This document shows, piece by piece, positions 1 to 54,869 of a DNA stretch of 54,869 nt. The DNA comes from a virus: IMG/VR virus record IMGVR_UViG_3300021371_000021, positions 1 through 54,869 of that record. The stretch is one strand, 5' to 3'. A program made the translations under genes and the position numbers. How positions within the stretch are numbered: position 1 is the first letter of the stretch; every line of letters starts with the position of its first letter. The notes below the pieces were generated by a model. The model was not told the DNA's origin, did no database searches, and saw nothing but the letters and a program-made list of their open reading frames with translations.

Positions 1-1
1 T

Positions 2-742
2 ACTGGAGTTCTTACAGGTAAAGTTGCAGCAGACGAAATAATAAACCAAGATATAATTAAAGAAATTTTAGTAGGACAAGCTTCTGAAGAGCTAGGTGTA
101 AGTGTTGATGCAGTAGAAGATGGGATAAAAGGATTAAATAAAGTAAAAGATGCAGTAATTCCCCCCACTGCTTACGGTGTTGACCTTGGAAAAGAACCAA
201 AGATTGGATCGAGTGGAGTAGAACAATTAGATGTTACCGGAGATATGGGTGCTCTTGATACGGTTACTAAAGGCACAAGAATTCCTCCTGCTACTGACAA
301 GGTCAAAAATAAAGGCGTAGGGGCTGACAGTAAAAATAAGGGCGTAGGAGCTGGAGAAATATCTGATAGGGTAATTGGCGAAGGGCTTAAGGGCACAACA
401 CCTCCTCCTGACGATTCACCTAAAGTAGTTATACCTGATACTGCTGTGCCTAAAGGTGATGTACCTGTCCCTAAAGGTGATGAACCTGTCCCTAAAGGAG
501 ACTTACCTGTAGAACAAAGTTCTGGGACTTTTACAGGGGGGATACGGACTTCTCCGGGCGAACTAGTAGACATAGACTATTTCTACGATATAGGAGGTGA
601 GAGCATATTTGCCCCTAAATTAAAATCAAAAGAGCAAGAAGACCCGCTTGCTTACCTATACTCAGGCTACGCAGATGGTGGTATAGTGCAAGATTCTGAG
701 GTGCAACAGTTTATTCAATATTTAATGGGGACAAGAGGTTAG
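2..742 (+). CDS. 5'-truncated virion-region protein with GGI motif
   Basis: The frame is open from base 2 to the TAG at 740-742, so this is the C-terminal part (about 246 residues) of a gene that begins before the window. No domain is recognised. It holds three 7-residue tandem repeats (VPKGDxP) near residues 149-169 of the visible part and ends with an ADGGIVQ motif about 20 residues before the stop. That Gly-Gly motif recurs in the following genes, which suggests a shared role in a virion or ejection complex (inference). One base separates the stop from the next start. An internal ATG at 245 is not a likely start because the upstream frame reads as continuous coding. Confidence 0.75.
   Translation, partial: TGVLTGKVAADEIINQDIIKEILVGQASEELGVSVDAVEDGIKGLNKVKDAVIPPTAYGVDLGKEPKIGSSGVEQLDVTGDMGALDTVTKGTRIPPATDKVKNKGVGADSKNKGVGAGEISDRVIGEGLKGTTPPPDDSPKVVIPDTAVPKGDVPVPKGDEPVPKGDLPVEQSSGTFTGGIRTSPGELVDIDYFYDIGGESIFAPKLKSKEQEDPLAYLYSGYADGGIVQDSEVQQFIQYLMGTRG
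446..508 (+). repeat. Three 21-bp in-frame repeats (VPKGDxP)
   Basis: Three consecutive 21-bp units encode VPKGDVP, VPKGDEP and VPKGDLP. The units differ at both silent and replacement positions, so they are not a fresh duplication. The Pro/Lys/Asp composition suggests a flexible linker. Confidence 0.8.
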
Positions 743-743
743 C

Positions 744-1502
744 ATGGTAGACGCAGTTATCCCAAGGTTTAGAGCAGAGCGAGCCGTAGTTCCGGGCACT
801 TACGACCCTACGCGCAGGCCGGGCAGTAGTGGGCAACGTTATTTTAGCGACATGCGGTATGCAAACCCAAACATGAGCCAGAGAATCTTCGACAAGGAAG
901 CAGAGGGTTACGAAACACAAGCTGACTATGATGCTCGCTACGATACAGCTATGGACGCTGCTATAGACGCTGCTAGGGTAGCTAACACAAAACAGGCAAC
1001 GGGATTGCAAGCACTTAATCTAGCTAACTTAGCTAGGGGTACACGTCCAACAGCTACAAGTACTGCCACTGCTGCGTCTACACAAGTACCTTATTTTCAA
1101 CCTTCAGGCACGGAAACTGATTATGGGGTAAACAGTCTCTATAATTTGCTAGCTGATTATATAAAAGGCACTAAGCTTCAGCCGTATCCGATTGAAGAAG
1201 TCGAAGAAATTACCACAATGGCGCAAGGTGGACTTGCTAGTATAGCTCCTCAAGGTATGTATTTGGGCGGCGCTACTGACGGCATGGCTGATAATATACC
1301 TGCTACTATAAACAATAACCAACCTGCTGCCCTAAGTGATGGAGAGTTTGTCATACCAGCGGATGTAGTAAGTCACTTAGGCAACGGCAATTCTAACGCT
1401 GGTGCAAAACAGTTGTACGGTATGATGGATAAAATACGTAAAGCTCGCACTGGTGATACTAAACAAGGTCGCCAAATAGACGCAAATAAATTTTTAGCTT
1501 GA
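744..1502 (+). CDS. Virion-region protein with DGEFVIPADVV C-terminal motif
   Basis: This 252-residue protein is not assigned a biochemical function. The C-terminal third holds an AQGGLASI motif and the segment DGEFVIPADVVSHLGNG followed by a basic helix. I recall that segment from structural or internal virion proteins of marine phages, near the adaptor and ejection genes. The first half is polar and Ala-rich with no signal peptide or membrane span. It lies one base after the previous stop and ten bases before the next gene, within a run of + strand late genes. The likely role is a virion structural or internal protein, by context and motif only. Confidence 0.75.
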   Translation: MVDAVIPRFRAERAVVPGTYDPTRRPGSSGQRYFSDMRYANPNMSQRIFDKEAEGYETQADYDARYDTAMDAAIDAARVANTKQATGLQALNLANLARGTRPTATSTATAASTQVPYFQPSGTETDYGVNSLYNLLADYIKGTKLQPYPIEEVEEITTMAQGGLASIAPQGMYLGGATDGMADNIPATINNNQPAALSDGEFVIPADVVSHLGNGNSNAGAKQLYGMMDKIRKARTGDTKQGRQIDANKFLA

Positions 1503-1512
1503 GGATAGAATT

Positions 1513-2340
1513 ATGGCTGATCCAGTAGGACAACCTGCAAGCACCACAGAATCCCTTTCAAGTTGGGCTGCGCCTTATGTAACTGGGATGCTAGGTAAAG
1601 GAGAAGCTCTTTCTAATATGCCTTATCAAGCATATCAAGGGCCGCTAACTGCAGGGCAATCAGGATTACAGACTCAAGCATTTCAAGGTTTAGCTGGACT
1701 TACACTGCCTACACAGCAGATGGGAGGGTTTAACCCTACAAGCTTTACTTCCGGTACGACAGCTCAAGATTATATGTCGCCGTATGTAAATGCTGCCTTA
1801 GAACCTCAAATAGCAGAGGCGCAGCGACAGGCTGAAATACAACGGGTAGAGAACGCCGGTAGGCTAAGCAAAGCAGGTGCTTATGGTGGGTCACGTCAAG
1901 CTATTATGGAGTCCGAAGGTCAACGTAATTTACTCAGGAACCTAGCTGATATTTACGGTACAGGTATGCAGCAAGCTTATACTCAAGGTATGGGCCAGTT
2001 TAATACTGAACAAAACCGAGCACAGGCAGCGCAAGATTTAACTAATAGATATGGCTTGTCTGCACTTGCTGCACAACAACAAGCAGGAGCAGCGCAACGA
2101 GCAATAGAAAGTCAAGGTATAGCTGCTGATTACGCACAGTTTAAAGAAGAACGAGACGATCCGTTTAAGAAGGTCCAGTACCAGCAGTCATTGCTACAGT
2201 CATTACCAATAGAGTCTGAGCAGGTGGACTATATAGGGCAAAGTGGGCTTGCTGAATTGTTGGGTTACGGTGGTACTCTAGCAGAAATACTAGGGTCAAG
2301 CGGGTTTGATATATTTAATAGATCACAAGCAGGAAAATAA
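1513..2340 (+). CDS. Putative internal virion protein (Ala/Gln-rich, helical)
   Basis: This 275-residue protein has a Gly/Gln-rich N-terminus, then a long helical region (about residues 95-215) rich in Ala, Gln and Arg with the segment GRLSKAGAYGGSRQAIMESE. I recall similar helical proteins from marine podovirus-like genomes next to giant internal proteins, where they are usually left unannotated. A GAGGATAGAATT stretch gives a usable ribosome site before the ATG. It is flanked by Gly-Gly-motif proteins and precedes the 2402-residue polyvalent protein, so a role in the ejection apparatus is plausible. No enzymatic motif is visible. Confidence 0.7.
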   Translation: MADPVGQPASTTESLSSWAAPYVTGMLGKGEALSNMPYQAYQGPLTAGQSGLQTQAFQGLAGLTLPTQQMGGFNPTSFTSGTTAQDYMSPYVNAALEPQIAEAQRQAEIQRVENAGRLSKAGAYGGSRQAIMESEGQRNLLRNLADIYGTGMQQAYTQGMGQFNTEQNRAQAAQDLTNRYGLSALAAQQQAGAAQRAIESQGIAADYAQFKEERDDPFKKVQYQQSLLQSLPIESEQVDYIGQSGLAELLGYGGTLAEILGSSGFDIFNRSQAGK

Positions 2341-2357
2341 CATAAGAGATCATAGTT

Positions 2358-4187
2358 ATGGCGTATGGAATTGGGCAACAATTAGATGACGCAGGCAAGT
2401 TAAGCATAAAAGAACTTGTTCAATTACAAAGTGTAGACCCTTCGTTAATCTATACACTTGCGTTGCAAGAAAAGCAAAAACTCCAAGCTGCGGCTAGCAA
2501 CCAAGAAGCTCTAGGTATGCAAACTATACCGTCTACAATTACCAGTCAGATGGAAGGTCGTATGCCGGGTGTCCAACAAGCAGCAGCCCGTACTGCTCCA
2601 CGTCCTCAAATGGCGCAAGGTATTTCCGCAAACCCCGCTCAAAACATGCAAGCTGTAGGTGCAGCACAAGGCGGTATTATTGGGTATGCAGAAGGTGGGG
2701 CTACGCAAGATCCAAACTCAGAAGAAGCTCAGCGCCAAAGATATTTACAACTTAAAGCTGCCGAAGCTCAAGCTATACAAACAGGTAATCAATTAGCTTT
2801 ACAAAACATACGACGCGAGCTACGAAATTACGAAGGTAGCACTGCGGCTCAAGCTCCTGCCCCCACTCCCGAAAATACAGACGGTATGGCAGGTGGCGGT
2901 ATTGTGTCTCTTGCAAAAGGAGGGTTTCCTGATTTAAGTGGTGACGGCAAGGTTACCCGTAAAGATATTCTTATGGGCCGTGGTGTAGTGAGTAAACAAG
3001 AAGGCGGAATTGTTGGGTTTGCTGCTGGTGATCTAGTAGGTGGGTTCCCAGAAGGTGAAGATAGTCTGATGGGCTACACAGGACTTATGGATGGTCAGTA
3101 TTATATAAATGGGCAGTTAGTTAGTGAAGCTGTTTATATGGATAGTAAACCAAAAAAAGTAGAAGAAGAAGAGTTTAAGGATTTTAACTTGCCAACAAAC
3201 GCTAAAGAAGTGGCAGATGCTATGGAGGGTATGGCTGACTCTTATAACACTGCCATGATGCCAAAGATTACGGAGGCTATGGTTGAATCTTATACCGACG
3301 AACAAAAAGGTCGCCCTTTCTTAGACAAATTTGGTGAAGCAATTATGGATGTTGTACGACAAAGGCCATCCCAAGAAGCTAGGGATGCAGCTAGTGACGT
3401 TATGGCACAGCCTTTTGCTTCAATAGCAGAAGCAGAAAAAGTAAAAAGCGACCGTGCGCTTGCTACAGCTTCCAGACCTCCAAGTTTTGTTACCGCGCTA
3501 GAAGAAGATAAAGCAGCTAAGGATAAACAGGCGACAGAATTTTTTACTGCTCTTATGCAAGAAAACGCCAACAAGCCAGCGGGCGGTAGGCAAGTAGTAG
3601 CGGAAGAAGTAGAAGAAGTAGAAGAAGTAGACAAAGATGGCAAGTCAAAGCTTGAAGGTTTTATGGACGTGCTTGAGATACTAGGCCGTGGTGCTGGTGC
3701 ATCTAAGGGTTTTGAAGGCTCTAAGATTTTAGAAGAGACTAGAGAAATAAAAGAAGCTGAAGCTGATAGGGCAGCAAGACGTGAAGAACAGCAAATGGTG
3801 CTAGATGCTCGTAGTCTTGAATTAGATGCAAGAAACAAAGCAGCTATGGGTCTGGAGCTTGGGAAGTATGCTGCTGACCTTACAGACATTGCGATTATGG
3901 CATCGGCAGAGTATCAACAGTTAGAAAAGAAGCTCCGTGAAGAAGCTGGTGAAGGACCTTTTAATCTTAAAGGTGACAAATTTGGATTCTTTACCGCTGC
4001 GAATGAAGCTGAAGTAGAGCGTCTGCTGGCTGCACAAATACCTATAATAAGAAATAACATGCTTAAAACCTATCAAAGACTACTCAGTCAATATAGTGGG
4101 ACTGGAGGGCAAAGCAGTGCTGGGGGACAAGGCGGTATAACAGACGCTGTACAAGAGTTTACAACATACCAACCTAGTGGTCAGTAG
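2358..4187 (+). CDS. Virion-region protein with Gly-Gly motifs and EF-hand loop
   Basis: This 609-residue protein has three parts. Residues 1-100 are helical and Gln/Ala-rich. Residues 100-240 carry repeated Gly-Gly motifs (AQGGIIGYAEGG, AGGGIVSLAKGG, EGGIVGFAAG) around an EF-hand or dockerin-like calcium loop (DLSGDGKVTRKD, with Asp at positions 1, 5 and 12). The rest is acidic and coiled-coil-like, with an Glu/Val-rich run near residues 415-425. Gene order places it among the proteins thought to be ejected into the host. Calcium binding is inferred from the loop alone. The function is otherwise unknown. Confidence 0.75.
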   Translation: MAYGIGQQLDDAGKLSIKELVQLQSVDPSLIYTLALQEKQKLQAAASNQEALGMQTIPSTITSQMEGRMPGVQQAAARTAPRPQMAQGISANPAQNMQAVGAAQGGIIGYAEGGATQDPNSEEAQRQRYLQLKAAEAQAIQTGNQLALQNIRRELRNYEGSTAAQAPAPTPENTDGMAGGGIVSLAKGGFPDLSGDGKVTRKDILMGRGVVSKQEGGIVGFAAGDLVGGFPEGEDSLMGYTGLMDGQYYINGQLVSEAVYMDSKPKKVEEEEFKDFNLPTNAKEVADAMEGMADSYNTAMMPKITEAMVESYTDEQKGRPFLDKFGEAIMDVVRQRPSQEARDAASDVMAQPFASIAEAEKVKSDRALATASRPPSFVTALEEDKAAKDKQATEFFTALMQENANKPAGGRQVVAEEVEEVEEVDKDGKSKLEGFMDVLEILGRGAGASKGFEGSKILEETREIKEAEADRAARREEQQMVLDARSLELDARNKAAMGLELGKYAADLTDIAIMASAEYQQLEKKLREEAGEGPFNLKGDKFGFFTAANEAEVERLLAAQIPIIRNNMLKTYQRLLSQYSGTGGQSSAGGQGGITDAVQEFTTYQPSGQ

Positions 4188-4196
4188 GGTAACGCT

Positions 4197-7100
4197 ATGC
4201 CGGTAGTACGTATGCCCAATGGGGATTTAGTACGGTTCCCAAATGAGATGCCTAAAGAACAAATTAGTCAGTTTATCGAGACTAAATTTCCCAATGCTTT
4301 TGATACTCCCAAACCTTCGGTGGGCGATATATTTGACGCTTCTTTAACAAGGGGCGCAGAAAATGTAGCTTCTACTCTACAAGATGATTTGCCTGCATAC
4401 TTAGCTTCTATTTTTGGACAAGATGAGTACGCTGCTGCTCAGATTGAAGAAGGTAGAGCAAGAAGACAAGCAGCTGCTGAAGCATCGCCCGCACAATATG
4501 GCAGCTACAAAGATGTTGAAAGTATAGGCGATGCCGTCGGGTTTGTAGCAGAAAAATTTGGTGAGAACGTACCTATACTTGGTGGATTAGCTGCTTCTGC
4601 GCTTACGGGTGCGGTAGCTGCCCCATTATTAGGAGTAGGAGCGGCAACAGGTGCAGGTATTGCAAGTGCACTTGGTTCTTACTCTCTTATGGCTCCAGAA
4701 TCGTTTGCAGGTATTTATGAGGAAACTGGAACGTTTGCTCCGGGCGCAGCTTCTATCGCTGGCGCAGTTAACTCTGCACTTGAACTGGTTGCTCCTGCAC
4801 AAGTCCTAAGAAGCTTTTCTCCTAGTATGCGTAGTGGCGTTGTTAACGCAGTGCTTAAAAAGTCTGGTATGCGGCCTAGTATTGCAGCTAATGCGGTTAA
4901 AGGAGTAGTTAAAGGTGCAGCTACCGAAGGCACAACTGAAGGTACGCAAGAAGCTGTAAATATAGCAGCAGAAAAGTTTGTCGCTGAAAACCCTTTAATT
5001 TTTGATAGTGAAGACTTTAAACGTATAACTGAGTCCGCTGTTGCTGGTGCTGCAGTAGGGTTACCTCTTGGTGGTGTTGGTGGTGTCGGCAGAGGTATTA
5101 CTGACAGAGGCCAGTTCAAAAAAGATCAGGCTGAAGCAGAATTTGAAGCAGAGTTAGAAGCGCGATTAGCACAAACACCAGAAGAAGAAGTAACGGAAGA
5201 AACGGTTGAAGAAGTTATAACGAGTAGCGAAGCTAAAGCAAAAAATAATAGAGTCGTACCGACAGACGTAAAAGAACTAAAGAAGTGGGGTATGGATAAC
5301 TTAGGTATCGGGCCAACAGCCGCCATATTGAAACCTGATGGGCCTATTGCAGGTAAAGACCTTACTGATCCTCAGCAGAACCAAGAAGTAATAGACGCTA
5401 TAACTGTGTTTAGAGATAAGCTTCCTTTTGACTCTACTCGGCGGCCTAAGTTAGATCAAGCACTAAAGTACTTAGAGGATAATAAAACCATCATTGGCGA
5501 AGCATCATCGGTTGAAGAAACAGTTGACGAGCCAGTAGTTGTACCAGAAGAAAAAGAACAGGCAGCCCCTACTCCTAACGAGGTTAACAAAGAATTAGAA
5601 GCTCTGGAAACAGAAACAGAAACAGAAACAGAAGTAGAAGCGCTAAGAAGAAAGGCGACAGGGTTTCAAACAGAAAAGGATACAACTTACGAGGAAGATG
5701 TTGCTGAGCGTAATGCTGTTGATGCTGCTGAACGGCAAAGAGAGCTTGAAGCTCTACAAGAAGCAGAAGAAGATATTCCTCAAACTAAACCTTTATGGTC
5801 TAAAGATTTGCTTGGCTTCCTTAGTGATAACTTTGCGTTTACGAAAGAAAAGTTTGATGAAGTGCAAAACTTGTCTGAAGATGAAATGCAGAGCTACCTA
5901 GACGTAATAGATGAGGAATATGATAATTTAAAGTTTGATGGCCCTCTTGTTGAGGATACATCTGAATCTATAGCTGAATCTATAGCTGAATCTATAGCTG
6001 ATGATAGTACTGTTGATGAGCCTGCACCTGATGGATCTAACACATTAAAAGATGACGCAGATGCTAAAGTTGTATTTGACCAGTTAGGGATAGACGAAGC
6101 TGGAAGTTTTGAACTTAGTACTGCAGAGTTTAATGCGCGATTAAAAGAAGCAAACGATAGAATAAAGGTAATAGAAGAGGCCGCTAAAAAGGCAAAAGAG
6201 CCGGTAACTAGTAAAACAAAAGACGGGGAGTTTCTTACTCGTAAAGAAGGGGACATCCTTGTAGACGAATCAGCGGAACAGAGGCCGATAACTAAAAGCC
6301 CAACCGCTAAAAAAGATACACCTAAAAAGTTTAGGGTAGGCCAAGACAAACTATTCTATAACAATAAAACATTAGCGCGTCCTGCAGCGGCAGAACTGAA
6401 CGCTTTTAAAGCTGCAAATCCACGTAAAGAAGATGCTAGTACTGGCGCAGAGATACTGGCTAACTACCTAGACGCTTATGATTCCCCAGAGGCAGCATTA
6501 GCTGTTATCGCTGCTGAAGTAAACCCTTCGTACTCAGAGAACACTGGGTTGGTACTTACAACTACACCGGAAGATGCTGCAAAAGCTAAAGCCTATATAA
6601 ATAAAAGTATGGGTAAAGAAGCCAAACAAGCGTTAGCTAATAACGAAAACTTTATTGTTGAAACTTTAGCTGATGTACAACGAAGAAACGCAAAAGTAAA
6701 AGAAGACGAAAAAGCTCGTAAAGTAAGTAAGCTTGGAAGAGATAAAAAAGCAGAAGAACTAAAAGACGTAGGTGCAGGCACTAAGGGCGCTAGAGCTGTA
6801 GCCAAAGAAAAGAAAAAGCTAGTGGGAGAGACACCCAGACAGATAGCTAAACGCATAGACGCCGAGGAAAAAGCGCGACGAGATGAAGAAGCAGAGTCTC
6901 TCGCGGGCCAAAAAGAAGGTACTACTGGTACGATGGGTGCAGAGATAAGAAACGCAGAAAAAATAGCTAGGAGAACAGAAGAGACACTCGCTCAGAAAGC
7001 ACGTTCGGACGAATGGATTGCCTTTGTTGAAAGTTTGCCAACTAAAAACCAAAAAGCTTTTTTAGCCAGTTACAAGAAAATAGCTGATGCTATTGCTGAC

Positions 7101-10100
7101 CCAAAGGTAAAAACTCTTGACGGCAAACCTAAGCCTTCTTTCTTACTTCCTGAGTCTATTCGAGCGCGGGTTATAGCAGAGAATAAAAAAGGTCTTTCTG
7201 CAACACAGAAAAAAAGGTTAGTAAGGTTTGAGGAAAAGTTTCTATTAGTAACTCCTGAGTACCAAGGGCCAAAGCTTGATAAGTCTGCTGAGTTAGATTT
7301 AGCTGATAACAACTTACGTTTTGCTATTCAAGAAGTTATTGATGCTCGTAAGAATCGTGGTGAGGATAAAAATGTAACTTCGCTCATAGAAAAAATAAAA
7401 TCGCTTACTGCTAAAACCAATGTAGCACTAGATGGCCCCACTATAAAAGCAAAAAATTTAGACCCGTTAAAGTTTGAATCTTTGGAAGTGCAGGCAGGAG
7501 TAGAAGGTAAAAGTTTAATTGAAGCTGCTCGATTTGCTGCTAACAACGCTCCTAACAAAGATTTACAGGTCTTGGCATCTGCTTTAGCAAATGAGCTTAA
7601 GCGGCAACAGGATAAAGGGATTTTATTTGATTTTAAAGTTTTGCACGTAGGTAATACAGTTCCTTCGTGGGCAGGTTCACTGACAAGAAACTCTAGGGGT
7701 ATTACTGGTATAACTGACACAACTGTATCTGTAGTGTTAAACGGAGCGGACGTAACAGGCAGAGTTGGCACTAGCTATAAAACCCTTGTGCATGAGTTAT
7801 TTCACGCAGCGACAATGGCTACCATACGTAATAAAAACAACAAAAACACCGCTCAACAAAATGCTGCTGTGCAAGACCTAACAAACCTTAGAGAATTTGT
7901 GCTAAGAAACTACTATACGAATAAAAATAAAAGAAACCTATCGGATATTGAAAAGCAGTTTGCGGAAGGCACTAACAATTTCTTTAAGAATAATGACGAA
8001 TTAGTCACTTGGGCTATGACAAGTCCAGAAGCGGCAGCTTATTTAGAATCCATACCATACGAACGAACAAACGTTTTTTCTGCTTTTGTGCGTATTATGC
8101 GCAAAATGATTGGTCTGCCTGAGTCCGCTGATGGGAACACTGCTTTATCTGAAGCAATACGTGTTACTGAAGTTTTATTAGGTAAGAACGCTGTAAACGC
8201 AGCTATGCGCAAAGTACAAAAAATAGAGGGTGCAGACTTAGCGGCTACTGAGCTACCTAATTTTGCTAGTGGTGCGTATATACCCGGACTAAATACAATA
8301 GTAATAAATACTGTTACAGGATTAAACGAGCATACCCTACTACATGAGTCTGCACACGCAGCTCTTGCTCAGATATTAGATAAGCCTAATCACCCGATTA
8401 CAAAAAAGTTTATGCAATTCTTTGCCGACGTAAAGCCAAAGGTTGGGGATGCTTACGGTGGTACAAACATACAAGAGTTTGCCGCTGAGTTTGTGAGCAA
8501 TGGAGAATTTCAAGCAATACTGCAAAGAATCAAAGCACCAAAAAGTGAAAACATGTTCGTCCGTATTCTTCAAACTATTCTTGAGGCATTCGGTATACGC
8601 AAATCACAAAGTGCTTACGACGTGACGTTAAAGTTTTTAGAAGAGCTGTTAGATGTATCTCAAGGAGTAGAGCCTACACTAGCGGATACCCTATACCTAA
8701 CTAATGAAAACATAGACGAAGTAATAGACGACACAATAAACGACTCTACAGATTCATTCGTAACCAGAAATACTGAGGCTGCGCTCGACACTGTGTCAAA
8801 GATACAAGACGACAAAGCTAGAGTGCTTGCATTAGGTGCTGCTAGCTTAGCTAACATGGATAACATGTACGGAGAAAATTCTCCTAGATACCGCAATAAT
8901 AATCCTTTGCCTATAGGCAGACTAATGTCCTTTATTGAAAGAAAACGTGGAGAAGTCAATAAGGCTATTGATAGGACTAGCAAAAACATTAGGATGATGA
9001 ACAAAGCGGAAAGAAAAGCTACTGCAGCTCAAAAACGAGAGTTTAATGATATTGCTATAGAGGCTCGTCTTGAAAGTGTAGATTTTTTAAAGCCTTTGCC
9101 AAAAAATGCTAGTGCTAAACAAGCGGCTGCGTACAAAAAACTAAACGTCAGATTTAATCGACTGCCTAAACCTATGCAAGCGTCGTATAAAACTTTACGT
9201 AAAGAACTGGACACGTACCTAGAAGAATACGTTGAGCTTATCACTGAGATACTGCCTGAAAGCTCAGCTAGAGAGCTAATGAAAAATTTTGTTAACTTAG
9301 AAGGTGTTGTTGCTTACGTACCTTTTGAACGCACTGGTGAGTATTACTATAGGTTTAAAGACCCTGCTAATTTAGATGCAAAGGGTAACCCAAAAGATAC
9401 GCCTGTAGCCGCAGAGTCTCCAAGAAAAAGAGATATAGCCGTAGCAGCGCTTAAAAAGAAATACGGACAAGATTTTGAAATTAAACAGTACGACAATATT
9501 GATACTATGGGTGTGCCAAAAGGACTACCTGAAGGGCAGTTTGTTACTAAGCTTGTAGGAGAGATGCGGAACAATAATATTGATAGCGCAATAATAGATC
9601 AAGTATATCAGCAGTACGTAGCTATGTTTCCAGAAAAGTCTATTATGCAACAGTTTAAAAAATCTAAAAACTTGCCCGGTATGGATAGAGATATTATCGG
9701 TGCATACTCTAACGTGTCTATTAAATGGGCTAACAAAATAGCGAACACCAGATACAATTCGCAAATTGAAACCGCGATGCAAGAGATAAGAAGGACAGCT
9801 AAAGAATATCACGGCGATAATAAATCCATGATGGCTGCCTCAAAAGCCCTAACAAAACAAGAAGCTTTCTTTTTGAACCCCACAGTAAACCCTATAGCTG
9901 CAGGACTTACTTTTGCTAGCTACTTTGAATACATTTTAGGTAGTTTATCTTCGGCTGTTGTTAACGTAACTGGCTTAGTCTTTATGGTAACACCCATGCT
10001 GGGTGCACGTACTACGTATCCTGAAGCTTTAGCTGCATTACAAGCGGGGGGAAGATTAGCCGCCGGTAAAGCTTGGCGTGACGGAAAACTAGATGGTCCG

Positions 10101-11405
10101 CTAAGCAAGTATAAAAACATGTACACTGAGTTGGATAATCGTGGACTACTCAAGCACACCGTAGCTAGGGAAGCATTGGAACGTGGTAAGACAAAAGGAA
10201 AAGATTTTGATGGTACGTTCTACAAAGCAGTAGAAATATTTTCCACGCCTTTCGCTGCAAGTGAGCGTTTTATGAGAGGAGCTACGGCTATTGCTGCTTA
10301 TGATTTAGCGATGAAAAACGGTATACCTTCTGAGGGGGTGGCTGCAAATAACGAACAGGCAGCTATAGACTTCGCAGCTAAAATGGTTAGGGATGCGCAC
10401 ACTGGCGGTATGGCAGAAACAATGCCACGGTGGATGCAAAATAGTTTTGGTCGTGTTGCGTGGACATTTAAGAACATAGTATTTCAACAAACCTACGTGG
10501 TAGCTACGTCGCTAAAGCAAGCTTTTATAGACTCTGATTTACCACCCGAAGTTAAACGTGCAGCGAGACGGCAGGTTGTAGGAACTTTCGGTCTAAGCTA
10601 CGCGCTACTTGGAGCAAAAGGATTACCTTTCTTTGGTGGTATAACTGTCCTTATGGATATGCTCAACTGGGTTTTTGGCGATGATGAAGAGCCTTACGAT
10701 GCAAGAGTAGAACTCCAAGAAATATTTGGGGATTACTTTTATACCGGCCTTATAGGGTCTGTAGCAAACATAAACATTAGTGAACGTGCAGCTTTAGGTA
10801 GAGATATATTTTATAGAGACGACCCCAAAAGTATTGAAGACTATGGACTTGTCCGTACAATTATGATGGGGCTAACTGGACCAATGGGGTCTTATTTAGT
10901 TGGTGCTGAAAAAGCTATTAGGGACGATCTACCTGCAGGTAGATACGCGTTTGCTGCTGAAGGGTTAACACCTACTTTTGTACGCAACGGCATAAAATCT
11001 TATCGTTATATGGTTGACGGGGCAAGAAATAGAGATGGTGATCCCATAGACACCGACATCAACGCATGGAACTTAATGACACAAGCAATAGGGTTTACCC
11101 CGGCGGACCTTTCAAACACTTATGAACAGCGTTCTTCTGCTAAAAACTTTGAGAATAAAGTACTTGCTAGAAAACAAAATATACTAAACAAGTATAAGAC
11201 CGCGAGAAAGCTAGGCAATAGATCGTTAGAAAGAGAAGCTGTAAAAGAAGCTTTAGCTTTTAGAAGACAGTTCCCTACGCTTATGGATGATACTACTTTA
11301 GAGCGTTCGTACAAAGCTAGTGTGCGTATAGATAGCGAAGACACGATAGCAGGTATTACATTTACTAAAGGTCTACGCTACAGAACAGATGAGTTCTTCG
11401 AGTAA
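4197..11405 (+). CDS. Giant polyvalent-type internal virion protein, tandem HExxH
   Basis: This 2402-residue protein begins with a short module (VVRMPNGDLVRFPNEMP) common at the start of phage internal proteins. Residues about 118-160 form a Gly/Ala-rich hydrophobic stretch, and about 310-640 are acidic and low in complexity. Two zincin-like motifs follow: HELFH at 1199-1203 with a possible third ligand E1268 (DELVTWA), and HESAH at 1383-1387 with E1427 (QEFAAEF). The C-terminal region, roughly 1830-2200, resembles large polyvalent protein-associated domains (LPD38-like, from memory). Polyvalent proteins are thought to enter the host with the DNA. Two metallopeptidase-like cores in one protein are unusual. 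Ejection is inferred from size, neighbours and the N-terminal module. Confidence 0.85.
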   Translation: MPVVRMPNGDLVRFPNEMPKEQISQFIETKFPNAFDTPKPSVGDIFDASLTRGAENVASTLQDDLPAYLASIFGQDEYAAAQIEEGRARRQAAAEASPAQYGSYKDVESIGDAVGFVAEKFGENVPILGGLAASALTGAVAAPLLGVGAATGAGIASALGSYSLMAPESFAGIYEETGTFAPGAASIAGAVNSALELVAPAQVLRSFSPSMRSGVVNAVLKKSGMRPSIAANAVKGVVKGAATEGTTEGTQEAVNIAAEKFVAENPLIFDSEDFKRITESAVAGAAVGLPLGGVGGVGRGITDRGQFKKDQAEAEFEAELEARLAQTPEEEVTEETVEEVITSSEAKAKNNRVVPTDVKELKKWGMDNLGIGPTAAILKPDGPIAGKDLTDPQQNQEVIDAITVFRDKLPFDSTRRPKLDQALKYLEDNKTIIGEASSVEETVDEPVVVPEEKEQAAPTPNEVNKELEALETETETETEVEALRRKATGFQTEKDTTYEEDVAERNAVDAAERQRELEALQEAEEDIPQTKPLWSKDLLGFLSDNFAFTKEKFDEVQNLSEDEMQSYLDVIDEEYDNLKFDGPLVEDTSESIAESIAESIADDSTVDEPAPDGSNTLKDDADAKVVFDQLGIDEAGSFELSTAEFNARLKEANDRIKVIEEAAKKAKEPVTSKTKDGEFLTRKEGDILVDESAEQRPITKSPTAKKDTPKKFRVGQDKLFYNNKTLARPAAAELNAFKAANPRKEDASTGAEILANYLDAYDSPEAALAVIAAEVNPSYSENTGLVLTTTPEDAAKAKAYINKSMGKEAKQALANNENFIVETLADVQRRNAKVKEDEKARKVSKLGRDKKAEELKDVGAGTKGARAVAKEKKKLVGETPRQIAKRIDAEEKARRDEEAESLAGQKEGTTGTMGAEIRNAEKIARRTEETLAQKARSDEWIAFVESLPTKNQKAFLASYKKIADAIADPKVKTLDGKPKPSFLLPESIRARVIAENKKGLSATQKKRLVRFEEKFLLVTPEYQGPKLDKSAELDLADNNLRFAIQEVIDARKNRGEDKNVTSLIEKIKSLTAKTNVALDGPTIKAKNLDPLKFESLEVQAGVEGKSLIEAARFAANNAPNKDLQVLASALANELKRQQDKGILFDFKVLHVGNTVPSWAGSLTRNSRGITGITDTTVSVVLNGADVTGRVGTSYKTLVHELFHAATMATIRNKNNKNTAQQNAAVQDLTNLREFVLRNYYTNKNKRNLSDIEKQFAEGTNNFFKNNDELVTWAMTSPEAAAYLESIPYERTNVFSAFVRIMRKMIGLPESADGNTALSEAIRVTEVLLGKNAVNAAMRKVQKIEGADLAATELPNFASGAYIPGLNTIVINTVTGLNEHTLLHESAHAALAQILDKPNHPITKKFMQFFADVKPKVGDAYGGTNIQEFAAEFVSNGEFQAILQRIKAPKSENMFVRILQTILEAFGIRKSQSAYDVTLKFLEELLDVSQGVEPTLADTLYLTNENIDEVIDDTINDSTDSFVTRNTEAALDTVSKIQDDKARVLALGAASLANMDNMYGENSPRYRNNNPLPIGRLMSFIERKRGEVNKAIDRTSKNIRMMNKAERKATAAQKREFNDIAIEARLESVDFLKPLPKNASAKQAAAYKKLNVRFNRLPKPMQASYKTLRKELDTYLEEYVELITEILPESSARELMKNFVNLEGVVAYVPFERTGEYYYRFKDPANLDAKGNPKDTPVAAESPRKRDIAVAALKKKYGQDFEIKQYDNIDTMGVPKGLPEGQFVTKLVGEMRNNNIDSAIIDQVYQQYVAMFPEKSIMQQFKKSKNLPGMDRDIIGAYSNVSIKWANKIANTRYNSQIETAMQEIRRTAKEYHGDNKSMMAASKALTKQEAFFLNPTVNPIAAGLTFASYFEYILGSLSSAVVNVTGLVFMVTPMLGARTTYPEALAALQAGGRLAAGKAWRDGKLDGPLSKYKNMYTELDNRGLLKHTVAREALERGKTKGKDFDGTFYKAVEIFSTPFAASERFMRGATAIAAYDLAMKNGIPSEGVAANNEQAAIDFAAKMVRDAHTGGMAETMPRWMQNSFGRVAWTFKNIVFQQTYVVATSLKQAFIDSDLPPEVKRAARRQVVGTFGLSYALLGAKGLPFFGGITVLMDMLNWVFGDDEEPYDARVELQEIFGDYFYTGLIGSVANINISERAALGRDIFYRDDPKSIEDYGLVRTIMMGLTGPMGSYLVGAEKAIRDDLPAGRYAFAAEGLTPTFVRNGIKSYRYMVDGARNRDGDPIDTDINAWNLMTQAIGFTPADLSNTYEQRSSAKNFENKVLARKQNILNKYKTARKLGNRSLEREAVKEALAFRRQFPTLMDDTTLERSYKASVRIDSEDTIAGITFTKGLRYRTDEFFE
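5961..6000 (+). repeat. Tandem 12-bp repeat (ESIA) within the giant gene
   Basis: Three near-perfect copies of a 12-bp unit coding SIAE/ESIA lie in the acidic low-complexity linker of the giant protein. A separate GAAACA microrepeat coding Glu-Thr pairs lies near 5605-5630. Both probably change length by slippage without affecting folded domains. Confidence 0.75.
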
Positions 11406-11415
11406 TCTATACTCG
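11399..11415. other. Inverted repeat at the convergent gene junction
   Basis: CGAGTA, five bases, TACTCG spans the stop of the giant + strand gene and the stop of the - strand gene that ends at 11407. It could fold in transcripts from either side but has no T-run, so termination here is uncertain. It is the only structure seen where the late and early transcription units collide. Confidence 0.4.
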
Positions 11416-11601
11416 CCATACCCTAATACCTTGCACTCCGTCTTCTATAACTATTTTATGCACTGTTTTATATTTTAAACGCTTCGTTGTTTTATGTATT
11501 TTTTCTAGTGCCTTTGGTGGATCAAGACACGGTATAAGAAACGAATACCCCGGCTTAAACTTCTTCCAGTTGATCTGGTAACTCACCTTCTCTATCTGCA
11601 T
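11407..11601 (-). CDS. Small conserved-looking protein at the end of the early operon
   Basis: This is a 64-residue protein if read from the ATG at 11601; a GTG at 11610 would add three residues. It overlaps the 3' end of the primase-helicase gene by about 47 bases in another frame. The sequence (INWKKFKPGYSFLIPCLD, then a Lys-rich helix and a beta-like end) looks like a compact folded protein, not a shadow frame, and it fills the space up to one base before the opposing gene. The function is unknown. It is the last gene of the - strand replication operon. Confidence 0.6.
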   Translation of the reverse strand: MQIEKVSYQINWKKFKPGYSFLIPCLDPPKALEKIHKTTKRLKYKTVHKIVIEDGVQGIRVWRV

Positions 11602-14470
11602 CTTCAACACTCTCTTCTACAACGTTTTCCATATCTAAGAAGTCTGGATGGCTTGCGTCAAAAACTAAACACCTTACCGGCAAAGACATTAAGTCACTCC
11701 CCTTCGACAGCCTCTTGTTAGTAGGCTTAAGCATTACGCCTGTAGCTTCTAGGGATTCTAATGTGTCCTTGTAATCAATCTGTAGGTCCACACAATCCGC
11801 CTTAAAAGTTTTAGCCGTTATGTACACTAATTTTGTGTCGGGTTCGTACCGCATTAGCAGTGAACCTTTGGGCTGCATCTTTGGGTTTGCTCCGATAGTG
11901 TTACGTTTATCTATGCCGTCCTCTACTACTAGCATGTGATTGTTGTGCCTGTTAATAAAGTCTCCTATAACAGTACTAGGGCTACTTATAGGCGCTAGCG
12001 TATCCACTCTCATTTCTTTAACACTTTTACAAACTTCGTTAAGTATATTTTGTATATCAAAACCGTGACTAACCCCGTCCTCATCTACATGAGTAAGCAG
12101 CCCTAACCTTTGTGCTATAGCTCCGCCTGTTATGTTTACAGCAACTGCAGCAGACCAATTACGCTCCCGTTGAGTTAAGTTTAATTTTCGATCAATGGTA
12201 GCTTGTGTTTTTAGTACTGCTTCTTTTACTTCTTCTAAATGGCCCAGTAACCACTGCATATAAACTTCACCGGCAATGCCATAGTTTTCAATCAATGTAT
12301 GGTCTAGTAAATCTTTGCCTTCCTGCGTAGATATAACAGGCTCATCTAACGGAGGAACCTTAAACTCTAGTAAACGCATCATCTCTCCGTCAGCTTTACT
12401 TTTAAGCACCCCAAGTTTTTCGTAAAACGATGCGTTAGAACTCGCAATAGATAACGTTCTCCAAGTAATAGTATTTTTCCTAAGCTCGTTAGCATTTGCT
12501 TTGGCTTTATCTTTCCCTCTTCCCTGTGAGTACGCATACAATAACTTTGATGCGCTTAGAGGAGGCATGTTAGTTATCTCGTCCATAGTGTTTACTATGT
12601 TATTCAAGAAACCTACCTTTAGTATTTTACCAACGTCCGTATCTTCAGGAGTCCCAAGAAGCATTTCAGGATCGCCAAAAATACTGTTAGCCATACGCAA
12701 TATAGTAGTTTTGCCTGTACCAGAATCTGCGTGAATGAAATTTATTAGCGCCCCTTTCTGCCCAGTAAATTTTAGTAAGGGTGCACCGAAACCGGACAAT
12801 GCACCAAATGCTTGTATCTCTAGCCCCTTCCTTCCGTACAACGAAAAGACTTCTTTCCATTTTTCTAACGTACCTTTAGGTCTAAAATAATCTACCATAT
12901 TAGCTATAGAACTAGCCGGGGGGCTATGGTAAATACCTGTAGCTGTAATTTCTCTATCCCCCACAATAAATTTACTGTCGTTATCCGCCCAACCGAACTG
13001 CTCTCTCATAATGTTTGCCTTGGTTTGCCATTGAAGGTCTTTGATAAAAGTTGATAAATAATTTTGTATAAGTTTTTGCCGAGGTAAGTCTGCTATAACT
13101 CCATGTTTGGCTAGCTCCTTACGCAGCTCAGCTAAATCCGTGACTTGTACATTGGTCATCACAAATTCTTTTATGCCGTCTTTGGGTAAGTGATGTTTGA
13201 TTATGGCAACAAACCCCTGCAACGGGTCTTCCATTAACTTAACTACATACAAAAAATTCTCGTAAACTAGTTTAGGTTTGCTATCCTCGTCTCCATCGCC
13301 CTCCGCTTCTTTATAGATGCCCCCTTCAGCGCCTCTAAAGTATCCTTGAGGTAGCTTTGGTATTTCAATCTCTTCTAAAATTTCATTTTCTACCTCGACG
13401 AAAACTTTACTCGTATCAGCCTTAACTATTACACGGCCTAGAGATATGGGGCTTCTAATCTTTTCCGAATGTACGCACCCTTCGCACCCGCCGGGGTTAT
13501 TTATTTCAAATTCTTTGCACGTATGCGGACCTTTGATTCCTTCTACTTTCTTTTCTACTAGTTCATAGTCGTAATCTGGGTGGCCCTCAGAAAGTTTATG
13601 TATTGCTGTGTCCCTGTCAGAACAAAACTGCGCTACTGATAAAGCGTCAAACCACCGTGGTTCAACAAGAGTAGCCCTGTTCATATAGCAATCTGCGAGT
13701 TGACCGCAACCTTCTCCTTTAAGGCTTCTGCGCATAATCTTAGAGAACAGAGAGTCATTGTTCTGCATAAGGGACTTACTAAGCGCAGACATCTCGTGCT
13801 TAGCCTTTACTACTTGGCCTTCCTCAACTCCAACTATGCCTCGTATTTCCTTAAACGGTATTGGGTCAACAACACTTATAAGTTTGACGGGTTTTTCTTT
13901 TTCATCAGAAGCATCGCCTTTAAAGTTAAAAGAGTTGAGTGGGCGTAATACCCTAGCGCATTCAAACACTTTGGTGTCTATATAGAAGTTGTTATCTATA
14001 CAAAGCTGCCTAAGCTTTTTAGCTACAGGAACCCATTCATCCCTAGGAACATCTTCGGCTAGGGGCCAATAGGCATGTAGTCCATTGCCTGAATTTACTA
14101 ACATGGGTTTTGGTAGCTTGACGGTAGAGCAGAAACTAACTAAAGCCTTTAGTCCCTCAGCTTGGGTTTCATACCCGCCGGGCCTACCAGTTTTATCGTC
14201 TGCTATAGATTTATTTGGCCCGCAATCTATGTCAAGCCAGTACGACTTTAACGATTCAACGTTATCTTGGGTACGGTTCTTGCCGGTTTTAAACTTTGCT
14301 AAGGTAAAAAATACACACCACCTGTCAGCTACATATTTTTCTATCTCTGCGTCTAACTCCTCTCTGGTTTCCACCATAGATTGGCGCGTTGTAGTTTTAC
14401 CTTTAACCGCAAGAAAACCATACCACCCACCCGCAGGGCGAACTAGGGCTATGAGGTCTGTGTTCTCCAT
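11555..14470 (-). CDS. Primase-helicase (AEP primase plus AAA+/DUF927-like helicase)
   Basis: This 971-residue protein has two modules. The N-terminal part fits an archaeo-eukaryotic-type primase (PrimPol/RepE-like), with a metal-binding pair D80 and D82 in YWLDIDCG and a nucleotide-binding motif NSGNGLHAYW at residues 126-135. A Cys cluster (CKEFEINNPGGCEGC) near residue 320-340 may bind zinc. Around residues 575-590 a Walker A motif, DSGTGKTT, starts a helicase domain of the DUF927 kind. The expected role is to prime and unwind DNA at the phage fork for the family A polymerase encoded in the same early region. It starts four bases after the HTH gene. Length and order fit fused phage primase-helicases. 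Confidence 0.88.
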   Translation of the reverse strand: MENTDLIALVRPAGGWYGFLAVKGKTTTRQSMVETREELDAEIEKYVADRWCVFFTLAKFKTGKNRTQDNVESLKSYWLDIDCGPNKSIADDKTGRPGGYETQAEGLKALVSFCSTVKLPKPMLVNSGNGLHAYWPLAEDVPRDEWVPVAKKLRQLCIDNNFYIDTKVFECARVLRPLNSFNFKGDASDEKEKPVKLISVVDPIPFKEIRGIVGVEEGQVVKAKHEMSALSKSLMQNNDSLFSKIMRRSLKGEGCGQLADCYMNRATLVEPRWFDALSVAQFCSDRDTAIHKLSEGHPDYDYELVEKKVEGIKGPHTCKEFEINNPGGCEGCVHSEKIRSPISLGRVIVKADTSKVFVEVENEILEEIEIPKLPQGYFRGAEGGIYKEAEGDGDEDSKPKLVYENFLYVVKLMEDPLQGFVAIIKHHLPKDGIKEFVMTNVQVTDLAELRKELAKHGVIADLPRQKLIQNYLSTFIKDLQWQTKANIMREQFGWADNDSKFIVGDREITATGIYHSPPASSIANMVDYFRPKGTLEKWKEVFSLYGRKGLEIQAFGALSGFGAPLLKFTGQKGALINFIHADSGTGKTTILRMANSIFGDPEMLLGTPEDTDVGKILKVGFLNNIVNTMDEITNMPPLSASKLLYAYSQGRGKDKAKANANELRKNTITWRTLSIASSNASFYEKLGVLKSKADGEMMRLLEFKVPPLDEPVISTQEGKDLLDHTLIENYGIAGEVYMQWLLGHLEEVKEAVLKTQATIDRKLNLTQRERNWSAAVAVNITGGAIAQRLGLLTHVDEDGVSHGFDIQNILNEVCKSVKEMRVDTLAPISSPSTVIGDFINRHNNHMLVVEDGIDKRNTIGANPKMQPKGSLLMRYEPDTKLVYITAKTFKADCVDLQIDYKDTLESLEATGVMLKPTNKRLSKGSDLMSLPVRCLVFDASHPDFLDMENVVEESVEDADREGELPDQLEEV

Positions 14471-14474
14471 TAAA

Positions 14475-14708
14475 TTATTGCTCCAACTTAGCTATTATTT
14501 TTTGTATTTCTTCAGCTGCTGAAGGTTTAGGAATAGAAATACCCACAAACCAGTTATATACCGCTTGGCGACTAACGTTAAGTTTTTGTGCTACTTCGGT
14601 AACGGGCACATCGTTTTTAATGCACACCGCTCCGAAGTAAACGCCAAGAAGGTTTTTATCGGCAGCCTTATTTAGTTCTACAAATTTTAGGCTATATCCG
14701 TAACTCAT
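14475..14708 (-). CDS. Helix-turn-helix protein (XRE/Cro-like)
   Basis: This 77-residue protein is read from the ATG at 14708, five bases after the upstream stop; a GTG at 14729 would add seven residues. Residues about 34-57 form a helix-turn-helix (VTEVAQKLNVSRQAVYNWF) followed by a C-terminal helix. Such proteins bind DNA as dimers. It sits inside the replication operon between the SSB-like gene and the primase-helicase, not next to a divergent promoter. It is the only clear small DNA-binding regulator in the window and so the first candidate to recognise the 22-bp palindromes or the promoter-overlapping ACANTGT motifs (inference). Confidence 0.75.
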   Translation of the reverse strand: MSYGYSLKFVELNKAADKNLLGVYFGAVCIKNDVPVTEVAQKLNVSRQAVYNWFVGISIPKPSAAEEIQKIIAKLEQ

Positions 14709-14713
14709 TAGGC

Positions 14714-16021
14714 TTATTCGCTCCCCCACTCGTCAATAATAGAAGAAAGGTCTTCTCCGCTAGCTTGAGGTTCTTCTTTCTTTTTCTTGCGTTTCACTGG
14801 TTCCGCAGCCGGTTCTTCGTCGGCAAACGGATCAGGCTCAGGTGCACTCTGGATAGGTACAACATTTGACTCGAAACCATCGTTAGTATCTTCAGCAGTG
14901 AAAGGGCTATCGGAAGAGTTGCCCGCAACAAAGCCATCTTCTTCTGCTTCAAAAGGAGACTCTCGTGATACCTTCGGGGCTAACTTTTTGACCATTACTG
15001 CTTTAAGTCTTAGCGATATGCCGCCGGGACTATTTTGAGTCTTCTTGTAAGGCACGAACTCAACTTGTATATGCACTAAACTCTTGTGCGTCAGTTCAAA
15101 ATCCTTATCAAGTTTGTTGTTTTTTATATCGTATTGGTCAGGGACATCAGTTGGTCCACTTTCGTATGCGGCTTTTATCCTAGAAGTACCTTTATAAGTT
15201 CCTCCGTCTTGCTTTTTAAACGTCATTTTTAGGTCGTCATATTTAGCATATGCTTTATCCGTCTTACGTTTCTCGTCCCAAGCTGTTTTCATTAGGCCAT
15301 ATAGTTCTTTAGCTTGGTCTAGGTCCATTATAAAACCTAGTTCATAGGAAGCTCCGGGCGCATCTGAAGCGCAGGGTACACTGCGATTTTGCTCATCGCT
15401 CCACTTGTATGGTTGGTTTATGCGAGGCCAATCTGCAATTACATTCTTTATTACGTACGTCATATATTGCTCCTTAAAAGGGTTAAGTTCTGCAGCTTCG
15501 TTAAGCTGTTGTATGTTTGTAAGTTCTTCCTGTGTAAGAGGTCGAACGGGTTTGAAATATATCCTAGAAAGGTTTTCTACCTGTGAAAGATATATCTCTG
15601 TCAAAACAGTATGTAGCTGTTCTTTGTTGCTCTTAAGGTAATCCCTGTATTGGTACAGGGTCATCTTGTTAATTGACTTAGCAAACAAACTAGCTCCGCC
15701 AATACGCAAACTACATGCTGTTAATGAGTTCTCTTGTACTAAACTAATAGTTGTATAAAATTTACAGGGCTTACTTTTATACCCGGTTGCACCTTTGATG
15801 TTCTGCACACAATCAATACATCGGGCCGACTCTCTGTCTTCAAGCGGCACACTGGAGTCAGGGGTGTTGGAGTCCGAAGACCAGCACTTAAGCTTGCCTG
15901 AGTGGTCGTAGTAGTTCCTAGACAATAAACCTTCGTTCGTTATTACTGCTTCGACTGAGGTTCTAAGCTCACCTGTACTGGGGTCTATAAAGTGCCCGTC
16001 ATCGGTCCGTAGCCTGTTCAC
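14714..16021 (-). CDS. Putative ssDNA-binding protein with acidic tail and Cys cluster
   Basis: This 435-residue protein starts at a GTG whose GTGA overlaps the upstream stop. An N-terminal Cys pattern (CWSSDS...CIDCVQ...KPCKF, about residues 46-87) looks like a zinc site. The middle is beta-rich with a segment IQVEFVPYKK near residue 310. The last 90 residues are disordered, with Lys-rich and Asp/Glu-rich blocks ending in DEWGSE, as in bacterial and phage SSB tails that dock partner proteins. Position beside the primase-helicase supports a replication role. The OB fold is inferred, not visible, so SSB is the best guess only. Confidence 0.6.
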   Translation of the reverse strand: MNRLRTDDGHFIDPSTGELRTSVEAVITNEGLLSRNYYDHSGKLKCWSSDSNTPDSSVPLEDRESARCIDCVQNIKGATGYKSKPCKFYTTISLVQENSLTACSLRIGGASLFAKSINKMTLYQYRDYLKSNKEQLHTVLTEIYLSQVENLSRIYFKPVRPLTQEELTNIQQLNEAAELNPFKEQYMTYVIKNVIADWPRINQPYKWSDEQNRSVPCASDAPGASYELGFIMDLDQAKELYGLMKTAWDEKRKTDKAYAKYDDLKMTFKKQDGGTYKGTSRIKAAYESGPTDVPDQYDIKNNKLDKDFELTHKSLVHIQVEFVPYKKTQNSPGGISLRLKAVMVKKLAPKVSRESPFEAEEDGFVAGNSSDSPFTAEDTNDGFESNVVPIQSAPEPDPFADEEPAAEPVKRKKKKEEPQASGEDLSSIIDEWGSE

Positions 16022-16407
16022 TTTTTAGAAGGTTTGCGTACTGAAATTACGTACTTAGTATTAGCTTGCAAACCTTGGGGCAGTACATCGGGATTATCCA
16101 CTAAGAATTCTTTCATGTTGCTGTTGTGAATCCTTTTCTCAAGCAAATGTAAAGCTTCATGTTCATTGATAAACTTATAAAAAGATTCCCAATCGCTAGT
16201 CCAGTAGTTGGACAAAACTCTACGGCTAATAGTTCCTTCTTGCGTCTTTAAGCTGTCTACATTTTGCTCTGAGCATAGCTCTAGCATCTTGTCTGAAATC
16301 TTAGTTTGTATCTCCTTAAGTTTTTTAATCTCGTCTTCTTTCTCTTTGATGGTGTGCCTCAGTTTCATATAATCAGAGGCCATTTTATCTGCAGTTATTT
16401 TAGTCAC
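16018..16407 (-). CDS. Coiled-coil small protein, GTG start
   Basis: This 129-residue protein begins at a GTG (16407) with an AGGTG stretch ten bases upstream. Residues 10-50 form a charged coiled coil (LRHTIKEKEDEIKKLKEIQ). The rest is mixed helix and strand with no recognised motif. It is the first gene after the promoter at 16438-16465 and overlaps the SSB-like gene by GTGA, so it heads the five-gene unit that ends at 11407. It may be a replication accessory protein by context. The function is unknown. Confidence 0.65.
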   Translation of the reverse strand: MTKITADKMASDYMKLRHTIKEKEDEIKKLKEIQTKISDKMLELCSEQNVDSLKTQEGTISRRVLSNYWTSDWESFYKFINEHEALHLLEKRIHNSNMKEFLVDNPDVLPQGLQANTKYVISVRKPSKK

Positions 16408-16437
16408 GTTCGCACCTATTTATTTAAGGGGGTAATG

Positions 16438-16465
16438 AGGATAACACCTCGGTAGACAATGTCAA
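16438..16465 (-). promoter_or_regulatory. Sigma70-type promoter of the primase-helicase operon
   Basis: On the - strand TTGACA (16460-16465) and TATCCT (16438-16443) are 16 bases apart, and the first downstream start is at 16407. The -35 box continues as TTGACATTGT, the same pattern seen at the three other early promoters. Confidence 0.6.
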
Positions 16466-16468
16466 CAG

Positions 16469-18019
16469 TTATTCTATTTCTTTTCGGTAAAGGTCTACGA
16501 TTTTATTGTGGTTTAGTACGTTTGTTTTTAGCATCCCATATAACTTGGCTTCTACTTCGCTACCCTGTATGTGCACGATAGTCATGCTGTGTTTCTGTCC
16601 GGGCCTGTCTATACGTGCGTTTGCTTGTAGATAAGTCTCTACGCTGGTGACTGGGGCGTACCAAATTATTGTGTCTGCTGCTGTTAAAGTAAGCCCATGA
16701 GATGCGGCTTGAGGCTGTATGATAAGCACCTGTGGATCTGGTTTAGTTTGAAAGTCGTCAAATATCTTACTTCTGTTGTTAAGCGAAACTTTTCCAGATA
16801 TTATTTTTGCCGGTACTTTATTCTTGTCTAAAAAATCTTTTAGTAGTTCTATAGTATGAGTAAAAGGCACGAACACTAATACTTTGTGCGGTGCTTCATT
16901 AATAACTTCAAGCACTACATTGAGTCGATTCTTCACATCAAACTGAACTACTTCTTGGTCGTCTGTATAGACCGCGCCACCCGATATTTGTAGGAGTTTA
17001 TTAAGGTTAGTAGCAGCATTTACAGAAGTCACTCGCTCTCCTGCTGCCTGCATAGTCATTCGCTGCTTCAATAATTTGTAGTACTTTTCTTGCTGCGGTG
17101 TAAGAGGAGCTTCACGCTCTACTGAAACCACATCTGGTAAGTCTAAGCATTGGTCCTTTTCAAACCTTATAGCAGGCTGTAAGACATTATGAACTACTTT
17201 ATCCGCGCCGGGTTTAGGTCTCCATATGTGCTGAGCCACCTTATACATGACGGTATCTCTGTAAGGGGTGTAGTACTTAGGCACTCTATGTGGGCTAACT
17301 AACTTAGCTAAGCCATAAGCATCTAATGGTGACTGAGCGGCAGGTGTGCCGGTTAACATCCACAACCTATCTATTTTCTTGCATAGATCGCGCATTATCT
17401 TCCAACGATTAGTCTGTGAATTTTTATACGCGTTAGCTTCGTCTGCTACTATAAGGTCAAAGTTCCCCTCTAGTATTGCGTCTTTTACTACACCAACTCC
17501 ATCAAAGTTAATGATTACAAACTCCGAACCTGCGTTTATTATTTTAGTACGTTGGTTGGATGTACCATAAGCAACTGAACAGCTACGGTGCATAGCAAAC
17601 TTAAACAAGTCTTCTTGCCAAGCAGATTTCATAATAGATAAAGGGCAAACAACTAAGACTCTTTTTATTAGCCCCAGTTTCATTAAGTAATCCGCAGCCC
17701 ATATAACAGACGCAGTTTTTCCTGTACCGGCTTCGTTAAAACAAAAAGCTTTTTTGTACAGGCTAAGGAAGAATGCAGTTTCTTTTTGGTGCTCGAACGG
17801 AGTAAGTTTGCCGGTCCACTGGTAGTCCCTACTCATAGGAGAGGGTACATCTTTTGCCCCTATCTCAGCCAAAGCGGAAGCCGTTTCAAAGTCCCACTTA
17901 ACTGCTACTTCATATAGGCCATTGTGCTCTCTCAGAATTTTACTTTTTTCTATGGCTTCAGTAACCAAATGCGGACGTTTAGTTTTAAGGACAATAGCTT
18001 TATCTTTTACTACCTGCAT
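16469..18019 (-). CDS. SNF2-type DNA helicase/translocase
   Basis: This 516-residue superfamily 2 ATPase has Walker A EAGTGKT at 96-102, a Walker B box VADEAN at 191-196 (Asn where many relatives have His), motif III LTGTPA, and motif VI QANARIDRPGQ close to the C-terminus. Domain order fits a compact SNF2 or RapA-like enzyme that translocates on duplex DNA using ATP. Phage versions commonly sit in replication and recombination operons, as here. It ends four bases before the promoter for the next operon and begins three bases after a 73-residue gene. The full motif set suggests it is active. Confidence 0.88.
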   Translation of the reverse strand: MQVVKDKAIVLKTKRPHLVTEAIEKSKILREHNGLYEVAVKWDFETASALAEIGAKDVPSPMSRDYQWTGKLTPFEHQKETAFFLSLYKKAFCFNEAGTGKTASVIWAADYLMKLGLIKRVLVVCPLSIMKSAWQEDLFKFAMHRSCSVAYGTSNQRTKIINAGSEFVIINFDGVGVVKDAILEGNFDLIVADEANAYKNSQTNRWKIMRDLCKKIDRLWMLTGTPAAQSPLDAYGLAKLVSPHRVPKYYTPYRDTVMYKVAQHIWRPKPGADKVVHNVLQPAIRFEKDQCLDLPDVVSVEREAPLTPQQEKYYKLLKQRMTMQAAGERVTSVNAATNLNKLLQISGGAVYTDDQEVVQFDVKNRLNVVLEVINEAPHKVLVFVPFTHTIELLKDFLDKNKVPAKIISGKVSLNNRSKIFDDFQTKPDPQVLIIQPQAASHGLTLTAADTIIWYAPVTSVETYLQANARIDRPGQKHSMTIVHIQGSEVEAKLYGMLKTNVLNHNKIVDLYRKEIE

Positions 18020-18022
18020 TAG

Positions 18023-18244
18023 TTATTTACCGGCTACTGGTAAAGAACCTAGTTTATCCGACTCTTCTTTTAAATCTATTTGCAACCTTGCAACTTTAAC
18101 TTCTGAGTAGAAAGATTCGTTTACTTGCCCTGCAAGTTTTGTAACCTCTCTGGCTTTACTTATATCCATTGTTCCATTTGCTACTGAAGTAATAGAGCTA
18201 CAAAGAAACTTTCTTAGATCGCCTGTTGTATTAATTGCTGCCAT
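18023..18244 (-). CDS. Small helical protein of the recombination operon
   Basis: This 73-residue protein is predicted to be helical (TMDISKAREVTKLAGQVNE...VARLQIDLKEE). I recall similar small proteins beside phage SNF2 helicases but cannot assign a function. It overlaps the end of the upstream 211-residue gene by 31 bases and lies three bases before the helicase start, so it is likely co-translated with both. Confidence 0.6.
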   Translation of the reverse strand: MAAINTTGDLRKFLCSSITSVANGTMDISKAREVTKLAGQVNESFYSEVKVARLQIDLKEESDKLGSLPVAGK

Positions 18245-18849
18245 TTAGTTTTCTCCTGATGTGGGTTGGTTAGTGCGGTTAGTCTTTTAATGTGTCTATA
18301 AATTGATTTAACAACTTGTATTTTTTCTTTTTCTATAAAATGGTATCCAATACCAAATATAAAAAAATTGCAGTCTACGTTAGAGTACAAATACCTAGGG
18401 TCAGTATACATACCTTCGGTGTTTGTCTGTCTGTAGAAACGCCTTTTGTATTTTTCTTTGTGCATTAAACTATCTATTTTCTTCCTCCATTTGTCAGCGT
18501 CTTCGTAACTTAAAATAGTAGCTTTGTAAAAACGTAAGAACCTTTCCCTTACTTCGTCGTTAAAGCCTTTTCTTGAGGAGTACTTGTTAACCATAATTTC
18601 CCATGCACCTCTCATTATTACAGGTTGATTTTCGTCATCGTAACTACATTTAAACTTTTGTAACATGCGATAACTAAGTCTTCTTATGCTAGGAACATCA
18701 CCTCTGTAGGTGTGCATTGGTACTAACGGTATATCTGGCTTATTACCCCAATGGTTATATTTATTTGCTTCCTTAACAATATCTTCGTAGGAGTACTGTA
18801 TTTCTTCGTCGTTAGCGCAGGGAAGTTTTGCATTAGTTATTGTCTGCAT
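18214..18849 (-). CDS. Unrecognised 211-residue early protein
   Basis: No family is recognised. The protein is rich in Arg, Lys, Tyr and Trp, with helical segments (YRMLQKFKCSYDD, SYEDADKWRKKIDSL) and a basic C-terminus, without membrane spans. The start overlaps the stop of the HNH-like gene at 18849, and the end overlaps the next gene by 31 bases, which supports genuine coding. Nucleic-acid contact would fit its charge and its nuclease and helicase neighbours, but nothing in the sequence shows it. Confidence 0.65.
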   Translation of the reverse strand: MQTITNAKLPCANDEEIQYSYEDIVKEANKYNHWGNKPDIPLVPMHTYRGDVPSIRRLSYRMLQKFKCSYDDENQPVIMRGAWEIMVNKYSSRKGFNDEVRERFLRFYKATILSYEDADKWRKKIDSLMHKEKYKRRFYRQTNTEGMYTDPRYLYSNVDCNFFIFGIGYHFIEKEKIQVVKSIYRHIKRLTALTNPHQEKTKWQQLIQQAI

Positions 18850-19136
18850 TACGCTTTCCGTTCACGAGTGCTTTTTTCTGAGACTAACTTGCCTTTTGAG
18901 TTGCGCTTGAACGAACGGTTAGCACCGGCTGATTCTACTTTAGTATTGCCTGAGTTCTTTCCACCCTTAGATATAGCCTTTTTGTGTGCTATGTCTTTAC
19001 CGTCGCCCTTACTGACTTTGCCTTCTTTTGCAGCTTTGCGTCGAGCAGCATTACGTTTTGCGCGGTTCTTCTTTTGCTCTTCTGTACCCTGATACTTAGC
19101 GTACTCAGCTTTGTAGTCTCGTTTTTTAGCGGTCAT
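18849..19136 (-). CDS. HNH-like basic protein
   Basis: This 95-residue, very basic protein carries DIAHKKAISKGGKNSGN, then a conserved-looking tail (ANRSFKRN). I recall this layout from small phage proteins related to HNH endonucleases, in which the first part supplies a His near a Gly-Gly turn and an Asn. The usual full HNH core is not complete here, with Asp-Ile-Ala-His in place of a His doublet, so nuclease activity is uncertain. It lies between the Cas4-like nuclease (two bases upstream) and the 211-residue gene. Confidence 0.65.
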   Translation of the reverse strand: MTAKKRDYKAEYAKYQGTEEQKKNRAKRNAARRKAAKEGKVSKGDGKDIAHKKAISKGGKNSGNTKVESAGANRSFKRNSKGKLVSEKSTRERKA

Positions 19137-19138
19137 AA

Positions 19139-19801
19139 TTATTTCCTATTGTGTTCACATTTAGTTACCGGACAGTACGCACACAGTGGACCCGATACAG
19201 CGTTCCACACATCATACTTTTCCGCAGAAGCTAGAGCCTCTAAAGGTTCATCGAAGGTGGTATATAAAAGCTCGTGCTCGTCTCGTGTATGCACTTTCTT
19301 TACAAACTCATTGCTAACTACGTAAGCTAGCGCAGATTTTATGTATTGCACTTCAGGAAAATAAGTAAAAGTCGCCGCTGCTAATATGTCGAGCTGTGCA
19401 GTATCCGCGTACTTTGCACTTTTTCCGGTCTTGTAGTCTATTAAAAACGCTTTGTCGTGGTTTACTATTACTAGGTCAGCGATACCACGCCACCATACAT
19501 CTCTGGCAAAGAACTTAGTCTTCTTATGTTTTTCTCCGTCATAAGATATACCAAAACGTAATTCACAATGCTTGTCCCCTTCAATGTTAGACAGAGAATC
19601 TAATATCGGATTCATGTAGGAGAATTTTTTAGGGATTTCAATTCCATCTTTAATAAACTCCTCGGCTGCTTTATGAACTTGGTTTCCATACACAAGGGCT
19701 TGACTACCTTTATCCTTCACGTCCTTAGCTACCTTCAAGTGGTAGTATTTTTTAGGGCATTGCTTGAACGTGCTTATACTACTGTAACTCCAAGCTGTCA
19801 T
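19139..19801 (-). CDS. Cas4/RecB-like PD-(D/E)XK nuclease
   Basis: Read from ATG 19801, which overlaps the preceding stop as ATGA, the protein has 220 residues. Motifs in order: Cys15 in FKQCPKKYY, GNQVHKAAEEF with H43, catalytic D109 in RGIADL, D122 and K124 in IDYKTGK, Gln136, then C207, C210 and C215 (CAYCPVTKC). The Cys set fits the iron-sulphur cluster of Cas4/AddB-type nucleases. In phages these process DNA ends in recombination or replication. There is no CRISPR array or other cas gene here, so an adaptation role is unlikely. An upstream ATG at 19828 lacks the coupling overlap. Confidence 0.85.
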   Translation of the reverse strand: MTAWSYSSISTFKQCPKKYYHLKVAKDVKDKGSQALVYGNQVHKAAEEFIKDGIEIPKKFSYMNPILDSLSNIEGDKHCELRFGISYDGEKHKKTKFFARDVWWRGIADLVIVNHDKAFLIDYKTGKSAKYADTAQLDILAAATFTYFPEVQYIKSALAYVVSNEFVKKVHTRDEHELLYTTFDEPLEALASAEKYDVWNAVSGPLCAYCPVTKCEHNRK

Positions 19802-20085
19802 TTTGAGCAGACCTTTTTTACTACCCATTCCCCGTTCTCGTACACATTTATGTTTTTACATGGCACAAGGTCTAGTGTGGGTAGTGCTATTGTAGATGTC
19901 CAAGGTAATACGAGTGGGGGTAAGCTGAGCTTAGGCAGAGCAGGTAAGTCTATAGGTGAATCACAAACTTGTCTTTGCACTAAAGCCGTTCTTACATTGT
20001 AGTCATGGTCCACCCACACGTATCTACATTCCGCCGTACTTATTTGAGCGAGCAGGCATAGCGTAGCTATAAACAATAATCTCAT
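19798..20085 (-). CDS. Small exported Pro-rich protein
   Basis: This 95-residue protein has a clear signal peptide (MRLLFIATLCLLAQISTA, likely cut before Glu-Cys). The mature part has four or five Cys and a Pro-rich centre (LPALPKLSLPPLVLP), ending in YENGEWVVKKVCSK. It overlaps the SNase gene by ATGA upstream and the Cas4-like gene by ATGA downstream, so it is translated with intracellular nucleases although it should go to the periplasm. The Pro-rich form recalls outer-membrane spanins, but no lipobox or paired Rz gene is seen. A role in superinfection exclusion or envelope contact is possible. Unknown. Confidence 0.65.
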   Translation of the reverse strand: MRLLFIATLCLLAQISTAECRYVWVDHDYNVRTALVQRQVCDSPIDLPALPKLSLPPLVLPWTSTIALPTLDLVPCKNINVYENGEWVVKKVCSK

Positions 20086-20501
20086 AACAACCCCTGTTTT
20101 ATTAGTTTCTGACGGTTAGCTTCATGTAGCATTGCAATAGTGTCTTTACTCTGCCCGGAGTAGGGTACAGCGAGAAAGTTGTCTACAAGTTCTTTACATA
20201 GCCACTTGTCGTAAACTTTAAAGTCACCTAAGTACCTACCAAACTTACCCTTATCTAAAGTTCTTAGCGTGCAGGTCGTTCCGACTTTGAGGAAGTCTTG
20301 TACAAACTTCTTTGCGAGAAGCCCATGTGCTTTTGTTTCCACAGTTCCTCCGCGAGATTCGGGAGCATCAATGCCAAACAAACGAATCCGACCATTGTTA
20401 CCGCGTACCCAACAACCAAAACCCAAATCAACATCGACATCTACAGTATCTCCATCAATTACACGCACTACCGTACAGTTAAACACATATGGATCACTCA
20501 T
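20082..20501 (-). CDS. Staphylococcal-nuclease-like (SNase) protein
   Basis: The start at ATG 20501 is set by AAGGAG seven bases upstream and by the overlap with the 44-residue gene before it; a longer reading from 20621 would overlap that gene and lacks this site. The 139-residue product has the SNase core: calcium-binding Asp in VIDGDTV (16 and 18), R40, D45 and E48 in IRLFGIDAPES, and R89 in KFGRYLG, all catalytic positions kept. No signal peptide, so it would act on nucleic acid in the cytoplasm. Breakdown of host DNA or RNA is a reasonable guess. Confidence 0.85.
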   Translation of the reverse strand: MSDPYVFNCTVVRVIDGDTVDVDVDLGFGCWVRGNNGRIRLFGIDAPESRGGTVETKAHGLLAKKFVQDFLKVGTTCTLRTLDKGKFGRYLGDFKVYDKWLCKELVDNFLAVPYSGQSKDTIAMLHEANRQKLIKQGLL

Positions 20502-20628
20502 CCTCAATCTCCTTGTGGTCTGTTCTGGTATGAGAGCATATAAGACACACATCGAAAGCATCGTAGTAAGGTTTGGTGCATATGGTTTTTGACTCTTCTT
20601 GCATAGGTTCAGCTGTTTCATTTTGCAT
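20494..20628 (-). CDS. 44-residue acidic Cys-containing protein
   Basis: This short frame starts at ATG 20628 behind an excellent GGAGGAGAAG ribosome site and ends in a TGA that overlaps the SNase start by eight bases. The product is acidic with a CLICSH motif and Cys19, perhaps a small metal-binding knuckle. Its start lies inside the end of the previous 40-residue gene. The strong ribosome site and interlocked starts support a real gene. Function unknown. Confidence 0.6.
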   Translation of the reverse strand: MQNETAEPMQEESKTICTKPYYDAFDVCLICSHTRTDHKEIEDE

Positions 20629-20740
20629 CTTGCTTCTCCTCCACGTAGTCCTCTAACTTTTCTACTACTTCAGTAAGTCTATGTATAAGTTGCATAACTT
20701 CTTCTACATCTTCTTCGTCTAACTCTATAGTCAATTTCAT
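20618..20740 (-). CDS. 40-residue acidic coiled-coil protein
   Basis: It starts at ATG 20740, overlapping the DUF3310 stop as ATGA, and ends inside the beginning of the next small gene. The product is a single amphipathic acidic helix (EEVMQLIHRLTEVVEKLEDYVEE), likely a dimer-forming coiled coil. Function unknown. Confidence 0.6.
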   Translation of the reverse strand: MKLTIELDEEDVEEVMQLIHRLTEVVEKLEDYVEEKQDAK

Positions 20741-20967
20741 TTGTTCTCTTTTATGCCGTGTATTTCTATAATGAGTTCTGCACAATGTATAATCTTCTGT
20801 AGATCAGTTAGACCACCTTTCTTTTTCCACCGTGAAACATACTTAACGATGTTACCCTCAAGCAACGACAAGCCGTTCTTCTCAGCATACTCTGCCGGTT
20901 GGATAGCCATATCCTTGTAATGGTTACCGCCAGTTTGTTTATCAAGTGCGTTTTTCATTAGCGTCAT
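20737..20967 (-). CDS. DUF3310 protein
   Basis: This 76-residue protein matches the DUF3310 pattern closely: GGNHYKDMAIQPAEYAEKNG, LLEGNIVKYVSRWKKKGG, then DLQKIIHCAELIIEI. The family is widespread in phages and is sometimes labelled a nucleotide-kinase-like protein, though its biochemical role is not settled. The start overlaps the upstream stop as TAATG; a second ATG nine bases in is possible. It sits between small coiled-coil genes in the polymerase operon. Confidence 0.85.
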   Translation of the reverse strand: MTLMKNALDKQTGGNHYKDMAIQPAEYAEKNGLSLLEGNIVKYVSRWKKKGGLTDLQKIIHCAELIIEIHGIKENK

Positions 20968-21149
20968 TAGTGTAATGCTCCAGTAGTTTCTTCAACTGCA
21001 CCTTCTTCATCCACATAAATGTAGTCGGTGGTATCAGGCCAACTAGCAAGAAGTCCTTCCCATATCTTCTCAGCTTGTCGTAAGTCTTTTATGTCCTGCT
21101 TAAGTATAAGTAGCTCTCTTTTGAGCCTTGCCTTGGTTAGTCTTTTCAT
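20967..21149 (-). CDS. 60-residue helical protein
   Basis: It is preceded by AAGGGGGGAG five bases before the ATG. The N-terminal two thirds form a basic to acidic helix (ARLKRELLILKQDIKDLRQAEKIWEGLL), the end is acidic. Function unknown. Its ATG also forms an ATGA overlap with the stop of the startless open frame upstream (21146-21385), which is one reason to take that frame seriously. Confidence 0.6.
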   Translation of the reverse strand: MKRLTKARLKRELLILKQDIKDLRQAEKIWEGLLASWPDTTDYIYVDEEGAVEETTGALH

Positions 21150-21385
21150 AACTCCCCCCTTAGAATTTGGTGCGTACTTCCCTTCTTGGGGTAGGAAGTA
21201 CGACTAACCGTAGCGTGGCTTATTCGGCATGCACATACTGCTGGAGAACGAAGCTTATCTGGCACAAAGGGAGCACCGTGATAACCCGAGTTGGTAAGCT
21301 GTATTGCATACTGTGAGTGTTCTAGGCGTATGAAACCTACCCACCGCTCACTGGGGTTTTGGGGGCGATTGATAACCCCCGTGGT
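21146..21385 (-). CDS. 79-codon open frame without a standard start, in frame after the DNA polymerase stop
   Basis: Directly after the polymerase TAG (21386-21388) the same frame stays open for 79 codons and ends in a TGA that overlaps the next ATG as ATGA, the coupling used throughout this operon. No ATG or TTG occurs in it, and its one GTG (codon 41) is internal. The translation has protein-like parts such as GFIRLEHSQYAIQLTNSGYH and KLRSPAVCACRISHATVSRT. Options: amber readthrough giving a C-terminally extended polymerase, a rare start (for example ATA at codon 19), a former gene that lost its start, or a structured RNA that happens to be open. The stretch also contains hairpins (see separate entry). 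Confidence 0.4.
   Translation of the reverse strand, partial: TTGVINRPQNPSERWVGFIRLEHSQYAIQLTNSGYHGAPFVPDKLRSPAVCACRISHATVSRTSYPKKGSTHQILRGEL
21171..21200. other. Inverted repeat between polymerase and small early genes
   Basis: GTACTTCC, twelve bases, GGAAGTAC forms an 8-bp perfect stem at about 21174-21201. A second hairpin, GGGGG with CCCCC and a ten-base loop, lies near 21360-21380. Neither has a T-run on the - strand, so these are not typical terminators. They may fold the message between the polymerase and the next genes. Confidence 0.45.
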
Positions 21386-23224
21386 CTAACATTCTCCATA
21401 TGAAGCTCCAAACCCCCCTTCGCAGTCCAAAGGTAACCCTTTAGCCCACTCAGGTGTTTGTTTCATGCAACTATATATGTAGCTCATAGCCTGTTCTGCT
21501 TCATCTTCTGGTGCTATACAACCTAACGCATCGTGAACAGTCATAACTACTTTGTACCTTTTAGCCACGAGGAGCAAGTGATGCCCAACGATTAATCTAG
21601 CTAGAGCTTGGCATATATTCTCAACTATTTTACCGCCGTATATCCTAGTAGGTATAACCGATCGACCCTTCTTTACGTCGTACAAAAACTCGTTCCTACC
21701 AGTTTCTTCGTTAGCTTCCATGCGCAAATTAGGATACTTTATGTATAGGCCGTTTGGTAATAGTATTCCCTTTTTACCGTCTACTTTAAGTAGTTGTCGT
21801 GTGCCTATATACTCTGTTTTGTTGTCCATCATTGCATATAGCGACCCTTCGCATCTTCGCCATAACGCAGTAATGTGAGAAGACCGCATCCGATATACCT
21901 TTATAATCCTGCCGCATTCGTTTGACTCAAGAGATACCCCCATAGACTTTAGCTGAGCCTGAAATTTATCCATTCCCATTCCGTAACCGCATCCAAGTAC
22001 CGTAGTCTTACCGACAAAACGTTCTTCTTTTGTAATCTTTTCCTCTGGTTTATCGTAAATCATTGATGCCATGATTTTATATACATCTAAACCTTCACTG
22101 AATGCGTCTAGCAAATTAAACTGCTCAGACAGCCACGCCAGAGTCCTAGCTTCTATTTGAGAAGAGTCACAGTCTAAGAATGTATAACCTTGAGGAGCTA
22201 ACATAGCGTTCTTGAGAATAGAACCACGAGGTAAGTTCTGCATGTTTATCTTATCGGCTCCGCCCCAACGTCCTGTGTGCGCTGCATAGTATTTAAGCGG
22301 TATAGGTAATGACCCCCTGTTACCTATTCCTATAAAGCGTTCTGTCCTAGTCTCTTCAATAGTGGACTTTACCCCTAGCCGTGCACTCACAAGTATCTGG
22401 ACTACTGGGTTCTCGTGTTCCTTTAGTGCTTGGAAAGCTTCATCTGTTTTAGCAAAAGCTAAAGTTTCCTTGCCAGTGGTTGGACTAGTTTTTACAGGGG
22501 GTATTACTCCTTGCGCTTCAAGAAGCTCAGCAAACTGAGGGTTGCTCATTATCTGTTCCCTCTGTACACCGGCCTTGCCTAACCATTCTGCTTTCTTTTC
22601 TTTCAGTTCCTGTAGGTGGTTCTCCAGTAAGAAAGTACCTACTTCTAGTACCGGCTCGGTAAACATCCTCAAGGTCAAGTCTACAAGTTTCAACTCTTCT
22701 ACAGGAAAGCCCTCGTCCATTAAACACTTAAACAACTTAAAGGTTAGCTCAGCATCGTTCTTGCAGTACCCTGCGTAAGCCGTTAGCTCTTGCTCAGAAA
22801 AATCTTTGGTGTGCTTACCCATAGCATCCAGAACTTCTGTGCCTTTTTTGCCTATGTTGTAGTGTTCTGACAGAGCTTTTAAACTACCTCCAACTTGAGT
22901 TCCATGTATTGCCCTAGCCATAGATAGCGTATCGGCTATTCGACTAGGTTTTATATCAAACCGCCAGTTCATAATAGCCATATCGAACATAGCGTTGTGG
23001 GCAACGGTGAGTGAGTTTTTCCAATCAAACTTATTTAAAAATTGTTTTGTATCTTCGTGGTTCCCAGAGAACCAAGTGCTAGAACTAGCACTACTATCAT
23101 CAACGTGTACGGCTACACCGATGACTTCAAACTGTGGGTCTCTGATATACTGTTCAGTTGTAAGCTTGGATAAACTGTAAGCTCTATCGTAATAAGTCTC
23201 AAAGTCTATTGTTAAAATTTTCAT
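21386..23224 (-). CDS. polA: Family A DNA polymerase with 3'-5' exonuclease
   Basis: This 612-residue replicative polymerase has exonuclease motifs DFET (D7, E9), HNAMFD (D81) and YCKND (Y153, D157), then polymerase motif A DSSQIEAR (D353), motif B R402-K406-L410-Y414-G415, and motif C VHDA (D565). The residue equivalent to E. coli Phe762 is Leu410, a variant known from marine virus surveys and linked there to slower replication and temperate or persistent lifestyles. Motif C ends in Ala where most relatives have Glu. There is no 5'-3' exonuclease domain, normal for phages. It lies 15 bases after the VRR-NUC gene and belongs to the unit driven by the promoter at 23540-23568. Confidence 0.95.
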   Translation of the reverse strand: MKILTIDFETYYDRAYSLSKLTTEQYIRDPQFEVIGVAVHVDDSSASSSTWFSGNHEDTKQFLNKFDWKNSLTVAHNAMFDMAIMNWRFDIKPSRIADTLSMARAIHGTQVGGSLKALSEHYNIGKKGTEVLDAMGKHTKDFSEQELTAYAGYCKNDAELTFKLFKCLMDEGFPVEELKLVDLTLRMFTEPVLEVGTFLLENHLQELKEKKAEWLGKAGVQREQIMSNPQFAELLEAQGVIPPVKTSPTTGKETLAFAKTDEAFQALKEHENPVVQILVSARLGVKSTIEETRTERFIGIGNRGSLPIPLKYYAAHTGRWGGADKINMQNLPRGSILKNAMLAPQGYTFLDCDSSQIEARTLAWLSEQFNLLDAFSEGLDVYKIMASMIYDKPEEKITKEERFVGKTTVLGCGYGMGMDKFQAQLKSMGVSLESNECGRIIKVYRMRSSHITALWRRCEGSLYAMMDNKTEYIGTRQLLKVDGKKGILLPNGLYIKYPNLRMEANEETGRNEFLYDVKKGRSVIPTRIYGGKIVENICQALARLIVGHHLLLVAKRYKVVMTVHDALGCIAPEDEAEQAMSYIYSCMKQTPEWAKGLPLDCEGGFGASYGEC

Positions 23225-23239
23225 ACTGCCCAGTCCATC

Positions 23240-23533
23240 TTAAGTCTGCCCATCTATTATATCTTCAAGTTCATTCATATTGTTTTCGTTGATAACGATA
23301 GCAGTACCACCGGCTTTGCGGATAGCCTCGATCTCTAAATCTTGTAGGGGTGTAGTCTTGCCTTTACCGGCTTTGCATTCGACAGCTAAAAACTTACCGC
23401 CAAAACAACACACGACATCGGGTACACCACTGCGCCCCATGCCAAACGAGGCAGGGAAGAAATAGTAAATACCGTTAGCTTTCAGTATCTTAACTACTTT
23501 GTCTTTGACTTTCTTTTCAGGAGTTTTTGCCAT
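23240..23533 (-). CDS. VRR-NUC nuclease
   Basis: This 97-residue protein is a stand-alone VRR-NUC domain, a PD-(D/E)XK nuclease. The core GVPDVV (D39), FLAVECKAGKG (E52, K54) and Q64 is complete. Family members resolve or cleave branched DNA such as Holliday junctions, and phages often place one before the DNA polymerase, as here. It is the first gene after its own promoter and is followed within 15 bases by the polymerase. Confidence 0.9.
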   Translation of the reverse strand: MAKTPEKKVKDKVVKILKANGIYYFFPASFGMGRSGVPDVVCCFGGKFLAVECKAGKGKTTPLQDLEIEAIRKAGGTAIVINENNMNELEDIIDGQT

Positions 23534-23539
23534 TCAGGG

Positions 23540-23568
23540 AGTATAGGGGAAATGGTTTACAGTGTCAA
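23540..23568 (-). promoter_or_regulatory. Sigma70-type promoter of the VRR-NUC/DNA polymerase operon
   Basis: On the - strand TTGACA (23563-23568) and TATACT (23540-23545) are separated by 17 bases. It lies just downstream of a terminator and directly before the VRR-NUC start, so it opens a new unit. The -35 continues as TTGACACTGT, sharing the ACANTGT motif of the other early promoters. Confidence 0.75.
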
Positions 23569-23584
23569 CCCTTTTATTGGGGAC

Positions 23585-23612
23585 AAAAAAAAGCCCCGCA
23601 CAAGGCGAGGCT
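23585..23612 (-). terminator. Rho-independent terminator ending the MoxR-region operon
   Basis: On the - strand AGCCTCGC, a short loop, and a GC-rich arm pair with one mismatch, followed by eight T (complement of 23585-23592). It lies after the last gene of the accessory early region and before the next promoter. Confidence 0.85.
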
Positions 23613-23623
23613 AAAAGGGGTAG

Positions 23624-23645
23624 GAGTTTAGTTTAGACTAAACTG
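23624..23645. repeat. 22-bp palindrome, copy 1 (degenerate)
   Basis: GAGTTTAGT, TTAG, ACTAAACTG on the + strand. It is the weakest copy, with the outer base of one arm changed. It lies between the 47-residue gene and the terminator, 90 bases upstream of VRR-NUC but separated from it by the terminator and promoter. Confidence 0.8.
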
Positions 23646-23659
23646 TTTCGGTTGGGTTA

Positions 23660-23803
23660 CTATTCTCTTATTCCCCCCTCATCCTGATCTGCAAGATACT
23701 CTTGGTATTGTATCTCAGCTTCGAGGGGGTCTACATAGTCATCTTCCTGCGTCATAAGATAACGGTTAAGGTCTACCATCACTGGGTCTTTATCTCTATT
23801 CAT
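23660..23803 (-). CDS. 47-residue acidic protein
   Basis: It starts at ATG 23803, overlapping the previous stop as TGATG behind GAGGAGAAC, and ends at 23660. The product is very acidic (TQEDDYVDPLEAEIQYQEYL). It is the last gene before palindrome copy 1 and the terminator. Function unknown; the small size and charge recall phage inhibitors of DNA-binding host proteins, but nothing more supports that. Confidence 0.6.
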   Translation of the reverse strand: MNRDKDPVMVDLNRYLMTQEDDYVDPLEAEIQYQEYLADQDEGGIRE

Positions 23804-24030
23804 CACTTGTTCTCCTCTATTGACCCAAAAATTTTAAGTTCCATTTCCATCCGCTTCGATTCGCGTAACGTCTGCGCGTAGTGATCGGCAATATCATCTT
23901 TATATGTTCGAGCAAGGGGTACTTCTTTTTTCCTCTCGTTCTCCCGCTCTTCAAGAATACCTTTTACCTCCGCTAGCAAACTTTTTAAATCTGCCGTTCT
24001 CCATGTGTTGTAATCCCAATCATCACTCAT
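23803..24030 (-). CDS. 75-residue coiled-coil protein
   Basis: It begins behind AAGGAGAACAAGCG. The product has a helical LKSLLAEVKGILEERENERKK segment and a second helix (DHYAQTLRESKRMEMELK). No family is recognised. It follows the 287-residue MoxR-associated gene by 26 bases and is coupled by TGATG to the next small gene. Confidence 0.6.
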   Translation of the reverse strand: MSDDWDYNTWRTADLKSLLAEVKGILEERENERKKEVPLARTYKDDIADHYAQTLRESKRMEMELKIFGSIEENK

Positions 24031-24056
24031 CGCTTGTTCTCCTTATTGTTTGTGGG

Positions 24057-24920
24057 TTACCAGTCAAACTGACCAAGAATAGAGTCAACCTTAGACTTCA
24101 TGTTTTCACGGATAGCCGGTGAGTCTTTAATCACCTCGATGTCCGCACCTTCCATAGTTCGTTGTAGCATAACCCTAGCTCTATCTAGCTCTGGGTCATT
24201 GGTTACATTGAGATGCCCAAGGAAGTCACATAGTTCTTTCGGATTACTAACAAAGCTATCGTAGAATCTCTTGGGGGTATCATCTTCGTTCTCGGTCAAC
24301 TTACCGCTCATACTAGTAAGCGTAGTGTGCAACCTATCCCAAGCAGTGTTCATTGCGTTCTGAACCTTGCTTTTACTTTCTTCTTCTAGCTCTTGCCTCA
24401 AGTCATCTAAGTCTTGGGCAGGTAAGTCTACGTATGGGTGACCAGTCAGAGGAACCAGTTTAGTTTTCAACTCCCAAGAGTACTTAGCATAGACATCGTT
24501 TACATCTGGGTAGTCTGCTTCTTCAGCCATATCGCCTAGGTAGTTAGCTGAAATCTGCTTGAGCCGGTCATAGTGCTCACAGATGTAATCTCTGCGCCTA
24601 TAGAACTCACTGCTAAGCTTACCGTTCTTCTCACTAAAGTCAGTCTTGAAAGGAAGGTACAGGCTAGTAGAGATCAACCTGTCACCCATATCATCCCAAG
24701 GCAGAGTGCGAACCGAATACTCATTGCGACTTTTGTTGGCATACTTAGTTAGTTCACTTACGTAGTTAGAACCTACCATAAGGTCTTTGATAACCTTGCC
24801 TGCCTTCTTGTCTGCTCGTGCTCTCACAGTCAGATCGTCTGTCTGCTTCTTGTCTATCTTCTTAGCTGTCCATGTGGATATGCTAAGCCTTACTAACATT
24901 GCGCTACTTGAAATACTCAT
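24057..24920 (-). CDS. MoxR-cluster associated protein (DUF3150-like)
   Basis: This 287-residue helical protein begins SISSSAMLVRLSISTWTAKK, a start I associate with phage and prophage proteins encoded beside MoxR ATPases (often labelled DUF3150; label from memory). It continues with mostly helical, acidic sequence (DLDDLRQELEEESKSK) and no catalytic motif. An AAGGAGAAAC ribosome site precedes it, and palindrome copy 2 lies 26 bases upstream. It probably works with the MoxR-VWA pair encoded just before it as an adaptor or substrate (inference from context). Confidence 0.65.
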   Translation of the reverse strand: MSISSSAMLVRLSISTWTAKKIDKKQTDDLTVRARADKKAGKVIKDLMVGSNYVSELTKYANKSRNEYSVRTLPWDDMGDRLISTSLYLPFKTDFSEKNGKLSSEFYRRRDYICEHYDRLKQISANYLGDMAEEADYPDVNDVYAKYSWELKTKLVPLTGHPYVDLPAQDLDDLRQELEEESKSKVQNAMNTAWDRLHTTLTSMSGKLTENEDDTPKRFYDSFVSNPKELCDFLGHLNVTNDPELDRARVMLQRTMEGADIEVIKDSPAIRENMKSKVDSILGQFDW

Positions 24921-24946
24921 ACTGTTTCTCCTTAAAGGTTAAGTTT

Positions 24947-24968
24947 CAGTTTAGTCTGAACTAAACTG
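24947..24968. repeat. 22-bp palindrome, copy 2
   Basis: CAGTTTAGT, CTGA, ACTAAACTG on the + strand. It is 26 bases upstream of the 287-residue gene's ATG, with the ribosome site lying between the palindrome and the start. Confidence 0.9.
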
Positions 24969-24982
24969 CATGGGTCTTACGG

Positions 24983-25231
24983 TTACTTTTCGGGTCTACC
25001 TGCTAGCTTACATACAGCGTACATAGCACTCGACATTGTTTTAGTCTCGCGTACTGAGTCCTCTGCATCACAGTCATACACATGATGCGTATAGAATGAC
25101 TCTCCACCATTATCGGAGCGCGACCATTTCTTCTGGTATCGTTCACAGTCATCCAGAATGTCATAGACAGCCTGCAGTTGCTCTGTTGACACCACATAGT
25201 GTTTGTCAGTTACCTCCAATATAAACTTCAT
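24983..25231 (-). CDS. 82-residue protein of the MoxR-VWA cluster
   Basis: The start overlaps the VWA stop as ATGA. The product begins MKFILEVTDKHYVVSTEQLQ, then a helix and a Ser/Asp-rich stretch, ending in a helix with Cys (SSAMYAVCKLAG). It looks like a small alpha/beta protein. No family assigned. Tight coupling to the VWA gene suggests a joint function. Confidence 0.6.
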   Translation of the reverse strand: MKFILEVTDKHYVVSTEQLQAVYDILDDCERYQKKWSRSDNGGESFYTHHVYDCDAEDSVRETKTMSSAMYAVCKLAGRPEK

Positions 25232-26460
25232 ACTCTTCTCTCCAGTTGAATTGTTTTGCCCACCGGCGCGGTTATCTTACTGTGTGGGTTGTGTATGCCC
25301 CACAACACAGGGCAGTCCCACTTACCCCAACCCATCACTTCACCATCTGTCAGTACAACAGTGGCATCGGGTTTGATCTGCTTCTCACGTAAGTAGTCAG
25401 CAACACAGCTTGGGTCTGTACCTCCTCCACCATGAGGTTTAGTCAGAGTGCGCCAGTTCTTAAAGTTACTGCTTGTATACTCCTCGTGTGCACACACATC
25501 TCCATCCCAGTACATCAGGTGTATCTTGGCTATCTCTAGCTGTGTAGCCATACCCTCTACCTCTGACATACACACCTCAAAGGAATCATCGAAGAACATG
25601 GACCCAGACACATCGGGGGCAACGACCAGTTCTTTGATACACTGTCCCTTCATAATGGGCATCACCAGACCAGTGGTTACCCAGAACCTACGGTCGATGC
25701 GATCGTAAGAAGCATTGACGGGCTTACTACACGTCGCTCGTAGCCAGTGCTTCATCTGCTCGACCCAGTCGATCTTAGGTGCAAGCAGCCCACCAAGTGC
25801 TAGCGCACCCTCACCTTTGCCCTTGCCTGCTTTCTTTGCAGCCATAATACCTTGGCGTATAGCGGAGTTGACCTCTGCCTTGAGTGCTTCTTTCTCCTCG
25901 CTGGACATACCTTTAGCACCTTCCCAGTCATGGTCGTCCAGACCACCAGAGCCACCATCTCCATCGCCACCATCTCCATCGCCATCATCATCCTTATCTT
26001 TCTCGGCATAGATAATGTCAAAGATTTGTTTGATCGCCATACCCTTGAACCTTTCGTCAATAAGACCTACCGGATTACCTTCGGGGTCTTTGGGCATAGC
26101 GACAATCGTTTCCTGTGGGTCCGATGCTACTATGGTCTGGTTAATCCAATAGTCACAGGCTTGGTTCGCAGTACTGGCGCACAACCTATGTAGTTTCTCG
26201 TATATCTCAAGATGCCTACCGGCTTTGTGCCAATTCTCATGCAGGGTAATGAACCCTGCGCCTTTATCCCCCCACTGAAAGATAAAGTCAGGGTTGTACT
26301 TCTCGTCCCTACCGTTCGTACAGGCAGTAGGTACATCCCTTGTGAACTCTCGTGTGCCTGTCATCATGATGGGTCCAAGCTCAACGAACTTATCGCTCCT
26401 CATAATCTCAATGCGTTTACGTTTAAACCTACGTAGCTTTTGATCATCTGTTAGTTCCAT
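25228..26460 (-). CDS. VWA-domain protein with zincin-like N-domain (DUF2201-like)
   Basis: This 410-residue protein has two parts joined by an Asp/Gly-rich linker (residues 155-175). The N-domain holds HENWH at 74-78 followed by NQACDYWIN, matching the putative metallopeptidase domain usually paired with VWA in DUF2201 proteins. The C-domain is a von Willebrand A fold with a full MIDAS: D283-x-S285-x-S287, T348 in GGGGTDP, D372 in LTDGE. VWA proteins of this kind act with a MoxR AAA+ partner as a chaperone or remodelling pair (RavA-ViaA, CobS-CobT style). Here the MoxR gene lies nine bases upstream. The target is unknown. Confidence 0.85.
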   Translation of the reverse strand: MELTDDQKLRRFKRKRIEIMRSDKFVELGPIMMTGTREFTRDVPTACTNGRDEKYNPDFIFQWGDKGAGFITLHENWHKAGRHLEIYEKLHRLCASTANQACDYWINQTIVASDPQETIVAMPKDPEGNPVGLIDERFKGMAIKQIFDIIYAEKDKDDDGDGDGGDGDGGSGGLDDHDWEGAKGMSSEEKEALKAEVNSAIRQGIMAAKKAGKGKGEGALALGGLLAPKIDWVEQMKHWLRATCSKPVNASYDRIDRRFWVTTGLVMPIMKGQCIKELVVAPDVSGSMFFDDSFEVCMSEVEGMATQLEIAKIHLMYWDGDVCAHEEYTSSNFKNWRTLTKPHGGGGTDPSCVADYLREKQIKPDATVVLTDGEVMGWGKWDCPVLWGIHNPHSKITAPVGKTIQLERRV

Positions 26461-26469
26461 ACGGTTCTC

Positions 26470-27570
26470 CTATAGTAAGTCTTGGTTACGTTCAGCCCAC
26501 TCTGCGAACGCTCGTGAGGTAAAGGCTAGCCTACGCTTAGCATCAGTAGAGTTAGGACCGGCTAGACTCACACCAAAGATCACTTGAAACTCCTCGGTAT
26601 CATAGTCTGCATCGTCCCTGCTTATGTACGTCATGAACGAATCCAAATCTTCCTTGTCCTTGATATGCTCCAGTGCACTGAACGTCAGTACTGCACAAGC
26701 CCCTGCATTCGGGGGCAGTGGGGCTGTCGTTGGGTTAGCTTTGATCTCGCTCCAAGGAGTCATAGACTCATGATGCTGTATGAAATGCGTGATTGAATTA
26801 GCCGCTGATGCACCTACGGTACCAACCAGAGCCGCCTTCAACGCATTGGCTGAGTAGCCATGGCGCGTCTTGACCAAGTTACTTGCAAGCTCCAGTGTCC
26901 TTGGCGTTACCACTGAACCCTGTCCCACAACGTCAGGGTCAAAAATATAGGGGTTGTTTTTCTGTCCGCTGTCTCGGTAAGAAGCCAAGCAGTCAGAGTT
27001 TCTACTCACCCATGCCATGATGATTGGTTCAATGTCGTTGTCAGCCGCCCACACCAACCACTCGTCACTATCTGGTTTACATATCTCAACAAACGAGACG
27101 CGCATTTTACTGTGGGCTTTGAGACTGTCGCCAACCCCATCGCTTTCGAGGTTACCTGTCATGAACACAATGCTACCTTCGGGTAATGGTAGGTCACCCA
27201 GTCGGGGGTCTTTGACTTCCAACAGTGGGTGCAATGTATTCTTCACCTCATCAGAACCTTTGGTGAACTCATCAAGGCATATGATGACCGGCTTACCCTC
27301 GTGCAGTCTGAATCTTGCGTTGGGGTAGTACTGTAGCGTCTTGGTCTGCATATCAGGTATCGGTATAGCACCATCGCCTATGCCCATGTTGGGTACATCA
27401 ATGATTGCATATGGGTAACCAGTTCTACGTGACAGCTCTGCCACAATGCTTGTCTTACCAACGCCCGGCTCACCTGCCAGATAGAATTTGTTACTGGGGT
27501 TACACGCTAGCATTGCCGGTGCTTCCACCAAAGTTACTGTGACACGATCTTCTAGTTTTACATTTTCCAT
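26470..27570 (-). CDS. MoxR-family AAA+ ATPase
   Basis: This 366-residue ATPase has Walker A GEPGVGKTS (33-41), Walker B VIICLDE (D100, E101), and sensor-1 Asn140 in VFMTGN. The spacing and the segment TLQYYPNARFRL fit the MoxR group. These hexameric ATPases remodel proteins with a VWA partner, and the next gene encodes one. A CGGAG ribosome site precedes the ATG, and palindrome copy 3 is 32 bases upstream, inside the end of the previous gene. In bacteria such pairs also belong to conflict systems; in a phage it could target a host complex, aid virion assembly or insert metal. I cannot choose between these. Confidence 0.9.
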   Translation of the reverse strand: MENVKLEDRVTVTLVEAPAMLACNPSNKFYLAGEPGVGKTSIVAELSRRTGYPYAIIDVPNMGIGDGAIPIPDMQTKTLQYYPNARFRLHEGKPVIICLDEFTKGSDEVKNTLHPLLEVKDPRLGDLPLPEGSIVFMTGNLESDGVGDSLKAHSKMRVSFVEICKPDSDEWLVWAADNDIEPIIMAWVSRNSDCLASYRDSGQKNNPYIFDPDVVGQGSVVTPRTLELASNLVKTRHGYSANALKAALVGTVGASAANSITHFIQHHESMTPWSEIKANPTTAPLPPNAGACAVLTFSALEHIKDKEDLDSFMTYISRDDADYDTEEFQVIFGVSLAGPNSTDAKRRLAFTSRAFAEWAERNQDLL

Positions 27571-27599
27571 ACTGTACTCCGTTAAGTTTAATTTATGTA

Positions 27600-28676
27600 T
27601 TACAGTTTAGTCTGGACTAAACTGTATGTTGCCCCATAACTGTTTACTGGTTTCTGTGGCAGAGGTATATTCAAATACTTCTGGTTAGGGTTGGGCTTAA
27701 CTTCACCCACTGGTAGTACGACCTCGCTGAGGATGGCATTGGAATACCCTCGCTTCAAAATATCATCTATCGTCTGGTGTATATGTTTGGGGTTGTAGTG
27801 AAACATAGCCTCCCTGTGCACAGTGGACCACGCCTTAGACATCGTCAAAGTAGCGCAGATGTCTAGCATGTCTGCCCAGTCCTCGATAACGTCACTCCGC
27901 ATTATGTTGCAGAAGGTAGACACTGTGTCTGGGTCGGGGAACGAACTCCTGTTTATGTTATACCTAGAGCGGTGAGGGTCGGTATGCTCCCTTACGTGCT
28001 TGTCTATTATCTTGCTGTTGTATTCGTAACCGCTTACCTGAGTATCCGCAGGATAAGCCACCTTCACCATAGCTTTTGCGTACTTCAAGAAAGGTTGGTT
28101 GAGTCTGCGTACCTCATTCATAGCCTTGCGGTTAATCCTATGAACAATCGCTCTCTCAGGTGTTATGGGTAGCCTGTCTTTACCTAGCACTATACTGCTT
28201 TCCCATAAGTGTTTACTGGTTTCCTTGTCAGACATACCTTCTCTAGTCTGGTAGTTCTGGTCAAAGGTTGAATACACACCTGCTCTCGTACTGGGCAGGT
28301 CATATATAGACACACCGCTGTTGTATAGTCCTTTAGGGGCTTCGGCTACACCACCAAAGGGTTGGATGATTGTGTTAATAAACGTTCTGGTGCTTAGTGT
28401 CATATAATCTTCAGCAGAAAGTCTAACTGTTCCATCTGAGTAGAAGTTCACACAGTCTGTCCCGTACAACCTGCATCGTATAACGTCTACCTCTTGACCT
28501 GACTGGTGGGTCTTACCTTTGCGTATAGTCATATGGGTTAGCCGTCTTTCACCCAATGGTCTTTTGCCTGCGTTTTTACCGTTACCTCGGATGGGTACAA
28601 CCCCACGCCAATGTCTCTCAGCCTGTTCGTAATCACGCAATGCCGGTAAACTATCTGTCTTCACATAATATCCCAT
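27600..28676 (-). CDS. Unrecognised 358-residue protein of the MoxR-VWA region
   Basis: The start at ATG 28676 is set by AAGGAG before it and by the upstream stop two bases away; a longer reading to 28709 overlaps that gene. The protein is basic and rich in Arg, Tyr and Asn with segments such as DVIRCRLYGTDCVNFYSDGT and LNIPLPQKPVNSYGATY, and no known catalytic motif. The last seven sense codons before the stop are built by palindrome copy 3, so the C-terminus (YSLVQTKL) is partly dictated by that DNA site. It lies before MoxR in the same transcript. Function unknown. Confidence 0.7.
   Translation of the reverse strand: MGYYVKTDSLPALRDYEQAERHWRGVVPIRGNGKNAGKRPLGERRLTHMTIRKGKTHQSGQEVDVIRCRLYGTDCVNFYSDGTVRLSAEDYMTLSTRTFINTIIQPFGGVAEAPKGLYNSGVSIYDLPSTRAGVYSTFDQNYQTREGMSDKETSKHLWESSIVLGKDRLPITPERAIVHRINRKAMNEVRRLNQPFLKYAKAMVKVAYPADTQVSGYEYNSKIIDKHVREHTDPHRSRYNINRSSFPDPDTVSTFCNIMRSDVIEDWADMLDICATLTMSKAWSTVHREAMFHYNPKHIHQTIDDILKRGYSNAILSEVVLPVGEVKPNPNQKYLNIPLPQKPVNSYGATYSLVQTKL
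27603..27624. repeat. 22-bp palindrome, copy 3 (within a coding end)
   Basis: CAGTTTAGT, CTGG, ACTAAACTG on the + strand, extended by one matching base pair on each side. It covers the last codons of the 358-residue gene and lies 32 bases upstream of the MoxR ATG. Confidence 0.9.
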
Positions 28677-28677
28677 A

Positions 28678-28842
28678 CTATTTCTCCTTGTCGTTTGATT
28701 GAATCTCAAGCCATTGCTTAAGATGTTTAGGGTCGTGCTTTGCTAATTCGTCACGTAGTTCTCTCTTGCGGTTAGCCTCCTCTGCTAGTTTGTCGTTACG
28801 CTTGATACGTAGAGCTACCATAGCGTCGATAAAGTTACTCAT
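28678..28842 (-). CDS. 54-residue basic helical protein
   Basis: The start at ATG 28842 overlaps the preceding stop as ATGA and has GAGGAG eight bases upstream; a longer start at 28902 lies deep in the previous gene. The product is a charged helix (LRIKRNDKLAEEANRKRELR) followed by HDPKHLKQWLEIQ. Function unknown. Confidence 0.6.
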   Translation of the reverse strand: MSNFIDAMVALRIKRNDKLAEEANRKRELRDELAKHDPKHLKQWLEIQSNDKEK

Positions 28843-29042
28843 ACGTGTTGCTCCTCTTCTGGCTTCAAAAAGTCCTGTAACAATTTTGGATCTGCACTCC
28901 ACAGCAACCCTGCAATGGCAGTCCAGTCGTTTGTATCGTATCTCGTCATCTCATCACTTGCGTCACGATAAATCTGTTCTACAACTGCGTTCACCAACCT
29001 TTTATGTGCAATAACATTTACGAAGTTAGAGTTACTCATCAT
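28839..29042 (-). CDS. 67-residue protein, paralogue-like to its upstream neighbour
   Basis: It starts at one of two adjacent ATGs (29042 or 29039) behind GGAGAACG. The product includes IAHKRLVNAVVEQIYRDAS and ends in an acidic stretch (FLKPEEEQHV). The ribosome site and double ATG match the next gene upstream base for base, suggesting duplicated translation signals. It overlaps that gene's stop by 11 bases. Function unknown. Confidence 0.6.
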   Translation of the reverse strand: MMSNSNFVNVIAHKRLVNAVVEQIYRDASDEMTRYDTNDWTAIAGLLWSADPKLLQDFLKPEEEQHV

Positions 29043-29244
29043 CGTTCTCCTGATTTAATTTATGTGCTAAGTACGCACCTATAGTTAGTAGCTCGTCCTC
29101 GTTCATATCTAATACCTCAGCGATTGCATCAGATGCTACCACCAGACCTATCCTTGCTATCTCTTCAATAACCAACGAATCAATATCATTGTTAACAGCC
29201 CATTGAGTCCAAGCATCAGTTACTCGCATTTCTTTACTCATCAT
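29032..29244 (-). CDS. 70-residue acidic helical protein
   Basis: I place the start at the double ATG 29244/29241 behind AGGAGAACG; the longer reading to 29265 overlaps the end of the membrane-protein gene and has no ribosome site. The product (AWTQWAVNNDIDSLVIEEIARIG, LDMNEDELLTIGAYLAHKL) is an acidic helical protein resembling its 67-residue neighbour in layout. Function unknown. Confidence 0.6.
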   Translation of the reverse strand: MMSKEMRVTDAWTQWAVNNDIDSLVIEEIARIGLVVASDAIAEVLDMNEDELLTIGAYLAHKLNQENDDE

Positions 29245-29251
29245 CGTTCTC

Positions 29252-29416
29252 CTATAGAAATACAATTACAGTTAACAACCATACAAACGTAACAACTGCG
29301 ATACCGGCAACACCTACACCAACAGCTAGCAGTGGCTTTACCCACCGCGACGTTCGCGCCCATCGGTACATGTCATGCGGGTCGTGCGTGTTGTATCTGT
29401 CTTTGAAGTCTTTCAT
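29252..29416 (-). CDS. 54-residue single-span membrane protein
   Basis: It starts at ATG 29416 behind GGAGGAAGG and ends 7 bases before the next start. The N-terminal 27 residues are basic and polar (KDFKDRYNTHDPHDMYRWAR), the rest is one transmembrane helix (LLAVGVGVAGIAVVTFVWLL then TVIVFL). The positive N-side suggests N-in orientation. Palindrome copy 4 lies 20 bases upstream. It could be a holin-like, anti-host or envelope protein; there is no lysis partner nearby to support a holin call. Confidence 0.65.
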   Translation of the reverse strand: MKDFKDRYNTHDPHDMYRWARTSRWVKPLLAVGVGVAGIAVVTFVWLLTVIVFL

Positions 29417-29436
29417 TAGCCTTCCTCCGTAGGTTG

Positions 29437-29458
29437 CAGTTTAGTCTGGACTAAACTG
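29437..29458. repeat. 22-bp palindrome, copy 4
   Basis: CAGTTTAGT, CTGG, ACTAAACTG on the + strand, identical to copy 3. It lies 20 bases upstream of the small membrane-protein ATG, just after the stop of the zinc-ribbon gene. Confidence 0.9.
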
Positions 29459-29467
29459 GTTTGGGTG

Positions 29468-29677
29468 TTACCGTTCATAACGCTTGGGATTGATTTGCTT
29501 CACGACATCCAAAGCATCGCTGTTAGTGAACGCCATGTAGCCTTGTTTATGCAGGGGGATAACAGTGTGCTTGTGTTGTCTAGCTACTGCCTCTCCGCAT
29601 TGCAAGCAGGATTGATAGCCTAGGTCTGCTCTAGCAGTGGGGAAGGGGGCATCGCAATAGATACACAGGTTTGTCAT
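29468..29677 (-). CDS. Zinc-ribbon protein (69 residues)
   Basis: Two CxxC pairs, C5/C8 (CIYC) and C24/C27 (CLQC), frame a PFPTARADLGYQS loop, as in small zinc-ribbon and DksA/TraR-like phage proteins. A conserved-looking segment KQGYMAFTNSD follows. It is the first gene after the promoter at 29767-29795 and palindrome copy 5, so it leads the long accessory operon. Such proteins can bind RNA polymerase or DNA; which applies here is not shown. Confidence 0.75.
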   Translation of the reverse strand: MTNLCIYCDAPFPTARADLGYQSCLQCGEAVARQHKHTVIPLHKQGYMAFTNSDALDVVKQINPKRYER

Positions 29678-29705
29678 ACTGTTAGCTCCATGAATAAAAG
29701 GTTAC

Positions 29706-29727
29706 CAGTTTAGTCCAGACTAAACTG
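29706..29727. repeat. 22-bp palindrome, copy 5
   Basis: CAGTTTAGT, CCAG, ACTAAACTG on the + strand, the exact reverse complement of copies 3 and 4. It sits between the promoter -10 box and the zinc-ribbon ATG, where a bound protein would block early elongation. Confidence 0.9.
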
Positions 29728-29766
29728 CTGTCTGAAAGTGAGACGAATTCCCACCAAACAGTATAT

Positions 29767-29795
29767 ATTATATCACGGCTACTATACAATGTCAA
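29767..29795 (-). promoter_or_regulatory. Perfect sigma70 promoter of the MoxR-region operon
   Basis: On the - strand TTGACA (29790-29795), 17 bases, TATAAT (29767-29772), with a TG one base before the -10 (extended -10). All twelve consensus bases match. Palindrome copy 5 begins about 40 bases downstream of the -10. The -35 continues as TTGACATTGT. Confidence 0.85.
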
Positions 29796-29858
29796 GTGGT
29801 AACGCTCCAAATAAAAAATTAAATTCTGTGCGCTGGGGTAAACATTAACAGTTTGCAA

Positions 29859-30183
29859 TGTTACAAAATGGGGCTTTGTTACATTTGTAAAACAGGTTTG
29901 TAACAATAAACGTAACAATAGAAACGCCCGTAAATACTGGGCTGTGTTACAAAGTTACCTGTATTGTTATAATGTTACATAAAATAATATATATATATAG
30001 GACTCTTGAACTTTGTAACACTGCTAGGACTTTTGCTTTGTTACAAGCTCACTCTATCTAGTATCCCCATACGTTACTTTTAAGACGTAACATTGTAACA
30101 ATACAAGCATTGTTATATATATCATAGGTTTACTTAGCCAAGCTAATGTTACACCTTAGACAAACACTTACATAAACGTAACA
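29859..30183. repeat. Array of TGTTACA/TGTAACA/CGTAACA heptamers, candidate origin
   Basis: At least a dozen copies of the heptamer in both orientations lie within 325 bp, for example at 29859, 29877, 29899, 29911, 29945, 29973, 30014, 30039, 30086, 30094, 30147 and 30177. Between them is an AT-only run (AATAATATATATATATA near 29984-30000). No gene occupies the region. Many short directional repeats next to an AT-rich easily melted block is the usual form of a replication origin with initiator-binding iterons. Alternatively it is a dense cluster of regulator sites for the promoters on either side. Confidence 0.6.
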
Positions 30184-30223
30184 ATAGGTAGCTAGCTCGT
30201 AAGCTACTATCATAAGAACTACT

Positions 30224-30245
30224 ATCATCTCACGATTGAGATGAT
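30224..30245. other. Hairpin-forming inverted repeat beside the repeat array
   Basis: ATCATCTC, six bases, GAGATGAT is a perfect 8-bp inverted repeat. A smaller one, TAGCT, four bases, AGCTA, lies about 25 bases before it. Neither has a T-run. Both are at the end of the heptamer array and could belong to an origin. Confidence 0.5.
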
Positions 30246-30263
30246 ATATAAGTAGAGTAGTTA

Positions 30264-30306
30264 GGGTGGGTGAGTTTGTCAGAAGGGGGGAGGAAGGGGG
30301 GAGGGG
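30264..30306 (+). other. G-run cluster (possible G-quadruplex)
   Basis: Runs of 3, 3, 6, 6 and 4 G on the + strand within 43 bases meet the general pattern for a G-quadruplex. It lies between the candidate origin and the terminator of the 236-residue gene. Function is not known. Confidence 0.4.
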
Positions 30307-30323
30307 AGTAGAAACTCGAGGCG

Positions 30324-30348
30324 AAAAAAAACCGCCCGAAGGCGGTTT
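30324..30348 (-). terminator. Strong rho-independent terminator of the 236-residue gene
   Basis: On the - strand AAACCGCC, TTCG, GGCGGTTT forms an 8-bp stem with a TTCG tetraloop followed by an eight-T tract (complement of 30324-30331, partly overlapping the stem). It ends the transcript of the single gene 30382-31092. Confidence 0.92.
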
Positions 30349-30358
30349 GGTAAGAGAT

Positions 30359-30374
30359 GCGCCCCGAAGGGCGC
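30359..30374 (-). other. TTCG-tetraloop hairpin after the 236-residue gene
   Basis: GCGCCC, TTCG, GGGCGC on the - strand, seven bases after the stop codon and ten before the terminator stem. It has no T-run of its own, so it probably protects the 3' end of the message or strengthens termination. Confidence 0.7.
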
Positions 30375-30381
30375 GTGAAGG

Positions 30382-31092
30382 TTAAACAAGGGCTGTGAGT
30401 AATTCCGCGACAGTCATTTTTCTCGGCGCGTCGATAAGCTTGCTTCTCTCGATTCGCTCGATCGCGGTTAGCAATGCCATGCGCAACGGTTCGGCTCGCT
30501 TGTCTCTCGATAGATCGGAAAGCTCCTCTTTGATTTCCGTGAGCTTTGATTTGAAAATACCTCGGCAGGTTTCCAAAGCATCGACCTTACCCTGAGCTTC
30601 TTTTTCGGAAGCTTTGTCTTCATTGGCTTTGGCTAAGGCTAGCTCGGCTTTGGCAATTTTTAAGTCGTTAACAACGGCTTTCTGCTCTTCGATGTACTCT
30701 ATCTTTTCTTGTTTGAGTTTATCAACCCGCAATTCCGATTCGGTTTTCTCTTTCGGTTCGACCGGCTCAGGTTTTTTGAGAGTCTTCCCAAAGTAGGCGT
30801 GCTGATAAGCTTGCCAACAAGAAGCGTACTTTGTGTTTACTGCTTGGATAATCGCGGCTAGCTCCTCGGCTTTCTCAAGTGACAGCCCGCATTTATCCGC
30901 GGCTTTCTGCTTTGTTTCTAGCTTGGTGTCCTCTCGGAATGCATTACAGCTGAGTCCGCCGTTAGCCGTCGTGTTGACAGCGTCCTCACCATAGCGATCG
31001 GCTAGCGTTTTCATTACCTCGGCTAATGCCAGCGTTTTGTTCTCATACGTTTCTATTATTATCTTAATCATTTCAGTAGTGAATTTATTCAT
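30382..31092 (-). CDS. Unrecognised 236-residue protein, single-gene early unit
   Basis: This protein has a helical N-terminal domain (residues 1-105; with NGGLSCNAFREDTKLETKQK and LSLEKAEELAAIIQ) and a long charged coiled coil (about 110-205), then a short C-terminal domain ending MTVAELLTALV. It stands alone between a perfect promoter, palindrome copy 6 and a double terminator, next to the candidate origin. Base use (cgcg, tcgat runs) looks more GC-rich than its neighbours, a possible sign of separate descent. There is no good ribosome site directly before the ATG; AAAGGAGAAC lies upstream of the palindrome. A replication initiator or early regulator is possible by position only. Confidence 0.75.
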   Translation of the reverse strand: MNKFTTEMIKIIIETYENKTLALAEVMKTLADRYGEDAVNTTANGGLSCNAFREDTKLETKQKAADKCGLSLEKAEELAAIIQAVNTKYASCWQAYQHAYFGKTLKKPEPVEPKEKTESELRVDKLKQEKIEYIEEQKAVVNDLKIAKAELALAKANEDKASEKEAQGKVDALETCRGIFKSKLTEIKEELSDLSRDKRAEPLRMALLTAIERIERSKLIDAPRKMTVAELLTALV

Positions 31093-31102
31093 AAGCTTGT
31101 AT

Positions 31103-31124
31103 CAGTTTAGTCTAGACTAAACTG
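31103..31124. repeat. 22-bp palindrome, copy 6 (perfect)
   Basis: CAGTTTAGT, CTAG, ACTAAACTG: all 22 bases are self-complementary. It lies between the -10 box at 31164 and the start at 31092, ten bases before the ATG, and takes the place of a normal ribosome site. Confidence 0.92.
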
Positions 31125-31163
31125 CGTTCTCCTTTTAAGGTTATGTGGAAGTCCCACGCTTCC

Positions 31164-31192
31164 ATTATAACACATCTATTGGACATTGTCAA
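31164..31192 (-). promoter_or_regulatory. Perfect sigma70 promoter of the 236-residue gene
   Basis: On the - strand TTGACA (31187-31192), 17 bases, TATAAT (31164-31169). Twelve of twelve consensus bases. The -35 continues as TTGACAATGT. A second possible start with an extended -10 (TGATATAAT, complement of 31298-31306) lies about 130 bases upstream without a good -35. Confidence 0.88.
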
Positions 31193-31460
31193 GTTACCCC
31201 TAAAATACCCCCTTCCCTACCCTAGGACCCCACCCGTGGGGGGGACACCCAATGCCTAGACAAGCAGTACCACTGGCCCATACATAATAATACGCTCATT
31301 ATATCACAACTTTTCACAGTTCTTCTTAACAACTCTATGTAAATCAATGACTTACCCCCACCCCCTTTTTTCTGTACCCGTCTGGCTCGCACCCCACCCC
31401 CTCGCACACAGGAATACCCCCCGTCAAGGGACCCAAACTCCCTATTTCAATCCGTATTAT
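31193..31460. other. Non-coding C-rich divergent region
   Basis: No convincing gene. The + strand has repeated C-runs (for example near 31208, 31228, 31355-31366, 31391-31402, 31418-31424), so the - strand could form G-quadruplexes, and a hairpin CCCCAC, CC, GTGGGG lies at 31228-31241. Open frames here encode only Pro- or Gly-rich low-complexity sequence. Confidence 0.5.
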
Positions 31461-31510
31461 AATTTCCAACCTTCTCCAACCTTTTCCACCCTTTTCAACT
31501 CCTTTCAATT
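31461..31510 (+). repeat. Five imperfect 10-bp tandem repeats upstream of the terminase
   Basis: Units aatttccaac, cttctccaac, cttttccacc, cttttcaact and cctttcaatt follow each other at exactly 10 bases. T/C tracts and CAAC steps thus recur once per helical turn, which should bend the DNA and present the same face repeatedly. The block lies 75 bases before the small terminase gene, where phage packaging sites often occur. A TATAAT at 31458-31463 overlaps its start but has no good -35. Confidence 0.6.
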
Positions 31511-31585
31511 CTCCTTGCGGTATTGCGTCTGCTATGCTAATGCCGTACACTCCGCCCAACACGGTATCACTACCTGCGAAAACAT

Positions 31586-32188
31586 ATGCCCAATGTAAAG
31601 ATCGAACCTACAAAGGACAAACCTCTCCCCTATGATTTGCGTGGGGACAAAGCCACAACTACTTTAGAAAAAATGGCGGTTGCTGGTAACACTGTAGAAC
31701 TACAGGAAGCGTTAGGCGCTGTACTAGACGTGTCTAGTGCTGACCTAGAGAAAGAAAAAAGCCTTATAGAGCAGGCCGTCAAACGCAATAAAGCCAAGAA
31801 CCTATCTAAGCCAAACACAGCTTTTGCTGCAGCAGCATTTCTGCGTACCTATGGACAGCAGTTGGCAATGGATGCAGCCGAGGCACGAGCTGCCATAACT
31901 AACAAGTTAATGGAACTGGCAAATTGCGGTGATGCACGGTATGAGTTAAAAGCACTAGAGTTACTAGGTAAGCACAGTGATATAGGTATATTCACTGAAC
32001 GTAGTGAGATAACTATAAAGTATAAAGATCCTGATGATCTTGAGAATGAGATTAAGGAGCGAGTTAAGCGGTTGCTCAATGCGAATGTGGTAGAGACGGT
32101 GTCTTTAGATGAGTCGCTGGACGACATATTAGATGGGGGCGAAGAAGACGAGGAGGATGAGAATGACGAGCAAGACATCTCCATTTGA
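31586..32188 (+). CDS. Terminase small subunit (putative)
   Basis: This 200-residue protein has a helical central region (ARAAITNKLMELANCGDARY, then LKALELLGKHSDIGIF) of the kind seen in small terminases, and a very acidic tail (GGEEDEEDENDEQDISI). Small terminases bind the packaging site and hand DNA to the large subunit, whose gene follows with a 26-base overlap. No good ribosome site precedes the ATG; the next ATG is 31 residues in. The phased repeats upstream are a candidate binding site. Confidence 0.8.
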   Translation: MPNVKIEPTKDKPLPYDLRGDKATTTLEKMAVAGNTVELQEALGAVLDVSSADLEKEKSLIEQAVKRNKAKNLSKPNTAFAAAAFLRTYGQQLAMDAAEARAAITNKLMELANCGDARYELKALELLGKHSDIGIFTERSEITIKYKDPDDLENEIKERVKRLLNANVVETVSLDESLDDILDGGEEDEEDENDEQDISI

Positions 32189-33698
32189 TAACATCTCTCT
32201 CAAGGACATACCGACTATACTACCCCTGTTGTCGATGGCAGAGCAGGAGCAGTTATTAGCCCAGCTAAGTCACTTAGAGAAACTGAAGCACAAGAGTCTT
32301 GTGCAGGATAAGTTTATTGAGTTTGTTAAATATGTATGGCCTACGTTTATTAGTGGTAGACACCACAGTATTATGGCTGAAGCGTTTGAGCGTGTTGCTA
32401 GTGGGGACTGTAAGCGCCTCATTATTAATATGCCTCCTCGTCATACTAAGTCTGAGTTTGCTAGTTATCTACTGCCTGCTTGGTTTCTGGGAAAGTATCC
32501 ACACAAGAAGGTTATCCAAACGTCGCATACGGCAGAACTGGCGGTAGGTTTCGGACGAAAGGTTCGTAACCTCGTGGACCAAGAGAATTACAACGAGGTG
32601 TTTCCTGAGTTAGCTCTACAAAGTGACTCAAAGGCAGCAGGACGGTGGAACACTAATAAGGGTGGGGATTACTTTGCGATTGGTGTAGGCGGTGCGGTAA
32701 CTGGTAAAGGTGCGGACTTGTTGATTATTGACGACCCACACTCAGAGCAAGAAGCAGCACTGGCTGAGATTAATCCTGACATCTACGACAAGACTTACGA
32801 GTGGTATACATCAGGACCACGACAGAGACTTCAGCCCGGTGGAGCTATTGTAGTGGTAATGACTCGTTGGAGTCTGCGGGATCTGACCGCTAAAGTTATA
32901 AAAGCAGCCGCTCAACGTGGAGGTGACGAGTGGGAAGTCATTGAGTTTCCCGCTATCATGCCGTCAGGCAATCCGCTATGGCCTGAGTTCTGGGCTAAAG
33001 AAGAGCTGTCGGCGCTCCAAGAAGAACTACCGAACAACAAGTGGATGGCGCAGTATCAGCAGAACCCGACATCTGAGGTGTCTGCTATCGTCAAACGTGA
33101 GTGGTGGCAAGTGTGGGAGGAAGAAGACCCACCACCTTGTGAATACATACTGATGGCGTGGGATACAGCATTCGAGAAAAACAGTAGAGCTGACTACTCA
33201 GCTATGACGGTATGGGGTGTGTTCTACCAACCGGATGATGCTGGAGTAACTCAGGCTAATATTATAATGCTCAATGCCTTCCGAGACAGGATGGAGTTCC
33301 CGAAACTCAAGAAGGTAGCTATAGAGCAGTACGACAGTTGGCAACCGGACTCATGTATTGTGGAGAAGAAAGCATCAGGTGCACCACTCATCTACGAGAT
33401 GCGAGCAATGGGTATTCCCGTACAGGAGTTTACGCCGACGCGAGGTAATGACAAAATAACGAGACTTAACTCCGTGTCGGATCTTTTCGCTTCTGGCATG
33501 GTGTGGTCACCGAACAGGCACTGGGCTGAAGAAGTTATTGACGAGGTTGCTAGTTTCCCGGCGGGGGAGCATGATGACTACGTGGATTCTGTGTCACTAG
33601 CCCTGATGCGGTTTAGAAAAGGTGGGTTTATAAGGTTGCCTTCTGATGAAGCAGAGGAAGAGCAATACTTCAAGCAACGTAGAGGCGGGTACTACTAA
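32163..33698 (+). CDS. terL: Terminase large subunit
   Basis: The start at 32163 has AGGAGG six bases upstream; a longer reading from 32133 is less likely. The 511-residue packaging motor has an ATPase domain with an unusual Walker A-like PPRHTKSEF and Walker B LLIIDDPH, and a nuclease domain with Asp in MAWDTAFEKNSRADYS, then IVEKKASG and a final DDYVDSVSLAL. The ATPase drives DNA into the prohead through the portal and the nuclease cuts concatemers. It overlaps the portal start as TAATG. Domain set and length are complete. Confidence 0.95.
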   Translation: MTSKTSPFDNISLKDIPTILPLLSMAEQEQLLAQLSHLEKLKHKSLVQDKFIEFVKYVWPTFISGRHHSIMAEAFERVASGDCKRLIINMPPRHTKSEFASYLLPAWFLGKYPHKKVIQTSHTAELAVGFGRKVRNLVDQENYNEVFPELALQSDSKAAGRWNTNKGGDYFAIGVGGAVTGKGADLLIIDDPHSEQEAALAEINPDIYDKTYEWYTSGPRQRLQPGGAIVVVMTRWSLRDLTAKVIKAAAQRGGDEWEVIEFPAIMPSGNPLWPEFWAKEELSALQEELPNNKWMAQYQQNPTSEVSAIVKREWWQVWEEEDPPPCEYILMAWDTAFEKNSRADYSAMTVWGVFYQPDDAGVTQANIIMLNAFRDRMEFPKLKKVAIEQYDSWQPDSCIVEKKASGAPLIYEMRAMGIPVQEFTPTRGNDKITRLNSVSDLFASGMVWSPNRHWAEEVIDEVASFPAGEHDDYVDSVSLALMRFRKGGFIRLPSDEAEEEQYFKQRRGGYY

Positions 33699-36187
33699 TG
33701 GCTATTGAAAAAGGATTGTACGCCATGCCAGAGGGCATGGAAGAAGAAACAAGCGAGTTGGAGATTGAAATCGTCAACCCAGAGATGGTGACCTTAGACG
33801 ACGGCACAGTAGAGATTACGATTGTCCCCGACGCGATGGATACAGATATTGCTAATGCACCGTTCGATGCCAACCTTGCTGAGTACATGGATGATGGTCA
33901 GCTAACTGAGCTGTCGGCTGATCTAGTTGCTGCGGTAGATGATGACATAGGTTCACGACGTGATTGGGCTGAGACTTTTGTAAAAGGTCTTGAAGTCCTA
34001 GGGTTTAGTTACGAAGACAGGACTGAGCCGTGGGAAAACGCCTGTGGTGTATATAGTACAGTATTAGCAGAAGCAGCTATCCGATTCCAAGCGGAAGCAA
34101 TGAGCGAGACGTTCCCAGCAGCCGGTCCAGTGAAGACTAAAATTTTAGGAGAAATTAGTCGGGAAAAAGAAGATGCGGCCTTACGCGTCAAAACAGACAT
34201 GAATTACGAGCTTACAGATGTGATGGTCGAGTATCGCCCTGAACACGAACGTATGCTTTACAGCTTGGGACTCGCAGGATCAGCATTCAAGAAGGTCTAC
34301 TACGATCCTAACATTGGTCGTCAGATTGCTATCTACATCCCCGCAGAAGATATGGTTGTCCCCTACGGAGCCTCTACGTTAGAAGCAGCGGAGCGCGTTA
34401 CTCATATCATGCGTAAGACCAAGAACGAGATGGTCAAACTGCAAGCAGCAGGGTTCTACAGAAACGTAACATTAGGCGATCCGGTCGCATTCTCTACAGA
34501 TATTGAAGAAGCTAAGGCTGAACAAGCTGGAATGTCGGTAACATCGGATGATCGGTACGCTGTATACGAGATTCATGCTGATTTAGTGCTAGATGAAGTG
34601 GATGGAGAGGTTGTTGACGACGAAGATGACCTACAAGTAGCCAAACCTTACGTGGTTACCATCGAAACAGGCACAGGAACGGTGCTTGCAGTACGTCGAA
34701 ACTGGAACCCTGACGATTCTTTGACGCTCAAGCGTCAACATTTTGTTCATTATGTCTATGTTCCGGGCTTTGGCTTCTATGGTCTTGGTTTAATACACAT
34801 TATTGGTGGATATGCAAGGGCCGGAACGTCATTAATCCGTCAATTAGTTGACGCTGGTACACTTTCTAACCTACCGGGCGGTCTAAAATCGCGTGGAATG
34901 CGTGTCACAACGGGTGATACCCCCATTGGGCCGGGTGAATTTAGAGATGTAGACGTACCGAGTGGGTCAATACGGGATAATATCCTGCCATTACCCTATA
35001 AAGAGCCAAGTCAGACGTTACTTGCGCTATTAGACAAGATCACAGAGGAAGGTCGCCGTCTTGGAGCGATCTCTGACATGAACATCTCCGATATGAGCGC
35101 AAATGCGCCAGTTGGAACAACATTAGCTCTACTTGAGCGTACATTGAAGCCAATGGCAGCGGTACAATCTCGCGTCCATTACGCGATGAAGCAGGAATTT
35201 AAGCTTCTTAGAGCGATTATGGCTGAATATGCTCCATTAGAGTACGGTTATGAGCCTGATCGTGGTACTGCCCGCGCCCGCCAAGCGGACTACGCCACGG
35301 TGGAAGTAATTCCTGTCAGCGACCCCAATAGCAGCACGATGGCACAACGAGTTGTGCAGTATCAAACCGTGTTGCAGATGGCACAGGCCACCCCACAAAT
35401 CTACGATCTACCCCAGTTGCACCGTCAGATGATCGAAGTGCTAGGGATCAAGAACGCAGATAAGTTAGTACCTACTGACGACGATATGAAGCCAATAGAT
35501 CCAGTCAGCGAGAATATGAACGCCCTAGTAGGGTCTCCAATGAAAGCCTTTATGTTCCAAGACCATCAGGCACATATAACAACCCACCAAGCCTTTATGC
35601 AAGACCCCATGATTGCTCAAACCATAGGGCAGAATCCAATGGCTAACCAGATTATGGGTGAGCTACAGGCTCATATTGCAGAGCATACTGCTTTCTTATA
35701 TAGACAACAGATAGAGCAGAAGATAGGTGCTCCATTACCGGCTATAGATGAAGAGTTACCGAAAGAGCTAGAGAATCAAATTGCTCAACTACAATCAAAA
35801 GCAGCAATACAGCTTACGCAGACGCATGAACAACAAGCGGCACAGCAACAGGCACAGCAACAGGCACAAGACCCTGTGATTCAAATGAGACAGGAAGAGC
35901 TAAGGCTAGAAGCTGGCGAGCTACAGCGTAAAGCAGCTAAAGATGCGGGAGAGTTGGCGATAGACCAAGGGCGGCTAGAGCTTGATAGAGAAAAAGCAGA
36001 AGCCACAACAGTGCTAGAAGCAAACCGTATATCGTCGCAGAACGACCAAGCTCAAGCTAAGAACGATCAGGCGGAAGCTAAGATTATGGTTGATGCCACT
36101 AAAGCTGCTACTGAAGAACGACGAGACAGAGCTGAAGCCCAACGAGATAGAGATGAAGCGCTCCGTGATAACCGAGAGGATAGATAA
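33698..36187 (+). CDS. Portal protein
   Basis: This 829-residue protein follows the terminase with a one-base overlap. Central segments such as HYVYVPGFGFYGLGLIHIIG and APVGTTLALLERTLKPMAA are typical of portal proteins of podovirus-like phages of this type. The C-terminal 200 residues form long helices rich in Gln, Ala and Glu (QQAAQQQAQQQAQDP), expected for the barrel or crown. The portal ring is the DNA gate at one capsid vertex and nucleates head assembly. The start overlaps the TerL stop as TAATG. Confidence 0.9.
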   Translation: MAIEKGLYAMPEGMEEETSELEIEIVNPEMVTLDDGTVEITIVPDAMDTDIANAPFDANLAEYMDDGQLTELSADLVAAVDDDIGSRRDWAETFVKGLEVLGFSYEDRTEPWENACGVYSTVLAEAAIRFQAEAMSETFPAAGPVKTKILGEISREKEDAALRVKTDMNYELTDVMVEYRPEHERMLYSLGLAGSAFKKVYYDPNIGRQIAIYIPAEDMVVPYGASTLEAAERVTHIMRKTKNEMVKLQAAGFYRNVTLGDPVAFSTDIEEAKAEQAGMSVTSDDRYAVYEIHADLVLDEVDGEVVDDEDDLQVAKPYVVTIETGTGTVLAVRRNWNPDDSLTLKRQHFVHYVYVPGFGFYGLGLIHIIGGYARAGTSLIRQLVDAGTLSNLPGGLKSRGMRVTTGDTPIGPGEFRDVDVPSGSIRDNILPLPYKEPSQTLLALLDKITEEGRRLGAISDMNISDMSANAPVGTTLALLERTLKPMAAVQSRVHYAMKQEFKLLRAIMAEYAPLEYGYEPDRGTARARQADYATVEVIPVSDPNSSTMAQRVVQYQTVLQMAQATPQIYDLPQLHRQMIEVLGIKNADKLVPTDDDMKPIDPVSENMNALVGSPMKAFMFQDHQAHITTHQAFMQDPMIAQTIGQNPMANQIMGELQAHIAEHTAFLYRQQIEQKIGAPLPAIDEELPKELENQIAQLQSKAAIQLTQTHEQQAAQQQAQQQAQDPVIQMRQEELRLEAGELQRKAAKDAGELAIDQGRLELDREKAEATTVLEANRISSQNDQAQAKNDQAEAKIMVDATKAATEERRDRAEAQRDRDEALRDNREDR

Positions 36188-36429
36188 TGGCTGCTAATGA
36201 TGACGAGGACGATCTTTTACTAGCTGATGGCTTTGATGCGGCCTTTATAGGGACAGGAGAGCGTTGTGGTCACCCGAACATTGCTGTCTATGACAGGGAT
36301 ATGTGTATAGACATACTGGCTAATGATATGCCATACGAAGAAGCAGTAGAGTATTTTGAGTTTAACGTTGCCGGTGCATGGGTAGGAGAACAGACCCCCA
36401 TCTTTGTTGATCTTAAAGAGGAGCGATAA
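36187..36429 (+). CDS. Small conserved-looking acidic protein
   Basis: This 80-residue protein contains CGHPNIAVYDRDMCIDIL and YEEAVEYFEFNVAGAWVGEQTPIF, segments I recall from small genes after portals in marine and other phages. Its role is unknown, perhaps a head-assembly factor by position. It overlaps the portal stop as TAATG. Confidence 0.75.
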   Translation: MAANDDEDDLLLADGFDAAFIGTGERCGHPNIAVYDRDMCIDILANDMPYEEAVEYFEFNVAGAWVGEQTPIFVDLKEER

Positions 36430-36430
36430 T

Positions 36431-36598
36431 ATGAAGGGTGTTAAACATTACAAAAGAGATGGAACTGAATTTAAAGGTAATACACACAAGATGTCTGATG
36501 GCACTTTGCACAGTGGGAAAAACCATACTAAGGGCAGTGTGAAGTTATTTCACCTAAAAGACCTGTCTGCTACGGCAAAAAAGAAAGCTAAGAGGTAA
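36431..36598 (+). CDS. 55-residue basic protein
   Basis: The start at 36431 is preceded by AAAGAGGAGCGATAAT; the longer reading to 36404 lies inside the previous gene. Sequence MKGVKHYKRDGTEFKGNTHK and the Lys-rich end recall a small protein common in marine phages near head genes. Function unknown. Confidence 0.7.
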   Translation: MKGVKHYKRDGTEFKGNTHKMSDGTLHSGKNHTKGSVKLFHLKDLSATAKKKAKR

Positions 36599-36604
36599 CG
36601 GATA

Positions 36605-36802
36605 ATGGCTAAAACCGTCTTTGACGTGCTAACAGATAAACTTACAGACCATAAACGGTCTAGCGAAGAATTTGTACGGTCCGGTGCAGCTAAAGACTAC
36701 GCCGCGTATAAAGAAGTGTGTGGTGTGCTTCGGGGTCTGGACACCGCGCTACGTGAAATAAATGACCTCTCGCGTAACTATATGGAAGAAACCGATGACT
36801 GA
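36605..36802 (+). CDS. 65-residue helical protein
   Basis: A helical small protein (LTDKLTDHKRSSEEFVRSGA, GVLRGLDTALREINDLSRN). Similar short proteins occur between portal and capsid genes in marine phages; function unknown. Its stop overlaps the start of the GroES-like gene by eight bases. Confidence 0.65.
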   Translation: MAKTVFDVLTDKLTDHKRSSEEFVRSGAAKDYAAYKEVCGVLRGLDTALREINDLSRNYMEETDD

Positions 36803-37202
36803 ACCAACAGCTCTTGAGAAGAAGCGACAAGAAAAGATAGACGAGATGAAAATATCCGAGGAAGACATGGATGCTTACATCCCTAAACCTGTAGGTTACC
36901 GGGTGCTTGTAGCACTCCCAAACGTAGAGGAGACGTACTCTAGCGGTATTATCAAAGCTGCTAAGACAGTGCACGAAGAGTACATTCTTTCTACTATTGG
37001 AGCTGTAGTGGATATGGGCGACGAGGCTTACAGCGATAAAGAACGATTCACAAACGGACCGTGGTGTAAGGTTGGGGACTATGTAATGTTCCGAGCTAAC
37101 ACTGGAACACGGTTTAAACTAGGCAACCAAGAGTATCGTCTGATGAACGATGATTCTATTGAAGCGGTTGTCGCCAATCCGAGAGCCATCACTCGTGCGT
37201 GA
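36795..37202 (+). CDS. GroES-like co-chaperonin
   Basis: Read from ATG 36795 (coupled to the preceding stop), the 135-residue protein matches the Cpn10 fold pattern: PVGYRVLVALP, EETYSSGII, IGAVVDMGDEAY, GPWCKVGDYVMFR and YRLMNDDSIEAVV. Phage co-chaperonins such as T4 gp31 replace host GroES so that GroEL can fold the capsid protein. No GroEL gene is present, so it would use the host chaperonin. Position between portal and scaffold supports a capsid-folding role. The segment SSGII is in the place of the GroEL-binding mobile loop. Confidence 0.85.
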   Translation: MTEPTALEKKRQEKIDEMKISEEDMDAYIPKPVGYRVLVALPNVEETYSSGIIKAAKTVHEEYILSTIGAVVDMGDEAYSDKERFTNGPWCKVGDYVMFRANTGTRFKLGNQEYRLMNDDSIEAVVANPRAITRA

Positions 37203-37212
37203 GGAATAGACT

Positions 37213-38265
37213 ATGCCAATGCAACAAGTAGAGTATGAATTTCCAGACCCTGATAAAATTGACGCTGCTGCTGAAGTAGAAGTAGCCGAAGAGGAAACAA
37301 CTCCTGATGTAGAAGTAGAAGGGGCTGTAGGTCGAGAAGAGCTTCAGAAACCGGGTCAGAAGAAAAACGTAATAAAAGATGGTGAGGTTGAAGTTGAAGT
37401 AGTAGACGACACTCCACCTGCGGATCGCAATAGAAAGCCCTCAGATCCTCCTGAAGAGGTAACTAACGAGGAGTTGGAAAATTACTCTGAAAAGGTTAAG
37501 AAGCGCATACAGCACTTCAGTAAGGGCTATCACGATGAGCGGCGTGTAAAAGAACAGGCTCTACGTGAGAAAGAAGAAGCTATTGCTTATGCCAAAACAC
37601 TCGTAAAGGAAAATGAACGCCTTACGGGTACAGTTACTAAAAACCAGAGCGTAATGCTTGAGCAAGCTAAGCAAACGGTTGCGCAAGAATTAGCAGTAGC
37701 TAAAAAACAATATAAAGAAGCCTATGAGTCTGGAGACTCTGATGCTATTGTAGAGGCTCAAGAAGCTATTGCTACAGCTAAGATACGATCTGATAAAGTA
37801 GAAAGTTTTAAACCTCCTGCTTTACAACAAGAAGAAACTGCTGTACAAGTTCCTGAACAAACGGCTGAAACCCAAACAGTACGCGATAAACGTGCTGGAG
37901 AGTGGGCAGCAGAAAATACGTGGTTTGGCGAACAAACCCCCGATGGGTTAGAAATGACCGCATTTGCGCTAGGGATGGACGCTAGACTTAAAAAAGAGGG
38001 TATAGACCCTCAATCAGATGAATACTACGAGAAGATTGATTCTCGTATGCGTCAGGTCTTTCCTGACCAGTTTGACGAGAGTATCGAAGACGAACCAGAG
38101 GAACCAAAGAGGAAGCAAAGTAATGTGGTTGCCCCCGCTACGCGGAGCACAGCACCTAAGAAGGTGCGACTAACGCAAACACAGATAGCTTTAGCCAACA
38201 AACTAGGAGTATCTCTAGCTGATTACGCCCAACAGGTTGCTGAATTAATGAGGAAACAAGGCTGA
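37213..38265 (+). CDS. Putative scaffolding protein
   Basis: This 350-residue protein is acidic, with a disordered N-terminus (about 1-95), a central coiled coil (KVKKRIQHFSKGYHDERR, REKEEAIAYAKTLVKE, about 100-200) and a basic C-terminal helix pair (TQTQIALANKLGVSLADYAQ). Low complexity, coiled coil and position directly before capsid genes fit a scaffold that shapes the prohead and is then released. No protease domain is visible in it. Confidence 0.8.
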   Translation: MPMQQVEYEFPDPDKIDAAAEVEVAEEETTPDVEVEGAVGREELQKPGQKKNVIKDGEVEVEVVDDTPPADRNRKPSDPPEEVTNEELENYSEKVKKRIQHFSKGYHDERRVKEQALREKEEAIAYAKTLVKENERLTGTVTKNQSVMLEQAKQTVAQELAVAKKQYKEAYESGDSDAIVEAQEAIATAKIRSDKVESFKPPALQQEETAVQVPEQTAETQTVRDKRAGEWAAENTWFGEQTPDGLEMTAFALGMDARLKKEGIDPQSDEYYEKIDSRMRQVFPDQFDESIEDEPEEPKRKQSNVVAPATRSTAPKKVRLTQTQIALANKLGVSLADYAQQVAELMRKQG

Positions 38266-38723
38266 TGACTGATTCAAAAGGTACAAATAGAGTAGACCGC
38301 GAACTACAAACGCGAGAGAAGAAAACCCGACGGCAAGCATGGAAAAGGCCAGAGCTTTTACCTGACCCTATCCCGCAAGAAGGTTGGACCTTTCACTGGG
38401 TTCGTGTGAGTACTAATGGACAGGCCGATCCTACGAATGTTTCTTCAAAGTTACGAGAAGGTTGGGAGCCGTGCAAAGCCTCAGACCACCCTGAGATTCA
38501 GTTGGTGAGTATTGAGAATGATCGCTTTAAGGACAACGTCGTTATGGGCGGACTTATGCTTTGTAAAGCACCCAAGGAACTTGTTGAAGAACGTAACGCT
38601 TTCTATAAAGATACAAACGAAGCGCAAATACGTTCCGTAGACAACAACTTAATGCGGGAGTCAGACCCTAGAATGCCTATGTTTAATGAAAGGTCTTCTA
38701 AGGTTACTTTCGGTAAAGGATAA
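38265..38723 (+). CDS. Unrecognised 152-residue head-region protein
   Basis: It overlaps the scaffold stop by one base (TGATG). The first third is highly basic, the middle contains FHWVRVSTNGQADPTN and GWEPCKASDHPE, and the end is acidic to basic. I recall similar proteins between scaffold and capsid genes in marine phages without assigned function. Probably part of the capsid or its assembly. Confidence 0.65.
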   Translation: MTDSKGTNRVDRELQTREKKTRRQAWKRPELLPDPIPQEGWTFHWVRVSTNGQADPTNVSSKLREGWEPCKASDHPEIQLVSIENDRFKDNVVMGGLMLCKAPKELVEERNAFYKDTNEAQIRSVDNNLMRESDPRMPMFNERSSKVTFGKG

Positions 38724-38738
38724 TCTTAGGAGATTAAA

Positions 38739-39344
38739 ATGGCTACTACAGCTACCCCCTATGGGCTACGGCCTATAAACGAGGTGAGCGGTACTCCCTA
38801 CGCGGGAGCCACTCGCAAGCTGCCTATAGCATCTGGTTACGGTACTAACATCTTTTACGGCTCTATTGTCGTAATTGCTGCTGACGGTACTATTCAACTG
38901 ATGACTGATATAGGCTCACAAGCAGATCAGTTCCCTGTCGGCACAGTCGGCGTGTTCATGGGCTGTTCTTATACAGATGCAACGCTTGGTTTTGTTAACC
39001 GTCAAATGTGGCCCGCTAGTCAAGTCGCTGCTGACGCACAAGCATTCATCGTAGATGACCCTAACGTAGCATTCCAGATGCAAGCTGATGGAGCGGTAGC
39101 GCAAGCTGCCCTTGGTCGAAATGCACCTTTAGCTAACGTACAATCGACAACTACTGGTAGTACTATTACTGGTAACTCGAATGTTGCGCTAGACGCTACA
39201 GTAGCATCTACTAGTGGTATTGCTCTTCGTATCGTTGACTTTGTTGACGCTCCGGGCAGTGCTGTTGGAGATGCTTTTACGGATGTGATTGTTAAGTTCA
39301 ACCCAATAGCGCATTCATACACTAACCCAACCGGTACGGCTTAA
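38739..39344 (+). CDS. Putative capsid decoration protein
   Basis: This 201-residue protein is beta-rich and Ala/Thr/Gly-rich, begins TTATPYGLRPINEVSG and lies 12 bases before the capsid gene behind TAGGAG. Proteins with this start usually neighbour capsid genes in pelagic phages and are thought to be decoration or head-fibre proteins. No membrane or enzyme features. The assignment rests on position and composition. Confidence 0.65.
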   Translation: MATTATPYGLRPINEVSGTPYAGATRKLPIASGYGTNIFYGSIVVIAADGTIQLMTDIGSQADQFPVGTVGVFMGCSYTDATLGFVNRQMWPASQVAADAQAFIVDDPNVAFQMQADGAVAQAALGRNAPLANVQSTTTGSTITGNSNVALDATVASTSGIALRIVDFVDAPGSAVGDAFTDVIVKFNPIAHSYTNPTGTA

Positions 39345-39356
39345 GGAGACTGACTA

Positions 39357-40268
39357 ATGGCTATTTCACGAGCGCAACTCCTCAAGGAACTACTACCGGG
39401 TTTGAATGCCCTGTTTGGCCTTGAGTACGCACGATATGGTGAGGAGACTAAAGAAATCTTTGAAACAGAGACTTCTGACCGCTCCTTTGAAGAAGAAGTG
39501 AAGTTATCAGGTTTTGGTGCTGCCCCAGTTAAAACTGAAGGTGCTGCCATTTCTTACGATAACGCACAAGAGACCTACACAGCCCGATACGTCAATGAGA
39601 CGATTGCTATGGGTTTCTCACTAACCGAAGAGGCTATTGAGGACAACCTGTACGATTCGCTTTCAGCGCGTTATACAAAGGCACTAGCTAGAGCAATGGC
39701 TTACACCAAGCAAGTTAAAGGTGCGACTATTCTCAACACTGGTTTTGCTGGCGGACCCACTTATGGTGACGGCCAGACTTTGTTCTCAACGGCTCATCCA
39801 CTAGTTTCTGGTGGAACTAACGCAAACACTCCAGCGACTGGCGTTGACTTAAACGAGACTTCTTTGGAAGCAGCGGTTATTTCAATAGCAGCATGGACTG
39901 ATGAGCGTGGTCTTTTGATTGCAGCTAAACCTCGTAAGCTTGTTATCCCACCAGCGTTGCAATTCGTTGCTACACGTTTGATGGATACTGAGCTAAGAGT
40001 CGGCACTGCTGACAACGACATCAACGCAATCCGCAACAACGGTACAGTGCCAGAGGGTTATACAGTTAATAACTACCTCACTGACGGTAATGCGTGGTTC
40101 TTGATGACTGACGTTCCTAACGGATTGAAGCACTTCATCCGTACACCGATGACTACATCTATGGATGCGGACTTCGACACAGGGAACAGCCGATATAAGG
40201 CTCGTGAGCGATACAGCTTCGGCGTATCTGACCCACTGGGCGTTTACGGTTCACCGGGTGCTACATAA
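39357..40268 (+). CDS. Major capsid protein
   Basis: This 303-residue protein has features expected for an HK97-fold capsid protein: an N-terminal helix (LLKELLPGLNALFGLEYARY), a beta region (YTARYVNETIAMGFSLTEEA), a spine-helix-like stretch (YDSLSARYTKALARAMAYTK), the Pro-rich turn KLVIPPALQFVATRLMDTE and the C-terminal core GNAWFLMTDVP to SDPLGVYG. AAGGAG lies eight bases before the start. The unit ends in a strong terminator 19 bases after the stop, and a separate promoter follows, so the capsid gene is the last of its transcript. Confidence 0.9.
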   Translation: MAISRAQLLKELLPGLNALFGLEYARYGEETKEIFETETSDRSFEEEVKLSGFGAAPVKTEGAAISYDNAQETYTARYVNETIAMGFSLTEEAIEDNLYDSLSARYTKALARAMAYTKQVKGATILNTGFAGGPTYGDGQTLFSTAHPLVSGGTNANTPATGVDLNETSLEAAVISIAAWTDERGLLIAAKPRKLVIPPALQFVATRLMDTELRVGTADNDINAIRNNGTVPEGYTVNNYLTDGNAWFLMTDVPNGLKHFIRTPMTTSMDADFDTGNSRYKARERYSFGVSDPLGVYGSPGAT

Positions 40269-40286
40269 GCAACAGGTGATTAGATT

Positions 40287-40309
40287 AGGGAGCTTCGGCT
40301 CCCTTTTCT
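40287..40309 (+). terminator. Rho-independent terminator after the capsid gene
   Basis: AGGGAGC, TTCG, GCTCCCT followed by TTTCTTT. A 7-bp stem with a TTCG tetraloop. It ends the terminase-to-capsid unit. Confidence 0.93.
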
Positions 40310-40324
40310 TTGTCTGAGTTTTAT

Positions 40325-40353
40325 TTGTACATATTATAAATAAGTGGTATATA
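40325..40353 (+). promoter_or_regulatory. Candidate promoter for the post-capsid late unit
   Basis: TTGTAC (40325-40330), 17 bases, TATATA (40348-40353), directly after the capsid terminator. The match to sigma70 consensus is moderate, but a start is needed here for the downstream genes unless the terminator leaks. TATAAATA also occurs at 40335-40342, which resembles a T4-type late promoter; no T4-like late factors are seen. Confidence 0.5.
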
Positions 40354-40359
40354 CTCTCT

Positions 40360-40446
40360 TAAATCGGGGCTAACCCGCGAACTCTGACCGTCCCCGACGG
40401 ACTACATGCAGACAGATTCGCTAAACTCGCATGTGAGGACTTTCAA
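40360..40446 (+). other. Structured 5' leader of the post-capsid unit
   Basis: The predicted message would fold in two places: TCGGGG (40364-40369) with CCCCGA (40392-40397), and ACATGC (40404-40409) with GCATGT (40429-40434), the second ending next to the GAGGA ribosome site before ATG 40447. The arms are GC-rich. It may stabilise the transcript or control translation. Confidence 0.45.
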
Positions 40447-41049
40447 ATGGCTAGAACAACTTTCTCTGGGCCGGTACGATCACTTAATGGTTTTGTTTCC
40501 GCTGGACCGGGTTCAGCTTCTTTAATAACTGCCAACAATACAACAACGGCTTTGTCTATATTCCCTACCCCTACAGTAGATGCTAATGGCAACCCTACTG
40601 GAGCAGTAACTCCGGGTAACGCGGGTGTAGTAAATGTCTATAACTCAAACAATGCCGCAGGTGCAGGACAACTTACACTTCCTGCGATTCTATCTGTTGC
40701 ACCTTCAAGCACTACTCCTGCAACTGATCCTACATCGCCTGACCAACAGAACCAGCTTGGCGCACAGATTGTGGTTATCAGTGCATTTGACTTAGCTAAT
40801 AACTTAGTTATCAAGCCTTCTGGAACGGATGTATTCACTGGCTATGCAACGTCTGTAGACGCTAACGGTTTGACTAAGACTTTCTTAGCTACACCTAACG
40901 ACACTACATTCACTTGGAATGGCGGTACTACTGGTGGTGACATAGATAGCATGATTACATGCACAGCCGTTTCTGCGGGAACATGGTATGTCCAAGCTGT
41001 TTGCTTCGGCGCTAGCGCGGGTGCAGGTGCTACTCCATTTAGTGCTTAA
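40447..41049 (+). CDS. Putative decoration/structural protein
   Basis: This 200-residue protein begins MARTTFSGPVRSLNGFVS and is rich in Thr, Ala, Gly and Asn with beta-strand character (QIVVISAFDLANNLVIKPSG). Such proteins follow capsid genes in many marine phages. No enzymatic motif is present. It is the first gene of the unit that begins after the capsid terminator, behind a GAGGA ribosome site, and is probably made in quantity. Confidence 0.65.
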   Translation: MARTTFSGPVRSLNGFVSAGPGSASLITANNTTTALSIFPTPTVDANGNPTGAVTPGNAGVVNVYNSNNAAGAGQLTLPAILSVAPSSTTPATDPTSPDQQNQLGAQIVVISAFDLANNLVIKPSGTDVFTGYATSVDANGLTKTFLATPNDTTFTWNGGTTGGDIDSMITCTAVSAGTWYVQAVCFGASAGAGATPFSA

Positions 41050-41071
41050 TATAAACTATAAGGAGTAAATC

Positions 41072-41491
41072 ATGGCTGATACGCTAACGACGCAAATCAT
41101 ACAGGATGGCGGTCGCACAGCTATTATTAGGGGTAATGTAGCGGTAGGTAATACTGACGTTGTTACTTCTGTACTAGTTGATGTGTCTAGCCTTTCAAAT
41201 GACCCTATAACGGGTCAAGCCTGTATAGCAGCTACTGTACAAGCGGCCACTTATGCAAGCAAAGGAGTGGCTGTCACCTTAGCATTTGATGCGACTACTG
41301 ATGTTCCTATCTTTACACTTCCAGCGGATTGGACAGAGCAGTATGACTTTACTGACTTTGGTATTCCTAACCCCGGAACTTTCGGAACAGCAGGTAATAC
41401 GGGTGATATTGTAGCGACTACAATAAGCCCAGCAGCGGGAGATTCGTACTCTTTTATTCTTACGGTGTCTAAAGTTTATGCCAGCGCCTAA
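41072..41491 (+). CDS. Putative structural protein (beta-rich)
   Basis: This 139-residue protein (TLTTQIIQDGGRTAIIRGNV, PADWTEQYDFTDFGIPNPG) has alternating strands. I recall related sequences as head or neck structural proteins in pelagic phages. AAGGAG precedes the start. It overlaps the next basic gene by 14 bases. Confidence 0.6.
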   Translation: MADTLTTQIIQDGGRTAIIRGNVAVGNTDVVTSVLVDVSSLSNDPITGQACIAATVQAATYASKGVAVTLAFDATTDVPIFTLPADWTEQYDFTDFGIPNPGTFGTAGNTGDIVATTISPAAGDSYSFILTVSKVYASA

Positions 41492-41774
41492 GAAAAAGGG
41501 GACTATGAAAGGCCACACCATTAAAGGTGGTCAGAAGCGTCCAACTAAGTCTGGTGCAGGTATGACTAAGAAGGGTGTGGCTAAATACCGTAGGGACAAC
41601 CCCGGCTCTAAACTTAAGACAGCCGTTACGGGTGAAGTGAAGAAGGGCAGCAAGGACGCAAAGCGGCGTAAGTCTTTCTGTGCGCGTTCTGCTGGTCAGA
41701 TGAAAAAATTTCCAAAAGCAGCTAAAGACCCTAACTCTAGGCTGCGTCAAGCCAGAAAACGGTGGAAGTGTTAG
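41478..41774 (+). CDS. Basic Cys-containing protein (98 residues)
   Basis: About a third Lys/Arg. It contains VAKYRRDNPGSKLKTAVTGE, RRKSFCARSAGQM and ends DPNSRLRQARKRWKC. I recall this pattern from marine phage genomes including cyanophages, where it has no proven function. The start lies within the end of the previous gene. The charge suggests DNA binding or packing in the capsid. Confidence 0.7.
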   Translation: MPAPKKKGTMKGHTIKGGQKRPTKSGAGMTKKGVAKYRRDNPGSKLKTAVTGEVKKGSKDAKRRKSFCARSAGQMKKFPKAAKDPNSRLRQARKRWKC

Positions 41775-41815
41775 CGCTTATTAAGCTGATAAAGTTAAAT
41801 GGTAGGAGAATAGAC

Positions 41816-42229
41816 ATGCCGACAAAACCTAAACCAATACCACGGGAAAGAAAATCGGGTAAAGACTTTAAAATAGGTGAGGCTCCAAGTAGGTTTAAAA
41901 AAGGGCTTACTCCAAAAAGAAAAAAAGTTAGGGGGGAACGAAGATCGTCACCAACGCCACCATTGTCAGCACCAACACCGCTTAATAAAATAGAACGACC
42001 AGAAAAAAAGAAACGTAAAAAAACTTTTAAAGAAGCTAATGCGGACTTAAAAAAGAGACAAGAAGGGTTAAAAATAAGGAACATGGTTCGTGATGCTATG
42101 GGGAGTAAGTTAGATGACCCTAACACAAGAGTAGAAATAGATGGTAAAGAGGCTAAAGGTCTTAAAAAGGGTGGCAAAATTCGTGGCTACGGTTTAGCTC
42201 GTGGCGGCAAAGTTTGTAAGATGCGCTAA
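41816..42229 (+). CDS. Basic protein with GGK motifs (137 residues)
   Basis: The start at 41816 is chosen for AGGAGAATAGAC directly upstream; a longer reading begins inside the previous gene. The protein is Lys/Arg/Pro-rich and ends in two Gly-Gly motifs (KKGGKIRGYG, ARGGKVCKMR). It overlaps the next start as TAATG. Function unknown; see the finding on Gly-Gly motifs. Confidence 0.65.
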   Translation: MPTKPKPIPRERKSGKDFKIGEAPSRFKKGLTPKRKKVRGERRSSPTPPLSAPTPLNKIERPEKKKRKKTFKEANADLKKRQEGLKIRNMVRDAMGSKLDDPNTRVEIDGKEAKGLKKGGKIRGYGLARGGKVCKMR

Positions 42230-42807
42230 TGCCTAGTAAAACGAAGAAACAAGCAAATTTTATGGCAGCGGTAGCTAATAACCCTAAGTTTGCCAAGAAA
42301 GCTGGGGTTCCACAAAGTGTAGGTAAAGATTTTGCTAAAGCAGATAAAGGAAGAACCTTTAAGGAGGGTGGTATGCCGGGTATGATGAAAGATAAAAGAA
42401 CCATGCGTAATTTAGACGATGAGATGTATCGAATCCGCAACAGAACAGGCAGTAACACTGACGCAGAACGAAGGCGAATTAACCGAGAAAAGGATTTTGA
42501 AAAAAATCAAATGGCTGGCATGAACATGGGCGGCAAGGTTAAAGGGTACATGAAAGGCGGTAAAACGCAGGGATACAATGACCGACTAGACGAGTCTATG
42601 GGTGCTAGAAACGGTAAAAAATCTCAAGGCATGACCTCTCGCAGAAATGAAAGTAAAGGCATGGAAAAGTCTATGGGTAAAGGCGCATATTCTGGGGCTT
42701 CTACTATGATGAAAAAAGGCGGTAAGGTTGGTAAAAGTAAGAGCAGCGCTTCCAGCCGTGCTGACGGTATTGCTGTAAAAGGGCATACTAAAGGACGAAT
42801 GGTTTAA
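42229..42807 (+). CDS. Basic protein with repeated GGK motifs (192 residues)
   Basis: It begins SKTKKQANFMAAVANNPKFA, a start I recall from small conserved phage proteins. The rest is a Met/Gly/Lys/Arg-rich low-complexity chain with NMGGKVKGYMKGGKTQGY and MKKGGKVGKSKS. No fold is evident. High basicity and location among head genes suggest an internal DNA-associated protein. Confidence 0.65.
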   Translation: MPSKTKKQANFMAAVANNPKFAKKAGVPQSVGKDFAKADKGRTFKEGGMPGMMKDKRTMRNLDDEMYRIRNRTGSNTDAERRRINREKDFEKNQMAGMNMGGKVKGYMKGGKTQGYNDRLDESMGARNGKKSQGMTSRRNESKGMEKSMGKGAYSGASTMMKKGGKVGKSKSSASSRADGIAVKGHTKGRMV

Positions 42808-42821
42808 TTGAGGAGAATATT

Positions 42822-42944
42822 ATGGGAATTGGATTATTTGGACAGCCAGATGGTAAAGATGAAGTTGTTGAAGAAGCTCCTAAAACAGCTCCTAAAAAAG
42901 CTGAAGAGCCTGTTGTAGAAGTAGAAGACGACTCAGAGGAGTAG
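42822..42944 (+). CDS. 40-residue acidic protein
   Basis: ATG 42822 follows AGGAGAATATT. The product begins MGIGLFGQPDGKDE and then is Glu/Val/Pro/Lys-rich (EEAPKTAPKKAEEPVVEVED). It is the only strongly acidic protein among basic neighbours. Function unknown. Confidence 0.6.
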   Translation: MGIGLFGQPDGKDEVVEEAPKTAPKKAEEPVVEVEDDSEE

Positions 42945-42950
42945 TTCTCT

Positions 42951-43136
42951 ATGATGGCATGTAAAGGCATGGGTGCAATAAACCCAGCTAAACGTCCTAC
43001 TGCACTTAAAAAAGGCGGGTCTGTAAAGGATGCTTGTTATCGCAAGGTGAAGGCTCAGTATAAGGTCTTCCCTTCCGCGTATGCGTCAGGTGCTATTGCT
43101 AAGTGCAGGAAGAAGAAAGCCAGTGGCCGTTCGTAA
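42951..43136 (+). CDS. 61-residue basic Cys protein
   Basis: It starts at a double ATG (42951/42954) behind GAGGAG. It contains KKGGSVKDACYRKVKAQYKV and FPSAYASGAIAKCRKKK, a pair of Cys-basic segments I recall from marine phages, usually unannotated. It could be a small metal- or DNA-binding protein. Confidence 0.65.
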   Translation: MMACKGMGAINPAKRPTALKKGGSVKDACYRKVKAQYKVFPSAYASGAIAKCRKKKASGRS

Positions 43137-43401
43137 AACTGCCAAAGGCGCAGCCTTAAAGCGTTGGTTCAAGGAAGACTGGAAGGACGTAAAGACAGGT
43201 AAAGCCTGTGGGCGCAAGAAAGGAGACAAACGGGGAACGCCGTACTGTAGACCCACAAAAAGGGTTTCTAGTAAAACACCTAAGACATCTGGTGAAATGA
43301 CAGCGGCACAAAAGAAGTCTCGTATAGCGCAGAAGAAACGACTAGGCCAACCAGCAGGTAAACCTAGACGAGTCACTCCGCTGAAAAGGAAAAAGAAATA
43401 A
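43123..43401 (+). CDS. Basic Cys protein (92 residues), GTG start
   Basis: I place the start at GTG 43123, where VAVRKTAKGAALKRWFKEDW begins in the pattern seen for this kind of protein; the ATG at 43081 would add 14 unlikely residues. It contains KACGRKKGDKRGTPYCRPTK and a Lys/Arg-rich tail. It overlaps both neighbours (14 bases and one base). Function unknown. Confidence 0.6.
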   Translation: MAVRKTAKGAALKRWFKEDWKDVKTGKACGRKKGDKRGTPYCRPTKRVSSKTPKTSGEMTAAQKKSRIAQKKRLGQPAGKPRRVTPLKRKKK

Positions 43402-44105
43402 TGGCTGTATCTGGCACTACTACATTTAACATGGAGTTCACAGAGATCGCTGAAGAGGCGTTTGAACGTGCCGGTAGGGAGCTACACTCTGGCTACGATC
43501 TACGCACAGCGCGTCGCTCTATGAATCTACTGACTATTGAGTGGGCTAATCGTGGCGTTAATATGTGGACGATTGAGGAGGGGTTTGTAAACCTTGTTCA
43601 AGGCACAGCGACTTATGACCTACCCGCCAATACTATTGATTTGATAGAGCAGTTTATCCGCACCAGTGAGGGTAATGCAGTTACTCAGACTGACTTAAAC
43701 CTTTCGCGTATCAGTGTAGATACTTACTCCTCTGTTCCTAATAAGTTAACTCAGGGTCGCCCCATACAAGCATGGGTTGATCGTAAGACAGACAATCCGC
43801 AGATTACCGTATGGCCTGTACCAAACCAAGGTACGGCGCTCGAACCTTTTTATGTGCTTAGATACTACCGTCTTAAACGTATTGATGATGCAGGGACGGG
43901 CGTTAACACAGCCGATATGCCCTTTCGTTTCTTCCCTGCGCTTGTAGCAGGTCTAGCATACTACTTGGCTACTAAGATACCGGAGGGCATGGCACGGCTG
44001 GAAATGCTCAAAGCACAGTATGATGAACAGTATACGTTAGCTGCGGGAGAGGATAGAGAAAAGGCTTCTGAAATGCTTATACCTCGCTTGTATGGACCTA
44101 GGTAA
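43401..44105 (+). CDS. Head-tail adaptor (gp4-like)
   Basis: This 234-residue protein has helices at the N-terminus (EFTEIAEEAFERAGRELHSG, RSMNLLTIEWANRGVNMWTI), a beta domain (ITVWPVPNQG...YVLRYYRLKRI) and a C-terminal helix pair (PALVAGLAYYLATKIPE). The pattern fits the adaptor that closes the portal below the head in P22- and T7-like phages. It starts one base before the previous stop. A second adaptor-like gene lies at 44619. Confidence 0.8.
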   Translation: MAVSGTTTFNMEFTEIAEEAFERAGRELHSGYDLRTARRSMNLLTIEWANRGVNMWTIEEGFVNLVQGTATYDLPANTIDLIEQFIRTSEGNAVTQTDLNLSRISVDTYSSVPNKLTQGRPIQAWVDRKTDNPQITVWPVPNQGTALEPFYVLRYYRLKRIDDAGTGVNTADMPFRFFPALVAGLAYYLATKIPEGMARLEMLKAQYDEQYTLAAGEDREKASEMLIPRLYGPR

Positions 44106-44107
44106 CT

Positions 44108-44419
44108 ATGAGCCAGAAATTTGCATCAGGCCAAAATGCGTTAGCAGAGTGCGACGTATGTGGGTTTCAGTATAGGCTAAGGCAGTTAAAACCTCTGGTT
44201 ATTAAGGCAGTGGTTACAGGAATTAAGGCTTGTCCAGAGTGTTGGAACCCTGACCAGCCGCAGTTAAGTTTAGGGACATTTGTAATAAATGACCCACAGG
44301 CAATACGAGACCCAAGACCAGACTTTACAGGTTACCCTGCAAGTCGAGCGAGATTACAGCCGGTAGACCCACTCTTTGCGTTTGGGAAAATAGGGTTAGT
44401 AACAATAGTTATAACATAG
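44108..44419 (+). CDS. Zinc-ribbon protein of the neck region
   Basis: C15/C18 (CDVCGFQY) and C42/C45 (CPECWNPDQP) form a zinc ribbon, followed by PQLSLGTFVINDPQAIRDPR. I recall the same arrangement between adaptor genes in other phages. It is probably a small structural or assembly protein, not a regulator, given its place in the late unit. It starts two bases after the adaptor stop. Confidence 0.75.
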   Translation: MSQKFASGQNALAECDVCGFQYRLRQLKPLVIKAVVTGIKACPECWNPDQPQLSLGTFVINDPQAIRDPRPDFTGYPASRARLQPVDPLFAFGKIGLVTIVIT

Positions 44420-44431
44420 AGGTATAACACA

Positions 44432-44608
44432 ATGGCTAAAGAAAAAGGAATGAAGATACACAAGATGAGTGGGGTTAAAGAGTATGATCCCGGCACTACT
44501 GTTAACTCGCCAGAGCAATCCTCTGGTACTGTTAAGACAAGCGGTATAAAGATACGTGGTACAGGTGCAGCAACCAAAGGTACTATGGCTCGTGGGCCAA
44601 TGGCGTAG
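44432..44608 (+). CDS. 58-residue basic protein
   Basis: ATG 44432 lies behind AGAGGTATAACACA. It contains IKIRGTGAATKGTMARGPMA at the C-terminus, a Gly/Thr/Arg motif I recall from marine phages near adaptor genes. Function unknown. It fills the gap between the zinc-ribbon and second adaptor genes. Confidence 0.65.
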   Translation: MAKEKGMKIHKMSGVKEYDPGTTVNSPEQSSGTVKTSGIKIRGTGAATKGTMARGPMA

Positions 44609-44618
44609 GGAGTTTTAG

Positions 44619-45251
44619 GTGAATTACACCGAGCTTAAAGCAAACATACAGGATGTATGCGAACAGACGTTTACGGACGACCAGTTGGCTATGTTTACTG
44701 AGCAAGCAGAGCAACTTATTTTTTCTACTGTTGACCTTCCTGCGTTACGTGCGAACCAGACGGGTAATATAACCGGCGGTAATCAGTATCTCACGATGCC
44801 TACAGGCATGTTGTATGTGTATTCTTTAGCGGTTATTGATCCTACTAGTGCGGAGTATCACTATTTAATTAACAAAGACCCTAGCTTTATACGAGAAGCT
44901 TACCCTGTTGCAGCTACACAAGGGCGACCACAGCACTATGGTATCTTTAGTCAGACTAGTTTTATCGTAGGGCCAACGCCTAATGTTACGTATGTTGCCG
45001 AGTTGCATTATGGTAAATACCCTACCAGCATTGTTACTGCTGGAACTACGTGGTTAGGCGATCAGTTTGATTCTGCGCTATTAAATGGGGCTTTAGTTCA
45101 AGCAATACGATTTCAGAAGGGTGAAGCTGATATGGTAGCGTTGTATGAAAAAATGTATATCGACGCTTTGACGTTGTTGAAAAACTTAGGTGATGGCAAA
45201 TTAGAAACCGACGCTTATCGTAACGGCGTTGTTCGCGTACCAGTAAGATAG
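44619..45251 (+). CDS. Second adaptor/neck protein, GTG start
   Basis: The start is GTG 44619 with GGGAG six bases upstream. The 210-residue protein begins NYTELKANIQDVCEQTFTDD, then a beta domain (QYLTMPTGMLYVYSLAVID) and C-terminal helices (DSALLNGALVQAIRFQKGEA), resembling phage neck adaptor proteins. It likely stacks with the 43401 product below the portal. Confidence 0.75.
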   Translation: MNYTELKANIQDVCEQTFTDDQLAMFTEQAEQLIFSTVDLPALRANQTGNITGGNQYLTMPTGMLYVYSLAVIDPTSAEYHYLINKDPSFIREAYPVAATQGRPQHYGIFSQTSFIVGPTPNVTYVAELHYGKYPTSIVTAGTTWLGDQFDSALLNGALVQAIRFQKGEADMVALYEKMYIDALTLLKNLGDGKLETDAYRNGVVRVPVR

Positions 45252-45259
45252 GATAACTT

Positions 45260-45547
45260 ATGTTAAGTGCAGTAGGTGGAGTAGAAGTAGGAATAGCAAC
45301 AACTTCAGCAGTTTCAGGGCGCGGATTTACCCCCGAAGAGCTGGCTGAACATGCGATAAACGAGGTTATCTCCATCGGGAATAACTCACACCCTGTAATA
45401 CAGGCGCAAGCAGAAGCATTTAGAGATGACATCAGAGCCGTAATGGTTAATTATTTACGTCAAGCGGTGGCTTCTCACAACACCACATTAATCAACCGTT
45501 TTCGGGATGCGGGGCATCCAGAATTAGTGAAACTACTAGAGGTCTAA
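45260..45547 (+). CDS. 95-residue helical protein
   Basis: It contains GFTPEELAEHAINEVISIG, helices, and NRFRDAGHPELVKLLEV. I recall this pattern from late regions of marine phages. Structural role uncertain. AGGATAACTT precedes the ATG and the next gene starts one base after the stop. Confidence 0.7.
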   Translation: MLSAVGGVEVGIATTSAVSGRGFTPEELAEHAINEVISIGNNSHPVIQAQAEAFRDDIRAVMVNYLRQAVASHNTTLINRFRDAGHPELVKLLEV

Positions 45548-45548
45548 C

Positions 45549-46001
45549 ATGGCAATTACAATCACAACTGCAATGCCCACATCGTTCAAAGTTGAGTTGT
45601 TGAAGGGTTTACATAACTTCTCTGCGGCAAGTAACCGTTTTAAAATGGCGCTTTTCAAAGCTACTGCTTCAGGCAGTGGTACATTTGGTGCGGCGACTAC
45701 TAACTATTCTCAGATGGGTGCTGACGAGTTACCTACTGCGACAGGATACACACAACTCGGTAAGCTCCTTACCTCTGTGACTCCTACAGCGGACGGTACA
45801 ACAGCAATTACTAATTTTAGTTCTGTAACGTGGACTTCTTCTAGCTTTACGACATCAGGTGCTTTGATTTATGACACAGGCGATTCTAATTCTGCTTGTG
45901 CGGTACTTAGCTTTGGTGGTGACCAGACAGTAAGCTCCGGTGATTTTCAGATACAATTCCCGTCAGCAGCGGCAGCTACGGCTATTATCCGTATTGCCTA
46001 A
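45549..46001 (+). CDS. Putative structural protein (beta-rich, 150 residues)
   Basis: Segments FKVELLKGLHNFSAASNRFK and ALIYDTGDSNSACAVLSFGG with Thr/Ser-rich strands are known to me from phage virion proteins of unknown place. Location between neck and fibre genes suggests a tail or adhesion component. Confidence 0.65.
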   Translation: MAITITTAMPTSFKVELLKGLHNFSAASNRFKMALFKATASGSGTFGAATTNYSQMGADELPTATGYTQLGKLLTSVTPTADGTTAITNFSSVTWTSSSFTTSGALIYDTGDSNSACAVLSFGGDQTVSSGDFQIQFPSAAAATAIIRIA

Positions 46002-46014
46002 GTAGGGAAGTGCC

Positions 46015-46803
46015 ATGAGCGGATGGGGTCAACGTCCTTGGGGGTTTAACGGATGGGGTGGAGAAGCTTCTAAAGTTTTACACCTAGGCGCAACATGGGG
46101 CGCTCGTGGATGGGGCGACGAAGGCTGGGGTGCTAATGGCATTGCAGTAGTAGGAACTGGGCAAGTCGGTTCTGTTACCCCTGCTTACGGACGTGTAGTT
46201 GTTGCTACCGGCGTTGCGGCTACAGGCGCGATAGGTACAGTAACTTTAGATTATACAGGGCTTGTTACCCTTACAGGGGTAGGAGCTACAGGCGCAATAG
46301 GCACAGTTAGCACTGTTGCAGCCTTTGATTTAACAGGAGTATCGGGTACAGGTTTAATAGGGGACTTCACGGTAGGGGTAAATGAGTTTAATATCCCAAC
46401 AGGAGTCAGTGCTACAGGAGCAATAGGAACAGTTTCATTTAGTATAGGTAGCGTGTTTACCGTACCAAGTGGAGTAGCGGGGGCAGGGGCAGTAGGAACT
46501 GTAACCCCAACATACAACTGGAATTATACTGTTACCGGAGTAGTTGGAACAGGTACAGTAGGAACGATTACATCAACAGTAGTTTTAAATGTGGGCGGAG
46601 TTCCCGCCGCACAAGGTGTAGTAGGAAACGTAACAAACACAAGAAGTTCTAATGTTATTCCTATTGGGGTTGTTGGGACAGGTGCAGTAGGAACAGTAAC
46701 GAGATCAGGCTGGACTGCAATAAATACTTCACAAACACCGAACTGGGTTGGAGTAGACAGTTCACAAACCCCTAACTGGGTAGACATAGACACAGCAGCA
46801 TAG
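46015..46803 (+). CDS. Gly-rich repeat fibre protein
   Basis: The 262-residue protein has a Trp/Gly-rich start (GWGQRPWGFNGWGG), then about eight repeats of roughly 24 residues of the form GVxGTGAVGTVT, and a Trp-containing end with two NWVxxDSSQTP-like repeats. The repeats should form a beta-solenoid or beta-sandwich shaft. It is the first gene of the fibre cluster, so an attachment or connector function is likely. Confidence 0.75.
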   Translation: MSGWGQRPWGFNGWGGEASKVLHLGATWGARGWGDEGWGANGIAVVGTGQVGSVTPAYGRVVVATGVAATGAIGTVTLDYTGLVTLTGVGATGAIGTVSTVAAFDLTGVSGTGLIGDFTVGVNEFNIPTGVSATGAIGTVSFSIGSVFTVPSGVAGAGAVGTVTPTYNWNYTVTGVVGTGTVGTITSTVVLNVGGVPAAQGVVGNVTNTRSSNVIPIGVVGTGAVGTVTRSGWTAINTSQTPNWVGVDSSQTPNWVDIDTAA

Positions 46804-46812
46804 GACTAAATT

Positions 46813-47823
46813 ATGGCAACTTATGTAAACAATCTACGATTAAAAGAAATTACCACGGGTGATGAGGACGGTACTTGGGGGACTAGTACTAACACTAACC
46901 TTGAACTAATTACTGATGGTTTTAGCTACGGTACAAAACAACTGTCTAGCGATGCTAATCAAACCTTTACCATGCCTGACGGTACTGCGGACGCTACTCG
47001 TGGCTTTTATCTAAAGCTTACTTCAGCAGGTTCGCTTACAGCTACACGAACGGTAACACTTGGGCCAAACACCGTATCTAAAGTGTGGCTGATTGAGAAT
47101 TCTACGACCGGCGGTCAGATCATCACAATCAAACAGGGGTCGGGCGCTACCATTAATATAGCCAACGGCTCTAAAACTATGGTTATTACGGATGGTGCAG
47201 GAGCAGGTGCTGCGGTATTTAACGCTAACCCTTCAGAAGCTGGGGCAGGTACGGTTACTTCGGTCGCAGGTACAGGCACAGTCAACGGGGTTACTCTTAG
47301 CGGCACAGTTACTTCATCAGGTAATTTAACGCTGGGTGGTACGTTATCCGGGGTCGATCTTTCCTCACAGATTACAGGCACATTACCTGTCGCTAATGGC
47401 GGTACAGGCGCAACCAGTATGGCTGCTAACAATGTGATCTTGGGCAATGGCACATCAGCCGTACAGGTTGTTGCACCGGGAACATCAGGTAACGTCCTAA
47501 AGTCTAACGGAAGCACATGGACATCAGCAGCAGAAGCCGCAGGTTATCCAGCTCCAACACTACAAGGTACAAGCGTTACGGCTACCTCAGCTTCGTTCTT
47601 AGTTGCTACAGCAGGGTCGATAACAATTACTTTGCCAGCTAGTCCATCAGCAGGAGATTATGTAGTCATTAAGGACGGCACAGGTGCAGCAGCGACAACT
47701 AACTTCACGGTTGCTCGTAACGGCTCTAACATAGCCAGTTCAGCTACTGACCTTACTTTCGATAAGAATTTTGCCGAAATCGTGATGACCTACATCAATG
47801 GGACGATTGGCTGGAGTGTGTAA
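46813..47823 (+). CDS. Tail fibre protein
   Basis: The N-terminus (YVNNLRLKEITTGDEDGTWG) is common in phage fibre proteins of marine genomes. The centre holds TVTSVAGTGTVNGVTLSGTV and GTLPVANGGTGATSMAANNV, the Gly/Thr shaft repeat seen in many tail fibres. The C-terminus (KNFAEIVMTYINGTIGWSV) ends like a trimerising tip. 336 residues; the next fibre gene begins directly after the stop. Confidence 0.85.
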   Translation: MATYVNNLRLKEITTGDEDGTWGTSTNTNLELITDGFSYGTKQLSSDANQTFTMPDGTADATRGFYLKLTSAGSLTATRTVTLGPNTVSKVWLIENSTTGGQIITIKQGSGATINIANGSKTMVITDGAGAGAAVFNANPSEAGAGTVTSVAGTGTVNGVTLSGTVTSSGNLTLGGTLSGVDLSSQITGTLPVANGGTGATSMAANNVILGNGTSAVQVVAPGTSGNVLKSNGSTWTSAAEAAGYPAPTLQGTSVTATSASFLVATAGSITITLPASPSAGDYVVIKDGTGAAATTNFTVARNGSNIASSATDLTFDKNFAEIVMTYINGTIGWSV

Positions 47824-50349
47824 ATGTCTACTCTTTCAGAGCTTTTTCCATCTGGGGGAACCCAGAATAATATAGAGTTTGTCGCTCAAGGGACGTTGGC
47901 TAATGGTCAGACTGTCGCTCTACGCAGTGATGGTAAGGTTGAGGCTGTTGCGGGTCAGTCAGGTAGTGTTGGAACCAAGGTGGTATTTGAGGCGGCAGTT
48001 TCGCAAGAGATTGGTGGAACTTATGACTCTGCTAACAACAAAGTTGTTCTAATCTATCGAGATGATGGCAATAGTTATTACGGCACTGCTATTGTTGGAA
48101 CCGTTTCAGGCACTGCAATAACTTTTGGTTCAGCGGTTGTGTTTAATTCGGGAACTGCTTTTCAGATGGACATAACCTTTGACTCTAACGTCAATAAGGT
48201 AGTTATAGGGTTTCGAGACGGTGGTAACGGAAATGCGGGAACAGGCATCGTCGGCACTGTATCTGGAACAAGTATATCTTTTGGCTCTAAATATGTGTTT
48301 ATAAGCTCTTGCCAATATGTAGCGGCTACTTTTGATTCCAATTCTAATAAAGTTGTTTTTGGGTACAGACATCATACAACTGATTACGCAATGGCGATAG
48401 TCGCGACGGTGTCAGGAACAGCTATATCGTATGGCTCAGAAGCCACTGCTCATTCGGTTAGTTCAGCTTTTAACGGTGCAACTTTTGATTCCAACAGTAA
48501 CAAAGTAGTACTGACTTGCCGTCAAGCTACTGACGGGGCTGGAGTAGCTGTTGTCGGAACGGTTTCTGGTACATCTATTTCTTTTGGGACAGCCGTTACT
48601 TATGTTGCTTCTCTTCAAAGCTCTGCTACATATCGCCCAACCTTTGATTCCAATTCTAATAAAGTTGTAATTGGTTACTCTGATTCAGGTAACTCTAATT
48701 ATGGTACTGCGATAGTTGGAACAGTAAGTGGAACTAGTATTAGTTTTGGCACACCTGTTGTTTTTGATGGCGCGGGTAATGCTTTATATATAGCAACCGT
48801 GTTTGATTCAGTGTCAAACAAAATAGTTATATCCTATAGAGATGACAGCGTTTCAAACTCTGGTACAGTAATCACAGGTACAGTGAGCGGTACGTCAATT
48901 AGTTTTAGTGGACAACAAGTATACAACTCATCAAGCACTGCTATAGCCGCAGTCTTTGATGTAAACGCTAATGCCACTGTTTCTGCATACTACGACGGAA
49001 CAAACTCAAACTACGGCACAGCCTCTGTCACCAAAACTGCTTTTACCAACGCCTCCTCTTTTATCGGTATAACCAACGCTGCTATATCTTCGGGAGCCAC
49101 GGGCGAAGTCGCTGTTAAAGGTGGGCTTTCTACTACGGCGGAGGTGCAAGACTCGCCACCCACTTTAGGGGCACAATCGACTATAACAACTAACGGTTAT
49201 TACATAAATAGTGCATACGATTCCACGACTAAAAACACTGTCTTTTCATATTATGACGCTAGTAATAGCGGATATGGCACAGCTAGAGTTGCGTCCATAT
49301 CTGGCACTACTATTACTTATGGAACGCCTGTGGTTTACGATAGTGCAGGTAATGCTACTTGGGGAGTCGTTGCGTATGACTCTAATACCAATAGAATAGT
49401 TATTGCTTACCGAGGCGCACCTAGCTATTACCCCTATGCTGTAGTTGGTACAGTTAGTGGCACATCAATAAGCTTTGGCACTCCTGTAGCCATAGAAAAT
49501 ATTGCGGGTACTGGCATGGCAATAAGCTTTGATTCTTCTGCTAACAAAGTTGTCATCGCTTATAGAGATAACGGCGGTGGAGGTAAGGTTGTGGTTGGTA
49601 CGCCTAGCGGAACATCCATTAGTTTTGGTTCTATTGTGCAATTTGCTTCTAATGTAAATAACGCTACCCTTGGTTTGGCATACGATTCGACGAACAATAA
49701 AACGGTTTTGGTTTATGCAGATGCCAGTGCTATTGGTAAGCCAACAGCCCGTGTAGGTACAATTAGCGGAACATCCATTAGTTTTGGTAGTGCTGTAGTT
49801 ATTAGTTCAGATAATGTTGCACATATGTCTCTTACTTTTGATCCGAGTTCTGGCAAAGTTGTCGTATCTTATAATGTCTCTAGTCGATCTTATGTAGGAA
49901 CAGTTAGTGGTACATCAATAAGCTTTGGCTCTGTCGTAACGTACAATGCAGGAGTTTCGGCAGACGTTAACTATTTAACGGTCGATACGGTTACTAATAA
50001 TGTCGTTCTTTTTTTTGAAGACAGTGCAACCAATGGCGCATATGTTTACGGAACTATATCGGGAACTTCTATAGCGTGGTCAACACCTGCGGATGTAAAT
50101 TCGGTTAGGATTTCTTACGGAGGAATTTCTTTTAACGTTGACAGCAAGCTTACTATAATGGGTTATCGACAAGATTCTCCTCTAGGCGGGTTTGTTACTC
50201 CTCTATCTTTAAGCACTATTTCAGAACCTTTCACCATAGGCTCCAATTACTTCGTCCAAGATGACGGAACCCTAGGTACGACCTCTTCTTCAAATAAAGC
50301 TGGCAAAGCCATCTCAACCACAGCCCTAAACTTGGTGGACCCAACATGA
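47824..50349 (+). CDS. Repeat fibre protein, paralogue 1 of 3
   Basis: The 841-residue protein starts STLSELFPSGG...VAQGTLANGQTVALRSDGKV and ends YFVQDDGTLGTTSSSNKAGK. Between lie about 14 units of about 45-50 residues with the pattern FDSNSNKVVIGYRD, then TAIVGTVSGTSISFG. A break near residue 410-440 (SSFIGITNAAISSGATGEV) divides the repeats into two arrays. The repeats look like beta-propeller blades or a beta-rich stack (inference). Likely a host-recognition or surface-binding fibre. It overlaps paralogue 2 by ATGA. Confidence 0.8.
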   Translation: MSTLSELFPSGGTQNNIEFVAQGTLANGQTVALRSDGKVEAVAGQSGSVGTKVVFEAAVSQEIGGTYDSANNKVVLIYRDDGNSYYGTAIVGTVSGTAITFGSAVVFNSGTAFQMDITFDSNVNKVVIGFRDGGNGNAGTGIVGTVSGTSISFGSKYVFISSCQYVAATFDSNSNKVVFGYRHHTTDYAMAIVATVSGTAISYGSEATAHSVSSAFNGATFDSNSNKVVLTCRQATDGAGVAVVGTVSGTSISFGTAVTYVASLQSSATYRPTFDSNSNKVVIGYSDSGNSNYGTAIVGTVSGTSISFGTPVVFDGAGNALYIATVFDSVSNKIVISYRDDSVSNSGTVITGTVSGTSISFSGQQVYNSSSTAIAAVFDVNANATVSAYYDGTNSNYGTASVTKTAFTNASSFIGITNAAISSGATGEVAVKGGLSTTAEVQDSPPTLGAQSTITTNGYYINSAYDSTTKNTVFSYYDASNSGYGTARVASISGTTITYGTPVVYDSAGNATWGVVAYDSNTNRIVIAYRGAPSYYPYAVVGTVSGTSISFGTPVAIENIAGTGMAISFDSSANKVVIAYRDNGGGGKVVVGTPSGTSISFGSIVQFASNVNNATLGLAYDSTNNKTVLVYADASAIGKPTARVGTISGTSISFGSAVVISSDNVAHMSLTFDPSSGKVVVSYNVSSRSYVGTVSGTSISFGSVVTYNAGVSADVNYLTVDTVTNNVVLFFEDSATNGAYVYGTISGTSIAWSTPADVNSVRISYGGISFNVDSKLTIMGYRQDSPLGGFVTPLSLSTISEPFTIGSNYFVQDDGTLGTTSSSNKAGKAISTTALNLVDPT

Positions 50350-52178
50350 GTAATTTAAGCGATTTATTACCCAGCGGTGCTGGAGGCAAGTCTTTTAATT
50401 TTGTAGCGAGTGGGACGTTAGCTAACGGTCAGACGGTAGGTCTAAGGTCGGATGGTAAGGTTGAGGCTATTACGGGGACATCGACAGATATAGGCACAAA
50501 ATCTGCTGCAATTTTTTCAAGCACGAGTTATTACGGCACTTCTGCTTATGATATTAACAGCGATAGGTACGTCATAGTATTTATAAATTCTAGTGGTTAT
50601 CCCACTGCTGTGGTTGCACAACTTACAGGAACAACGTTTACCTTTGGAACGCCTGTCGTTTGGCAAAGTGCCGGTGCGTCCTATATGAATGCAATTTATC
50701 ACCCCGATGAAAACAAAGTGGTTGTTTTTTACATGACTCAATTAGGCGGTGCAGATTTCTCAGGTACAGGGATTGTCGGTAATGTCACAGCAGGGAGCAA
50801 CTCAATTGCATTTGGCACTGCTGTTTCTTGGATGACAAAATCAAATAACGCTTGGTCAATGGCATACGACACAACCGCCGATAGAATTGTTGGTCACTAT
50901 TATGACAATGGAAATAATAACTATCTGTATGGCGTAGTCGCAGCAGTTTCAGGAACAACAATTACGTTTGGCACACCCGTTGTTGTCCGATCAGTAGCTT
51001 ATCACTCTTATGGTGGTACTGTTTATGATGCCTATCGAAACAAAACAATATATGTGTATGCTCAAGATACTGATAGTCAAGCTTACGCTGGAATTGGTAC
51101 GGTCAATGCGGGTTCTAACAGCATTTCTTATACAACAGCGCAAGCAGTAGGTAATCAACAGCAGAGAACTCAATTAACTTACGATCCAGTTTCTTATAAA
51201 ACTGTAGACTTATATGTAGTCGTTGGTGCTTTAGCAACAACAAAGTATAGGGTCATTACAAACAGCGGGACTTCTTTAACTTTTGGTGCAGAGACAGCAG
51301 CTTTTTCTGAAAGTGCTAATATTATTTTATATAGGCAAGTGTATGACGTAACCAATGCTCACATTGTACAACCGTATGTTGATAACTCAGACACTACGCC
51401 CGGTAATTTTGGAATTGTTTATCGAACAGGAACTATTTCTGGAGACACTGTTACTTATTCTGATAAAACTGATTTAGGTATTGCTAGTGATTTTTATGGT
51501 GGGGCAGATGGCTTGTCTTGCGATCAATCCAACGCAAAATTTGTTCAACCATTTAGAGACGCTACTGACAGTAATTACCCTAAAGCTGTTGCTTTTACAG
51601 CAGGTGCAACCAACGTCTCTTCCTTCGTTGGCATCACCGAAGCCGCTATAGCTAACACAGCCACAGGTACAGTCACCTTGCAGGGTGGTATAAACACTAC
51701 GGCTATTACTAATACGGCAACTACAACCTTTGCTATTACGGTGGCTAATCCCGGCTCTGGAAACAAGTACTACATAGATGGTGCGTTACAAGCGACAGTC
51801 AGCTTGAGCGAAGGCAGAACGTATAAGTTTGACCAATCCGACGGGACTAACGGAGGACATCCGTTACGTTTCTCCACAACTTCTGACGGTACGCATGGTG
51901 GTGGTTCGGAATACACAACAGGCGTTACAGTAGTGGGAGTGCCCGGAAACGCAGGAGCTTACACACAGATAGTCGTGGCGATAGGCGCACCAACCCTGTA
52001 CTACTATTGCACTGCCCATAGCGGCATGGGTGGCACGGCTAACACGCCAGACGATGCTCGTTTTACGGTAGGCTCTACCTACTACGTTCAGGATGACGGC
52101 ACACTGGGTACTGGCTCAACTTCTATCGTCGCTGGTGAAGCCCTCTCAGCCACAAGCATTAATCTGGTGAATACATGA
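50346..52178 (+). CDS. Repeat fibre protein, paralogue 2 of 3, with cupredoxin-like domain
   Basis: The 610-residue protein shares the start (LANGQTVGLRSDGKVEAI) and end (YYVQDDGTLGTGSTS) with its neighbours, with fewer and more diverged repeats. After the mid-module SSFVGITEAAIANTATGTV it has an extra domain, residues about 470-570, of cupredoxin type: GHPLRFS with H505, then YYYC with C555, H558 and M561. The C-x2-H-x2-M spacing equals that of a type-1 copper site (as in amicyanin). Similar domains occur in cyanophage fibre proteins. It overlaps paralogue 3 by ATGA. Confidence 0.8.
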   Translation: MSNLSDLLPSGAGGKSFNFVASGTLANGQTVGLRSDGKVEAITGTSTDIGTKSAAIFSSTSYYGTSAYDINSDRYVIVFINSSGYPTAVVAQLTGTTFTFGTPVVWQSAGASYMNAIYHPDENKVVVFYMTQLGGADFSGTGIVGNVTAGSNSIAFGTAVSWMTKSNNAWSMAYDTTADRIVGHYYDNGNNNYLYGVVAAVSGTTITFGTPVVVRSVAYHSYGGTVYDAYRNKTIYVYAQDTDSQAYAGIGTVNAGSNSISYTTAQAVGNQQQRTQLTYDPVSYKTVDLYVVVGALATTKYRVITNSGTSLTFGAETAAFSESANIILYRQVYDVTNAHIVQPYVDNSDTTPGNFGIVYRTGTISGDTVTYSDKTDLGIASDFYGGADGLSCDQSNAKFVQPFRDATDSNYPKAVAFTAGATNVSSFVGITEAAIANTATGTVTLQGGINTTAITNTATTTFAITVANPGSGNKYYIDGALQATVSLSEGRTYKFDQSDGTNGGHPLRFSTTSDGTHGGGSEYTTGVTVVGVPGNAGAYTQIVVAIGAPTLYYYCTAHSGMGGTANTPDDARFTVGSTYYVQDDGTLGTGSTSIVAGEALSATSINLVNT

Positions 52179-54751
52179 GCAATCTAAGCGAGTTACTCCC
52201 AGCGGGGAGCAGTGTAAAAAGTGCAGACTTCGTGGCCCAAGGCACGTTAGCCAGTGGTGTCACGGTAGCACTTAGGTCAGATGGGAAGGTTGAGGCTATT
52301 AGTGCTGGTACACAAGTGATTGGTTCGACAACGGATATTGACACAGGAAATACAAGATATATTAGAGGTTGTTACGACACGACAAATAATAAAGTTGTTG
52401 TTGCTTATGTTGATCTTGGCGGCAGTAGTTACGGCAGAGCTAGAGTGGGTACGGTTAGCGGATCGTCTATTACTTTTGGTTCTGAAGCTACTTTTCGTTC
52501 TGCTAGTGTTGAAAGCATATCAATGTGTTTTGATAGCGGAAGTAGCAAGGTTCTAATTTTTTACAAAGACGATGGCAATTCGGGGTATGGTACAGGTATT
52601 GTCGGAACGGTAAGTGGAACCAGCATTAGCTTTGGCTCGGCAGCAGTGTTTAACTCTGCCTCTACAGGGGCTACAGGAAATAGTGCTATCGCCTGTACTT
52701 ATGAACCTAATCGAAACGCAACAGCTATTTTTTATCGGGATAACGGAGACAGTTCAAAAGGTAATGCTAATGTCGCTATTGTAAGTGGTACTAATCTTTA
52801 TTATGGCTCTGAAGTTAACTTCACCTCTGGTGGTGCTACAGATAACTACATTTCAGCTTGTACTAATACGACAGATAATACTGTAAATGTTGTATGGGTT
52901 GATCCTTCAACTAGCGATTACTTGCAAATAAAGATAGCAACAATCCCAGCTAACTATGTAATCTCTTTCGGTGCAAGCATAGTGGTTAACAATGCGGCAA
53001 GCATCGAATCTGCTGTTGTTTATGATTCTGCTAACAACAAAGTAGTTGTGGGATGGTCGGACGTAAGTAATTCTTATTATGGTAAGTCTAAAGTAGGTAC
53101 GTCTAACGGTTCAACGGGAATGACCTTTGGTACTGCGACTACATTTAGTTCAGCATATACTCAATACATGTCAGGTTCTTTTGATTCCACACAAAACAAA
53201 GTCACATTCGCTTACACCGATGTTGCAGATTCTTATAAAGGTAAAGCCTCTACAGGCACTGTGTCAGGGACTAGCATATCTTTTACTGATCCAGTTACTT
53301 TGTATTCAGGTGGAACGGTTCTTTTAAATAACTTAGTGTTTGATCCCGATACGGCATCATTTGTGTATTCTAATCGCGCTAACCCCAACTACTCCGCTCG
53401 TTCTCTTGTCTATAAACAAGGCACAGCACCCAACGCCACATCCTTCATCGGCATCACAGACCAAGCCATATCAAGCGCGGCTACAGGCAAGGTGGTATGT
53501 AAAGGTGGTGCTATAACGAATACGGGATTGATACCTTTCGCCCCTACAGGTGGCACACCTGTTACTGTTTTAGCAGGAGCAAGCTATTGGAGGGCTGTTA
53601 CTTACGACACTAACTCAAATAAAATAGTTATTGCTACGAGAGACGATGATGGGAGTAATGCTGGAGTAGCTTTTGTCGGTACTGTATCAGGGACTTCTAT
53701 ATCGTTCGGTAGTAAAGTAACTTTTTCCGCAGGTGCAAATGCGTATTACGCAATATGTTTTGATTCTTCTAATAACAAAGTTGTAATCGTGTACCGCGAT
53801 AACAATAATTCAAACTACGGCACAGCTATTGTAGGGACTGTTAGTGGCACAAGTATTTCTTTTGGTTCACCTGCTGTTTTTGAATCTGGAGCGATTGCAA
53901 GCGTTACTTGTGCGTTTGATTCTTCTAATAACAAAGTTGTAATTGCGTATGAAGATGACCAAGGCAATCACTACGGAAAGGCAGTCGTTGGGACGGTCAG
54001 CGGCACAAGTATTTCATTTGGTTCAGCAGTAACTTTCTTTGCAAGCTGGTCATATGATTTTCAAGCTGTTTTTGATTCTAACGCAAACAAAGTTGTTATT
54101 GCTTTTATTGATTATGATACTGGAGATTACTCAAGAGATGGTAAGGCTATAGTCGGTACAGTTAGCGGTACAAGTATTTCATTTGGCTCTGCTGTATTAT
54201 TTAAATTAGATATAGAGTATCCATCGATAGCTTTTGATTCTTCTAATAACAAAGTAGTTATAGCTTATGGAGCTACTGCTGCAACGCCTGATACGGGGAA
54301 TGCAATTGTTGGAACAGTAAGTGGCACGAGCATATCGTTTGGTGCAGAAACTATATTTCAGTCAAATGACGTTACTTATAAATCTTGTGTTTTTGATTCT
54401 TCTAAGTCTCAAATAGTAATTTCTTATCAACACAACGATAATGCTAATAAAGGCACAGTTATTACTGGAACAGTAAGTGGTACTTCTATTTCTTTTGGTT
54501 CATCCTATATTTTTGATGCGGACTCTATTAGATACGTAGCAAGTGTATTTGACCCAGATGCTAATAAAACTATAACTAGCTACGGTGAAGCAACCACGGA
54601 TGCAGGTAAAGCAGTAGTAATTGATCTTTCTTCTGCCCTTACACCCAACACTGCCTACTTCGTACAGGACGATGGTACAATATCAACTTCTAGTACTAGC
54701 ACGAAAGCAGGTACTGCTCTTTCAACAACTTCACTTTTAATTACAGGATAG
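52175..54751 (+). CDS. Repeat fibre protein, paralogue 3 of 3
   Basis: The 858-residue protein has the same start module (VAQGTLASGVTVALRSDGKV), two arrays of about 45-50-residue repeats separated by SFIGITDQAISSAATGKVV near residue 430, and the end module YFVQDDGTISTSSTSTKAGT. The repeats in its second half (FDSSNNKVVIAY...GTVSGTSISFGSA) are the most alike of the three proteins, in DNA as well as protein, suggesting recent expansion or gene conversion. Probably an adhesion fibre. Confidence 0.8.
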   Translation: MSNLSELLPAGSSVKSADFVAQGTLASGVTVALRSDGKVEAISAGTQVIGSTTDIDTGNTRYIRGCYDTTNNKVVVAYVDLGGSSYGRARVGTVSGSSITFGSEATFRSASVESISMCFDSGSSKVLIFYKDDGNSGYGTGIVGTVSGTSISFGSAAVFNSASTGATGNSAIACTYEPNRNATAIFYRDNGDSSKGNANVAIVSGTNLYYGSEVNFTSGGATDNYISACTNTTDNTVNVVWVDPSTSDYLQIKIATIPANYVISFGASIVVNNAASIESAVVYDSANNKVVVGWSDVSNSYYGKSKVGTSNGSTGMTFGTATTFSSAYTQYMSGSFDSTQNKVTFAYTDVADSYKGKASTGTVSGTSISFTDPVTLYSGGTVLLNNLVFDPDTASFVYSNRANPNYSARSLVYKQGTAPNATSFIGITDQAISSAATGKVVCKGGAITNTGLIPFAPTGGTPVTVLAGASYWRAVTYDTNSNKIVIATRDDDGSNAGVAFVGTVSGTSISFGSKVTFSAGANAYYAICFDSSNNKVVIVYRDNNNSNYGTAIVGTVSGTSISFGSPAVFESGAIASVTCAFDSSNNKVVIAYEDDQGNHYGKAVVGTVSGTSISFGSAVTFFASWSYDFQAVFDSNANKVVIAFIDYDTGDYSRDGKAIVGTVSGTSISFGSAVLFKLDIEYPSIAFDSSNNKVVIAYGATAATPDTGNAIVGTVSGTSISFGAETIFQSNDVTYKSCVFDSSKSQIVISYQHNDNANKGTVITGTVSGTSISFGSSYIFDADSIRYVASVFDPDANKTITSYGEATTDAGKAVVIDLSSALTPNTAYFVQDDGTISTSSTSTKAGTALSTTSLLITG
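53757..54270 (+). repeat. Near-identical repeat units within paralogue 3
   Basis: The string tttgattcttctaataaca (FDSSNN) recurs at about 53759, 53929 and 54234, each followed by nearly the same bases and, about 65-80 bases on, by a GTxSGTSISFG block. Silent differences are few here but many elsewhere in the three genes. Confidence 0.75.
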
Positions 54752-54755
54752 GACT

Positions 54756-54869
54756 ATGAAAACGATAGTAGACACTGCAACCAATACTAGCAAATACCTC
54801 GTGGCTGATGACTACGGTATTAACGTGACTGCCGACAACATCGAGATGGGCGATCCGTCTGCCTTAGAC
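54756..54869 (+). CDS. 3'-truncated gene after the fibres
   Basis: ATG 54756, four bases after the previous stop; 38 codons to the window end without a stop. It begins MKTIVDTATNTSKYLVADDY, a start I recall from small conserved genes next to fibre genes in marine phages. Function unknown. Confidence 0.65.
   Translation, partial: MKTIVDTATNTSKYLVADDYGINVTADNIEMGDPSALD

Follow-up and report, generated by a model that had tools for sequence, protein, structure and literature searches.

The window, i.e. the whole stretch of 54,869 bases analysed here, is the 54.9 kb record of a tailed phage (terminase, portal and PolA are present), whose early region carries six copies of one palindrome, AGTTTAGT-4-ACTAAACT (Table 1). 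A search of the full record allowing up to 3 mismatches returned no seventh copy, in agreement with the preliminary description, and dinucleotide shuffles gave a mean of 0.09 copies and 1 at the most. Measured positions bear that description out on other points too: the arms are perfect in five copies, and one outer base is changed in the copy at 23624; five copies lie 10–32 bases 5' of minus-strand start codons, and the sixth stands ahead of the operon terminator, at a gap of 11 bases. The copy at 27603 had been described as lying in codons, which is right for the last codons of the ORF and for those only; in L094 and L095 the homologous site falls just past the end of the homologous alignment. 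The four central bases are YYRR in every copy of this genome, so that they are not wholly free; L095, a close relative, does not hold to this centre.

Table 1. Palindromic sites, predicted transcription signals and genes of the early region, in the order of early transcription.
Feature	Position	Strand	Remark
Predicted promoter P1, TTGACA-17-TATAAT	31164..31192	-	12/12; before the candidate regulator (236-residue) gene
Site 1, CAGTTTAGT-CTAG-ACTAAACTG	31103..31124		leader of the candidate regulator gene; 39 bp after the P1 -10 box; 10 bases to start
Candidate cognate regulator, 236 aa	30382..31092	-	first early gene; neighbour of the terminase small subunit gene
Predicted terminator	30329..30348	-	after the candidate regulator gene
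Predicted promoter P2, TTGACA-17-TATAAT	29767..29795	-	12/12; before the early operon (zinc-ribbon gene)
Site 2	29706..29727		early-operon leader, ahead of the zinc-ribbon gene; 39 bp after the P2 -10 box; 28 bases to start
Zinc-ribbon (DksA-like) gene	29468..29677	-	first gene of the early operon
Site 3	29437..29458		20 bp 5' of the ATG of a 54-codon ORF (membrane protein in the preliminary description)
Gene of unassigned function, upstream of MoxR	27600..28709	-	homologous across several palindrome types
Site 4	27603..27624		upstream of MoxR (start 27570), distance 32; kept in 63/67 relatives with whole MoxR
MoxR-type AAA ATPase	26470..27570	-	PHROG 1297
VWA-type protein	25228..26460	-	PHROG 1314; MinM2 homologue annotated VWA-like
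Site 5	24947..24968		26 bases 5' of the DUF3150-like gene; L094 and L095 have a site at the same position
DUF3150-like gene	24057..24920	-	last conserved gene of the array
Site 6	23624..23645		one outer base changed; 11 bases before the minus-strand terminator 23612-23592
Predicted terminator	23592..23612	-	closes the early operon, immediately past site 6
Predicted promoter	23540..23568	-	11/12; start of the replication genes; without palindrome

The promoters and terminators are consensus predictions, the former scored against the sigma-70 consensus. Sites 1 and 2 lie in leaders behind separate 12/12 promoters, exactly 39 bp after the -10 box in both cases, so that the six copies belong to two transcription units; from the positions of promoters and terminators, the palindromes span both units from leader to terminator. 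The presence of four copies inside one operon had been taken earlier to mean that they are not simple promoter operators, an idea that is supported. No consensus promoter was found upstream of the internal sites of the window, and none of the six palindromes coincides with a predicted minus-strand terminator, as an intrinsic terminator (a hairpin with a U run after it) would.

Single-protein searches with the MoxR or the 236-residue protein of the window found no relatives and alignments were required: 80 IMG/VR loci came from a terminase profile, and 109 further loci from a MoxR profile search together with a regulator search. These relatives are metagenomic except the phage MinM2, and the set includes loci that overlap or nearly duplicate one another. 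When viral contigs were searched for exact matches to the word of the window, four contigs were returned, none matching the genes of the window, which look like chance or unrelated occurrences. Relatives with a terminase 65–85% identical have 4–24 palindromes in the corresponding early region. The word is specific to the genome, i.e. its arms are nearly fixed within a genome and differ between genomes. An own repeated palindrome was found in many loci of the terminase search whose early region is covered; it is not a feature of every relative, several loci having no detectable palindromes. The commonest word is CTAACA (arms CTAACA/TGTTAG) with a spacer of 0, 1, 2 or 3; further words are CCTACA-3 (L018, L122), TACTGTC-1 (L036), TTAAGTC-1 (L042), GGTTAC-5 (L021), CGTACGG-3 (L118) and others. 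The word of the window is common to the window and L095, and that of L094 is AGTTTAGG-5-CCTAAACT.

The places of the sites are kept in relatives. In L094 and L095, the nearest two (MoxR 80–81% identical), the leader, MoxR, DUF3150 and terminator sites are all present, with extra sites besides, and the final site stands ahead of the terminator in both as well as in L118. Of 67 genomes, 63 have a site upstream of MoxR, whereas random positions give 13 of 67; the same gene borders thus do carry sites in related genomes, and the absence that would have refuted the preliminary description is not observed. For the candidate regulator gene, a site occurs at most 300 bp upstream in 52 of the 57 cases, the control being 11. 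The last site is followed by a terminator in 25 of 67 genomes, and any other site in only 13 of 682. In the near-complete CTAACA genomes checked, the listed sites form one block of about 9–15 kb. The spacing can also change in concert: L140 and L141, whose DNA is about 88% identical around the sites, are distinguished at three homologous sites by a single base inserted in the spacer; L147 is mixed, with six sites of each spacing. A mosaic spread by recent copying alone is disfavoured because of these shared borders and this concerted one-base change; a coordinated change at many sites is rather what selection by a changing trans-acting dimer is expected to give.

Which protein would read the sites? 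Two candidates had been put forward. All ten records searched encode the HTH protein (84 residues, 14475–14729 in the window), with hardly any change in its recognition helix, VSR..VYNWF, across palindromes of different types; it is ruled out as the reader for this reason. The other candidate, the 236-residue protein, is retained by its position and its co-variation with the palindrome. Among the early genes examined, only the first one, adjacent to the terminase, divides according to the palindrome: a family of 82 proteins goes with the half-site TAACA, others with CCTACA and GTC-N-GAC, and that of the window with TTTAG, so that family and word correspond 1:1 in the sample. The zinc-ribbon, MoxR, DUF3150 and terminase proteins are homologous across palindrome types. 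The product of this first early gene, of 236 residues in the window, is thus apparently the reader of the palindromes, a rapidly changing protein whose family switches in step with the word. Within the large family, spacer 2 tracks the YW.RVK subfamily (5/6 versus 2/43, Fisher p 6e-5), with exceptions on both sides: L153, and the mixed L150/L151, have the YW subfamily and spacing 1, and L049 and L137 the other subfamily and spacing 2. Of 5 independent switches on the terminase tree, 4 agree with this rule and none goes the opposite way, which is too few for significance (sign test p 0.125); on the MoxR tree the palindrome label takes 17 changes. Part of the association between regulator and sites could come from their being inherited together in the early cassette, since both are located in a single region.

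AlphaFold models of the protein of the window (pLDDT 81) and of that of L131 (pLDDT 79), a genome with the site CTAACA-1-TGTTAG, propose a helical N-terminal domain of about 100 aa, a flexible linker and long C-terminal helices. Neither Pfam nor PHROG gave a family above cut-off for the regulator, and neither a convincing fold relative among solved structures nor a recognisable DNA-binding domain was found, so that its putative DNA binding is deduced from sequence genetics. Profile comparison links the CTAACA family to the CCTACA family (probability 91), and detects no similarity of the former to the family of the window or to that of L036/L042. The regulators tried have no recognisable relative in isolated phages.

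From the computed sites, their placement, the missing RNA covariation described below and the co-change of protein family and word, we infer that the palindromes would be double-stranded DNA sites for a probably dimeric phage regulator encoded by the first early gene. This protein would control its own leader and the whole early operon from sites located past the promoters, one site being present per leader, one at most gene borders and one ahead of the terminator. Once accumulated, it would most likely act as a roadblock that slows or stops the elongating host RNA polymerase, making early transcription self-limiting, unit by unit; it would also target a superinfecting phage genome bearing the same word. 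That such an autoregulated, sequence-specific DNA-binding protein slows early transcription beyond promoters seems to us probable, although the genome-wide sites of the distant isolate MinM2, late genes included, tell against it. Sites free of promoters, located downstream of them and at gene borders, fit with control of elongation, as for mycobacteriophage stoperators (PMC6550527). Neither integrase, resolvase, ParA nor ParB was found (PF00589 in 5 records; PF00239, PF13614 and PF02195 in 9 records), so that these phages look lytic, and the likely uses of the system would be the timing of early shut-off or the exclusion of superinfecting relatives.

The bound protein might on the contrary act positively, as an antiterminator or elongation factor loading onto RNA polymerase at the leader and borders, or otherwise sustaining transcription of the operon. 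Sites downstream of promoters, at borders and before the terminator would suit a processivity factor as well. However a DNA-level palindrome at every border is unusual for antiterminators, and the pre-terminator site and that upstream of the regulator's own gene would better suit negative control; positive action is unlikely, and we prefer the roadblock over antitermination.

Ordinary operator repression, in which the protein would work only near promoters and the internal sites would be decoys or serve undetected internal promoters, appears quite unlikely. Its attraction is that most near-consensus early-strand promoters (70 of 105) have a site shortly downstream, centred 33–122 bp after the -10 box and mostly 42–61 bp. 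Yet none of these 105 promoters is overlapped by a site, which agrees with the first impression that the palindromes are not simple promoter operators; moreover the internal sites are kept at the same borders, as seen for MoxR, and those of the window have no consensus promoter upstream.

A role in genome organisation—partition, replication, DNA condensation, or cassette recombination at gene borders—is at best improbable. A fast-evolving protein acting on dispersed palindromes would fit with it; regulator, sites and early cassette switch together, and the sites of MinM2 are genome-wide. Against it, the ParA/ParB families are absent from nine records, the sites form one block behind promoters, and the homologous sites of L140 and L141 differ by one base with no exchange of their flanks.

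The palindromes could also act as RNA hairpins upstream of ribosome-binding sites, controlling translation or mRNA stability: they are transcribed and foldable, they precede starts by 10–32 bases in the window, and some sites of CTAACA genomes overlap the start codon. However, among 770 sites, Watson-Crick pairs in the core numbered 4727 against 4739.8 when partners were permuted within genomes, and compensated double changes 27 against the 34.2 expected. The two bases of the next outer pair are independent of each other in 504 CTAACA copies. Core G-U and A-C are equal in the transcribed strand (4 versus 4 in the first 15 genomes examined), and the distance to the start codon varies. In CTAACA copies the central base is without clear strand polarity outside start codons (A 226, T 194). 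A stem under RNA selection would show the opposite; together with the missing covariation this indicates that, on their pattern of base changes, the palindromes are conserved as DNA and not as an RNA hairpin, which makes the hairpin very improbable and answers the covariation check proposed at first in favour of protein binding at the DNA level. A mild pooled association was seen at the second outer pair of the CTAACA copies; it could come from the consensus specific to each genome. Finally, hairpin promoters of an N4-like virion RNA polymerase can be practically discarded: a 2402-residue protein weakly matches a PHROG of that name, but only in its metallopeptidase-like part, which matches a solved internal virion protein and has HExxH-like motifs, no RNA polymerase was found, and separate host-type consensus promoters exist.

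With its own word read by its own protein, each phage would have a private switch over its early genes. The data suggest that early genes of environmental phages are widely subject to a further layer of control, in which unannotated protein families read the sites, and they offer dozens of natural protein-site pairs, some of which differ only by the spacing of half-sites. It is possible, although rather doubtful, that a large group of uncultured, apparently lytic phages has exchangeable regulator-operator modules, in which several unrelated orphan families of DNA-binding proteins share one locus, each with its own early-operon-wide word, providing an immunity-type specificity without lysogeny. 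If so, co-infecting relatives with the same word would silence each other and those with another word would escape.

On the best reading, the nearest analogue would be the stoperator/repressor system of the Cluster A mycobacteriophages, like L5 and Bxb1 (PMC6550527, PMC9283540). Both have many copies of a short motif, mostly off promoters; a motif specific to the genome that varies with the repressor, or here with the candidate regulator (family 1:1, spacing p 6e-5); and a conserved site upstream of the gene for that protein. The stoperator is a 13-bp asymmetric site in one orientation, belonging to temperate phages that have an integrase or parABS and a known repressor (PMC6550527, PMC9283540). 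By contrast the sites described here are palindromic, with a spacer of 0–7 and no clear polarity outside start codons, and go with orphan protein families and with no integrase or partition family found. If the roadblock is true, stoperator-like control would not be confined to temperate actinobacteriophages, and the reason for a private and rapidly switching operator in a lytic phage would become directly testable.

Other phages have repeats that resemble these in part. In Cluster K, the SAS, GGGATAGGAGCCC, is an asymmetric repeat of 13 bp located at the start codon and proposed for translation initiation, and the ESAS, tied to it, consists of inverted repeats with arms of 17 bp and a variable spacer (PMC3203893). 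SAS/ESAS and our sites are alike in lying near the start codons of many genes; ours are unlike them in being a palindrome only, of 22 bp in the window, 10–32 bp 5' of the start at a variable distance, with a conservation of DNA type. The CIR of Streptomyces phage phiC31 are palindromic, intergenic repressor-binding sites, in a temperate phage with a characterised repressor. In the Synechococcus phage MinM2 (OQ594354), a distant isolate whose terminase is about 46% identical, VWA, DUF3150 and MoxR genes are also present and the palindrome GGTTCAG-N-CTGAACC occurs in 37 copies, many at early minus-strand gene starts; unlike those of the window, its sites extend over the whole genome, including late genes, and its first gene is different.

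In several relatives the regulator, the candidate reader of the palindrome, is duplicated: its gene is present twice near the terminase in the loci L050, L174-L178, L187 and L190, and in several of these both copies are flanked by sites. Among the genomes with the CTAACA-type word, the palindrome itself (CTAACAATGTTAG) contains the start codon of some genes, for example in L033 at 4421 and 7003, and there are others besides. The HTH protein of the window is conserved across all ten of the related records searched, whose early regions differ greatly, and its recognition helix is practically invariant.

The VRR-nuclease gene has its ATG 7 bp downstream of the end of the third strong predicted promoter, which suggests that the transcript of the replication operon is leaderless.

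Further features of the window
Feature	Position	Remark
2402-residue protein	4197-11405	two HExxH-like motifs
HTH protein	14475-14729	recognition helix
Third strong predicted promoter	23568-23533	11/12 consensus; precedes VRR-nuclease gene
Many degenerate repeats	46100-54600	period about 150-160 bp; in large + strand genes, right end

The motifs of the 2402-residue protein are HELFHAAT and HESAHAAL; the protein has matches to DarB-like families and to an internal virion protein whose structure is solved (9sfn), and its PHROG name “virion RNA polymerase” appears misleading. The large genes carrying the right-end repeats probably encode modular tail or fibre proteins.

Regarding the terminase relatives, the phage records OQ594354, OL906435 and PP438419 have the same length, 65,014 bp, and the same terminase score; each is assigned to a different cyanobacterial host. 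L213-L223, mostly short contigs, come from MAGs that belong to unrelated phyla of bacteria and archaea, and are probably phage contigs binned there by mistake. L213 carries a palindrome of its own, TTCGTAC-1, in seven copies.

Follow-up and report, generated by a model that had tools for sequence, protein, structure and literature searches.

A mirrored array of short repeats as a proposed replication origin in a family of marine podovirus-like phages

We propose that an array of short repeats in the genome of a marine, podovirus-like phage is its replication origin and that it works like the origins of PICI/SaPI elements, a reading drawn from sequence and predicted fold to which we assign a probability of roughly 80%. 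An earlier note on this DNA had suggested an iteron-type origin, and the part of that claim that concerns a replication origin is retained here while the classical plasmid iteron type is not. A repeat-type origin is the best-supported reading because the array is conserved across the phage family in both place and geometry, lies on the weakest duplex of the genome, and has a geometry that is found again in unrelated phages, a short distance downstream of genes for initiator helicases. It is also favored because the phage encodes an initiator-type helicase with a C-terminal domain like those of SaPI Rep and Cch. For environmental phages, the replication origin is seldom identified.

Genome context

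The window, that is, the whole stretch of DNA analyzed, is a phage record 54,869 bp long. The large terminase shares 51-57% identity with its counterparts in the Pelagibacter phages HTVC023P and HTVC027P and in phages 023Pt_psg01 and DSL-LC04, and the phage has its own portal and major head protein as well. Gene direction diverges around 31 kb, with replication genes running leftward and packaging and structure genes rightward. The replication genes include a phage-encoded polymerase:

21386 to 23224, minus strand: family A DNA polymerase

Two further regions were noted on the left side of the window. A gene pair at 25228-27570, encoding a MoxR-type AAA ATPase and a DUF2201/VWA-like metallopeptidase, sits beside the early region in most relatives as well. 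At 4197-11405, a 2402-aa protein has matches to an internal virion protein whose structure is known and to a DarB-like family of antirestriction proteins. A weak virion RNA polymerase match of the 2402-aa protein had led us to consider the nearby hairpins as promoters for an injected polymerase, an idea that was abandoned, the PDB match being to the internal virion protein.

Searches of the window for Rfam families and tRNAs found none, and a DNA similarity search of the window against a phage collection returned nothing. No relatives were retrieved when viral contigs were scanned with the lone gene described below, a 369-aa gene, or the MoxR gene.

The repeat array

The array and its main elements are as follows.

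29859 to 30183, no strand: repeat array, the proposed replication origin, with 12 heptamers, and 15 TGTTA/TAACA cores when counted from 29846
29859 to 29917, no strand: left outer boxes, TGTTACA at 29859 and 29877 (plus strand), with mirrored boxes at 29899 and 29911
29965 to 29978, plus strand: central tandem pair TGTTATaaTGTTAC, at an 8-bp step
29979 to 29999, no strand: AT-only tract and proposed unwinding element, 21 nt, the longest AT-only run in the window and its least stable duplex
30087 to 30100, minus strand: mirror tandem pair, reading GTAACATTGTAACA on the plus strand, 122 bp from the central pair

The earlier note had claimed at least 12 TGTTACA-type heptamers in both orientations within these 325 non-coding bases, and we counted exactly 12 exact heptamers, nine being TGTTACA or TGTAACA and three CGTAACA. 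In 20,000 first-order shuffles of the array region, the mean was 0.39 sites and the maximum five. Counted over the whole window, TGTTACA is not enriched overall (12 copies versus 11.1 expected), yet nine of the 12 copies sit in the array, and the signal is therefore one of clustering only.

The core word of the array is TGTTA, and the tandem pair at 29965-29978 has its mirror image in the second pair at 30087-30100. Expressed generally, the geometry is a tandem TGTTAYwwTGTTAY that is mirrored on the opposite strand 112-131 bp away. Steps between boxes are irregular (8-53 bp) and both orientations are present. The 21- and 12-bp steps of the left outer boxes are found in relatives as well. Inverted repeats had also been proposed and are indeed present, for example 29941-29956 with 30009-30024 and 29960-29978 with 30087-30105. 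A scan of 29859-30183 for the DnaA box TTATNCACA, allowing at most one mismatch, found none.

When duplex stability was compared over the entire 54.9 kb, the weakest 25-, 40-, and 60-bp stretches all fell on the AT-only tract at 29979-29999. Such a block had been placed near 29984-30000 in the earlier note, which was right as to its presence and slightly too far right as to its position. Across 18 arrays of the family, the least stable 25 bp of the region was in most cases at or beside the central pair.

Conservation among relatives

Relatives with a terL 75-92% identical to that of the window were examined, and the position of the array is kept in more than 20. In these phages TGTTA cores are most densely clustered about 2-3 kb upstream of terL, typically with 8-15 cores per 400 bp, versus about one elsewhere. 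What is conserved is the spacing: the tandem pair retains its 8-bp step, the outer boxes have steps of 18-21 and 11-13 bp, and the mirrored pair lies 112-131 bp away in many of the relatives' records. Sequence as a whole is barely conserved, identity among the arrays being 61-70%, compared with 59-62% for shuffled controls. The word itself drifts between phages, from TGTTAC to TGTTAT, TGTTAG, a mixture with TGTAAGAA, and TATTATTA, and the mirrored pair stays.

Several arrays depart from this layout. One record (L064) has a TTGTTGTA array at the equivalent place and lacks the exact mirrored pair. Several relatives (L009, L012, L019, and L020) have two pairs pointing the same way rather than an exact mirrored pair on the right. 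When the orientation of boxes was tallied, 54 boxes left of the midpoint faced in and 20 out, and 51 boxes to the right faced in and 15 out.

The array and the candidate initiator described below occurred together in all eight records that could be read at both places (the window, G001, G002, G008, G013, G014, G015, and G020), a comparison that is limited by the fragmentary nature of the records. One additional record, G010, has neither a TGTTA array nor the initiator, and is a fragment that stops short of the initiator's place and hence is uninformative.

Among more distant phages, Pag-Yong1 (L085:21215-21580) and 023Pt_psg01 (L082:13620-13800) have clusters of other words, GTCATAC and TGGCACA, respectively, between their replication and packaging genes. 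These clusters lack the mirrored pair. No clear mirrored array was seen in the 36 kb read of the partial genome of Pseudomonas phage Rollin.

Candidate initiator

Two proteins encoded side by side on the minus strand are candidate binders of the array.

11555 to 14470, minus strand: candidate initiator, 971 aa, with an AEP-type primase, a DUF927 helicase, and a C-terminal winged-helix-like domain
11621 to 12073, minus strand: C-terminal domain of the candidate initiator, with its best fold matches to the C-terminal domains of SaPIbov1 Rep and SCCmec Cch
14475 to 14729, minus strand: HTH_3 protein, 84 aa, just upstream of the primase-helicase gene and conserved in the family

The 971-aa protein has primase motifs and a Pfam DUF927 match (1e-27), and sequence-profile searches against PDB profiles gave matches to Cch and SaPI Rep. 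In the whole-protein model, built from six sequences and with a poor helicase core (pLDDT 58.6), the full-length fold matched SaPIbov1 Rep (Z 13.1) and Cch (Z 11.8), and the predicted fold of the N-terminus aligned to S-2L PrimPol (Z 17.5). The 158 C-terminal residues, modeled alone, reached a pLDDT of 78. The best fold matches of this domain were the corresponding C-terminal domains of SaPIbov1 Rep (Z 9.5) and Cch (Z 9.3), followed by TcpK (Z 8.1), a protein that binds oriT DNA, and the next distinct entries scored 6.6 and 4.6. No Rep_3-type initiator was found among the window proteins scanned with Pfam, a subset of the ORFs.

The initiator of the array is most likely the 971-aa primase/DUF927-helicase, which would bind the boxes through its C-terminal winged-helix-like domain. 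The 84-aa HTH_3 protein is a candidate for an alternative or accessory binder.

The geometry beyond the family

We searched for the geometry independently of the word across 115 loci totaling 1.57 Mb, requiring only that some 5-mer recur after an 8-bp step and that this pair have a mirror image at a distance of 80-170 bp. The only matches were the arrays of the family and one intergenic gap of 0.77 kb in Rhizobium phage RHph_TM3_14A. When this gap was shuffled, a match arose in 0.2% of cases. RHph_TM3_14A encodes a distant homologue (24%) of the candidate initiator.

A pattern scan of 2.9 million viral contigs in IMG/VR, made on sequence alone for TGTTA-type mirrored pairs, yielded 93 loci, 73 of which had at least one family gene and 51 a family TerL or TerS. 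Where these genes were present on the available piece, TerS was mostly 1.0-3.6 kb to one side of the array, and the zinc-finger and MoxR/VWA genes were on the opposite side. The most informative loci were those outside the family, several of which placed the array close behind initiator-type genes. In L143 it lies 102 bp downstream of a 792-aa ORF that is a primase/D5 helicase (D5/DUF5906), and the same distance separates it from an ORF of the same size in L171 and L130, the D5 identity having been shown in L143. The array is 77 bp downstream of a DUF3854/primase-like gene in L145, and 57 and 229 bp downstream of VapE-like helicase genes in L152 and L158, respectively. Another locus, L191, encodes a DUF927 protein with the helix-turn-helix domain of Cch (HTH_56). 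Some loci had neither a family gene nor a recognized initiator on the available piece.

A partition or silencing site, that is, a centromere-like region bound by a ParB- or Omega-type protein, was also considered for the array. Such sites do resemble the array in having many short sites in both orientations. However, no ParA or ParB family match was found among the window proteins searched (a subset of the ORFs), and a partition site would leave both the unstable center and the location beside initiator genes elsewhere unexplained, such that we regard this explanation as extremely improbable.

Self-loading initiator helicases of several classes (DUF927, D5, and VapE) may have in common a general origin architecture that has not previously been described, in which two tandem pairs of a short word, each with an 8-bp step, stand as mirror images about 110-130 bp apart on either side of the weakest duplex. 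In such origins the word would vary freely with the initiator and the geometry would be held. We put this generalization forward tentatively, at slightly under an even chance. If true, the origins of many uncultured phages would be readable directly from sequence.

Flanking elements, gene regulation, and packaging

The elements on either side of the array are listed here.

29468 to 29677, minus strand: small CxxC...CxxC protein with a DksA-like zinc-finger match, first gene of the left early operon
29767 to 29795, minus strand: perfect consensus sigma-70-like promoter, adjoining the array on its left
30205 to 30246, plus strand: ACTATCAT element and hairpin (ATCATCTCA-cgat-TGAGATGAT), with counterparts to the right of the array in relatives
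30329 to 30348, minus strand: terminator-like hairpin, which ends the lone-gene transcript ahead of the array
30382 to 31092, minus strand: lone gene, 236 aa, right of the array
31164 to 31192, minus strand: perfect consensus sigma-70-like promoter by sequence, driving the lone gene

The array thus does lie between two early promoters (31192-31164 and 29795-29767, both on the minus strand) and next to a lone gene of unknown function, as had been claimed for it. The lone-gene product had no match in Pfam or PHROG. At this place, a leftward ORF of about 160-270 aa was present in all 22 records inspected, and these ORFs are very divergent, although one subgroup has the motif HxNPSxxWxRIxxYGR in common. 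The lone-gene product was considered as the binder of the array and rejected because its family does not track the word (L035 is close to L026, and their words differ); it was kept only as a possible operator-binding protein.

An operator would be bound by a phage DNA-binding protein, for example this product or the 84-aa HTH protein, which would control the strong early promoter at the left edge of the array. A strong leftward promoter adjoins the array in 15 of 23 records and the HTH_3 protein is conserved, as this would have it, but the boxes do not overlap the promoter in the window, with the first heptamer 64 bp upstream of the -35. Further, the equally strong early promoter at 31192-31164 has no boxes, though both promoters have a downstream palindrome. 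A mirrored layout of 325 bp around the weakest duplex would be unusual for an operator, and elsewhere the geometry sits downstream, not upstream, of initiator genes. Regulation of this kind is therefore an unlikely role for the array.

The palindrome, AGTTTAGTCYRGACTAAACT, is present in six perfect or near-perfect copies, at 23625, 24948, 27604, 29438, 29707, and 31104, all within the leftward early region, and in the transcripts of both strong promoters it is located about 33 nt from the start. Other palindromes occupy such places in relatives, namely CTAACAtTGTTAG in L061 and L066 and GTTTAGG..CCTAAAC in L036. The inner stem of the hairpin that follows ACTATCAT varies on both of its sides among relatives (CAGTAG/CTACTG, CAGC/GCTG, and TCTCA/TGAGA). 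Between the array and the terminator, 30264-30310 is G-rich, with several plus-strand runs of 3-6 G, and a similar tract is present in L036.

The contig ends of relatives cluster at window positions 31000-31550, in a C-rich region that may be a physical genome end or a break in assembly. These ends, being assembly ends and thus indirect evidence, lie about 0.6-1.1 kb upstream of terL, and a conserved gene is located directly upstream of terL. Both observations would suit a packaging start, at which the small terminase binds the array and the genome end is cut nearby. However, the clustered ends are about 1 kb from the array and past a whole gene, a comparison of the end sequences revealed no obvious common terminus, and phages whose terminases differ also have the geometry next to helicase genes. 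We therefore consider a packaging function very unlikely.

Cumulative GC skew, which had been suggested as a check on the origin, has its minimum near 31-32 kb. Its switch coincides with the change in gene direction, and for this reason the skew is not decisive and was not used as evidence.

Proposed mechanism and implications

Under the origin reading, initiator molecules would bind the TGTTAC boxes as two groups that flank a center of about 100 bp and mostly face each other. The two assemblies would then open the AT-only tract at 29979-29999, where melting is expected, and each would load onto one strand as a helicase ring. Primers made by the fused primase could then be extended by the phage family A polymerase, with two forks departing in opposite directions, so that replication would probably be bidirectional. 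Among the observations that run against the origin reading are the 15 kb between the initiator gene and the array, the outer boxes that break the facing orientation, the relatives with no exact mirrored right pair, the poorly modeled helicase core of the initiator, and the scan loci with neither a family gene nor a recognized initiator.

The word-free geometry offers a sequence-only test with which origins can be located in phages that have not been cultured, and the drifting words constitute natural material for studying the co-evolution of initiators and origins.

Comparison with known systems

Lambda-type and plasmid iteron origins likewise have repeats that adjoin an AT-rich unwinding element, but in them the direct repeats are regular and confined to one side of the AT region, and the helicase is loaded by the host, whereas the sites of the phage array face each other across it. 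The array is a poor fit to a classical plasmid iteron origin because its sites are irregular and facing and because a DnaA box is absent from it.

Other systems combine primase and helicase in one protein. ORF904 of pRN1 is a primase-helicase fusion. The pRN1 replication protein requires a non-coding origin in cis (PMC4234260). That origin is a 100-nt stem-loop, unlike the repeats of the phage array. For the alpha protein of satellite phage P4, the binding sites are short repeats (origin and crr), and the helicase and primase families, as well as the word, differ from those here. P4 alpha holds initiator-helicase and primase functions in a single protein (PMC7145576).

SCCmec Cch has a DUF927 helicase, and its C-terminal fold is shared, by prediction, with the phage initiator. 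The C-terminal domain of Cch2 binds short repeats in vitro (PMC7581432). In contrast to the phage array, the putative Cch/Cch2 origin has only three 5-nt iterons and is not known to support replication in vivo.

The layout of the array resembles the two-sided PICI-type origin and not the classical iteron origin. Every PICI origin has two sets of iterons, one on each side of an AT-rich region, and sits immediately 3' of rep (PMC6092414). In the phage array, too, two sets of short repeats flank an AT-rich center, and the phage initiator, like SaPIbov1-type Rep, has a DUF927 helicase together with a C-terminal domain of Rep-like predicted fold. The position directly 3' of an initiator-type gene is matched in the unrelated loci L143, L145, and L152. 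In the phage, unlike in PICIs, the array is about 15 kb from the initiator gene and beside an early promoter, and the primase is fused to the helicase. Moreover, PICIs and SaPIs are helper-dependent satellite islands, whereas the phage carries terminase, portal, and capsid genes of its own. To our knowledge, exact mirrored tandem pairs with drift of the word have not been described for PICIs. In our reading the array works like a PICI-type origin without being a member of the PICI family, given the 15 kb between it and the initiator gene and the phage's own structural genes. A PICI-like layout together with the matching initiator type in a widespread family of marine phages links phage replication with that of satellites.
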